Shown: positions 1-64,000 of the stretch, one piece after another | How the letters are laid out: the number at the start of each line of letters is the position of its first letter | Position numbering within the stretch: the first letter of the stretch is position 1 | NCBI GenBank assembly: GCA_916610825.1 | Contig: OU744454.1 | Span: 15,942,336 to 16,006,335 of the forward strand | Length of the DNA stretch: 64,000 nucleotides | Direction: 5' to 3' | DNA from: Haliclystus octoradiatus | Taxonomy: Eukaryota > Cnidaria > Staurozoa > Stauromedusae > Haliclystidae | Notes under the pieces: model-generated | What the model saw: only the letters and a program-made list of their open reading frames with translations | Told to the model about the DNA's origin: nothing | Databases searched by the model: none | Position numbers and translations under genes: made by a program

Positions 1-8
1 TTTTTCAG

Positions 9-2763
9 GGAAAAAGAAAAGTCAAGAAAGGAGAAAAGTGAAAAAAAAGCAAAATTGGCAAAAGATCAATCTGAAAAACAAAGAATAATTGATGAAGAAA
101 AACAGAAGCAAGCAAAATTAGCATACGATCGCCTTGCCAGCGAAAGTCAAGGTAGAAAATAAAACCTTTCTTCAATCGCTTACATTATAACACCTTTGCG
201 AAAAATGTTTACTGAGCTCATTGAACTGTTCACAAACAGCTTGTAATTACTTTTCAGTTTCCACACATGCTTTAAAAGATGGCAGTATCACTGCTTGACC
301 TATATCCCACCACATAGTTCAATCGATATTTTATTGTTAATATTAAAATCCATGCTTGCCTGATGATTGACGCATTGCATGAAACTCAAAGTAGCTAGAT
401 TGTCTCATTTTGACCCATCTATATAAGTTGTGTTTGGCTCTTTTATCTTGTTATTATTTACATCTCTGTCAAATGACATTGAGCATTACCATATTATTTT
501 ATTAGTACAATTTATATATATTTTGTTTTATGGCAGAATCATCGGTTGAAGAGCAACTCAAAGACTTGGATGCTGAATTACGTCAATCTATGGCTTTAAC
601 GAAAATTGTAAGTATGATTTGATAGATTTTATAATTTTCAAATAAAGTTTACTTCCGTTGATACCCTGGCTAAATAAAAAACATCTTTACTCAATTAGAG
701 TAATATTGAGATGTGGTAGCACACCGTAATACAATCCTTCTCAGTTGACTAATGTTTTGTATCTTGACATTTTTTCATGATTTTTTTTCAGGATCACAAC
801 AAATGCTTGAGGGTTTTAAATGATATTTGCCAACTCCAAATCACTCCAAAGATTGTTGTAGATAATAAAAATGTGGTTCAAACTTTGAAACGGGTAAATC
901 AATTAAATGAAAACCTAGAGATTAATGCTCTGCATATGATAGGATTTAGCCTCCTGTAAAAAGATTGTTGAGTTCACTTGAACACCACACACAGTTCACG
1001 AGCAGTTCATGTTGTTATATTTCATGAAAAGTTGGCCAATTAACATCCATGAACTGTTTTCACAAGTAATGCAAAGCTTTTTATTTAATTGTATCTGCAT
1101 ACATTGTATGGCTATGTATAGTGCATTGGTAACAGAAAGCTTGATATTTAAAACTCTCCAAGGACTTTATTGTTTGATTGATTTGAGTTTTGTATATGGT
1201 TAGGTTAAACATTACAAAGGTCACGAAGGAGTATCAAAGAAAGCAGCTCAACTATATGATGAATTCAAATCATCCGTCTCAGAAATTTCAAAACGTAAGA
1301 ATTAGTATGATCTACTATTAAAATGTTATATATATTATGTAACCATGTTCTACTCATTAACGCACACACACATTTATTTCATTCTGATTAAAGATAAAAG
1401 CTGTGCTGTGTTTTGTTAGTAGGGTCGACTCATAAGAAATTGAAAATTTTTTACCTCAAACTTGTTGGATCAAGTGACTGGATTACTTTACCAAGTTTTT
1501 TTTGATAAACGGATAAGTAGCCTATTGTTTGAGAAATACGCATTTGAACAGATGAGAATTTCAAATCTTGAAAAACAAAGAATGAAAGTTAAGTGATGTC
1601 ATACTGTAAAAAATTCTATCACAGATGAGCGCGGTAAGAACGAAATATTCGAAAGTCGTGTTTGATTGGATTTATTCATCATATAAGATTTAACAGGCAA
1701 ATACAGGGGATTAAATTCACAAATAATTCCACTTACATACAGCCGTACACTTACATACAATGTTGCAGTCGCTATTCAATAGTTGCGGTGATCTTATCAA
1801 TAAAAATAATAAAAATATTACCAAGGACCAACTGTGATACAAACAATCCTTTGTATTATCAACTTGTTGAGGGCACAACAATGTCAATGTAATACATGCA
1901 TGTCGCTTTGTTTCACTCTTTGACATGACATGTCACATTATTTTAACTGCGTGTGATTGGCTGATGGATGAATTGCCAAGTGAATATGGATTCCAAATGT
2001 GTTTTCACAAGATTCAAAATTATGTAAACAGTTTTTCAATTTCACTTTGTGGCCTCATGTCATGTCATGTCATGTCATGACATCATTTCCTTACAAGATG
2101 ATAGGAATGATGCATCGACTCGGAATAGAAAGCTACTCTCAAACTAACAGCAACAAAATTTACGTAAATTCCATGCTAATTCTGCTGTACTGTTGAACAT
2201 TTGAAAATAAATCAGGTTACATTTTGAACGCAATAATTTTAGTCAAATCCTTTTTCCAAATATTATTAATTCAGAATGTGAGAAAACCACAGCAGTTGGA
2301 CAAACAGAGAAACCATCGAATAAGACAGCAGCTGATTTGAAGAATGGTAAGGACTATTTAATATTAAACAATGTTAATAATAGCCCCACTTAGGTTATGA
2401 CTTTTTTCTTCTGTCAACCACTTTCTATGCTATATGTGCTCATATGAACACAAATGTCACTTCATTAGAATCAATTGAACTTTGAAAAGATATGATAAGA
2501 TATATCACTATTTCACTACTGTACTATCTTGCATAACAAATGACTTGAGACTCGTCCAGATGACATTTTATTTCATCAAAATTGATTGAATTTTGTTGAA
2601 ATCACTACATAAGAATTTGCAAAAGTATGTCATTGAATGATAGGCTATCCGCAACAGAATATTAATTAATATTTTTATTTATGCATTTATTATAGGTGAC
2701 ATAGAAGAAAAGACAGTCAATGATGTCAACAACGGAAATAAAGTTATTGATGCTACGTCATGA
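9..2763 (+). CDS. LEDGF/HDGFL2-like protein, 3' end (integrase-binding-type domain)
   Basis: Six exons in consistent phase: 9-151, 537-607, 792-893, 1204-1294, 2275-2346, 2696-2763 (TGA). They encode the last 181 residues; the 5' part, where a PWWP domain would lie, is outside the window. The first exon is Lys/Glu-rich (EKEKSRKEKSEKK...), like the charged linker of HDGF-related proteins. Exons 2-4 match the helical integrase-binding domain (IBD) of LEDGF/PSIP1 and HDGFL2: the I-D pair (KIDHNKC), the helix LNDICQLQIT, then LKRVKHYKGHEG and AAQLYDEFKSSV. Family members are nuclear chromatin readers that tether partners through the IBD; that role is inferred here. The tail after the IBD is short and polar. 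The interhelical Phe-x-Val known in human LEDGF is Tyr-x-Gly here. It could be an HDGFL2 or a PSIP1 orthologue; the fragment does not separate them. Confidence 0.85.
1295..2274 (+). other. Intron 4 of the LEDGF/HDGFL2-like gene
   Basis: AT-rich intron of 980 bp with no convincing coding content. It contains a short CATGT microsatellite (2055-2079, about five units). I see no other structure. Confidence 0.7.
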
Positions 2764-2989
2764 CAATCAAACTGTCAGTCTGTCATAATGTCTTCATAGC
2801 TCGATGACAAGATGCATTGACACGTATTATTATTCTTCAAAACATGACACATTTTAAACCTTAATGTAATTGCACATTTGTAAAGACTGGCATTCTCTTC
2901 TTATACATATTGTATCACTTTAGACAGTTTCATAAGCAAGGTTATTTAGTCAAACTGTGATATCACAACAAGTTAAAAAACTATTAAAA

Positions 2990-2995
2990 AATAAA
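2990..2995 (+). terminator. Poly(A) signal AATAAA of the LEDGF/HDGFL2-like gene
   Basis: AATAAA lies about 230 bp after the TGA at 2761-2763. It sits only ~80 bp from the poly(A) signal of the convergent gene, so the two 3' ends nearly abut. Confidence 0.6.
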
Positions 2996-3074
2996 TGTAT
3001 TTACCCTTGTGATATATGCGTGTTTATTGATATGGTGGTGCTGCATGTAGTCCAAATTAATTCATATTATTCTA

Positions 3075-3088
3075 TTTATTTATTTATT
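3075..3088 (-). terminator. Poly(A) signals of the SQOR gene
   Basis: TTTATTTATTTATT on the plus strand gives overlapping AATAAA signals on the minus strand, ~45-55 bp past the SQOR stop codon. This implies a very short 3' UTR. Confidence 0.55.
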
Positions 3089-3131
3089 GAGTATCTGTTT
3101 CTCTCTTTGAACACTAATCTGTCTTCATCAA

Positions 3132-7507
<4,376 letters not shown>

Positions 7508-8071
7508 CGTGTATACAGAGTTTGTATATGAATTTAAACGTTAGCAAAATATAGCAACATGAAAACAAAAATGTATGAAAATTCGACGACTGGCTAGAAG
7601 CAGTACTTTCCACTAGCAATGGTCACGGTCACTGGTCACTGCATATTAAGCTCAACCGTAACAGACACTTATAATTCTTTATCTTGGATAATTGATCGAG
7701 TCACGAAATGACGAAATTAATCCCGGAAAACTTGGGAAAATTGATATTTGTTCGTGTTTGAAAACCAAGAGAGGATTGTGGGAACATCGAAAGTTGGATA
7801 ACGATGGCCCCATATCATAGTTTTATTTAACCGAAGGTGAATGAAGGTCATCAAGTGCCGGTAATTCCCCGAATTGGAATCTCGCTTTCGTGGTACGCGG
7901 TCGTATAAAAGCGAGGGCTTCTAAATTGAAAAGTCTTTTCATTAGAAGTTTCACACAGTGAGGAGGGAACTTATTATTTTTAAGTCGAATGAACTAATTG
8001 CTGTAGGCTATATGGCATAATTTGCACAATGTGAGGTAAAATGAATAGATGAAGCTGTATTTCATCTGACG
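7508..8071. promoter_or_regulatory. Head-to-head promoter region, SQOR / kinase gene
   Basis: 564 bp separate the SQOR start codon (minus) from the kinase-gene start codon (plus). On the plus strand a TATAAAA box at 7904-7910 fits a start of transcription near 7935. I see no TATA box for SQOR. The plus-strand leader holds short upstream ORFs (ATG-TGA around 8029, ATG-AAT-AGA-TGA at 8041, and a 6-codon ORF just after). The rest is AT-rich with no recognised motif. Confidence 0.5.
7904..7910 (+). promoter_or_regulatory. TATA box of the kinase gene
   Basis: TATAAAA lies in GC-richer surroundings, ~165 bp before the start codon at 8072. Confidence 0.45.
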
Positions 8072-11000
8072 ATGGTAAGTAGAGAACGATGATAAGGTGT
8101 ATTTTTCTACTTTGTTAATCATTTTTGTTGATTAAGCGGATTTAGGCACTATGGAATTTGTACATTTCCCTTCTTTTTGATTTCAATGTTTTGATTGAGG
8201 TGTTTTAGACCAACGCGTAAAATGACAATCCTAGTAAAATACAGCAGGGTATCAGATTAATGCGTGATGAATTGAATTATTACAAATCAAAATTAAAGTT
8301 GAGGGAATAATGTTGTTCTTCTTCTTTTAATATTATTTTGTTGATTGACAAGTTCCTGTTTGCTGCATAATTTAAACCCATTGTTCTTCAAACAAACAAA
8401 TCAAGAGTTACAGACAAAACGTCTGCACAACGCCTTTAATAATATTGTAAAGTAGAGTAAATCAGACAACATTACCCTCATTCCTTTGCCCTTACAACAC
8501 TTCTAATTCCAGTAGCAGTAACATATTTGTGTGGTAAGGGTTCTCCCAAATAGTCACTCTCATAATCCAAAATCATCGCAAAACCATCAAATCAGAAACA
8601 GCGCAGATCTCTCTCAATCAACGCAATTAAAATTTGATTTGATAAAATGAGTTTGCAATACAAATGATTGTTATCTAAATGATGAAATATTAGAAATCAT
8701 GATTTATGATACATTAATAAAGAAATGGTGCCAATGAGCACGAAGTATAAGACGGTAAAATGTCTGGCAATCAAATACGTTGAGCTGAAAATCAAAATAA
8801 ATGTAGTTATTCATAAGAGCACCCGCATGCTTGAAGGCTGATTGATGACATCGGTCTACTTGTGATCTTATTCGCCCAGTCGCCCCTATTCCCAATTGTT
8901 AGATTTCACCTTTGATAAAATAATAAATTGATTGAAATAGATTTATGATTGAAATAAAATAAATTGATTGTGGCGACGGTGGGTTCAATAAGTATAATAA
9001 TTCGTTTCGTAAAATAAAATAATGGTTTCACCTTCAGTTTCAATTTGATTTCGAAAAGTGAAGCGTGATCCTGACTTCCCCTTTGCCACCCTCCTCCAGG
9101 AGGCTCTGTTGTATCCAATTTAATCCCCAAGAACAACACATTTCATGTCAACAACATACACTGCCAAAAAAGACAACATAATACATTTAACACATGCTTA
9201 TTTTAGCACAATCCTTCACACACAGATGTGTCTGAGTCCAGGAACAAAGGACATTGTATATACTCACAATAATGTTGAAATAAATCCTACAAATGATATC
9301 TAATAACAACACCACGAGATTTGAAAGTACTGAAAATGCACTAAATGTTAGTAGGCTTACATTTCCAGTAGGCTTACATTTCCAGTAGGCCTACATTTCC
9401 AGTAGGCTTACATTTCCAGTAGGCTTACATTTCCAGTAGGCTTACATTTCCAGTAGGCTTATATTTCCAGTAGGCTTACATTTCCAGTAGGCTTACATTT
9501 CCAGTAGGCCTACATTTCCAGTAGGCTTACATTTCCAGTAGGCTTACATTTCCAGTAGGCTTACATTTCCAGTAGGCTTACATTTCCAGTAGGCTTACAT
9601 TTCCAGTAGGCCTTCATTTCCAGCTCTATTCAGTCCCATAGTATTATAGCCTACAGATGAAAGTAGAATAGGTTCATAAAATCCGGTGTCTTTAAAATTA
9701 CAATTTTGGCTTTTTATTCCAGGCTAATAATAATTTACCTGGCAGACCTACTGTGGCTGACTTCCATGAAGATTTCGTGAAAATTCTTCGTCACCTATTC
9801 GAAGAAAAAATCAAATTAAATCCTACCGGTAATGTTTTTACACTTCATACATTGGAAAATATTCAATGTAAAAATATCTCAGGGCTCTCATTATTGCATT
9901 TTAGAGACTTTTTGGGAAAAAGAAGAAAGCCAAGCTACTCTCTGTTTGCACAAGATTATAAATTTATAGTTTGATAGCAACAAAAATGCAATAATAATGC
10001 TATGTAACAGAAGCACATTATTTAGCATCACTTTCAATTGAAAAGAAGTGAGAGGTTAATATTTTATGGAAATGAAATGAAAATTTTGGCTTTATTTTTG
10101 AATATATTTATAAAAAACTATTATGTACATGTTGCCTATAATAATGCTATGTAACAGAAGCACATTATTTAGCATCACTTTCAATTGAAAAGAAGTGAGA
10201 GGTTAATATTTTATGGAAATGAAATGAAAATCTTGGCTTTATTTTTGAATATATTTATAAAAAACTATTATGTACATGTTGCCTATATGTAGCAGATAGA
10301 ATATATTAGTATTAAATAGCAAAGATAACACATACTTAGGCTCGTAGCTGGTCATCAATTTAGGGAAAGGATCAATGAAGGACCCATTAGATTATAGATT
10401 ATAAAGAGTCTATATTTTTACAGAATGTGATTTACATTATAAAGTATACACTAAAGCATTACAGCTATCAGCTAACAAAGAAAATACACGATAATATCAA
10501 TAGATATAAAACAACCCATTAGGCCTACAAATTACCAACACCAAAACCATGAAAATGCCATGAAAGTGTTGTGTAAACACTGTAATAGAACACCACTATA
10601 ATATATATATAATGAAATGAGGCAAAGCCTTTTCCGTAACTCGGAGTTTCACGCTTTTATTGCGATCTTCAGACGGTGATACTAAAAAATTAAAAACATA
10701 CGATTACTCCTAAACATACATACATGAGTGCGATATCTAGCTATTGTTTATCTACAATGGGTTACTGATAAATTAATATTTTTATTGTTTGTTTACAAAG
10801 GTATATTGTTGTAAATTTCTTAATGTCTACGATTTACCGGATTTAAAATTTTCAAGGTAAAATTTGTTCTCATGCCGGCATTTGGAAATAAGTTCTGATC
10901 TTTTGTTGAGCAGGTTAGGCGAACGTGATGTTATAATATGAAATTTCTCCGTAAGGCATAGGTTACATTTATTTGAGATGTTAGTGTATGCGCTAGCAGT

Positions 11001-14000
11001 AGCTAATATAGACCAATTAATTTTAAATTCTGTGTTACTTTCCTTGAGATTCCATATTAATTTTGATAGCTCAGTGTTGTTTCTGTGTATTTTGTTTTTA
11101 AATGATTATGCTTTGCCTCGTCTCTGTTTTATACTCTTTATTATGCTCTGTCCTAAAAAACATTGAACACTTTCATATACATGTGTGTATAAGAGTTCAC
11201 ACTCAATACAATTAATTTTTTTAATTAATTATTATTATTATATATAATGAAATGATATATTTGTACATAAGTAGCTGGCCACCGACAGGGAGAGGATGAA
11301 TAATGAGTATCATATGACTGTAGTAACAGGGCCTCTATGACGGCGAGCCAGCTATATACAACTTGATGTTTACACGATGACAGTTCACTAGAGTAAGAGG
11401 ACGGATAAAGATAATACATTACATATTTACAAGGCAGAGAAGACGTGATTAATAAGCGGAATTTACAATATAAAATTAGCAATAGCACAGAGCTGTTATA
11501 TTCAGTACAACATCATGAAAATGTAAAAAAGTGAAAACCACCAATTTTTTAAGCCATATAAAAGTTTGACAATCATAAAAACATCCATATTCACGATATT
11601 AAAATGTGAAAATGCCATGAAAGCGCAAAAACAAATAAAATTCCACGATTTTTCATGGTTTTGGTGTCAATATAGTGACATATACAGTTGAAATCAGCTG
11701 ACATCCCTTTTGTCATGTCCCATCTTGCTTATAATATCCCCCACAATCTGGTTTCTGTTTTATATTACTCCAGATACAGACTCAGCCCCATTCTTATATT
11801 AAACAAGTTCAACAGTAGGCTTAGCCTATAATAGTATAACTTTATATAATTTATTATTGATCACATAAACGCTGACTGATTATCTAATATTGTACCATTT
11901 TTTGTTTATTGTATTTTTGTAGAGGTAACCGATATCGTTACTTTGGTGTGGATGGTAAGTCCATTAGAAAATAGTTTTATTGAATTTTACTGAATTTTAT
12001 TTAATAATAATTATTATTTGACTAATAGGCGATTCTCATCAAACCATATTTCCGATTTTTCCTCATTAATCGGCTCAAGTAGGCTACCCTTAAAAGTAAT
12101 GTGTGCAAGATATTTTTTAAAATATCAAGAAATGGGTATGTAATTAATAATTGAAAATCGTCAACAAATTATGCGGGAAAAAATGTCTTATTTGGCGTGA
12201 CATCACTGTGACGTCAATACTCAGCCTAACCGCGCGGTTAGAACAGTTCTTACCATACTTTGTTGATAATCTTCATGTGGTATGATGGCTCAACCCGCAA
12301 GAAAAACAACAATTGGATGCATTGCTTTGTTCCTGGATGTACTAGTACAGATGGTACATATATAAATGTTAGGAAGAAGGATTTATTACTGTACGGATAG
12401 AAAAGACTAAAAGAATTCATGGTTCAAAGCTGCCAGAACCGTGGCTACAGAAAAAGGAAACAATAACATTTCATCGCTCATCTGTGATCATATCAAGTTA
12501 ATTACTTGATTTTTTATCAGTATATTGTAAAAAAGTTGTATTGATAATTATATAACATATATTACATATATTGATAATACATTGTATTTTCGTTATAATT
12601 AATAGTAAGCAGATTGATCGAGAATTCCTTTGTCAATATTTAAAACCAATTATGGTAATTTATGTTTTTATTTTAGTTAAAAGAATCAATTCTCCATTCT
12701 GCAAGTTGTTCTTCAAACCAATGTACTGTTGTTGATTGGAGTAGAGAATTTGATTGTAGAGTTTGGAGAAACAGATTTGAATATACGTCATATTTATTTC
12801 AACGAGGCATTTTGAATCCCGATTCGAATAGTATGTATTTGTTACAAAAACAATAATTGAATTATATAAACTTCTTTTAATTGACTCAATGAATGTATTT
12901 CTCAGTTAGAATTTTCATATTGATAATTAAGGATACAAACAATAGAAAACTCTGGTACAGAATAGATGTAGAGTTAACCTATTCTCAATCAGACTCTTTG
13001 TCTAGATTATTCACATAATTAATGTACTTCCTTGTTAGCAAGGGATCACGCAAGTTCTTATTGTCTTCCTTCCACATCCCAAACACAGCAAATGTTGGGC
13101 AATATGATCTGCTGAGGCCGCAACATTTAGACGTGATTTCCAAGTGTCTAGCACATACGCAAGCGGTCACACGGTATTTTTGATTTTGCTATCATTGTTG
13201 TATTTTCTTTAAATTGCCGATTCCTGTGTTTGTGAAAATAATGACTGTAACAAACTCTCTGTAAATGAGTCACACTATATATTATATTAGTGATGAAAAA
13301 ATATACTGAACCAAATATACTAATTAACTAATTAACCCATTTTGCATATGAAAGGATCAATTGGTCATATGTTAATGTAAACAGAACTTTTATGGCTTTG
13401 GGCTTTGATATTAGTTGCCATTGATTCTCATTCACACCAACAAAAATGTAAAATGTAAACAAACACTATTCTAGTCAAAGACAAAAACGAATTTAACTGG
13501 GAGGTTTATCATTTCAAACTTTGTTTTGCTACCATTTGCCGTATACACGTTCTCAGCATTAGAAGTGAGACATACATATTGACATACTAGTTATAAGGTG
13601 TATACTCTGTAAATGTTGTGCCTTTAATCTTTACATGTCTTAATCTTCATTCAACAATTATAGACTTATGGAAATGAATTATTTATTTTTAAGAGCTATG
13701 CGTGTTGACTCAATTCAACTTAATTAATGTTGCAAAATTCAAATTTACTTTTACCCTGTTATATCATAGGATATTGATTGATAGAATATCACAACAACGG
13801 TATAACTTGAAGATGCTTTATTAACGTGTGCTTGTGTCAGACTAACTCATATCAGACTCATGTCTACAATTAATTATGTATATATCTATTTATAGTCATG
13901 ATGTCATGATATCCCACACCATAGGTTAAGAACCAAATAAAAATCATTTTATCCAATTTGTGTTTTAAACAATTACATTTCTTTCATTAGAATTATTTGC

Positions 14001-17000
14001 AAGAAAACTTTTAACGTCTTTCCACATCGATTAGCAATAATTTCCTGTAAAATTTCTGATGTGGTGAATTGTTATTGCTTACATTTTATTAGTAGGCTAA
14101 ATATTAAAACGGTTAAAAATATCATCATTATTTCATTAAAGGAAACGAAAGTAGTAAATACGACCACAAACACAGCAAGTGCGTGGTAAACCTTTTCTAA
14201 AATGAAACATGTTGCGGAAGTTTGTTCAAATTTTGCATTAATAATTTCAAATTCAATTTAATCTTTTTACTAGATTAAAATGTCTTTGGATTAAATAAAA
14301 ACTTCACAATGTTACCCTTTCTTAAATAGATAAGGCTTTTGTTGATATTATTTCTTTAATATTGCATTTGAGTTTTCTATTCTTCTTCAGCTTTGAGCCT
14401 GTAACAATATTTTATCGTAAAATTTACATGGACCAATTAATCAAATTGAAGAATTACGTTCATATTACAGAATATTATTTAGACTTTATTAAAAAATTTT
14501 TTCTCTTTTGTGTTTGCTTATCAATTTTCTTACTCTGCATCTTCAGATCTTGGTAAAAATCATTTTGAATTCATAAAACTAGTCATTGAAAATCATCTCA
14601 AAACGTGTCTACTTGGATGTGAAATCAACATTTGCAAGGTAATTGAGATTATAATTATTTTTTTCTGAGAATTTTACTGCAATTACATTTGATAACTTCA
14701 TGACATCAGTTTTATCTGCTGTTTTTTATGAACCTTTCCAGTACTGTGAAACCTGTATATAACGGCCAGCTACGAGAGGTAGCTGAATTGACCATTATAG
14801 ACAGGTGGCCTTTATATACAGGTTTGATTCAATAGAAAGTACTATTTTAGACATTGCAAGAGTAACCACTATAGACATATGGCCGCTTTATAGAAGTGAC
14901 CATTATAACAGGTTTGACTGTATATTTAATGAATTGTTCATGGCCTGTGTTTCACTGGTTTATAATTGTCACAAATGAATAGATTCACACACTGGTATGA
15001 ATAGCCCAAAAAATAATTCCAAGAAAGATAATTAGCCTACTACTTGTCTCTGTTGGTGCTGTTAAAGACCACTGGTCATGTTCCTGACCAAACCACACCA
15101 AAAATCTTACGGGAAATTATTGCGAATTGATGTGGAAGGACGTTGAAAGTTTTGTTGAAAACATCCTAATATAATCAGACCACGCACCCTGTATCCAAAT
15201 TTTTTCTATCCCCCCCCCCCCACCGTAGTCTGATTTTCAACTTTTATTGTAATATATATGTTGTAGATTTATCACGTTGCAAGGTATCAATTTATTTGCG
15301 AAAAAGAAAACAATTGTAAGCTCTGTTGGCATGGGCATGATTCATCTACCAATCATGAAGGTATTTTCTATCATTTGTGGAATTATATAAGCATTAAAAA
15401 GGTACAATCGAACGGACCTTAAGCCCCGGCCAAATGACTTTTTATTTCGCCAACATTGTTGAATTCAACAAAATCCGATGAATGTTGAGAAAATAAAAAG
15501 TCATTTGGCCACCCTCACTTTTTCGGATTTTGTTGGCTGATGTTGAATTTCGATTTTGAATACATTCAAAAATTTCCTCAACATTTACGGATTTTGTTGA
15601 GTTCTATTGTTCTCTACCGATGTTAGCGAAGTGGCCAAATGACTTTTTATTTCCTCAACATTGTTGAGTTTTGTTGAAAATATGAACCTTGCTCTGATTG
15701 GTCAACAATGATGTAGCCTGTCTCAGGATTGGTGGGCTCGATTGACTAGCTTCCAAGCCTCAAAATACCATCCGCTGTTGACGAAAATGAACTCAACAAA
15801 ATCCGATGAATGTTGGCGAAAATAAAAAGTCATTTGGCCACCCTCAAGATGTTGATGAAAATGAACTCAACAAAATCCGATGAATGTTGGCGAAATAAAA
15901 AAAGTCATTTGGCCAGGGCTTTACATCTATCTGATAATCTGCTCTCTATGTTTGTTTATTTCTGATTAGCACCATCATCATCATCTTCATAATTTATTGT
16001 TTGTAAGCTCAAAATCTTTTTCACAAGACTGATAATCATTATGTAGTATCAATAAAACCATTATGTTGGAGGCATGAAATCTATATTAAAAATTAGTTTT
16101 AATTTCAGCTTACAGTTAAGACTTTGCTTAAGTCTTCCCTAATAATTAGAAGGTTTGCTTGAAATTGTGAATGTTTGTTGAGCAACGAATGCCGATAGGA
16201 TTTTAGAAAATTATAACATTTAACTGCACGAGCAAGAGCACAATAATATTTATAATGCTAGATTTGAATATTGATTTATAGAATTTAATATTGATTCAAT
16301 GAACGAGCTTCTTCAAACGTATGTAATAACTCCCAAAATCCTCCATCAAAATGTTTGAAAGAATTATCCTTCAAATCACCGTGTTATGATCTGTGTATTT
16401 ATTTTGCTTGTAATTTCATTTTCGATTGGTATTCTTCATATCAAAAAAAGTTGTCTTTTCATTTCGCAGTCTTCACGGCTTTACGTCAAAATTGCTATTG
16501 TTCACGAGGGGTCTCTATTTTTGTTTTGTATTCTTCGTAGCCTATTGAAATAAAACATTTTGCGGTTTTTGCGTCTTTACGTCATAATTGCTATTGTTCG
16601 CGAGGGCTATTGTTGATTAATCTCCCCAATCCTACTCCGCCCACATCGAACCCATCAACATGCGTCGCTCATTACTAATAAACTACAGAATGCACCCTTG
16701 AAGATAGTGATGATGAGATTGTATTGGTGTATTTTCTATTTATAGTGACTTCTTGTGCGTTATGTTGTGTTTTGAAGCAAGCTAAAATACTACGCGATTC
16801 CATGGTATGTTTGATAATCACATGTAGGCCTTGTAGGATCTATCATCTTACATCTATGTATGACGTTATTTATAGTAACACATTTTCCTGGTTTCCAATA
16901 TATCTCTGCGTGAAACGTTTTTTGCCATGTGATAATTAGTATTGTATTATGATTGGTGCTTCGTATTGTCATGTGATCAGTAACTGTTATATATATTTTT

Positions 17001-20000
17001 CAAATGTGCTGTTTCCTCTTTTGGTGTTGATGGATGTGAAGAAAAATTTTTAATTGAAGCTACTTAAAAGCATTTTTTTGTCTCCTCCATGCTGACCCCG
17101 GCCTATAGGAATCTTACAGGCCTTTAAACACATATACAATATGCAACATCATTAACTCGATTAGCAATAATACTATAATGATATATATATATATTATATA
17201 TATATATTTATGTGATATACAATAAACCTGGTTTCTAGCATGTGCTGCATTTATTGACCCTTTCTCCAGAAAGTAGTATCGAAAATCTTTAACTTTTCAG
17301 ACACAACCATTGAATATTCTACTTCACATATAATTTCATTCATAAATGTAATCTCACTCGAGGTGTTGTCAGTCACTCGAAAAGCTGAAAATCAATCGCC
17401 GTAATGGCTCGTGATTTATCTGAAAATGTTTGATATTGTGCTTTGTATTTCCTTCATTTTCACCATTAGTTTTTCTGAAAGGTTAAGATGTTTATATTAT
17501 GGCACCGAAGGTGAGATCCCTCTGGCCAAGGACATGCTAAATGTTTTAATAATAATTTTTGTAAATCATGGTTATGTAAGTTATATGAGTCTATCCTATC
17601 ATATATGCCAAAGCGTTTTTTCATCATCCTTTGTTTTTGTCCCGTATATGGAAATTGATTGCATAATGCTTTGTGCGCAAAACGATACTGTTTCACCATT
17701 TATGAAGCGATCTTGAGATAATTTTGACCAATAGATCTATTCTAGAATGGTGTCAGAGCATTGAAGGTAGTTCTTTAACAAAATGCAGCAACACAGGGAA
17801 GCAAAATTATCGATTTCAAAATCAATTGGAAAGAAAATAACGACAAGATGCTGTTGATAATCATGTTAGCTAATGTCATATCTATTTATATACTCTTACC
17901 TTTCCAACAACGTGCCAAATATTTCCATTTTGTTGTCAGAGTGAAAGCAGACGATTTGACAAGGGTGACGTACTTCAAGGTCAACACATCAACTGCACAG
18001 TAATGGTGCTGTTAACCTGTGTGTAGACCTTAAGGGAGAGCACCAGCAAACTTATTTTTATCCCTGGAATCTGCACGCAGGCTTAAATGGCAATCACGGT
18101 ATTGGCAAATGGTGCATTTTTAGATGTAAACACCTTGAAAGTTGATTTACACTTGATTATTTGATACTACACTCAAACCTGTTATAACGGTCACCTCTAT
18201 ACAGCGGCCACCTGTCTATAGTGGATGGTCATCATTGCAATGTCTAAATTAGTTCTTTCCATTGAATCATTCCTGTTTATGAAGGCCACCTGCTTACAAT
18301 GGTCAGTTTATCTACTTTTCGTTGGTTGGCTGTTATATACAGATTTCACTGTAACTGATAAACTTCTAGCTGATACGGTTTCTAGCAAGTTCTCGCAGTT
18401 CTTCTTTCTTCTATCATACTCAACCATGAATCGATGAATCATAGCGTAGCGTTGGTATTTTTATGATAAAATAATGTTTTAGGGGCAACTGCCCCCTTTA
18501 GTCCCCCACTTGTCTACCCCTGGACAATGCTCAACGATTTGAATCAAAGCTTTGATATCAAATAAAATGAGTCAAAAAGAGATATATTATATATATTATA
18601 TATTATATATTATCTTTGAGTTTTACATCATTTTAGTAAACTCCCCTTTTATTTAATATTATTTTGTATTTCATTAGATCACCATCATCATATTGGTTGT
18701 TTTATATTTCAATAATTTTTAGCTTATATGTGTTTTTATTTTCATTGTAGGTGTTGAATTTGACAATTGATATAAACTTTCACAACTTTAGACTTTCAAC
18801 AAATCTGGTAATAATCTGAAGTTCAATTAGAGGCTTCTTTTTGATAAGTTTAACACAAAAATCAATACAACAAGGTTGTCACAGCATTTCTACTCAAGAA
18901 AATGTATCTACTTTCCTCTTCTAGTTATCTAATTCTTGCAGCAATGCAACAGATGTCAAGAGTGGCATTGTCGAAGTTTGCAGTGAAAGAAGCATAATTA
19001 TAACAAATGTAGTAATGACTGCAAGTGCAGTTGATCGACCATTTTATACCCATGTGATTTTCTGATTTCAGGTTCATCGCGAACGTATCTCTTCTGACTC
19101 AACTTACCGTCAGGTATATTTAGACATGTCAAAAGAAAAACAAAGTTAAAGAATCTAATTTAGAGATATTTATTTAGTTATATTTTCTTTCTGTAGAATA
19201 TGGTGATGCTTAAACCCTCCTGCCATCAGGTAAGCTTATGTTAGATCTAATATCTTTGTTTCAAAATTACATTTTCAATTTTCAATGGCCAGTTTAATTG
19301 TCATCCTTCGATCCATAGTTGATGATTGGCATGATTATGGGACACTGTGGTTTGAACGGACTTGAGTTCAATCACTACCAACACCAAAACCATGGAAATG
19401 TGAAAAAGTGCAGACGATAAATTTTTTAAGCAATGAAAAGTTTGAAAACCATGAACACATCCATATTCACAATATTAACATATGAAAATGCCATGAAATT
19501 TCACGCTTTTCATGGTTTTGGTGTCAGCAGTGAATCTGACCTGCATAACTGCATAACTGTTTTTCTTGTATTTAAGGGTGAGAGTAATCAATTGTACAGC
19601 AAACCATGCCAAATCTATAATTATGATGTAGAACGCAAACTAAGCAGTGGTGGTTTTGCCACAGTTTATGGATCAGTCACCATTGATGGGCTAATACCAA
19701 TTGTACGGAAAAAGGTATGGCTGGCATTATTAATTGTTAATGATCAGAGTACAATTCACCAAGTTATGTGAGGTTATGCGATCCAAATACCAAATACAGC
19801 TTGAAACACTAAATCTGTTCCATGCAAACCCTTGCTATTTCTGATATACTCTTATAACATTTAAAACCTCGTTTTGGTTGGTTTTGAAAAGATTTCAATG
19901 AATTTAGATTCCTGCATTATTTATCATGGCCTCACATAGTTTTATTCTTGCCCGAAGTATATGGTTTTTAAGTAAGAAGAGTTACCGCAAACATTATGAA

Positions 20001-23000
20001 CTTTAAAACGCGTAAATATTGCGTAGAAGTCGTGTTAACACCACGTAAATTCAGTCTCATCATGTAAAACTTGCGTAAAAAAGTGAAATGAAAAATTGCA
20101 AATCACTTAAAGACGGTGTAAGAGTAATTGAATCGCGTAAAATTCATTTCAATAGAATTTTAGATTTTGGAATCTTGACATTCTTCGATTTTGGAATTGA
20201 AACGATTTCTTTAACGATTCTTTAACGGGATATGTAAATGTGATGTCATTTCATAGTTAATTAGAGGTTATCTTTTTAAGTGAGATTTTAATATAATATG
20301 TTATTTATTGAAAAACAATAATAATTGAATGACCTGGCAGAAAAATTTTTAATTTCATGTCTTCCATTATATTTAATATTTCAATTTGGAAGTTTCAAAC
20401 AAAACCATATTTCACTCTTCCCTAAATACCGTTAGTCTGTATTGCATTTTGAGTGTGTATTCTGCTACGCTGTTTTATTTATTTCTGATAAAGACCCTCA
20501 TAAAAATGTAAAGATTTACACGATTTTGCTTGATTTTTTACCAGTACGCAACTTTTACCTGCTTTGACTTTGTAGTGAGATATGGAAAACCTATCTAGTC
20601 TGCTTCAAGTTGCGATCACACATTCCATGTACAGCTTATAAAACTGGGAGAAAAATGATAACGCTTGTCGAATTCCTTTTAGATCATTGTTCAGTTATTA
20701 ATTATTCTTATTTATTTCAGATTGATCTAAATAAAATAAATGAATCAAAGAGAGTTTCAGTAGCAACCAATACAATTCGGGAGATAGAATCTATACGTCA
20801 TTTGGAAAATGAAAACGTGGTCAAATTCTTTGGTGCCAAAGCAACTGAGAACAGAACTGAAATAGTAATGAATATTTTCATGGAAAGAATGTTCTGTGAG
20901 TTTGATTTATTTTCATCAATTTCATCATCATAGCCGCTGACAACACTGGCAATATTCTGTAACGCCATTTTTATCAATTGCATTATGCATTCTTTCTATA
21001 TTTAGCCCTACTTGAAAGCTTTTCTTGAGATTTTCGTGTTCACATTTCATTATTTTCTAGCATTTCGATTTCTAGACCTACTCTCAGGTGTGTAGTTTAT
21101 TTGTGAAAAAGAGGGCCTTGCCAATAAAAATGGAACCTTATTGTTTAAGTCTGCAATGTACTCCTGTTTATATTATGTCCACACCCATATATATTTCAGG
21201 CTCTCTCAGACACTTCATAGAAAATGATCCATTGTACTACCAAGCAGGAATTGAATCTGGTAAAGTCCGACATCTTCTTGGTCAAATATGTTCTGGTTTA
21301 AAATGCTTACACTCAAACGGAATATGGCATATGGACATCAAAACTGAGAATTTATTGGTTGATGCGAGAGCTGTTACATTGAAGGTATTCCCACTTGTTT
21401 AATAAATAACTAAAAGTAACAATAAAATAAAATAAAATAAAATTGGAACTGCTCTGCCTTACTGAGAAAAACAACTTTTATGAAACAGAAAATAACCTCT
21501 CATCCCTGCAAAGAAAATTTTACCGAGTTAATAACCATTGAACATGAAATGAAATAGTTTGTTAATAATTCATTAACCTCAAATGGCTTGTTTTGTGAAC
21601 TTTTCATGAACTGTTAATGAAATACTGTTCACTAACACTGTTTGTGCATGGGTTGCAGTACGTCATCACAATTTAACTATACAAGTCAAGATTGATTCAG
21701 ACTTGCAAGTAAGTCATAGAATATCTAACATGATTTTTCGGTAACCAAGTTCATGTGAGCACAAAAAAATAACTGAAAAATGTAATGCCATTTTGGTTTT
21801 GCGAATGACAGAGTGTTATAATCTCAAGAATGAATTCCAGTCAAAAATGCAGGTTAGGAATTTTATTGAACTCAACAGGATAAAGTGACAAACATTGAAT
21901 TATCAGAAGTAAGTTAACAGTCAGAAGTTACTTAAATATGATGATTAACATTTATGGACTCAGATCAACTGTATAATTGTTGAAAAGAGATTAATTAAAA
22001 GATGCCAATTGCCTTGCAATTTTTTCTGCCATAATCGGAGTTCATGAACACTAATCTGATTATGGCAGAAGTTGTTTTTCTATATTTGGTTTATAAATAG
22101 TTAGGTTGGTCTTGTAGCGAAACAATTCAAATCTTTGTTTTTCCCCTATTCGATTACCAAAACAAAGGCTATGCATCATTGGATGTTTTGCATCTTTGAA
22201 TTTCGAAAATAGTTTCATTTGCATTTAGCAAGCTCTTTTCAAAATTAAGTAACATTCACTTCACACTAAGAGATTTTACAAATGTGTTCTTAAACGGATT
22301 ATCTTTTTACTGTCTTTGCCACACTGTTACTTTGGATTGTCTTGAGATTATTGGGAATTTCGTCAATTTTTTGCTGTTGTTACAATAATTTAATTTTGTT
22401 GCTTCATGAGCTCTTATCTCAATTAAAAACATGTTTTGAACCAATCAACGTACGCTTTACCACTGCTAGACTCTAGACTTCGTCTCATTTTACTATATTG
22501 GAGCTCGATTTCAAAAAATGTCAAATCAAATTTGTTGCTCATACTATGACGATGGGTTATGCTGTGGAAATGTTTATTAACATCTGAAAACCAAAAGCAA
22601 TTTATGACTTAAATGCAGTTGCAATTTCTATATATTTATCAAAATTCAACAAATAACAATAACCCCTTCTCCGCATTAGAATTTACAATAACATTGTAGT
22701 CAATTTTCAATATCCCAGTAACCCATTTATAGTATAATATAACTGTGCTTCAAATTTAAATGTGGAATTAAAATCAAAGTAAACTTCTGTAATCAGAGTA
22801 ACTGGAAAGAAATATTGCTATATTGTAGCTAGTCATGGGTGTAGTGTATTATTTCCAGTTGACAGATTTCAATTTGGTCCGCATTATTAAGATTGATGGA
22901 GGAAGGTACAGAGTTGGAGGAACTATGGCATTCATTGCTCCAGAGGTAACAAATTACATCGATTTTAATTAGCATATTAATGTTGAAAATAATTTTAAAT

Positions 23001-26000
23001 GAACCCCTTGCAAGTCAATTTGAAATAAATTGAACCCAACAAACTAAATTTGGCTTTTAGCACATTTTTAAGATATTTATTTACTCTAATTACTTAAGAA
23101 TTTCATGGCCTTTATATAAAGGGCTAATTAAATATACTTTTTGGAGCAGTGGCAATATTGGCCACTACAGACAGGTGGCTGATGTATAGAGGTGACCGTT
23201 ATAACAGGTTAGTCGTTAGTTGTTCTTCAATTGTTCATAAAATTGTACTCAAAATAGACTCTGTCCATATCGGTATACTTGCAGCTTGATAACTTGCTCA
23301 TCGTAGAAACACACATCCCCAAGTTTGCTTGTTTTTTATCCTGATTGACTCACATATTCCACTGCATATGATAATTCATTCATATCTTTCTCTTTAGCTC
23401 ATTCAAAAATGGCCGTGTTGCTTCAACAGCAAAGTTGATGTATTTTCTGCTGGCTGCTGCATCATTGAGATGCTGAGTGGAGGACCCCCACGCGCTTTCT
23501 TTGGTGTACAAGATAATGAAACATTGAAAACATGTGTAAGATTTTTTTAACTGTAAAAAGCTTACTAGAATAAACATCAATTATGGGACAGTATCTCAAT
23601 GTTGACACTATTGAGAAATGTCCAGGAATCTTTTCATCAAGCACCGTACTAAAACTACTGTAGTTTTGAAATTATTTGTTATCACAACGCTTACTAAATT
23701 TGATGCTCGACTGAGGAATAAATAAAATTACGCCTGCAAAAATATTTGATTAGTTCATAAACCAACTGTTTATGTATGCTTCATGAACTATTTAACAATT
23801 AGACAGCAACCCTGGGATGGATAGTACTAGTGGCTACCTTCAAATAGTCACGGAGCTCCACCGACGTGACTATTAACAAGGACGATTCCACAGCTTTGGT
23901 AGAAAATAAAGCCCTCATTCTGATAATTCTCAATGTCGCGCTCAATCTTGTTCGATAATTGTCAATTGTATGATGTATTTATATGAGCGAGGGTTTACAT
24001 TTTAAATAGTGAAGTTGCATAGCATAATAGTTTAATGTATTGGTTTTATATCGTAGAACAGATTAAAGAGTATACTGGACTTTACTTGCTGCCTTCATTC
24101 CGTATGTATCTGCCCTGGGAGAAAGCATTATATGAAAAGATGTTAGCTATTGATCCAGATGATCGAATATCTCTTGAAAACATTTCTCAAACGTTACAAG
24201 GTAATGCAGTAAACTCCAGATAGAAAATCTGATAATGAAGAGATGAAACTCATTGAACATCAAATTTGATTGCTTGTAATAATATAATAATAATAATCTT
24301 TATTTCAATCATATTTAGAATGTTACAAATATTATGACTGACGTACACCTCTACTAAGCACAAATGCTTGTCTATTGATGGACGTGTTATTTCAAACTAA
24401 CAACAAGATGAAATTACAAATGATAATTATGAAAAATCAAAAATGTATATGAACCGACATGCAATCGGACCCTAGCCGTGACACTCTACCACTGATATGA
24501 CATTTTGATAACCTACATTGATATGGATATTAAAGGTCCAGTCTCGCATGTTGTTTTCTGTGACCAGGGACCATGGACTCGTTGCTATATTTACACGCAA
24601 ATGAATGAATGATAATTAGTACTATGACGTTACAGGAAGTAACAACAATGATTACAACACAATTTTAATACTACTACAACAATTGCACATATTAATGTCA
24701 ATAATCCAACCTATGTTGTTGTTTGAGAAACAGACATTCTTTTAATTAAACATTAATATCTTGTTTGATTTCCATCCATTCTCTTTCAGATCCATCTCGT
24801 TATCTTTTGGAGAAGTCGCGACATGCAGGTATATCTAAATGTTTTACAGTCAGAAACGTTTGAATTATTCTTGATGGCAAAATTTCATAAAACTGAAAGT
24901 TAAGTCATGAAAGCAGGAGAACTTTCCGAATCTGAATATTTTAAAATCAGTCTTCTAGCTAGACAATATAAAATGTGCATTTTATAAACTAATTAAGAAA
25001 TGTTTAGTAACATCATGCGTGTTGGTTATAATCAATGTCCGAGAAAAGTAGGGATCCTAGATTCAGGAAGGTTAGAGCAAGTTCAGAATAAAATTGATAT
25101 GTTTGATGATTTATTGGTCAAACATCAACAAAAATTCAGAAGAAAATGTTGAGATGCCTCTAGGATTCCAGAAGGCTGAACCTTTTGTTGGACCCTGGGT
25201 ATAATAATAATGATAATAATGCATTTATTTATTAAGCCCATTTCCATGATTTGTCAATATCGCTTTAGATTTGTGATATAAAATAATGTATAACATGGAA
25301 TAGAATATATATAAAGTAATGTAATCCAGCGTTTTTAATCCACAGGGGCGGATTCAGGAGGTGCAACAGGGGCAAGCACACCCATCAGATTTTTAGACTA
25401 TTTAAGATGGCGCCGCATCTATTATTAAGACTTGGAATGAAATTTCATCTTGATGACGTCATATTTTTCGTAGCAGATTGGAAGTAGTAGTACAATTATT
25501 ATGATAATTGTATGATTGGACACAGGACTAGAAGGAAGTCAAATTATACTCTACCAATCAACGACACTGATTCCGTTACTAGTATTAAGCCCTGGGCAAA
25601 CGACGGCAACATTTGCGCGATTTTTTAAATCTTTCAAAAACCTTGTCATTTAGCCACATTTTCGATTTTGTCTGACGTGTTGCATCGTCATGTGTTGCAT
25701 AATAAGATTTTTGATGCCAAAAAGGAGTGAAGGAGTAAAGAAAGGATTTTGGTGATAAAAATACTTATTTATTAATGATGTTATAAAATGTTTTAAAGTG
25801 TATACAAAATGCTGCAAATAGCGCTAAAAATTGAAAACATGACCTACGTGTCTCTAGCATATTTTCTTATCAAATACTAACAATGGCTGGAAATCGCTTT
25901 CAAACTGCAATGTTTTTTTCAATACTTTAAGTTCAGATAATTTTAAAACGAGGTGCGACTTATCCTGGCAAAATCAATAAATCCTACTTTTTGCATGAAA

Positions 26001-28296
26001 AGTCACTTTGCGACTTACTACTCGTGTGCAATTTATGCGAGCTTGAATTACCGTATATAAAAATATGCATAATTCGCAATAAAAGTTAAATTAAAAACAA
26101 AGAGGGTAATTTTATAAATTGATGATTAAAAGGTTTATATTGATTGCTTGATTTAATTCACAGCAGGAACCCGTTCTGTTGATATATTTTTCTGGGGAAA
26201 CGGAAAAATAAAAATATGCATAATTCGCAATAAAAGTTAAATTAAAAACAAAGAGGGTAATTTTATAAATTGATGATTAAAAGGTTTATATTGATTGCTT
26301 GATTTAATTCACAGCAGGAACCCGTTCTGTTGATATATTTTTCTGGGGAAACGGAAAAAGTAAAGTCCATTGGATGCATTCTGTGGCCCTCAAAACCATT
26401 ACAAAAACAATGGATGAACTAGCAAGCGAACTAGACGAGAAACTACCTACCTGGAGAGTGAGTAATGTGTAGCTATAATATAAAATGTGATATAATCAAA
26501 TATTGCGATAGAATATGTTTGATAATGATGCTACTATAGAGAGACACAGTTGTGAAAAATAATTCACAAATTTTTGACAACTGTTCTCAGAATTCGTTGT
26601 AAGTGTTGTAAAGTTTAACGTTATCAAATACGTCCCATCACAAAAGTTGAAGTTTTCAGTCTTGAAATGTCCTGAGCTGAAAACTTTAATGCGAAAACAT
26701 CAGAATCTTCCTGTCGAAAAGTTGGATTCAAATGTTTTTCAGTCAATTTTTTACTTTTAGTATAAATACATTCTCAATATCAATTCCAAATGATCAACTG
26801 CCACTACGTAAACCAAAAGGACTTAAAACGCACTAGAAACACAATGTTTGACTTACCTATCCCTCGTTTCAACTATCACACTTTTGTGATATCACAACTA
26901 TCAAAGTTGGCCTTCTAATCAGAGACGAAATATCCTCCCACCAATTAATAGCACCTAATTATCTTCCTTGCATAAATCATGTTGACATTTATTTTATTCC
27001 GTTTAGGGATGGTATCCTGATAACACGTATCAAATTTGTGCTTATGATCACGCACAAAGGAGAATTTATCCATGGCAAAACAATATTGAAAAGAATGGAG
27101 CATTTATAGTTCTGCCAAACGCACTTTCTGCTAGTTATATTATGGTAATTATTGAAGTTTTGTCTTGCTGTGCCTTGCGTCGGACGCAGGTCTGGACCAG
27201 TGATCAATATAATTAGAGATTCCAGGGTTGAGAGCTTAGAAGGCTAGAAAATTCAAAGTTTCTGAAATCAAGAAAGAAGGAAATAATTTATTTTCTAATT
27301 ATTTAAAGATTATTGAAAATATTTTTTACCATATCCCCATTACAATACGGTTATGCATCGATTCTACATGTTCCATTTGCTTATTTTTTATGAATATCTG
27401 CATATCAATGAAATTAAAACTTTTGAATCTGATGCACTTTTATACCTACACTAGACACTGGATATCAAAGATTGTTTTTTTCTACCCCTTGAAAAACAGT
27501 TCAGGAGTTCATAAACAGTTCATGAACGTTAAATGGCCCCAATTTTTGTGAACTGTTCATGAACAACAGCGTTCAACAGATGTTTTCTGCAGGGATAGTT
27601 TTGAGTGTCAACAAATTCCACAATTAGTGCTTTTATCTTCTAGAAAAAAATTGAACAGTTTTGTTTTCTCTTCATCTTCTTCTCCTCTTTAATCAACACC
27701 TGCAGCAGACTGAAGGCTATGTTGATACTGTATTTGCAAAACAATATTTTACAAACATTTTCTTCTGTTTAACTTTGCAAGTTTTGTTCATTGAAGCAAA
27801 AGTATATTTTGAATGTGCAGGTATGAGAAATATCGAGGTACCTGTTTTTCAGTTACTGCCAAAATGCACTCAGATAGGAAGTTTATATTGTTCAAATGTT
27901 GCCATGACATGTAGTGATGATCGAAATTACGCCATTGTTTTTTTCACGTCGGGTTCTACCACAGGTTCTACTACATATGTAAAGATAGTCTAGGGGTTTA
28001 TTCCCACTTTAAGTAGACCTTAATTTCTTTCTCACAATGTATTAACCACGTTTCCATTAACCCGCCTCATTCATTATTTTTTCAAATTTAGAGTACGGCC
28101 TTATTTCTTTTTCAAAATGATGTCTACTGTTTCAAACCTCCTTATTTAATGTATGTGTATTTCTTAGGAATGGGAATCTTCTTACATGTCTGAAAGTAGC
28201 TCTAGATGCCAAGAGAAAAATGAAAATAATATGCACGAGTCTTTATTAATCCTACGTAAATCACAACAGGATGTGTCAATGAAGACAATTAGCTAA
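8072..28296 (+). CDS. Divergent protein kinase-domain protein with novel N- and C-terminal regions
   Basis: 22 coding exons: 8072-8074, 9723-9828, 11923-11954, 12677-12830, 14547-14638, 15267-15360, 16689-16726, 18751-18807, 18925-19008, 19072-19113, 19197-19229, 19577-19714, 20721-20895, 21200-21384, 22859-22945, 23398-23535, 24062-24200, 24790-24828, 26315-26457, 27007-27144, 27706-27978, 28168-28296 (TAA). They sum to 2319 nt, a multiple of three, with phase kept at every junction: 772 residues. Exon 1 carries only the Met codon. Residues ~260-530 form a kinase domain: Gly-rich loop LSSGGFATVYG, Lys in VRKKIDL, CSLRHFI, catalytic loop WHMDIKTENLL (HRD changed to HMD; Asp and Asn kept), TDFNLVR (DFG changed to DFN), FIAPE, and VDVFSAGCCIIEMLSGG. 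The layout resembles MAP3K/STE-type kinases. Around residues 140-153 Cys and His cluster (CEKENNCKLCWHGH), a possible metal site. Residues ~545-772 match nothing I recognise. Activity is uncertain because of the altered HRD/DFG. Small exons and the exon-21 start (27706 or 27709) are the least sure parts. Confidence 0.8.
9350..9628. repeat. 17-bp minisatellite, ~16 units
   Basis: Tandem copies of GTAGGCTTACATTTCCA with scattered substitutions (some units read GGCCTAC). It sits ~95 bp before exon 2 of the kinase gene, within intron 1. Confidence 0.95.
9991..10286. repeat. Two-copy 147-bp tandem duplication
   Basis: The stretch beginning ATAATAATGCTATGTAACAG at 9991 recurs at 10138 almost unchanged, and both copies end ATGTACATGTTGCCTATA or similar. 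It is a recent local duplication in intron 2 of the kinase gene. Confidence 0.9.
10610..11245. mobile_element. Hammerhead-motif repeat family, long member
   Basis: The left end carries the arm ATGAGGCAAAGCCTTTTCCG and the right end ...ACACTCAATACAATTAA. Both ends resemble the two sides of the short foldback at 34583-34753 and its flank, suggesting a longer member of one retroelement-like family. The interior is AT-rich without a long reading frame. The class is not settled; a Penelope-like origin is only a guess from the ribozyme-like core at 10634-10676. Confidence 0.4.
10634..10676 (-). ncRNA. Hammerhead-ribozyme-like core (copy 1)
   Basis: On the minus strand: CCGT, then CTGAAGA (fits CUGANGA), a CGC/GCG stem with an AATAAAA loop, GAA, a three-pair hairpin ACT-CCG-AGT, T at the cleavage position, then ACGG pairing with CCGT. 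This order is that of a minimal type I hammerhead. The pair just outside the core in stem II is U-U, a departure from the usual G-C, so self-cleavage is unproven. Confidence 0.4.
11509..11668. mobile_element. MITE-like element, family M2 (CCATGAAAA termini)
   Basis: Starts near CATCATGAAAATGTAAAAAA and ends TTTTTCATGGTTTTGGTGT. The interior ACATCCATATTCACGATATT and GAAAATGCCATGAAA match the element at 19381-19524. It lies in intron 2 of the kinase gene. Confidence 0.6.
12308..12490 (+). pseudogene. Decayed THAP-like zinc-finger fragment
   Basis: One frame reads ...WMHCFVPGCTSTDGTYINV, which resembles the start of a THAP domain (C-x4-C). It is interrupted by in-frame stops soon after and no C-x2-H end is found. 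It lies in intron 3 of the kinase gene and may be a remnant of a P-element-type transposon. The identification rests on one short motif. Confidence 0.25.
12831..14546 (+). other. Intron 4 of the kinase gene
   Basis: 1.7 kb of AT-rich sequence. I found no repeat family, RNA gene or convincing exon. A 61-codon minus-strand frame at 12985-13170 has no family match or supporting splice context. Confidence 0.6.
14742..14922 (+). mobile_element. M1-family element, full length
   Basis: About 181 bp. Left end TACTGTGAAACCTGTATATA; right end TATAACAGGTTTGACTGTA, whose reverse complement pairs with the left end over ~20-25 bp with few mismatches. The interior has TTGACCATTATAGACAGGTG and GTAACCACTATAGACATATG. 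This is the clearest single copy of the element from which the 101-bp minisatellite in the acyltransferase genes is built. Kinase-gene intron 5. Confidence 0.75.
15417..15925. mobile_element. Composite inverted-repeat element (GGCCAAATGACTTTTTATTT)
   Basis: The element opens CCGGCCAAATGACTTTTTAT and closes with AAAAAGTCATTTGGCCAGGG. The arm GGCCAAATGACTTTTTATTT occurs twice forward and its complement three times, each beside AACTCAACAAAATCCGATGA or its complement. This looks like nested or tandem insertions of one foldback element in intron 6 of the kinase gene. Confidence 0.75.
16475..16610. repeat. Diverged ~95-bp direct repeat
   Basis: TTTACGTCAAAATTGCTATTGTTCACGAGGG recurs ~95 bp later as TTTACGTCATAATTGCTATTGTTCGCGAGGG, just upstream of the small exon 16689-16726. 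Confidence 0.6.
17180..17212. repeat. TA microsatellite
   Basis: A run of TA with a central interruption in kinase-gene intron 7. The rest of this 2-kb intron (16727-18750) holds the M1 element at 18168-18353, a second TA-rich run near 18580-18612 and little else. Confidence 0.8.
18168..18353 (-). mobile_element. M1-family element, full length, reverse
   Basis: Opens ACTCAAACCTGTTATAACGG, contains TACAGCGGCCACCTGTCTAT and TCTAAATTAGTTCTTTCCAT, and ends ACAGATTTCACTGTA. It matches the reverse complement of the element at 14742-14922 and the copy at 4956-5149. Confidence 0.7.
19381..19524. mobile_element. M2-family MITE with clear terminal inverted repeats
   Basis: Starts ACACCAAAACCATGGAAATG and ends TTTTCATGGTTTTGGTGT, so the outer ~18 bp pair almost perfectly. 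It ends only ~52 bp before kinase exon 12 (19577). Confidence 0.75.
19715..20720 (+). other. Intron 12 of the kinase gene
   Basis: 1.0 kb AT-rich intron inside the kinase N-lobe. I see no repeat family or other gene in it. Confidence 0.6.
21503..21658. mobile_element. Diverged foldback element, family M3 (TTCATGAAC)
   Basis: Flanked by CCCTGCA and GGGTTGCAG, with inner AACTTTTCATGAACTGTTAA and similar text. It is a decayed relative of the palindromic element at 42308-42499. Kinase-gene intron 14. Confidence 0.45.
22024..22070. repeat. Short perfect hairpin
   Basis: TTCTGCCATAATCGGA and TCTGATTATGGCAGAA form a 16-pair stem (one G-U) around a 15-nt loop in kinase-gene intron 14. The stem is shorter than a usual animal pre-miRNA. 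Confidence 0.5.
23151..23212 (+). mobile_element. M1-family right half
   Basis: GGCCACTACAGACAGGTGGC followed by GTATAGAGGTGACCGTTATA and ACAGGTTAG. This half alone closely resembles the TE part of the 101-bp minisatellite unit. Confidence 0.6.
24829..26057 (+). other. Intron 18 of the kinase gene, left part
   Basis: AT-rich intron sequence. GGGGCGGATTCAGGAG at ~25346 looks like the edge of a decayed transposon. CCCTGGGCAAACGACGGC at ~25600 resembles a terminus of the composite element at 15417. I see no exon here. Confidence 0.4.
26058..26359 (+). repeat. 151-bp tandem duplication that copies the start of an exon
   Basis: The segment containing AAATATGCATAATTCGCAAT recurs exactly 151 bp later. 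It includes the 3' splice site and the first ~45 coding bases of kinase exon 19. The copy at ~26164-26208 therefore has an intact acceptor but runs into repeat sequence and a stop codon without a GT donor. The working exon is 26315-26457. Confidence 0.9.
27485..27595. mobile_element. M3 foldback element
   Basis: Opens CCCCTTGAAAAACAGTTCAG and closes GATGTTTTCTGCAGGGAT, with AGTTCATGAACGTTAAATGG and GTGAACTGTTCATGAAC inside. It matches the left side of 42308-42499. Kinase-gene intron 20. Confidence 0.65.
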
Positions 28297-29699
28297 AACT
28301 GAAATGTTCTCAATCAACACAAATAATTTAAAATATTAATACGTTCATAATAGATTGCTCTTGTTTTGAAGAGGTGTATAGGTTTATGTAAATAAATGTA
28401 TAGATAATAATCAATTTCAATGAAATTTAAATGTCAGAATCACATTGCTAGAATGTCATTATATTATATTTTATAATGTATAAAATATTTTATAAATTAT
28501 TTTAATAACCTCAAAAGGATAATTCTTATAAAACGAAAACAGAAAAAAACATGAGTGTGTCTTTATTTAATTAACCTGTCTGATGTGACCGTTGTAACAA
28601 GACATGGCTGGTCCTTATACAGTTTGAACAATAACCACATTTATCTGTCATTTTCTCTGCCGTTAACCGTCAGCACTAAATTGATCTTGACTCAATATTA
28701 TGATCAGTAGAGTTCCCTGCGGGAAATCTATTGAGTTTATGAACGGTTCATTATCACAGATGATTAACTATTCATCAAAAGTTCATGAAAAATTGGCCAT
28801 TTAACGTCCATGAACCGTTATCATATTGGTATGGCCATTTTAATAGCTGTCAAATCTGATAAGATAGTCACGGGGATTAGCATTTATATGAACAAAGCAT
28901 CATTATTTCAAACATGTGTTTCTCATGACCTCACTTTATCAATGTCTCTATTAATGAGCAGAAAATTAAATTATATCAAATCTGTAATTAAATGTATAGA
29001 ATTTACATTATCCACCCCCGTCAACCTATTTTGGGGCGTCACCCTCTTGAACATGTTACCCTCCGGTCTGACATGTCTCAAAATTTAAATCACAGACCAC
29101 CAGAGATGAAACACGCGGTTTTTATGTCGTCTTTGACTTGCTCCAAGTCTCACCTATTTTATAACGATTTTGATATGTTGGTAAGTAGCCAAAACCAACC
29201 ATCAAAATTCGGCAAATCAACGTAAGCGGGACTTGGAGCCATATCGTCTGAGCTGATCACCATTTACTCTAAAAGACTGGAAACCTTTAAATGGGTATTA
29301 GAGACATTTCATTCAGAAAAGTATATCGATAGTTACAAATTCATATGATGAGACTTGGAGGGTAGGCTAAATATTTCAGAATTTATATAATATAATTATT
29401 GTAATTGAAATTCTCAATTCTAATTATACTCAAGGGAAAACGCCCAGAAATTGACATTTTGGTATCCATGCGATCAGAAGATATCGCCTTTGTGTATTCA
29501 GTTCCCAATGGGATTTATGATGTTGAAAATGACAGCGTATTATTATAATAAAAAAATCATTTCTGCTTCATTCTTTCTTCAGGCAGCATCAATAACGGCT
29601 GCCGTGCAGTTTGTGTGTAGCGAAGGAACTTACTGTTTTACGATTCAGCTGGTTCGGTTTCAACGAGATTTTAAGTGAAGAAAATTGTTTGCTCTCACT
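28297..29699. other. 3' UTR and uncertain region with possible orphan exons
   Basis: An AATAAA at 28391-28396 may end the kinase transcript. A diverged M3 element lies at ~28713-28820. Three stretches could be exons joined in phase 0: one ending at a GTAAGT donor at 29181 (PPEMKHAVFMSSL...), one from ~29435 (GKRPEIDILVSMRSEDIAF...) and one from 29583 (AASITAAVQFVCSEGTYCF...). I do not recognise the protein, the second donor is weak and no start exon is evident. They might be alternative 3' exons of the kinase gene or a separate small gene. Confidence 0.3.
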
Positions 29700-30595
29700 G
29701 GAAACAAGGACACGCCTCATTCTATCCGAAGTGTGCCATGGCATTCACAAGAAGGTAAATATATCTAACCATGAATTTAAATATTACAGTGTTTCTATAA
29801 TATATCACTCTTTTAATTCTATTTTGTTTTATTTTTCATGTCTACGGCTCTACGTCTGGAAACAAGGACACGTCTCATTCTATCCGAAGTGTGCCAGGGC
29901 ATTCACAAGAAGGTAAATATATCTAACCATGAATTTAAATATTACAGTGTTTCTATAATATATCACTCTTTTAATTCTATTTTGTTTTATTTTTCATGTC
30001 TACGGCTCTACGTCTGGAAACAAGGACGCGTCTGATTCTATCCGAAGTGTGCCAGGGCATTCACAAGAAGGTAAATCTATGTACTACATGAATTTGAGTA
30101 TTACAGTTTTCTTTAATATTTCGTTCTTTTAATTCTATTTTTTATTTTTCATGTCTACGGCTCTACGTCTGGAAACAAGGACACGTCTGATTCTATCCGA
30201 AGTGTGCTAGGGCATCCACAAGAAGGTAAATCTATGTAACCATGAATTTAAATATTACTGTACAGTGTTTCTATAATATTTCCCTCTTTTAATTCTATTT
30301 TGTCTTATTTTTCATGTCTACGGCTCTACGTCTTGAAACAATTGGACACGTCTCATTCTATCCGAAGTGTGCCAGGGCATTCACAAGAAGGTAAATCTAT
30401 GTACTCCATGAATTTAAGTATTACAGTTTTCTATAATATTTCGTTCTTTTAATTTTATTTTTTATTTTTCATGTCTACGGCTCTACGTCTGGAAACAAGG
30501 ACACGTCTCATTCTATCCGAAGTGTGCCAGGGCATCCACAAGAAGGTAAATCTATGTAACCATGAATTTAAATATTACTGTACAGTGTTTTTCTA
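29700..30595 (+). repeat. ~158-bp tandem array, six copies, exon-like unit
   Basis: GAAACAAGGACACG-type starts fall at 29701, 29859, 30017, 30172, 30335 (diverged) and 30492. Each unit ends its conserved part with GCATTCACAAGAAG (or CATCCACAAGAAG) followed by GTAAAT, a fair splice donor, and several have TATTACAG, a fair acceptor. Different units carry stops in two of the three frames. The third frame (GSTSGNKDTSHSIRSVPGHS) stays open in most units. The unit may have grown from a real exon, but no gene is established. Confidence 0.75.
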
Positions 30596-31772
30596 TCCGT
30601 TCATGTCATAATTGTGTGTATTGTGCACGGTGCTAATTGTGACTATTCTCTCCCGTCAAAATTGACCTTGAACATGGTACTTAGGAGATTCTCGTGTCCC
30701 ACTTTTTGAAGCAAAAACCAAAGGAACGGTATAATTTACCACAAGCGAGTTTGACTGTGACTGTTCGGCAGACATCACTACATTAAACAAAACGAACCTT
30801 CACTTTTAGCATGAATCATAGATAATTGTGTTGCTTAATATGTGATTGTATTTTTAATATTTTTATTTTACTTGATTGTAGATGGTTTGCGAAGAATGAG
30901 TTTCTTCTGTCCGTGGGTTATCCGTCAAGGTTATCATTGCACCATCAGAAGTCACACGGGAATTTACAAACTGAAATTAATTAATATAATAACTATAACC
31001 ACTTTACGAATTTATGAAATAGATTTTTGATGAGATGTAAATTATGAATAAGAATTTTTTTGTATTTCATTTTTAAAATTTAATGTATCAAATTATAATA
31101 AATATTTTTAAGAAAAAAATAATGAATAATGAAAGCAAATGTTATGTTCTCTGACAGATTAATAAGAACAACAATAATTAAACGAAAGTAAAGTACACGA
31201 TAATATTCACTCTCCCGATCCGATATTGAGATAAAAATCGAGCTGGAATCGGCTGACGTTAAGACTAAGAAAAATCGGTTTCTTACGTAATCTTCTTCAC
31301 ATTATTTGTATTACAGATTCAAAATCGGACAAAAATCGAGCATTTGTTGACGTATTTTTGTCAATTGCGTTTTTCTCGGAAGAATTAGCGTGACAAATAT
31401 TGACGTAACTGAAAAATGTTGCTGAAAATCAAGGTAAATATTGATTCTGCGCATGCGCATTAGTATTTTACTGTAATGCGCATGCGCAGAACGCGTCATT
31501 TGACGCCGTGAGATTCAAATTCACGCAATCATACAAACTACCTGCTACAGGGCTGCTGATCCAGCAATAAATCGTTCAAAAATCGGATCAATTTGACGCC
31601 GTTATTTCAGCCTTGCAGCCTTCAAAATGATCAGCAAAGATCTAGTTGATCTCTACAAATAGTTCTGAAATCCGCAAACATTAAATTTAAGACCCACATA
31701 AGATTACATATCACTATTTATATAATATCAAAAATATTCTTTTTACAATCAATCAGTTGCTTCCTTTAGACA
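30596..31772. other. Intergenic region with palindromic GCGCATGCGC pair
   Basis: No convincing gene. A short plus-strand frame at ~30880-31026 (CPWVIRQGYHCTIRSHTGIY) vaguely resembles a C2H2 zinc finger but lacks a proper Cys pair. From ~31200 the base composition is less AT-rich, with repeated AAAATCGAG/AAATCGG words and GACGTC/GACGCC-type words. Confidence 0.4.
31448..31488. promoter_or_regulatory. Inverted pair of NRF1-like sites
   Basis: TGCGCATGCGCA occurs twice, separated by 17 bp of AT-rich sequence, inside a near-palindrome. TGCGCATGCGCA fits the consensus of the NRF1 factor. It could also be a transposon terminus, since ACGCATGCGCAGAACG recurs at ~38589. Confidence 0.35.
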
Positions 31773-31778
31773 TTTATT
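31773..31778 (-). terminator. Poly(A) signal of acyltransferase copy A
   Basis: AATAAA on the minus strand, ~50 bp past the stop codon. The matching signal of copy B is at 47317-47322. Confidence 0.55.
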
Positions 31779-31828
31779 ATGCGTAATTATCTCTAAGGCC
31801 GTAGAATATATATATATATATATATCAA

Positions 31829-34800
31829 TTAATTGCGTTTGAAAACTAATTGTTCAATGTTCATTAGCGGATATTCCACAAACAGAGCCAAGACAAATGC
31901 GCATGCGTATGACAGGGTTAAAAATGAGCAGAACAGGTAAGCCTAAAAGAAGAAACGCAAGTGAAAAATCAACAAATAGAATGGATAGATAAATAGTATT
32001 AGGGGGTGTTTATATGAGTCAGGCTAGCCAGGTTGAAGGTGTGTATGCCGCCTGTTTATATGGCAGTTTAATCCCACTTTCAGCCAAGCCAGCATTTTTT
32101 TCAAGTTTCCCAACTGAAATAACAAATCTTAATGTTTTATTTAAAATATTAAATTTATTGCAAATAATGATTTAATTTCAACGTCGTCTATTTGAAGCGG
32201 TTGCGCAGATGAAGCGATGACCTGGGCTGGCCCACCAAACTGTGTTTATATGGAGAATTTCCGTCTCCCACCTGGTTGGGCTAGCCCCGCAACCATATCA
32301 ACGCACGACTGTAAAACAATAGACAACAATAGTGAATGTTGATCTCACTCAAAGGTGTCGCCTCACCTTGCCGGGCTGACCCACCTCAAATAAACACCCC
32401 TTAGAGACCTTGAAATATTTCTGATGACTTACAATGCTAAGATCTGTATAATGAAGAGGAATTTGACTTGAAGAAACAAATAGGTAGATAACCAACGGAT
32501 GAAGGAGATAGGCTGAGTATGTTAGTCGGCTGGTTGGTATAAATGCTTTCCACGAAAGGAACCTATTCAAAAGACCTGTAGAGAGATATGAGAAGAAAAT
32601 GAAATAGGTTAATTAACGTTCATTAATGTCATATACTGTCTGTCTGTTCATGCAGGGAAGGTATTTCCATGGCCATCATTAAAATCATGTTGACTATTGT
32701 TGATCTGCCTTGGGGTGGGGTGACATTTAATTGTATTGCCCAGCACTGTTGGTTTATACCAAACAAGTGAAGTGAACCCGCTCCACTGGGTGAAATTTGA
32801 AAATACAAATATAGAAGCTAGCCCAAGTGATAAATAAACAATAGAACTGAAGGTCAGTCGGGTGTGAAAGATATTGCATGACTAACATGAGAATGTAATT
32901 TGTTCTCTCTATGGAGCTGCAAGAGAAATCCTACGAAACAAATACGCTTCGGATCGTCAATTGAAGGAATACAAAGATATGAGCATAAAACATGGCCTAC
33001 TGCACCTTAAACTTGCTTCCAATTTATGGTTACATATCCGGATCGAGCTCCGGTGAAGTCAGCAAATTTATTGTTCAACACACCCCTCAAAGAAAATTTC
33101 TCGGAACGGCCATGGATACAATAGCAAATAATATTTTAGACATGCAGTGACCACTTTATACAGGTGGTCATTGTATAGAGGTTACTGTTTTAAAAGGCTT
33201 GACTGTACTGAGGTATTCCCTGGAATTTTCCTTGGAAATACGATTACTGTTTTTGGTTCAAAAAGAGGATGGAATCTCTCAATCATTAATTTATGATAAG
33301 ATATCTTTCTTGTTATGTTTTTATCGATTCGTTGTACGTATCAAGGCTGCACGTCAGTGACACTTGGCAGTGACAGTCAGCTACAATTGCTGTCACAACA
33401 ATGCCAAAATACCTACCGCCAAAACCTGAATGGCAAGCAAAGACAATCCAGGCAAGAAAACAGCCCCAAGAGAACCGTGAAAATGTCCCATAAAAGACAC
33501 TACCAACATGAGTCATTGGTCTGCCCCCTTTCTTGTAGTTATGCCAATTACCCCATATTGTTGCCATGCCAACAATAGCACCTATACACCAGCCAATCAC
33601 AATGAAGGGCTAAAAGAGAAAAAGAATAACATTTATTAAATAACAAATGAGATAAAACGAACATGTAAAGCATTTTATTAATAGGTGATATATCTTACCA
33701 CTTTGATTGAACGCTTTGGTGAGCATTTCTTGATGAGAATGAAGCCCAAAAATAAGCCAACGATGTATGGTGAAATACGGCAGTATGGTTTAATATAAAT
33801 GTAACTTATAAACATGCCATACGACTTACTGAAATCAAATAAAAAAACTTAAAGACCAAAACAATTAAAATGTGTACGTAAAGTTATAATGAGATTGTAA
33901 TATATTGCAACATCAGTGGCACAGATTTAGATGCAACTAATATCGCAGGACAGTTAAACCTTTGCTCTAAGCCTCTGTTTGGCGTACGGTCCCATTATTG
34001 TAAAAATGAGTTGGTCAGTTACACTATGTATTCAAAAGGTTACAATCGACTCATTCTAACAAAGAAAAATTTTGCTTCGGTTAAAAAAAACATTATTCCA
34101 AGGCAGTGTAGACACATAGAGATACATATAGATTTATAATTATGAATTATTAAGAGAGGATTATTCAAACTGTTGCGTCAGATCAACTTCAACGTCATAA
34201 GTTAGTTACATTATTGCCATTGATGCAGTCTCTTTGAACTCAAGAAGTCGTATTGAAATTGAGTGTACCAATGTTGGATTATTTCATCATGTATTTATAT
34301 TAACTTGAAACAAACAAATACCTACGGATTCAATAGTGATGGTAAACTGTCCATATCTGTTATCAATCCATAATGGTCGATGATGACAGCAGTTGAAATA
34401 AAACCAGTAACAAGAAGAAAACCACAACTAACTAACGCACCAATTGTTTTGAATCTAGATTTAAAATCCATCAAAAGATCAATTCAAAATAAAATGCAGC
34501 CAAATATTTTCAGCAATTTATTAAATGTACATTGTAATTTAAAGTATCTTTTAAATTATGGCAGATTATATTATATTGAATTATAATGGGAGACAAAGAT
34601 GAGGCAAAAGCCTTTTTCCATTACTCAGAGTTTCACACATCTAAGTGGTATCTTCAGACGGTCTGACGGACATTACCGTCTGAAGATCGCAATTGAACGC
34701 GTGAAATTCTGAGTAACGGAAAAAGGCTTTTGCCTCATCTTTGTCTCTTATAATATAATGCTCTGTTTTATCCAATATTGAGCACTTTCATATTCATACC

Positions 34801-37800
34801 GGTATGTGTGTCTGAGTTTACACTCACTATAATTATTTTTTTCAACGAAGTGTCTATTTGACCGGCAGTCGCATCCATTATGGATTCCACATTGTGCGCA
34901 AACAGTAAATTACGTCATTCACTCGTTACAGGGTTAGGGTTAAGATTAGGGTCCGATCACATGATTAAATTTATTTTTGTTTCATCTGCTTTTGTCAGTT
35001 GACATAGATCAGTTGGAGTGAGTCTGACATTCGTGCAGGTCATGCTGGTTCAAGTCCAGGTCATTCCAAAATTTTTAATTTATTTTAATTATTTAACTTC
35101 CAATTCATAAGTTACTATTCGTTCATGATACGCATGCGTTGCTATCCATAATGGCTGCGACTGCCGGTCAAATAGTCAGAGCGTTTTTTTCAATTTATGA
35201 TAATTGTATTAAATTATAAATTGTAAAAATTGGTATCTTTAATATCTGAAATGCAGTTCATGAAACGGAGATTGGGAAACTTATCATAGCTTTTGCATGA
35301 AAAGTTCACAAACATGGTCCGATACAAGAGTTTTGGTAGATTCTAAATTTTGCATCTAAATTTCTTAGATGACGAAGAACAAATAAGTACTGTCAAAGAA
35401 CAAACAAAGATTATTGTCACACAAATAAAAACACAAATACCTTATCATCATCAAAATAACAATTGGGCTCATGATGTAAAATTGCATATCATTTGCTAGA
35501 TACCAACTCCATGAAACACACTGAAAAGAAATACCAAACGAGATGTCATCAAATTGTAGCAACTATCCTGTAGTAAAGTGAAACCTGTATATAACAGCCA
35601 GCTACAAGAGGTAGATAATTTGACCACTATAGACAAGTGGCTGCTGTATAGAGGTGACCGTAACAGGTTTAACTGTAGTGAATAATTTAATAGATGTCTT
35701 ACTTGCATGGGATTATCATGACCCACTATAGACAGGTGGCCGCTGTATAGAGGTGGCTGTTATAACAGATTTCACTGTAGTGAATAAATTAATAGATGTC
35801 TTACTTGCATGGGATTATAATGGCCACTATAGACAGGTGGCCGCTGTATAGAGGTGGCTGTTATAACAGATTTGACTGTAGTGAATAATTTAATAGATGT
35901 CTTACTTGCATGGGATTATAATGACCACTATAGACAGGTGGCCGCTGTATAGAGGTGACTGTTATAACAGGTTTGACTGTAGCGAATAATTTAATAGATG
36001 TCTTACTTCCATGGGATTATAATGACCACTATAGACAGGTGGCCGCTGTATAGAGGTGACTGTTATAACAGGTTTGACTGTAGTGAATAATTTAATAGAT
36101 GTCTCACTTGCATTGGATTATCATGACCACTATAGACAGGTGGCCGCTGTATAGAGGTGGCTGTTATAACAGGTTTGACTGTAGTGAATAATTTAATAGA
36201 TGTCTCACTTGCATTGGATTATCATGACCACTATAGACAGGTGGCCGCTGTATAGAGGTGGCTGTTATAACAGGTTTGACTGTAGTGAATAATTTAATAG
36301 ATGTCTTACTTGCATGGGATTATAACAACCACTATAGACAGGTGGCTGCTGTATAGAGGTGACTGTTATAACAGGTTTGACTGTAGTGAATAATTTAATA
36401 GATGTCTTACTTGCATGGGATTATAATGACCACTATAGACAGGTGGCCGCTGTATAGAGGTGACTGTTATAACAGATTTGACTGTAGTGAATAATTTAAT
36501 AGATGTCTTACTTGCATGGGATTATAACAACCACTATAGACAGGTGGCTGCTGTATAGAGGTGACTGTTATAACAGGTTTGACTGTAGTGAATAATTTAA
36601 TAGATATCTTACTTGCATGGGATTATAACAACCACTATAGACAGGTGGCTGCTGTATAGAGGTGACTGTTATAACAGGTTTGACTGTAGTGAATAATTTA
36701 ATAGATGTCTTACTTGCATGGGATTATAATGACCACTATAGACAGGTGGCCGCTGTATAGAGGTGACTGTTATAACAGATTTGACTGTAGTGAATAATTT
36801 AATAGATGTCTTACTTGCATGGGATTATAACAACCACTATAGACAGGTGGCTGCTGTATAGAGGTGACTGTTATAACAGGTTTGACTGTAGTGAATAATT
36901 TAATAGATGTCTTACTTCCATGGGATTATAATGACCACTATAGACAGGTGGCTGCTGTATAGAGGTGACTGTTATAACAGGTTTGACTGTAGTGAATAAT
37001 TTAATAGATGTCTCACTTGCATTGGATTATCATGACCACTATAGACAGGTGGCCGCTGTATAGAGGTGGCTGTTATAACAGGTTTGACTGTAGTGAATAA
37101 TTTAATAGATGTCTTACTTGCATGGGATTATAACAACCACTATAGACAGGTGGCTGCTGTATAGAGGTGACTGTTATAACAGGTTTGACTGTAGTGAATA
37201 ATTTAATAGATGTCTTACTTGCATGGGATTATAACAACCACTATAGACAGGTGGCTGCTGTATAGAGGTGACTGTTATAACAGGTTTGACTGTAGTGAAT
37301 AATTTAATAGATGTCTTACTTGCATGGGATTATAATGACCACTATAGACAGGTGGCCGCTGTATAGAGGTGACTGTTATAACAGATTTGACTGTAGTGAA
37401 TAATTTAATAGATGTCTTACTTGCATGGGATTATAACAACCACTATAGACAGGTGGCTGCTGTATAGAGGTGACTGTTATAACAGGTTTGACTGTAGTGA
37501 ATAATTTAATAGATGTCTTACTTGCATGGGATTATAACAACCACTATAGACAGGTGGCCGCTGTATAGAGGTGGCTGTTATAACAGATTTGACTGTAGTG
37601 AATAATTTAATAGATGTCTTACTTCCATGGGATTATAATGACCACTATAGACAGGTGGCCGCTGTATAGAGGTGACTGTTATAACAGATTTGACTGTAGT
37701 GAATAATTTAATAGATGTCTTACTTGCATGGGATTATAACAACCACTATAGACAGGTGGCTGCTGTATAGAGGTGACTGTTATAACAGGTTTGACTGTAG

Positions 37801-40800
37801 TGAATAATTTAATAGATGTCTTACTTGCATGGGATTATAACAACCACTATAGACAGGTGGCTGCTGTATAGAGGTGACTGTTATAACAGGTTTGACTGTA
37901 GTGAATAATTTAATAGATGTCTTACTTCCATGGGATTGTCAGCTGGCACAAAATTATTGATATAAAGTAAATTAGTCCACCAGTAAGATTTGCAGCTGTC
38001 AGACAATGCCTGTTGTGTAAACCAAGTAGGACCTTCTCCCAATGAAGGATAGATGTACATTGTGAACAAAATTACAAACATGTAGGTAGGAGTCAATCTG
38101 AAAATAAATAAGAAGAATTCAAAATATATAAAGTAGATTTTTTGTTGAAATTTATTTTGACACATCGTCAACAATTTGACAGCAATACCGTATGTCATTT
38201 AATAAAAAAAAAATCCTTTAAAATGATTTTACTAATATAAATTCTCATCATAATACTATCTTAGGCAAAAAGGAAATATACAATTGATGAATAATATGTG
38301 ACTAATTGGTGCTATTTTTGTAAACTTGAGTGACCATGAATTAGTTGCCTATGTCTACAATCCTACATTGTTGAGTTAATAGAAATAGAATATCGATTTG
38401 GAAGAAATAGCTCTTTCCATTTCAGTAGTCGCACTTTTCAATCCAATGAAGATATAGAGTGGGAATCTAAAATCCTTTGATATAAAAACCAAATCATGTA
38501 AAAACATTGAAGCTATAAATAAGGATGTGGATAGAGTCCCAGGAACCGGGTCTTGATTGAAAAAAGCAAGAGTCACGGTAGTCAAATACGCATGCGCAGA
38601 ACGTTTTTCTGTCTTCAAAATATATAAATAAAACTTTCAATTTTCTTAAACTTTAAAATTACATCATTTTAGAAGTTGTTAAAAGATATCAAACTCATTT
38701 GATAATGACATTGTGGCAAATAGGATACCTTTTGAAAGCTATTCAACATTTGCGGAAGAATAGTAAATGCTTGACTTAGCAGAGATGAGAACTTATATAA
38801 AACCGACGTTGCGTTTATCACGAACGATAACCAACGGAAACATTCAAGACATTCAACAAGTTAAATATTAAATCCCACATTTTTAGACTGAAATTCTTAT
38901 ACTACCAAAAAACCATTGATCAATCATTTGTAATTGTTGAATAATTGTTGAACGATGTATGTTACAATGTAGAAATTGAGCAAGATTTGATATCAGTGCC
39001 CGCAGTTTCTGGCAAAGGGGCAACGTGCATTTTTTGATGTAAGGGTTTTTAATCCTTTCGCAAAGAGTCACCTGAACCAGAAACTTCAAACAGCATTCAC
39101 TGCTAATGAAAAAGAAAAAAACGTAGTTACAATCAACGAGTAATCGAGATAGAGCATGGCTCATTCAGCCCCCTCATCTTCACCCCCTACGGAGGCTACA
39201 GCCGCGAAACTGAGTTGTTTGTGTCTGAACTTTCAAGAAAAATAAGTGAAAAAAAAGGTATTGATCGTGGCATTCTTCTGCACTGGCTGAGAGCTGAAAT
39301 ATCCTTTGATCTTACCCGTTCTGCTGTGCTCTGCATTCGTGGTTCAAGATCTATCAAATCAACAGTCGTAGTATACATACGAAACGTCGAGATTTTACAT
39401 TCAAATGGTCACATCACTGCTTAATTAAATAATGTAAATACAAAATAATTCCATAAACTATAATTATGATATAGCTGTAAAAGTAAATAAATCACATGAC
39501 TGTGACGCTTGTAAATATTTAAGAACAAACTGTGTTTAATTGTGTTATGTTGGACGAACAAACAAACAAGTAATTGTTTTCTGCAAATAACACTAGCCCT
39601 AGCTAAAGCAGCGCTGTTTTCACTTCGTTCCACAAATAAGAATGTAGGGGACCTTGACGAAAACATCTAAAGTATTCTTCATCTAAAGGTTCTTCATATT
39701 CATCGAACGCATATATATATGTATATCATAATATCATTATTCTAAATTGATCTTTGTCATTTAATTTTCACGAAAGAATTTTAAATCCCATTACATCGAG
39801 AAGCTGTGACAGAAATGAAAATACGATATTGATGTTTCACGCTTTGACGCTTGGTGTTGTGCGTGTGCTATTTGATTGCCAGGACTTTAGTTTTTTTAAG
39901 CAAAGACCCGGTTACAGGGACTATATCCACTTTATATAAATAAACGACTCAGAAATTATAAAGGACAAACCTATATGGTAATAGCTGCAATTGATGTTTG
40001 TAGTCCACTATCTGTGTTTCCCTTCAATGAGAGAAGGGAAGAAGGCTGTTCTGAATCCTGGATTGACATTTGTAGGGTCCACAGACTTTTTAAACTTTTT
40101 AAAAGGACCACTTAATAGAATATCTGGCAAAAGGTTAGCTTTCATATTTGTTGACCTACGATCTACAATCTGAATTTAATCTACCCTTCTAGGCTTCTGA
40201 CTTTTTCAGACCCTCCGACTATGCATGCAAATAAAGGAATATTGTGAGATGAAATTAGAGCATATATACAATGACGCAGACATACCTGAGGAATCGATGC
40301 ACGTAATATTGCACCCACGGAAACTTTCCTTTTGCAGAAATTCTACGCAGTGTCAAAAAGGACACCAACAAACCACTGAAATATAAAATAATTCAAATGT
40401 TTTAAATAATCACAAGCAGAGAGACATGAAGGAATGTCAATCAAAACAGGTCTTACCTCAGAAAGAAGAAACTATCAACTGAAAATGGTGCATTTGCAAC
40501 TGGTAAAAACGTAAAACGATAAAGTACATGGAATGCAAATACCAAATTGTCTGTAACTGTAGAAAAATACAAACTGATTATTAGATATACTACTGACACC
40601 GAAGCAATAAAAAAGCGTAACATTTCATAGCATTTCCACATTTTATTATCATGAACATGGATGTTTTCATGGTTTTCAAAAATTTTAAAGGCTTAAAAGA
40701 TTTGTGGTTTCACTTTTTTACATTTTCATGACATTTTCCTGGTTTTGTGTAGGAGGTGAAATTAAATTCATTAGCAAAGTTTTGATAAATATTAAAAACA

Positions 40801-43800
40801 TAAACCAAACAAATTAGTGAAAACTGTTTATGAATTTTCACAGACATTAGTAACAGTTCACAACACGTCCTTTAACAGCTTTAGTTTTTCATAAACATTT
40901 TATTACGAATTTGATTTCACATACTGTAGCCCAGTTATTTGAAATTTATAATTTATATTTCCTAAATTAACAAGAGGTATATAAAACAAAGTGTCTATTT
41001 GACCGGCAGTCGCAGCCATTATGGATTCCACTGCGTGTGCGCATATAGTAAATTACATCATTCACTCAATCACATGTTTCACTCATCCCAAGGTTAGGGC
41101 TAGAATGTGACCATGCAACAGCCACCCAGTCGAGGGTAAATTTGTTTCTGTTTCATCAGCTATCGTCATTCCACATAGCTCATTCGGAGTGCGCTCAGAT
41201 CATGCTGGTTCAATTCCAGGTCGTTCAAAATTTTGAACATATTTTCATTATTTAAGTTCCAAAATTTTTATATGTTACTGTATGTTCGTAATACGGCATG
41301 CTTTGCTATCCATAATGGCGTTGACTGCCCGTCAAATAGTCGTAGCGTATATAAAATGCAGATTCAAGGCCTGAAAAATAGTTTGTATGCAGTTGAACAG
41401 AACTTTAATCTCACAGTTTATAATGCAGTGGTTAGGACGATGGACCTCAGCAGAGTCTAAGGGTTCAATGCCTTTCAGTTCACTATTGGATGGTGCTACG
41501 GTGACCAGTAAACACTTGAAAGTTGTTCACATCGATTATGTATTGATAGTGTTTAATTTATGTAATTTTTCATTTAAAATATGTCAACTGGGGTTGAGGC
41601 TCATTTATAGGCAGAAAAGAAGTAAAAAACACAACTGAATGATAAAATCACTACAAACTCACCATATGCATTTGAAGAAATTGCAAACGTATGACCTAGA
41701 ATCACCCACCACATACTCAAAGTGCGTATACCATTAATGCAACCAATTGCACCCATTGGGGCATCTGTGCGTAAGATGGCTGATGCATTCTTTGTTGCAG
41801 AAAAGCAAAGAAGGAAATCAAGAGGCCAGTCTATAGAATCACAAGAGATTTAAATGGTTTGGTATAAATAAATCTTAATTTTTGATGAAGCATTTGATTT
41901 CTGAATTCTCACTCAACGTTCGTCGAGAAGGTACTTCAGTCACCATTGATCCTTTTGCACCAGAGTCATCTACTGTTGAATCAACAATTTCAATATGACT
42001 TAACGAGCAATCATTATTATCTTCTTCAACTCCACTAGATCGTTCTGGTTGGATAGGCTGGCAAGCTTTCTGCCTGAGGACTTTCATAAACCCTTGCGGC
42101 AAAATTACATCAACTACAGTTCCAATTAAGGCCAGAACGATGAACAAAATACAGATAAACCTAGATGAAATAAACATAAACTCAATTAGGGTGAATGTTT
42201 GTTTTCTGGAGTTCTTATTGATAGATATTTATTTAATTATTTAATCAAAAGAATACCATTTAAGATTGGATGCGTTTCCAGACGCATTTCCAACCAATAG
42301 TTCTCTTCCCCTGCGAAAAACAGTTCAGGAGTTCATGAACAATTCATGAACAATTCATGAATGTTAAATGGCTTCGATTTTCCTGAACTGTTCATGAATT
42401 GTTCATTGTTCATGAACAGTTCATGAAAGTTTGGGGCCATTCAACGTTCATGAACTGTTCATGAACTGTTCATGAACTCCTGAACTGTTTTCGCAGGGGT
42501 TTCTAGGAATAGGACAAACAACCTTACAAGAAAGGTCCAAAGCCTTAACAATTACAATACTACAACCTATGTCATATACCAAATGTGCAATATAATGAAC
42601 AAAACTGATGAAATAATCTAAGAAAACGCATTATTCTGCGGAATCGATCATGTACACTTGTACAGGTCATGGTTTTCACTGGTGTTCAAGAGACTTTTAG
42701 TGAGGGGTGATTAGCTCAGTTGGCAGAGCAACCGAACTTCAGATCGTATCATATCTGATCGACTGTGGTTCAAATCCCCCTCAGGTCAACTCAGCCTTGA
42801 CTTTATCTGAAACATCAAATGAGTACCATCTAAGGATGGCGGATGGAATGGTTCAGAAGGAATTGCATTTTGAGTAGCTGCGGCGCATCGTTGCGCATTG
42901 ACAATCAAGGCCTATCTGCCTGAAGTCTGTTGAAATTGATCTGCAGTGTCGCGGCTGAGATCTAAGGAGCGTTTAACATCATTGCTCTTAGCGAAAAGAG
43001 CCACTCTTCTAGAAATAGAGGAGTGGTACGGGTGCCTTCGGTAGGCCGACACCGTCCACATTTTTTAAGAGACTTTTCAACTATAAAGAGCATAAATCTA
43101 TAATACAACTCATTTTGTCAGCCCTCTTGTTGAATGCACACATTACAAACAATTTCTATCCCTTAATATAGTTCTCTCTCGATTCATGAGGATAATTTAT
43201 TATGCAAGTTGAAATTACACTGAAAGGAGAATGTGTGCCTCTTCTTGAAGAGTGTTAGAGAGTTTATTATTTAGGATAACAATTGACACTACATCATTCA
43301 TTCATGATCACATTATTAACTTACTGTACTGCAGCCCAGTCTTGTTAGATAGAAAAGGCAAACAGCCACGTTGCAAAGCTTGCTGTATTATCATCATTAA
43401 TAGTGCATTTCTCCTTTACTGTTTTCAATTATTTTTCCCCATCCTCCTCCCAGTTTCGCAAACACGTTGATAAATATGTGGTAAGCCTTCTGCTTTCTTT
43501 TAATTTGTTCCACTGGTTATCAGTGGTGCTAATGGCTTCATAGAAATGCGCATACTCTGCCAGTGCAATTGCTGCTATGCTCGTTAAACCCACCTACCAG
43601 CAAGCATCAATGCCAACGCTCATCTTTAATGAAGAGTTTAAATTGCTTTTAATAGCTGTTTGTTTGTTTTCATAAAATTAAAATCTAAGGATATTTTTGA
43701 AGCCGGATTTGTAACTTGAATGTGAAATTAGGTTTCAGACAAAATTGGTCATAATTATCAGCTTTAATAAAGGTGAAGTTCCCTAAACATAAACTTATAA

Positions 43801-46720
43801 TGAACTTATAACAAACTGTAGCCTATGTATGCATTTTTTATTAATTTTAAACTCGTATTCAATTCACATTAAAAAAAGGTGAAGTTCCCTAAACATAAAC
43901 TTATAATGAACTTATAACAAACTGTAGCCTATGTATGCATTTTTTATTAATTTAAACTCGTATTCAATTCACATTAAAAAGTTGTTCCCTAAACATAAAC
44001 TTATAATGAACTTATAACAAACTGTTTTATGTAGGCCTATATAGCCTATGTATGCATTTTTTATTAATTTAAACTCGTATTCAATTCACATTAAAAAAGT
44101 TGTTCCCTAAACATAAACTTTTAAATGAACTTATAACAAACTTCTTTCCCGAGGGGGAGTGATGCTGCGACTGATTCCATGCCATTTATGAAAAGAGGTT
44201 ACTTCTATTAACGTTACCTACATTGTGATTCCTGTACCAGTTGAAATCTCTTTTTTCAGAGGCATACAAACAAATGGCGACCCATAAACTACCTCAAAGG
44301 CAATATTGGGTGTGACATACTGTGATAGATTTGTCGCTACGAAGCAATAAATACATGTTATGCTATCGATGAGACTCAAAGGGCAATGTATAGGTGCCAT
44401 TGAAAATCATAAGTTGAAAGAACCGGATGCATTTGTTTCATTCCAAATCTATTTTGAAAAGACACAAATCGTAGTACGAGATAAAACTATTCTCAAGATG
44501 TTATATTAAATTATAGTTCCTAATCATTATGTGATTTCATCCTATATTAAGCAAAGTATGTTTTCCTGTAACTATACAGCGTAGTCCTTTAAAAAAGGCT
44601 GTGTATGACTTATATAACTTAACTTATAACTGTGTATTTCTGATACATTGGTTGGTTCAACAATAAGTACTGAGTGCCTGTCTATCTCTAGAAAGATGGA
44701 TCTCTTAGAAGGTGTTCAATTCTAGTTCAAGTGGAACAATCTGACAGATGAATGGGATGATATTATTACATCAGAAACTAATATTCTATTTAAAGAGAAA
44801 ATATTGTTTGAACACGCTGGATGTGCAATCAGACATGAAAGAGGCTTAAAAATCATGAGCCGCCAGGGAGTGATTTTGGCCTCTCGTGTGTCTCATAGCA
44901 CCAAAGGTGTTTGTATCAGAGTAGGCTACTTAACACAAACAACCGTTTTCTATTCGTTTTATAAAATAAATGAACTGTTTATTTTGACAGTAAAAAGCTT
45001 AATATAATGATTGCATGTAAATTATCCTAAATTGACGTCATGGTAGAGAATAGAACGAGTGCAGACTATCAATAGAAACACTTATAGGCTAGAGAATGAT
45101 TAAACTATTCGTAACAGGGTCCTATGCGTTTATACTTTTGAAGCAGTGAAACACTGACATTTTTCGTAACGTGCTATATTTTGTCATATATCAGCAAAAT
45201 AGAAAGCAGAACTACGAACAGAAACATTGAACAAGGCGTGATAAGCTATTTACAGCGTACAATCGAATAAGGGAATTTTTAAAGACTAGATGTTCAATTT
45301 ATGATTTGGTTTAAAAGTAATTGTGTCTACTTGTTGCTAATTTGAATTGAAGGGTATCCATGATTAAGTGGTTTATCAAATAAAAAGCTCTTGCTTCACA
45401 TAAGCGCCATTTTGTTGCGTTTTGGGTTTCAAGCCAGAAGCTGTAATTTATGATTTTAAGTAGCCTGACACAAACATCAACAACAACCAATCACGATCAG
45501 TGTGATATTTTATGATGTTATAATTAGTTGCAGCATTACTAGCTAGTAAAATATATATCGATATAAATCTTACATAATAGTAATGATACTGTATCTGTAT
45601 GTGGTCATAGATGTAATGCATGCATATAATCCTTTAGCAATATATCATCAAGTTCCTTATCATGTAACCTTTATTTATATTAATTTAGTTTGTATTTGGC
45701 AGTGTATATGAGTGATACTTTAGTAATATCAAGGTACTTGTGTTGTCTTTGCTGTTTCAATAGTGCTCGATGCCATAAATGCAGAGCTGTTTGATACTAT
45801 ATAATGTGAAGTGTCCTTTATTTGCCGAACGAAATAGCAAAATGTATCATATATAATATCATTGTTAATGTTGAATGTGTTTTGTAGAAATCGGCTGTTG
45901 TCTATCTGTTTTTCTTGAAACGACCAGTGCCAGTGGCTTCCCGTTTTTTAAAGATCGGCTTGTTGGATTCTCGTTTTTCTAGAGATCGACTGGTCCCCTA
46001 AGCACTGTACATGATTAATAATAAGGATTGCAGGGCATTATTTTTATGGGACAACCTTTGAAGAACTAACCTTTCAAGAGTTTTGAAACACCTATTGAAA
46101 CATCTTTTTGTGAGCATTTCTGCGGCACACACATGCCAATCAAAGGTGTCAGAGATTTCTGAAAATTCAACCAATTAAAAATTAGTTTATCTGACTGACT
46201 GCAGAACGCATCATGAATAAGGAATGCATACATGACGATAATCTTACATTTGTTGTGGGAATGTTTACTAGGTATGACCCTGTACAAAACTGTGTTTCTG
46301 GGAGCTGTTGACATTCTTGGTAAGACCCATACATTATCTGGTTGCCAACAAGAAGACCACTACCTGGTTTACCAATCGCATCAACATCTAAAAACGACAA
46401 AAAAAATTTAAAAGCTCTACCAATGCACCAATGAACATAAATTCTAGGTCGAAGCAGGCTGCAGGTTGTGTGTCCTTACATTGTGCAAGCAGCATGGGAT
46501 TTGTTAAGATCTTTCCCAGTTCATACTGACAATCAACTGATGAACTTCCAAACGCCGCTTTTAACGCTTGTTCTTCCCATTTAAGAGTATTATTGCTAGG
46601 CTGCAACAGTTTGAATAGAAATCTTTCGATAACCCCTTCATTACTTCCAGATGTTGTTGACAAACAGTAAACCAAGGCAAAAAGAAAGATTGGAACGGCC
46701 TGCTTTAATTTTGAAGCCAT
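31829..46720 (-). CDS. nrf-6-like acyltransferase-3 membrane protein, copy A
   Basis: Complete 15-exon gene, read from high to low: 46480-46720, 46248-46387, 46071-46158, 44222-44336, 41913-42160, 41663-41830, 40457-40556, 40286-40375, 37926-38097, 35441-35520, 34326-34454, 33699-33828, 33417-33609, 32433-32575, 31829-31942 (TAA). The sum is 2151 nt: 716 residues with every phase kept. Residues 1-25 form a signal peptide. The Cys-containing NRF domain follows (GKPGSGLLVGNQIMYGSY, GMCVPQKCSQKD). After a membrane segment (RFICILFIVLALIGTVVDVI) and an acidic linker comes the acyltransferase-3 domain: GIRTLSMWWVILGH with the family's R-x10-H (R~313, H~324), CVSWSWYLANDMQFY, RLTYSAYLLHPLVI and a last segment ending FVEYPLMNIEQLV. 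Family members (C. elegans NRF-6 and NDG-4) are multi-pass proteins linked to lipid and drug handling; the substrate is unknown. Intron 9 is almost wholly a 101-bp minisatellite. Confidence 0.92.
32002..32400. mobile_element. PIF/Harbinger-like MITE in intron 14 (copy A)
   Basis: Flanked by TTA on both sides (31999-32001 and 32401-32403). Left end GGGGGTGTTTATATGAG; right end CTCAAATAAACACCCC. The 3-bp TTA target duplication and G-rich termini fit PIF/Harbinger-type elements. The copy B element (47570-47934) is 34 bp shorter with several substitutions. Confidence 0.75.
33127..33207 (+). mobile_element. M1-family right half (copy A intron 13)
   Basis: TTTTAGACATGCAGTGACCA followed by TACAGGTGGTCATTGTATAG and GGCTTGACTGTA, matching the right half of 14742-14922. 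The copy B counterpart is at 48661-48741. Confidence 0.6.
34618..34661 (-). ncRNA. Hammerhead-like core (copy 2, degenerate)
   Basis: On the minus strand: CCGT, CTGAAGA, a weak stem II in which CAC/GTG can pair only out of register, GAA, ACT-CTG-AGT hairpin, A, ATGG. The CCGT/ATGG pairing has one G-U. Copy B: 50152-50195. Confidence 0.3.
34676..34719 (+). ncRNA. Hammerhead-like core (copy 3)
   Basis: CCGT, CTGAAGA, CGC/GCG stem II, GAA, ATT-CTG-AGT hairpin (one U-G), A at the cleavage position, ACGG pairing with CCGT. The pairs differ from copy 1 but pairing is kept. Copy B: 50210-50253. Confidence 0.4.
34851..35178. mobile_element. MITE family M4 with internal tRNA-like box (copy A, intron 10)
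   Basis: Left end TGTCTATTTGACCGGCAGTC followed by GCATCCATTATGGA; right end TCCATAATGGCTGCGACTGC followed by CGGTCAAATAGTCA. The arms pair over ~34 bp. The interior has GATCAGTTGGAGTG and GGTTCAAGTCC, spaced like the A and B boxes of a tRNA promoter. Copy B: 50385-50712. Confidence 0.8.
35579..37936. repeat. 101-bp minisatellite in intron 9 (copy A, ~23 units)
   Basis: The unit length is 101 bp (for example 36961 to 37062). Plus-strand unit: TGAATAATTTAATAGATGTC, TTACTTGCATGGGATTATAA, TGACCACTATAGACAGGTGG, CCGCTGTATAGAGGTGACTG, TTATAACAGGTTTGACTGTA, G. The last ~60 bp are the right half of an M1 element. The first ~40 bp match the end of exon 9 plus the start of intron 9, including the donor: on the minus strand CCCATG(G/C)AA then GTAAGACATC. 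The left edge (from 35579, GTGAAACCTGTATATAACAG) is the full left terminus of an M1 element. Variants alternate (GCATGGG/CCATGGG/CATTGGA; TATAACAACC/TATAATGACC/TATCATGACC; GGCCGC/GGCTGC), giving a higher-order pattern. Confidence 0.95.
38098..40285 (-). other. Intron 8 of copy A
   Basis: 2.2 kb intron. It contains ACGCATGCGCAGAACG at ~38589 and a short TA run near 39711. Several unsupported frames of 60-90 codons are present; none has family resemblance or splice context. The copy B counterpart is 56962-59149. Confidence 0.6.
40650..40755. mobile_element. M2-family fragment (copy A, intron 6)
   Basis: AACATGGATGTTTTCATGGT, then a middle and TTTTTTACATTTTCATGACA ... TTCCTGGTTTTGTGT. It matches the reverse complement of 19381-19524. 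Copy B: 59514-59619. Confidence 0.5.
40992..41342. mobile_element. MITE family M4, second member (copy A, intron 6)
   Basis: Opens TGTCTATTTGACCGGCAGTC and closes CCATAATGGCGTTGACTGCC then CGTCAAATAGTCG. The interior holds AGCTCATTCGGAGTGCG and GGTTCAATTCCAGGTCG, again like A and B boxes. Just after it, GTGGTTAGGACGATGGACC ... GGGTTCAATGCC (41410-41470) is another tRNA-like fragment. Copy B: 59856-60206. Confidence 0.75.
42308..42499. mobile_element. M3 palindromic foldback element (copy A, intron 4)
   Basis: Begins CCCCTGCGAAAAACAGTTCA and ends TGAACTGTTTTCGCAGGGG. The interior is built from overlapping GTTCATGAACTGTTCATGAA words, so the strand can fold back on itself almost end to end. Copy B: 61172-61363. 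Confidence 0.85.
42699..43066 (+). mobile_element. tRNA-derived SINE, well preserved (copy A, intron 4)
   Basis: Perfect 11-bp target-site duplication AAGAGACTTTT at 42688-42698 and 43067-43077. The 5' head is tRNA-like: GATTAGCTCAGTTGGCAGAG (A box) and TGTGGTTCAAATCCCCCTCA (B box); the anticodon arm no longer folds as in a tRNA. The body and 3' end (GGTGCCTTCGGTAGGCCGAC then a T-rich tail) follow. It shares family with 3676-3945. Copy B: 61563-61930. Confidence 0.9.
43768..44142. repeat. ~110-bp tandem repeat, four units (copy A, intron 4)
   Basis: Units carry TTCCCTAAACATAAACTTAT, GCCTATGTATGCATTTTTTA and CTCGTATTCAATTCACATTA. The third has a short GTAGGCCTATATA insertion and the last is truncated. 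Copy B: 62632-63006. Confidence 0.9.
44337..46070 (-). other. Intron 3 of copy A
   Basis: 1.7 kb AT-rich intron with no repeat family or gene that I can recognise. The matched part in copy B runs from 63201 to the window end. Confidence 0.6.
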
Positions 46721-47316
46721 TATTAAGCCTACACTAGCTGGGTCCTTCGCAAGAATGTTGAACTCTCAACATAATCCCTGCAAAAAACCTACAACGTTGA
46801 ATGACAATATTTGCTAAATTCAAGCATGTGATTCAAGTTTTGCTGAGCTTACCAATTTTTTGAAACTTGATATCAGATTAGCCTCATTCCATCATATTAT
46901 ATATGCAAGTTCAAAACGAGGCAGTTCGCGGTCAAAGGGGGGTAATCGTAAAACCGCAAAAATCAGAGCTAAAACCGAAAACCAGGGTTAAAAAATACAA
47001 CAACTGAGAACTGTTGTTTATGCTGTATATAGCACGCTAGGTCTGATAGACATGTAATTTACATTTCTGAAACATTTCCAGGTGCAATTACTGCTATCAG
47101 AAAAAAGTTACAACACACCTCAGGGCTGAAACAAATGTTTCCCCCATGACCCCCCATATTATGTATATAAAAAAATAGTTATGTAGCCTTCTATTCTTGT
47201 AATCTAAATATAGTAATGTACAGATAAAAATTATTATAATTATTATAACGTATTCCTATAAAATTATCTCAGTACCAGTAATTAACATGTAAGCTGTATT
47301 TACATAATCATAAACA
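46721..47316 (-). promoter_or_regulatory. Promoter region of copy A / spacer between the gene copies
   Basis: About 600 bp separate the copy A start codon from the copy B poly(A) signal. A TATATAA on the minus strand at ~46898-46905 lies ~180 bp before the start codon. A run of GGGG and CCGCAAAA-type words lies around 46935-47000. No initiation site can be fixed. Confidence 0.4.
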
Positions 47317-47396
47317 TTTATTATTTGCAATTATCTTTAAGGCATTAAAATATATATATATATATATATTATAATATTAGGCTATATATGTATCAA

Positions 47397-50300
47397 TTAA
47401 TTGCGTTTGAAAACTAATTGTTCAACATTCATTAGCGGATATTCCACAAACAGAGCCAAGACAAATGCGCATGCGTATGACAGGGTTAAAAATGAGCAGA
47501 ACAGGTAAGCCTAAAAGAAGAAACGCAAGTGAAAAATCAACAAATAGAATGGATAGATAAATAGTATTAGGGGGTGTTTATATGAGTCAGGCTAGCCAGG
47601 TTGAAGGTGTGTATGCCGCCTGTTTATATGGCAGTTTAATCCCACTTTCAGCCAAGCCAGCATTTTTTTCAAGTTTCCCAACTGAAATAACAAATCTTAA
47701 TGTTTTATTTAAAATATTAAATTTATTGCAAATAATGATTTAATTTCAACGTCGTCTATTTGAAGCGGTTGCGCAGATGAAGCGAGGAGAATTTCTGTCT
47801 CCCACCTGGTTGGGCTAGCCCGGCAACCATATAAACGCACGACTGTAAAACAATAGACAACAATAGTGAATTTTGATTTCACTCGAAGGTATCGCCTCAC
47901 CTTGCTGGGCTGGCCCACATCAAATAAACACCCCTTAGAGACCTTGAAATATATCTGATGACTTACAATGCTAAGATCTGTATAATGAAGAGCAATTTGA
48001 CTTGAAGAAACAAATAGGTAGATAACCAACGGATGAAGGAGATAGGCTGAGTATGTTAGTCGGCTGGTTGGTATAAATGCTTTCCACGAAAGGAACCTAT
48101 TCAAAAGACCTGTAGAGAGATATGAGAAGAAAATGAAATAGGTTAATTAACGTTCATTAATGTCATATACTGTCTGTCTGTTCATGCAGGGAAGGTATTT
48201 CCATGGCCATCATTAAAATCATGTTGACTATTGTTGATCTGCCTTGGGGTGGGGTGACATTTAATTGTATTGCCCAGCACTGTTGGTTTATACCAAACAA
48301 GTGAAGTGAACCCGCTCCACTGGGTGAAATTTGAAAATACAAATATAGAAGCTAGCCCAAGTGATAAATAAACAATAGAACTGAAGGTCAGTCGGGTGTG
48401 AAAGATATTGCATGACTAACATGAGAATGTAATTTGTTCTCTCTATGGAGCTGCAAGAGAAATCCTACGAAACAAATACGCTTCGGATCGTCAATTGAAG
48501 GAATACAAAGATATGAGCATAAAACATGGCCTACTGCACCTTAAACTTGCTTCCAATTTATGGTTACATATCCGGATCGAGCTCCGGTGAAGTCAGCAAA
48601 TTTATTGTTCAACACACCCCTCAAAGAAAATTTCTCGGAACGGCCATGGATACAATAGCAAATAATATTTTAGACATGCAGTGACCACTTTATACAGGTG
48701 GTCATTGTATAGAGGTTACTGTTTTAAAAGGCTTGACTGTACTGAGGTATTCCCTGGAATTTTCCTTGGAAATACGATTACTGTTTTTGGTTCAAAAAGA
48801 GGATGGAATCTCTCAATCATTAATTTATGATAAGATATCTTTCTTGTTATGTTTTTATCGATTCGTTGTACGTATCAAGGCTGCACGTCAGTGACACTTG
48901 GCAGTGACAGTCAGCTACAATTGCTGTCACAACAATGCCAAAATACCTACCGCCAAAACCTGAATGGCAAGCAAAGACAATCCAGGCAAGAAAACAGCCC
49001 CAAGAGAACCGTGAAAATGTCCCATAAAAGACACTACCAACATGAGTCATTGGTCTGCCCCCTTTCTTGTAGTTATGCCAATTACCCCATATTGTTGCCA
49101 TGCCAACAATAGCACCTATACACCAGCCAATCACAATGAAGGGCTAAAAGAGAAAAAGAATAACATTTATTAAATAACAAATGAGATAAAACGAACATGT
49201 AAAGCATTTTATTAATAGGTGATATATCTTACCACTTTGATTGAACGCTTTGGTGAGCATTTCTTGATGAGAATGAAGCCCAAAAATAAGCCAACGATGT
49301 ATGGTGAAATACGGCAGTATGGTTTAATATAAATGTAACTTATAAACATGCCATACGACTTACTGAAATCAAATAAAAAAACTTAAAGACCAAAACAATT
49401 AAAATGTGTACGTAAAGTTATAATGAGATTGTAATATATTGCAACATCAGTGGCACAGATTTAGATGCAACTAATATCGCAGGACAGTTAAACCTTTGCT
49501 CTAAGCCTCTGTTTGGCGTACGGTCCCATTATTGTAAAAATGAGTTGGTCAGTTACACTATGTATTCAAAAGGTTACAATCGACTCATTCTAACAAAGAA
49601 AAATTTTGCTTCGGTTAAAAAAAACATTATTCCAAGGCAGTGTAGACACATAGAGATACATATAGATTTATAATTATGAATTATTAAGAGAGGATTATTC
49701 AAACTGTTGCGTCAGATCAACTTCAACGTCATAAGTTAGTTACATTATTGCCATTGATGCAGTCTCTTTGAACTCAAGAAGTCGTATTGAAATTGAGTGT
49801 ACCAATGTTGGATTATTTCATCATGTATTTATATTAACTTGAAACAAACAAATACCTACGGATTCAATAGTGATGGTAAACTGTCCATATCTGTTATCAA
49901 TCCATAATGGTCGATGATGACAGCAGTTGAAATAAAACCAGTAACAAGAAGAAAACCACAACTAACTAACGCACCAATTGTTTTGAATCTAGATTTAAAA
50001 TCCATCAAAAGATCAATTCAAAATAAAATGCAGCCAAATATTTTCAGCAATTTATTAAATGTACATTGTAATTTAAAGTATCTTTTAAATTATGGCAGAT
50101 TATATTATATTGAATTATAATGGGAGACAAAGATGAGGCAAAAGCCTTTTTCCATTACTCAGAGTTTCACACATCTAAGTGGTATCTTCAGACGGTCTGA
50201 CGGACATTACCGTCTGAAGATCGCAATTGAACGCGTGAAATTCTGAGTAACGGAAAAAGGCTTTTGCCTCATCTTTGTCTCTTATAATATAATGCTCTGT

Positions 50301-53300
50301 TTTATCCAATATTGAGCACTTTCATATTCATACCGGTATGTGTGTCTGAGTTTACACTCACTATAATTATTTTTTTCAACAAAGTGTCTATTTGACCGGC
50401 AGTCGCATCCATTATGGATTCCACATTGTGCGCAAACAGTAAATTACGTCATTCACTCGTTACAGGGTTAGGGTTAAGATTAGGGTCCGATCACATGATT
50501 AAATTTATTTTTGTTTCATCTGCTTTTGTCAGTTGACATAGATCAGTTGGAGTGAGTCTGACATTCGTGCAGGTCATGCTGGTTCAAGTCCAGGTCATTC
50601 CAAAATTTTTAATTTATTTTAATTATTTAACTTCCAATTCATAAGTTACTATTCGTTCATGATACGCATGCGTTGCTATCCATAATGGCTGCGACTGCCG
50701 GTCAAATAGTCAGAGCGTTTTTTTCAATTTATGATAATTGTATTAAATTATAAATTGTAAAAATTGGTATCTTTAATATCTGAAATGCAGTTCATGAAAC
50801 GGAGATTGGGAAACTTATCATAGCTTTTGCATGAAAAGTTCACAAACATGGTCCGATACAAGAGTTTTGGTAGATTCTAAATTTTGCATCTAAATTTCTT
50901 AGATGACGAAGAACAAATAAGTACTGTCAAAGAACAAACAAAGATTATTGTCACACAAATAAAAACACAAATACCTTATCATCATCAAAATAACAATTGG
51001 GCTCATGATGTAAAATTGCATATCATTTGCTAGATACCAACTCCATGAAACACACTGAAAAGAAATACCAAACGAGATGTCATCAAATTGTAGCAACTAT
51101 CCTGTAGTAAAGTGAAACCTGTATATAACAGCCAGCTACAAGAGGTAGATAATTTGACCACTATAGACAAGTGGCTGCTGTATAGAGGTGACCGTAACAG
51201 GTTTAACTGTAGTGAATAATTTAATAGATGTCTTACTTGCATGGGATTATCATGACCCACTATAGACAGGTGGCCGCTGTATAGAGGTGGCTGTTATAAC
51301 AGATTTGACTGTAGTGAATAAATTAATAGATGTCTTACTTGCATGGGATTATAATGGCCACTATAGACAGGTGGCCGCTGTATAGAGGTGGCTGTTATAA
51401 CAGATTTGACTGTAGTGAATAATTTAATATATGTCTTTGCATGGGATTATCCTGACCACTATAGACAGGTGGCCGCTGTATAGAGGTGGCTGTTATAACA
51501 GATTTGACTGTAGTGAATAATTTAATAGATGTCTTACTTGCATGGGATTATAATGACCACTATAGACAGGTGGCCGCTGTATAGAGGTGACTGTTATAAC
51601 AGATTTGACTGTAGTGAATAATTTAATAGATGTCTTACTTGCATGGGATTATAACAACCACTATAGACAGGTGGCTGCTGTATAGAGGTGACTGTTATAA
51701 CAGGTTTGACTGTAGTGAATAATTTAATAGATGTCTTACTTCCATGGGATTATAATGACCACTATAGACAGGTGGCCGCTGTATAGAGGTGACTGTTATA
51801 ACAGGTTTGACTGTAGTGAATAATTTAATAGATGTCTCACTTGCATTGGATTATCATGACCACTATAGACAGGTGGCCGCTGTATAGAGGTGGCTGTTAT
51901 AATAGATTTGACTGTAGTGAATAATTTAATAGATGTCTTACTTGCATGGGATTATCATGACCACTATAGACAGGTGGCCGCTGTATAGAGGTGGCTGTTA
52001 TAACAGATTTGACTGTAGTGAATAATTTAATAGATGTCTTACTTGCATGGGATTATAATGACCACTATAGACAGGTGGCCGCTGTATAGAGGTGACTGTT
52101 ATAACAGGTTTGACTGTAGCGAATAATTTAATAGATGTCTTACTTCCATGGGATTATAATGACCACTATAGACAGGTGGCCGCTGTATAGAGGTGACTGT
52201 TATAACAGGTTTGACTGTAGTGAATAATTTAATAGATGTCTCACTTGCATTGGATTATCATGACCACTATAGACAGGTGGCCGCTGTATAGAGGTGGCTG
52301 TTATAACAGGTTTGACTGTAGTGAATAATTTAATAGATGTCTCACTTGCATTGGATTATCATGACCACTATAGACAGGTGGCCGCTGTATAGAGGTGGCT
52401 GTTATAACAGGTTTGACTGTAGTGAATAATTTAATAGATGTCTTACTTGCATGGGATTATAACAACCACTATAGACAGGTGGCTGCTGTATAGAGGTGAC
52501 TGTTATAACAGGTTTGACTGTAGTGAATAATTTAATAGATGTCTTACTTGCATGGGATTATAATGACCACTATAGACAGGTGGCCGCTGTATAGAGGTGA
52601 CTGTTATAACAGATTTGACTGTAGTGAATAATTTAATAGATGTCTTACTTGCATGGGATTATAACAACCACTATAGACAGGTGGCTGCTGTATAGAGGTG
52701 ACTGTTATAACAGGTTTGACTGTAGTGAATAATTTAATAGATGTCTTACTTGCATGGGATTATAACAACCACTATAGACAGGTGGCTGCTGTATAGAGGT
52801 GACTGTTATAACAGGTTTGACTGTAGTGAATAATTTAATAGATGTCTTACTTGCATGGGATTATAATGACCACTATAGACAGGTGGCCGCTGTATAGAGG
52901 TGACTGTTATAACAGATTTGACTGTAGTGAATAATTTAATAGATGTCTTACTTGCATGGGATTATAACAACCACTATAGACAGGTGGCTGCTGTATAGAG
53001 GTGACTGTTATAACAGGTTTGACTGTAGTGAATAATTTAATAGATGTCTTACTTCCATGGGATTATAATGACCACTATAGACAGGTGGCCGCTGTATAGA
53101 GGTGACTGTTATAACAGGTTTGACTGTAGTGAATAATTTAATAGATGTCTCACTTGCATTGGATTATCATGACCACTATAGACAGGTGGCCGCTGTATAG
53201 AGGTGGCTGTTATAATAGATTTGACTGTAGTGAATAATTTAATAGATGTCTTACTTGCATGGGATTATCATGACCACTATAGACAGGTGGCCGCTGTATA

Positions 53301-56300
53301 GAGGTGGCTGTTATAACATATTTGACTGTAGTGAATAATTTAATAGATGTCTTACTTGCATGGGATTATAATGACCACTATAGACAGGTGGCCGCTGTAT
53401 AGAGGTGACTGTTATAACAGGTTTGACTGTAGCGAATAATTTAATAGATGTCTTACTTCCATGGGATTATAATGACCACTATAGACAGGTGGCCGCTGTA
53501 TAGAGGTGACTGTTATAACAGGTTTGACTGTAGTGAATAATTTAATAGATGTCTCACTTGCATTGGATTATCATGACCACTATAGACAGGTGGCCGCTGT
53601 ATAGAGGTGGCTGTTATAACAGGTTTGACTGTAGTGAATAATTTAATAGATGTCTCACTTGCATTGGATTATCATGACCACTATAGACAGGTGGCCGCTG
53701 TATAGAGGTGGCTGTTATAACAGGTTTGACTGTAGTGAATAATTTAATAGATGTCTTACTTGCATGGGATTATAACAACCACTATAGACAGGTGGCTGCT
53801 GTATAGAGGTGACTGTTATAACAGGTTTGACTGTAGTGAATAATTTAATAGATGTCTTACTTCCATGGGATTATAATGACCACTATAGACAGGTGGCCGC
53901 TGTATAGAGGTGACTGTTATAACAGATTTGACTGTAGTGGATAATTTAATAGATGTCTTACTTGCATGGGATTATAACAACCACTATAGACAGGTGGCTG
54001 CTGTATAGAGGTGACTGTTATAACAGGTTTGACTGTAGTGAATAATTTAATAGATGTCTTACTTGCATGGGATTATAATGACCACTATAGACAGGTGGCC
54101 GCTGTATAGAGGTGACTGTTATAACAGATTTGACTGTAGTGAATAATTTAATAGATGTCTTACTTGCATGGGATTATAACAACCACTATAGACAGGTGGC
54201 TGCTGTATAGAGGTGACTGTTATAACAGGTTTGACTGTAGTGAATAATTTAATAGATGTCTTACTTCCATGGGATTATAATGACCACTATAGACAGGTGG
54301 CCGCTGTATAGAGGTGACTGTTATAACAGATTTGACTGTAGTGAATAATTTAATAGATGTCTTACTTGCATGGGATTATAACAACCACTATAGACAGGTG
54401 GCCGCTGTATAGAGGTGGCTGTTATAACAGATTTGACTGTAGTGAATAATTTAATAGATGTCTTACTTCCATGGGATTATAATGACCACTATAGACAGGT
54501 GGCCGCTGTATAGAGGTGACTGTTATAACAGATTTGACTGTAGTGAATAATTTAATAGATGTCTTACTTGCATGGGATTATAACAACCACTATAGACAGG
54601 TGGCTGCTGTATAGAGGTGACTGTTATAACAGGTTTGACTGTAGTGAATAATTTAATAGATGTCTTACTTCCATGGGATTATAACAACCACTATAGACAG
54701 GTGGCTGCTGTATAGAGGTGACTGTTATAACAGGTTTGACTGTAGTGAATAATTTAATAGATGTCTTACTTCCATGGGATTATAATGACCACTATAGACA
54801 GGTGGCCGCTGTATAGAGGTGACTGTTATAACAGGTTTGACTGTAGTGAATAATTTAATAGATGTCTTACTTGCATGGGATTATAACAACCACTATAGAC
54901 AGGTGGCCGCTGTATAGAGGTGGCTGTTATAACAGATTTGACTGTAGTGAATAATTTAATAGATGTCTTACTTCCATGGGATTATAATGACCACTATAGA
55001 CAGGTGGCCGCTGTATAGAGGTGACTGTTATAACAGATTTGACTGTAGTGAATAATTTAATAGATGTCTTACTTGCATGGGATTATAACAACCACTATAG
55101 ACAGGTGGCTGCTGTATAGAGGTGACTGTTATAACAGGTTTGACTGTAGTGAATAATTTAATAGATGTCTTACTTCCATGGGATTATAACAACCACTATA
55201 GACAGGTGGCTGCTGTATAGAGGTGACTGTTATAACAGATTTGACTGTAGTGAATAATTTAATAGATGTCTTACTTGCATGGGATTATAACAACCACTAT
55301 AGACAGGTGGCTGCTGTATAGAGGTGACTGTTATAACAGGTTTGACTGTAGTGAATAATTTAATAGATGTCTTACTTCCATGGGATTATAACAACCACTA
55401 TAGACAGGTGGCTGCTGTATAGAGGTGACTGTTATAACAGGTTTGACTGTAGTGAATAATTTAATAGATGTCTTACTTCCATGGGATTATAACAACCACT
55501 ATAGACAGGTGGCTGCTGTATAGAGGTGACTGTTATAACAGGTTTGACTGTAGTGAATAATTTAATAGATGTCTTACTTCCATGGGATTATAATGACCAC
55601 TATAGACAGGTGGCCGCTGTATAGAGGTGACTGTTATAACAGGTTTGACTGTAGTGAATAATTTAATAGATGTCTTACTTGCATGGGATTATAACAACCA
55701 CTATAGACAGGTGGCCGCTGTATAGAGGTGGCTGTTATAACAGATTTGACTGTAGTGAATAATTTAATAGATGTCTTACTTGCATGGGATTATAATGACC
55801 ACTATAGACAGGTGGCCGCTGTATAGAGGTGGCTGTTATAACAGATTTGACTGTAGTGAATAATTTAATAGATGTCTTACTTGCATGGGATTATAACAAC
55901 CACTATAGACAGGTGGCTGCTGTATAGAGGTGACTGTTATAACAGGTTTGACTGTAGTGAATAATTTAATAGATGTCTTACTTGCATGGGATTATAATGA
56001 CCACTATAGACAGGTGGCCGCTGTATAGAGGTGACTGTTATAACAGATTTGACTGTAGTGAATAATTTAATAGATGTCTTACTTGCATGGGATTATAACA
56101 ACCACTATAGACAGGTGGCTGCTGTATAGAGGTGACTGTTATAACAGGTTTGACTGTAGTGAATAATTTAATAGATGTCTTACTTCCATGGGATTATAAT
56201 GACCACTATAGACAGGTGGGCGCTGTATAGAGGTGACTGTTATAACAGATTTGACTGTAGTGAATAATTTAATAGATGTCTTACTTGCATGGGATTATAA

Positions 56301-59300
56301 CAACCACTATAGACAGGTGGCCGCTGTATAGAGGTGGCTGTTATAACAGATTTGACTGTAGTGAATAATTTAATAGATGTCTTACTTCCATGGGATTATA
56401 ATGACCACTATAGACAGGTGGCCGCTGTATAGAGGTGACTGTTATAACAGATTTGACTGTAGTGAATAATTTAATAGATGTCTTACTTGCATGGGATTAT
56501 AACAACCACTATAGACAGGTGGCTGCTGTATAGAGGTGACTGTTATAACAGGTTTGACTGTAGTGAATAATTTAATAGATGTCTTACTTCCATGGGATTA
56601 TAACAACCACTATAGACAGGTGGCTGCTGTATAGAGGTGACTGTTATAACAGGTTTGACTGTAGTGAATAATTTAATAGATGTCTTACTTGCATGGGATT
56701 ATAACAACCACTATAGACAGGTGGCTGCTGTATAGAGGTGACTGTTATAACAGGTTTGACTGTAGTGAATAATTTAATAGATGTCTTACTTCCATGGGAT
56801 TGTCAGCTGGCACAAAATTATTGATATAAAGTAAATTAGTCCACCAGTAAGATTTGCAGCTGTCAGACAATGCCTGTTGTGTAAACCAAGTAGGACCTTC
56901 TCCCAATGAAGGATAGATGTACATTGTGAACAAAATTACAAACATGTAGGTAGGAGTCAATCTGAAAATAAATAAGAAGAATTCAAAATATATAAAGTAG
57001 ATTTTTTGTTGAAATTTATTTTGACACATCGTCAACAATTTGACAGCAATACCGTATGTCATTTAATAAAAAAAAAATCCTTTAAAATGATTTTACTAAT
57101 ATAAATTCTCATCATAATACTATCTTAGGCAAAAAGGAAATATACAATTGATGAATAATATGTGACTAATTGGTGCTATTTTTGTAAACTTGAGTGACCA
57201 TGAATTAGTTGCCTATGTCTACAATCCTACATTGTTGAGTTAATAGAAATAGAATATCGATTTGGAAGAAATAGCTCTTTCCATTTCAGTAGTCGCACTT
57301 TTCAATCCAATGAAGATATAGAGTGGGAATCTAAAATCCTTTGATATAAAAACCAAATCATGTAAAAACATTGAAGCTATAAATAAGGATGTGGATAGAG
57401 TCCCAGGAACCGGGTCTTGATTGAAAAAAGCAAGAGTCACGGTAGTCAAATACGCATGCGCAGAACGTTTTTCTGTCTTCAAAATATATAAATAAAACTT
57501 TCAATTTTCTTAAACTTTAAAATTACATTATTTTAGAAGTTGTTAAAAGATATCAAACTCATTTGATAATGACATTGTGGCAAATAGGATACCTTTTGAA
57601 AGCTATTCAACATTTGTGGAAGAATAGTAAATGCTTGACTTAGCAGAGATGAGAACTTATATAAAACCGACGTTGCGTTTATCACGAACGATAACCAACG
57701 GAAACATTCAAGACATTCAACAAGTTAAATATTAAATCCCACATTTTTAGACTGAAATTCTTATACTACCAAAAAACCATTGATCAATCATTTGTAATTG
57801 TTGAATAATTGTTGAACGATGTATGTTACAATGTAGAAATTGAGCAAGATTTGATATCAGTGCCCGCAGTTTCTGGCAAAGGGGCAACGTGCATTTTTTG
57901 ATGTAAGGGTTTTTAATCCTTTCGCAAAGAGTCACCTGAACCAGAAACTTCAAACAGCATTCACTGCTAATGAAAAAGAAAAAAACGTAGTTACAATCAA
58001 CGAGTAATCGAGATAGAGCATGGCTCATTCAGCCCCCTCATCTTCACCCCCTACGGAGGCTACAGCCGCGAAACTGAGTTGTTTGTGTCTGAACTTTCAA
58101 GAAAAATAAGTGAAAAAAAAGGTATTGATCGTGGCATTCTTCTGCACTGGCTGAGAGCTGAAATATCCTTTGATCTTACCCGTTCTGCTGTGCTCTGCAT
58201 TCGTGGTTCAAGATCTATCAAATCAACAGTCGTAGTATACATACGAAACGTCGAGATTTTACATTCAAATGGTCACATCACTGCTTAATTAAATAATGTA
58301 AATACAAAATAATTCCATAAACTATAATTATGATATAGCTGTAAAAGTAAATAAATCACATGACTGTGACGCTTGTAAATATTTAAGAACAAACTGTGTT
58401 TAATTGTGTTATGTTGGACGAACAAACAAACAAGTAATTGTTTTCTGCAAATAACACTAGCCCTAGCTAAAGCAGCGCTGTTTTCACTTCGTTCCACAAA
58501 TAAGAATGTAGGGGACCTTGACGAAAACATCTAAAGTATTCTTCATCTAAAGGTTCTTCATATTCATCGAACGCATATATATATGTATATCATAATATCA
58601 TTATTCTAAATTGATCTTTGTCATTTAATTTTCACGAAAGAATTTTAAATCCCATTACATCGAGAAGCTGTGACAGAAATGAAAATACGATATTGATGTT
58701 TCACGCTTTGACGCTTGGTGTTGTGCGTGTGCTATTTGATTGCCAGGACTTTAGTTTTTTTAAGCAAAGACCCGGTTACAGGGACTATATCCACTTTATA
58801 TAAATAAACGACTCAGAAATTATAAAGGACAAACCTATATGGTAATAGCTGCAATTGATGTTTGTAGTCCACTATCTGTGTTTCCCTTCAATGAGAGAAG
58901 GGAAGAAGGCTGTTCTGAATCCTGGATTGACATTTGTAGGGTCCACAGACTTTTTAAACTTTTTAAAAGGACCACTTAATAGAATATCTGGCAAAAGGTT
59001 AGCTTTCATATTTGTTGACCTACGATCTACAATCTGAATTTAATCTACCCTTCTAGGCTTCTGACTTTTTCAGACCCTCCGACTATGCATGCAAATAAAG
59101 GAATATTGTGAGATGAAATTAGAGCATATATACAATGACGCAGACATACCTGAGGAATCGATGCACGTAATATTGCACCCACGGAAACTTTCCTTTTGCA
59201 GAAATTCTACGCAGTGTCAAAAAGGACACCAACAAACCACTGAAATATAAAATAATTCAAATGTTTTAAATAATCACAAGCAGAGAGACATGAAGGAATG

Positions 59301-62300
59301 TCAATCAAAACAGGTCTTACCTCAGAAAGAAGAAACTATCAACTGAAAATGGTGCATTTGCAACTGGTAAAAACGTAAAACGATAAAGTACATGGAATGC
59401 AAATACCAAATTGTCTGTAACTGTAGAAAAATACAAACTGATTATTAGATATACTACTGACACCGAAGCAATAAAAAAGCGTAACATTTCATAGCATTTC
59501 CACATTTTATTATCATGAACATGGATGTTTTCATGGTTTTCAAAAATTTTAAAGGCTTAAAAGATTTGTGGTTTCACTTTTTTACATTTTCATGACATTT
59601 TCCTGGTTTTGTGTAGGAGGTGAAATTAAATTCATTAGCAAAGTTTTGATAAATATTAAAAACATAAACCAAACAAATTAGTGAAAACTGTTTATGAATT
59701 TTCACAGACATTAGTAACAGTTCACAACACGTCCTTTAACAGCTTTAGTTTTTCATAAACATTTTATTACGAATTTGATTTCACATACTGTAGCCCAGTT
59801 ATTTGAAATTTATAATTTATATTTCCTAAATTAACAAGAGGTATATAAAACAAAGTGTCTATTTGACCGGCAGTCGCAGCCATTATGGATTCCACTGCGT
59901 GTGCGCATATAGTAAATTACATCATTCACTCAATCACATGTTTCACTCATCCCAGGGTTAGGGCTAGAATGTGACCATGCAACAGCCACCCAGTCGAGGG
60001 TAAATTTGTTTCTGTTTCATCAGCTATCGTCATTCCACATAGCTCATTCGGAGTGCGCTCAGATCATGCTGGTTCAATTCCAGGTCGTTCAAAATTTTGA
60101 ATATATTTTCATTATTTAAGTTCCAAAATTTTTATATGTTACTGTATGTTCGTAATACGGCATGCTTTGCTATCCATAATGGCGTTGACTGCCCGTCAAA
60201 TAGTCGTAGCGTATATAAAATGCAGATTCAAGGCCTGAAAAATAGTTTGTATGCAGTTGAACAGAACTTTAATCTCACAGTTTATAATGCAGTGGTTAGG
60301 ACGATGGACCTCAGCAGAGTCTAAGGGTTCAATGCCTTTCAGTTCACTATTGGATGGTGCTACGGTGACCAGTAAACACTTGAAAGTTGTTCACATCGAT
60401 TATGTATTGATAGTGTTTAATTTATGTAATTTTTCATTTAAAATATGTCAACTGGGGTTGAGGCTCATTTATAGGCAGAAAAGAAGTAAAAAACACAACT
60501 GAATGATAAAATCACTACAAACTCACCATATGCATTTGAAGAAATTGCAAACGTATGACCTAGAATCACCCACCACATACTCAAAGTGCGTATACCATTA
60601 ATGCAACCAATTGCACCCATTGGGGCATCTGTGCGTAAGATGGCTGATGCATTCTTTGTTGCAGAAAAGCAAAGAAGGAAATCAAGAGGCCAGTCTATAG
60701 AATCACAAGAGATTTAAATGGTTTGGTATAAATAAATCTTAATTTTTGATGAAGCATTTGATTTCTGAATTCTCACTCAACGTTCGTCGAGAAGGTACTT
60801 CAGTCACCATTGATCCTTTTGCACCAGAGTCATCTACTGTTGAATCAACAATTTCAATATGACTTAACGAGCAATCATTATTATCTTCTTCAACTCCACT
60901 AGATCGTTCTGGTTGGATAGGCTGGCAAGCTTTCTGCCTGAGGACTTTCATAAACCCTTGCGGCAAAATTACATCAACTACAGTTCCAATTAAGGCCAGA
61001 ACGATGAACAAAATACAGATAAACCTAGATGAAATAAACATAAACTCAATTAGGGTGAATGTTTGTTTTCTGGAGTTCTTATTGATAGATATTTATTTAA
61101 TTATTTAATCAAAAGAATACCATTTAAGATTGGATGCGTTTCCAGACGCATTTCCAACCAATAGTTCTCTTCCCCTGCGAAAAACAGTTCAGGAGTTCAT
61201 GAACAATTCATGAACAATTCATGAATGTTAAATGGCTTCGATTTTCCTGAACTGTTCATGAATTGTTCATTGTTCATGAACAGTTCATGAAAGTTTGGGG
61301 CCATTCAACGTTCATGAACTGTTCATGAACTGTTCATGAACTCCTGAACTGTTTTCGCAGGGGTTTCTAGGAATAGGACAAACAACCTTACAAGAAAGGT
61401 CCAAAGCCTTAACAATTACAATACTACAACCTATGTCATATACCAAATGTGCAATATAATGAACAAAACTGATGAAATAATCTAAGAAAACGCATTATTC
61501 TGCGGAATCGATCATGTACACTTGTACAGGTCATGGTTTTCACTGGTGTTCAAGAGACTTTTAGTGAGGGGTGATTAGCTCAGTTGGCAGAGCAACCGAA
61601 CTTCAGATCGTATCATATCTGATCGACTGTGGTTCAAATCCCCCTCAGGTCAACTCAGCCTTGACTTTATCTGAAACATCAAATGAGTACCATCTAAGGA
61701 TGGCGGATGGAATGGTTCAGAAGGAATTGCATTTTGAGTAGCTGCGGCGCATCGTTGCGCATTGACAATCAAGGCCTATCTGCCTGAAGTCTGTTGAAAT
61801 TGATCTGCAGTGTCGCGGCTGAGATCTAAGGAGCGTTTAACATCATTGCTCTTAGCGAAAAGAGCCACTCTTCTAGAAATAGAGGAGTGGTACGGGTGCC
61901 TTCGGTAGGCCGACACCGTCCACATTTTTTAAGAGACTTTTCAACTATAAAGAGCATAAATCTATAATACAACTCATTTTGTCAGCCCTCTTGTTGAATG
62001 CACACATTACAAACAATTTCTATCCCTTAATATAGTTCTCTCTCGATTCATGAGGATAATTTATTATGCAAGTTGAAATTACACTGAAAGGAGAATGTGT
62101 GCCTCTTCTTGAAGAGTGTTAGAGAGTTTATTATTTAGGATAACAATTGACACTACATCATTCATTCATGATCACATTATTAACTTACTGTACTGCAGCC
62201 CAGTCTTGTTAGATAGAAAAGGCAAACAGCCACGTTGCAAAGCTTGCTGTATTATCATCATTAATAGTGCATTTCTCCTTTACTGTTTTCAATTATTTTT

Positions 62301-63200
62301 CCCCATCCTCCTCCCGGTTTCGCAAACACGTTGATAAATATGTGGTAAGCCTTCTGCTTTCTTTTAATTTGTTCCACTGGTTATCAGTGGTGCTAATGGC
62401 TTCATAGAAATGCGCATACTCTGCCAGTGCAATTGCTGCTATGCTCGTTAAACCCACCTACCAGCAAGCATCAATGCCAACGCTCATCTTTAATGAAGAG
62501 TTTAAATTGCTTTTAATAGCTGTTTGTTTGTTTTCATAAAATTAAAATCTAAGGATATTTTTGAAGCCGGATTTGTAACTTGAATGTGAAATTAGGTTTC
62601 AGACAAAATTGGTCATAATTATCAGCTTTAATAAAGGTGAAGTTCCCTAAACATAAACTTATAATGAACTTATAACAAACTGTAGCCTATGTATGCATTT
62701 TTTATTAATTTTAAACTCGTATTCAATTCACATTAAAAAAAGGTGAAGTTCCCTAAACATAAACTTATAATGAACTTATAACAAACTGTAGCCTATGTAT
62801 GCATTTTTTATTAATTTAAACTCGTATTCAATTCACATTAAAAAGTTGTTCCCTAAACATAAACTTATAATGAACTTATAACAAACTGTTTTATGTAGGC
62901 CTATATAGCCTATGTATGCATTTTTTATTAATTTAAACTCGTATTCAATTCACATTAAAAAAGTTGTTCCCTAAACATAAACTTTTAAATGAACTTATAA
63001 CAAACTTCTTTCCCGAGGGGGAGTGATGCTGCGACTGATTCCATGCCATTTATGAAAAGAGGTTACTTCTATTAACGTTACCTACATTGTGATTCCTGTA
63101 CCAGTTGAAATCTCTTTTTTCAGAGGCATACAAACAAATGGCGACCCATAAACTACCTCAAAGGCAATATTGGGTGTGACATACTGTGATAGATTTGTCG
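47397..63200 (-). CDS. nrf-6-like acyltransferase-3 membrane protein, copy B (5' exons beyond window)
   Basis: Twelve exons, read from high to low, matching exons 4-15 of copy A: 63086-63200, 60777-61024, 60527-60694, 59321-59420, 59150-59239, 56790-56961, 50975-51054, 49860-49988, 49233-49362, 48951-49143, 47967-48109, 47397-47510 (TAA). Exons 1-3 (signal peptide and first NRF half) would lie past 64000. All splice sites seen in A are intact, so the gene looks functional. Differences in the protein are few and sit at the 3' end: Pro in SSQIPLHY of A is Ala in B (residue ~671), and Ile in PLMNIEQL of A is Val in B. The R-x10-H motif is intact in exon 6 (60527-60694). Intron 9 carries the expanded 101-bp minisatellite. 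The copy lies tandem and same-strand behind copy A, with ~680 bp between coding regions. Confidence 0.9.
47570..47934. mobile_element. PIF/Harbinger-like MITE (copy B, intron 14)
   Basis: Same element and TTA flanks as 32002-32400, but lacking 34 bp in the right-central part (GCGAGGAGAATTTCTG where A has a longer segment). Confidence 0.75.
50117..50287. mobile_element. Foldback element with hammerhead-like cores (copy B)
   Basis: Duplicate of 34583-34753, with the cores at 50152-50195 (minus) and 50210-50253 (plus). I see no difference between copies in the core motifs. Confidence 0.8.
50385..50712. mobile_element. MITE family M4 (copy B, intron 10)
   Basis: Duplicate of 34851-35178. One substitution lies just outside the left end (CAACAAAG in B, CAACGAAG in A). 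Confidence 0.8.
51113..56800. repeat. 101-bp minisatellite in intron 9 (copy B, ~56 units)
   Basis: Same unit and same edges as 35579-37936. The extra length equals 33 units minus 3 bp; one unit near 51426 reads ATATATGTCTTTGCATGGG and lacks three bases. Blocks of several units recur inside the array (for example the CATTGGATTATCATGACC pair followed by TATAACAACC units), as expected from unequal exchange of multi-unit blocks. Confidence 0.95.
59856..60206. mobile_element. MITE family M4 (copy B, intron 6)
   Basis: Duplicate of 40992-41342 with single-base differences (CCCAGGGTTAGG against CCCAAGGTTAGG; GAATATATTT against GAACATATTT). Confidence 0.75.
61172..61363. mobile_element. M3 foldback element (copy B, intron 4)
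   Basis: Duplicate of 42308-42499; no differences noticed. Confidence 0.85.
61563..61930 (+). mobile_element. tRNA-derived SINE (copy B, intron 4)
   Basis: Duplicate of 42699-43066, with the same AAGAGACTTTT duplication at 61552-61562 and 61931-61941. Confidence 0.9.
62632..63006. repeat. ~110-bp tandem repeat, four units (copy B, intron 4)
   Basis: Duplicate of 43768-44142 with the same unit number and layout, unlike the 101-bp array, which changed size. Confidence 0.9.
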
Positions 63201-64000
63201 CTACGAAGCAATAAATACATGTTATGCTATCGATGAGACTCAAAGGGCAATGTATAGGTGCCATTGAAAATCATAAGTTGAAAGAACCGGATGCATTTGT
63301 TTCATTCCAAATCTATTTTGAAAAGACACAAATCGTAGTACGAGATAAAACTATTCTCAAGATGTTATATTAAATTATAGTTCCTAATCATTATGTGATT
63401 TCATCCTATATTAAGCAAAGTATGTTTTCCTGTAACTATACAGCGTAGTCCTTTAAAAAAGGCTGTGTATGACTTATATAACTTAACTTATAACTGTGTA
63501 TTTCTGATACATTGGTTGGTTCAACAATAAGTACTGAGTGCCTGTCTATCTCTAGAAAGATGGATCTCTTAGAAGGTGTTCAATTCTAGTTCAAGTGGAA
63601 CAATCTGACAGATGAATGGGATGATATTATTACATCAGAAACTAATATTCTATTTAAAGAGAAAATATTGTTTGAACACGCTGGATGTGCAATCAGACAT
63701 GAAAGAGGCTTAAAAATCATGAGCCGCCAGGGAGTGATTTTGGCCTCTCGTGTGTCTCATAGCACCAAAGGTGTTTGTATCAGAGTAGGCTACTTAACAC
63801 AAACAACCGTTTTCTATTCGTTTTATAAAATAAATGAACTGTTTATTTTGACAGTAAAAAGCTTAATATAATGATTGCATGTAAATTATCCTAAATTGAC
63901 GTCATGGTAGAGAATAGAACGAGTGCAGACTATCAATAGAAACACTTATAGGCTAGAGAATGATTAAACTATTCGTAACAGGGTCCTATGCGTTTATACT

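What the first reader, a model, noticed from the sequence alone, without database searches (positions are those of the whole stretch)
35579..37936. Minisatellite that multiplies a gene's own 5' splice site
Each 101-bp unit fuses the right half of an M1 transposon-like element to the last bases of exon 9 plus its donor (minus strand CCCATGGAA or CCCATGCAA, then GTAAGACATC). Intron 9 of copy A therefore carries about 23 near-identical donors in a row, all in the sense orientation, with acceptor-like CACTACAG and CTATAG in each unit. These could act as decoy donors or give cryptic exons of 22 or 71 nt (neither a multiple of three), so they could tune splicing or cause nonsense decay. A repeat born from an exon-intron edge plus a MITE half is unusual.
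Basis: partly seen in the sequence, partly recalled or inferred. Interest (0 to 1): 0.78.

Follow-up and report, generated by a model that had tools for sequence, protein, structure and literature searches.

The report
Intron repeat that copies splice donor
A small jumping element landed just behind a splice site in an animal gene, and a 101-base piece holding the end of the exon, its splice signal and half the element was then copied head to tail, so the intron carries 18 to 54 look-alike splice signals that the cell must apparently pass over to make the protein.

Summary
Copy B in the same window has 56 units; copies C and D lie just outside it. Over the four arrays 120 of 126 units keep a GTRAG donor: 116 decoys and 4 authentic. 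Each unit is 15 nt of exon end, 27 nt of intron start and 59 nt of half a 100-bp MITE with TA target sites. A fifth tandem paralog (E) has an 83-nt intron at the same place, the same donor, no MITE and no array: a clean empty site. Decoys equal the real donor in U1 pairing and are on average no less accessible, yet the genes keep open frames. Best explanation: a by-product minisatellite, tolerated because exon definition picks the first donor; leakage would give premature stops. No RNA data were available, and no selection on the decoys was detected. Kind: new variant of a known kind (TE-derived minisatellite; tandem duplication across an exon-intron edge). I did not find this combination in the papers searched.

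The parts
37926..38097 (-).
   Evidence: Gene model with open frame; same boundary in E and other paralogs
35521..37925 (-). Intron 8 of copy A, 2405 nt, phase 0, GT..AG
35576..37940 (-). 101-bp array of copy A: 23 units, 23 GTRAG donors (22 decoys plus the authentic one at 37925), ending in one complete M1
35576..35675 (-). Complete M1 MITE copy, 100 bp, flanked by TA (35676-35677 and 35574-35575)
   Evidence: empty site in E
35441..35520 (-). Coding exon 9 of copy A (acceptor side of the intron), CVSWSWYLANDMQF...
32349..46720 (-). Gene copy A: 13 coding exons, 671 aa, acyltransferase-3 domain protein
   Evidence: Frame open; PF01757 E 1.3e-21
56790..56961 (-). Coding exon 8 of copy B
51055..56789 (-). 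Intron 8 of copy B, 5735 nt, 56 units: 54 decoy donors plus the authentic one
51110..51209 (-). Complete M1 at the end of array B

Best explanation
Shown from sequence: a 100-bp TA-flanked MITE (M1) stands in an intron whose M1-free form in paralog E is 83 nt, inserted 27 nt behind the 5' splice site; a 101-bp tandem block joins the last ~15 nt of the exon, the 27 nt of intron start and the first 59 nt of M1; the block is repeated 23-56 times within the intron, and four tandem gene copies (A-D) carry it. Inferred: E shows the state before the insertion; the array grew by slippage or unequal exchange before and after the gene duplications. Inferred mechanism: the repeat is a by-product. Nearly every unit offers U1 a site as good as the real one, but because introns 7 and 8 are now long (2.2 and 2.4-5.7 kb) exon 8 is recognised by exon definition, and the first donor, nearest to the exon's own 3' splice site, wins. 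Decoys are mostly silent; leakage at the +101 donor or at the last donor (182-185 nt from the acceptor), or use of a 71-nt cryptic exon, would give a premature stop within 15 codons and probably nonsense decay.
For: Unit anatomy and complete M1 at the far end. Empty site in E: CAC[TA]CTAG against CAC[TA]-M1-[TA]CTACAGG. M1 family: 36 copies outside the arrays listed; 11 of 15 distinct copies read show TA on both sides. U1 pairing -4.5 kcal/mol for the authentic donor and -4.5 to -4.6 for the GTRAG decoy types. Decoys not hidden by structure: mean 9-mer accessibility 0.11-0.16, about the intron's own mean, against 0.015-0.038 for the authentic site. Genes still selected: A against E dN 0.081, dS 0.241 (exons 1-12); A against D 2/1337 exon changes (exons 1-9) against 80/8396 in introns 1-7 and 9, Fisher p 0.001; no internal stop in A-D. 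Stops at codon 434 (retention), 424 (71 nt) or 423 (22 nt) of 671. With identical duplicated 5' splice sites and long flanking introns the upstream site was used exclusively in minigenes in transfected cells (PMC9225289, abstract and part 1 of 2 of Results read).
Against: No RNA data, so which donor is used is not shown. The exon-definition rule is from a human data set and transfected minigenes; whether it holds in this animal is untested. The authentic donor is the second weakest of the gene's 12 by U1 pairing and looks less accessible than the decoys, which would favour decoys; in the paper, two equally weakened donors led to exon skipping in the larger constructs. The exon-against-intron contrast holds for A and D; between A and C it is 1 exon change against 14 in introns, and between A and B it is reversed (7 exon changes, all in the last exon, against 7 in introns). 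Low divergence also reflects recent duplication or gene conversion (introns 10-12 are identical in A-D). When the array had two units the intron was, by my estimate, under 300 nt, where intron definition could have preferred the decoy; that early step is unexplained.
Confidence: 0.6

Rival explanations
1. Functional rheostat: the decoy donors (and 71-nt cryptic exons) draw a fixed share of transcripts into nonsense decay, so that array length sets the output of each gene copy.
For: Decoys match the authentic donor in U1 pairing; CACTACAG scores 5.5 on a PWM of 24 acceptors (A and E, so not independent), above the 95th percentile (4.0) of 561 AGs in the gene region and above 6 of 24 authentic sites scored leave-one-out; all three unwanted products are stopped early; array length differs between copies (22, 54, 22, 18 decoys).
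Against: Donor columns vary like the rest: 1 of 6 variable against 26 of 92 other columns in 112 of 126 units, and this count flatters the donor, because the 14 units dropped include all six that have lost it; 5 of those six are in D. A, C and D have similar lengths and no dosage data exist.
Confidence: 0.15
2. Neutral minisatellite with no effect at all: decoys are never used, and the captured splice site is accident only.
For: No conservation signal; loss of donors in D; growth by multi-unit blocks as in ordinary minisatellites (B has runs EIJKUVJGC and EIJKPVJGC 13 units apart; exact self-blocks of 4 or more also arise in 62 of 1000 shuffles).
Against: Decoys are as good as the real site by the measures tried, so complete silence would itself need an explanation.
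Confidence: 0.2
3. Assembly artefact: haplotypes or array reads misjoined into false tandem copies.
For: A, B and C differ by at most 0.7% in any intron, and in most introns by 0-2 bases.
Against: No N in the 124 kb joined; copies differ in array length, in the last exon of B and in spacing; D is about 1% diverged in introns and its array is built mostly of its own unit types; E is clearly distinct.
Confidence: 0.05

Closest known systems
Satellites and minisatellites derived from MITEs (e.g. Tc1/mariner-type miDNA4 in Xenopus, BIV160 in bivalves; review PMC9659126, passages read)
   Same: A tandem repeat born from part of a MITE
   Different: Here the unit also contains the end of a coding exon and its 5' splice site, inside the same gene, in sense orientation
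[quoted passage not shown]
   Same: A tandem duplication crosses an exon-intron boundary and copies splice signals
   Different: There a duplication across an intron-second exon edge gave one new intron; here a 5' splice site is copied 18-54 times and no new intron is shown
Polyubiquitin UBC array of dual-specific splice sites (PMC10809524, abstract, UBC section and Discussion read)
   Same: Tandem repeat in which each unit carries a splice site
   Different: UBC units are coding, in frame, and use AGGT as donor and acceptor; these units are intronic, out of frame and lack AGGT at the donor
Minigenes with two identical 5' splice sites (PMC9225289, abstract and part 1 of 2 of Results read)
   Same: Identical donors in cis compete for one acceptor
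   Different: Built in the laboratory with two donors; here nature built 19 to 55

Membership tests
MITE (M1), Tc1/mariner-like by target site | Dispersed copies of one short length | tested here: met
   36 copies outside the arrays listed, most about 100 bp and nearly full length, after scoring 40 of 2024 first-look candidates
MITE (M1), Tc1/mariner-like by target site | TA target-site duplication and empty site | tested here: met
   TA on both sides in 11 of 15 distinct copies read by eye; E is the empty site
MITE (M1), Tc1/mariner-like by target site | Terminal inverted repeats CAGT(C/T)AAACC / GGTTTCACTG | tested here: met
   by eye, with single-base departures in several copies
MITE (M1), Tc1/mariner-like by target site | Mobilised by a Tc1/mariner transposase of this genome | not tested
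   No autonomous partner was looked for
Minisatellite | Head-to-tail array, unit of tens of bases or somewhat more, high identity | tested here: met
   101 bp, 23 and 56 copies, 95-96% matches
Dual-specific splice-site array (UBC type) | AGGT used as donor and acceptor at each unit edge | tested here: not met
   Donor reads CAAGTAAG or GAAGTAAG; no AGGT there
Intron gain by tandem duplication | New spliced intron inside the duplicated block | not testable with these tools
   No RNA data
Nose-resistant-to-fluoxetine (NRF-6)-like acyltransferase | Acyltransferase-3 domain PF01757 | tested here: met
   77.5 bits, cut-off 31
Nose-resistant-to-fluoxetine (NRF-6)-like acyltransferase | N-terminal NRF domain PF20146 | tested here: inconclusive
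   24.3 bits, just under the cut-off of 27

The most novel reading that the evidence does not exclude
The array silences its own decoys by growing. In the short ancestral intron (83 nt) a second, equal donor would have been preferred by intron definition and would have spoiled the message; each added unit lengthened the intron until exon definition took over and the first donor won. Selection would then favour long arrays, and shortening an array below a threshold number of units would switch splicing to the decoys. If so, repeat length, not donor strength, sets the splice choice, and the four copies with 18-54 decoys are a natural length series.
Probability: 0.13. Interest if true: 0.78.

Novelty: new variant of a known kind. 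Interest (0 to 1): 0.56.

Why it matters
How a spliceosome chooses one donor among identical ones is commonly studied in made constructs with two sites. Here is a natural gene with 19 to 55 near-identical donors at 101-nt steps, in four near-identical gene copies, plus an empty-site paralog as control. It also shows step by step how a MITE insertion next to a splice site can turn an exon edge into a minisatellite.

Tried and rejected
Rejected: (a) that the unit's donor is unrelated to the exon: the 42-nt block (15 exon + 27 intron) matches the real boundary, and E has the same donor without array. (b) That decoys are hidden by RNA structure: they are on average more accessible than the authentic site in local folding. 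(c) Ratchet-type recursive splicing: I saw no unit that joins an acceptor directly to GT (by eye). (d) UBC-type dual sites: no AGGT at the donor. (e) Chaining of neighbouring 71-nt exons: the intron between would be 30 nt.

Led nowhere: the U1 RNA of this genome was not obtained, so the U1 5' end used is the recalled canonical one; a whole-genome search for tandem M1 halves at other loci did not complete (only the 124 kb in hand were scanned: 68 hits, all 68 in the four introns); paper searches showed no case of a minisatellite made of an exon-intron edge plus half a MITE; only listings were seen, except for the four papers named.
Full report
WHAT IS THERE. The window is part of a 16.7-Mb contig of a 262-Mb genome (G000:C11:15942336-16006335). 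On the minus strand lies a gene of 13 coding exons and 671 aa (46720-32349) whose product matches the acyltransferase-3 family (PF01757, E 1.3e-21) and, just under the cut-off, the NRF N-terminal domain. Contig C33 (18.3 kb) looks like a mitochondrial genome: its first 10 kb hold a 530-codon frame that I recognise as COX1 and only two tRNAs by ARAGORN, with anticodons tca and cat, which as I recall fits a hexacoral; this was not tested further.

THE ARRAY. Intron 8 of copy A (37925-35521, 2405 nt) is almost wholly a 101-bp tandem array: 23 units. Read on the minus strand a unit is about 15 nt of exon end (TGATAATCCCATGCAA and variants), GTAAGACATCTATTAAATTATTCACTA (27 nt, the start of the intron) and 59 nt of M1. 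The last unit runs into a complete 100-bp M1 (35675-35576) and then into unique intron and the acceptor. Copy B in the same window has 56 units (intron 5735 nt); copies C and D, just to the right, have 23 and 24, two of those in D being only 55 bp long. GTRAG donors stand in 120 of 126 units: A 23 of 23, B 55 of 56, C 23 of 23, D 19 of 24; without the four authentic ones that is 116 decoys (22, 54, 22, 18). The donor-plus-intron pattern is found 118 times in the genome, all minus strand, reversed control 0; the 100 listed places are in arrays A-C, 18 were not listed, and 18 units of D fit the pattern by my count.

IS THE DONOR THE REAL ONE? Yes by homology. In copy A the exons join in phase 0 as ...NNFVPADNPME|CVSWSWYLANDMQF..., with the frame open. 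Paralog E joins ...VPADMRNE|CVGWSWYLANDMQF..., and in the five more distant paralogs found in the genome the exon ends near the same point. E shows no such array in 10 kb, and the other five none in the 420 nt read behind the exon match.

THE ANCESTRAL STATE. E has an intron of 83 nt beginning GTAAGACATCTACTTTTAAATTATTCAC-TA-CTAG. A-D have ATTATTCAC-TA-M1-TA-CTACAGG. M1 is a dispersed element: 36 copies outside the arrays are listed, 40 of 2024 first-look candidates having been scored, and 11 of 15 distinct copies read by eye have TA on both sides (16 loci were read and one, which showed the same element as another, was dropped; three have TA on the left only and one on the right only). So E is the empty site, and the order insertion, tandem duplication across exon end and mid-M1, amplification, gene duplication follows by inference. 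That E kept rather than regained the empty state is an inference too.

HOW THE ARRAY CHANGED. The first two units are the same in A, B and C; 47 unit types exist over the four arrays; B has a 9-unit run almost repeated 13 units later (one unit differs), and A shares a 6-unit block with B. Exact self-blocks of 4 or more appear in 62 of 1000 shuffles of B, so growth by blocks is likely but not proved; A and C share no exact block of 4. Genes A, B and C differ by 0-0.7% per intron, D from A by about 1% overall, and introns 10-12 are identical in all four: recent duplication or conversion.

ARE THE DECOYS GOOD SITES? By U1 pairing (canonical U1 end, recalled) the authentic donor scores -4.5 kcal/mol and the decoy types -4.5 to -4.6; that is second weakest among the gene's 12 donors (range -4.3 to -10.9), and 10.5% of 645 GT sites of the gene region score as well. 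Local folding leaves decoys on average more, not less, open than the authentic site. CACTACAG is a fair acceptor (5.5; 95th percentile of 561 AGs 4.0; 6 of 24 authentic lower), GTCTATAG a weak one (0.5) (the PWM rests on 24 sites of A and E, which are related). Donor to next CACTACAG is 30 nt, too short for an intron when the gene's short introns are 81-92 nt, so a 71-nt exon would need to skip at least one unit.

CONSEQUENCE OF MISTAKES. Retention or a decoy donor gives a stop after 14 codons (codon 434), the 71-nt exon at 424, the 22-nt exon at 423 of 671 (unit letters of the consensus type). Each lies ahead of several exon junctions, so decay is expected (established knowledge, not tested).

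ARE THE GENES STILL SELECTED? A-D have no internal stop; in B the last exon differs from A at 7 bases and the stop is replaced, so the frame runs on. A against E, exons 1-12 with a 6-nt gap left out: dN 0.081, dS 0.241, ratio 0.33. A against D: 2 changes in 1337 bases of exons 1-9 against 80 in 8396 bases of introns 1-7 and 9, Fisher p 0.001; I chose that stretch after seeing that introns 10-12 do not differ. A against C: 1 exon change, 14 in introns. A against B goes the other way: 7 exon changes, all in the last exon, and 7 in introns. Conversion blurs all of this. The fair reading is that the frames are kept and the longer-term A-E comparison shows constraint, so the first donor must be used often enough.

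ARE THE DECOYS SELECTED? I see no sign. In 112 units (of 126; the 4 first and 4 last units and the six units without a GTRAG donor were left out) 1 of 6 donor columns varies against 26 of 92 others. Since the six donor-less units were among those dropped, the count leans towards conservation and still shows little. In D 5 of 24 units have no donor.

MECHANISM. For competing donors of near-equal strength, human data say: long flanking introns, the upstream donor is favoured; short intron, the downstream donor; and in minigenes with two identical strong donors and 365-nt introns only the upstream one was used, while two weakened ones gave exon skipping in the larger constructs (PMC9225289). In E intron 8 is 83 nt and intron 7 831 nt; in A they are 2405 and 2188 nt. 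The array has therefore moved this exon from the intron-defined to the exon-defined class. I take this as the likeliest reason that the array is tolerated, and predict low leakage at +101 and at the last donor (182 nt from the acceptor in A, B and C, 185 in D). The bolder reading is that growth of the array was itself favoured because it silences the decoys.

KNOWN OR NEW. MITE-derived tandem repeats are well known (PMC9659126, passages); tandem duplication across an intron-exon edge is known as a source of new introns (PMC4974935, abstract); an array of splice sites is known in UBC (PMC10809524). The combination, an intronic minisatellite whose unit is the gene's own exon edge plus half a MITE, was not seen in the listings of eight answered searches of the paper library, which holds only open-licence papers. 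I file it as a new variant of a known kind.

Noticed in passing
29698-30578 (+): A second minisatellite, about 158 bp x 5.6, whose unit also holds a donor-like AAGAAG|GTAAAT; the same repeat occurs at two other places of contig C11 (15.59 and 16.26 Mb). Whether it was born from an exon edge is unknown.
   Followed up: partly
window 32349-64000 and L009-L013: Five tandem acyltransferase genes; introns 10-12 are identical in A-D while introns 2 and 3 of D differ from A by 1.3-1.5%, so the history is mosaic.
   Followed up: partly
47883-48109: The last exon of copy B differs from those of A, C and D (96.6% with flanks) and lacks their stop codon; the frame runs on to about 47709.
   Followed up: no
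exon 8 end, 37926-37940: The last 15 nt of exon 8 differ from E at 6 places against 19 in the other 157; the stretch varies among the paralogs seen, but conversion by array units could also have changed it.
   Followed up: partly
L011 about 3162-3474 and 3820-4132 (array D): Two blocks with 55-bp units that join M1 to M1 without a donor.
   Followed up: no
about 33145-33211 and 48679-48745: Diverged fragment that looks like part of an M1 element in the last intron of A and B (by eye).
   Followed up: no
about 42704-42800 and 61568-61660: tRNA-like promoter boxes (by eye), perhaps a SINE head; ARAGORN calls no tRNA in the window.
   Followed up: no
34590-34747 and 42308-42499: Long imperfect palindromes, 84-85% identical to their own reverse complement, possibly other foldback elements.
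   Followed up: no
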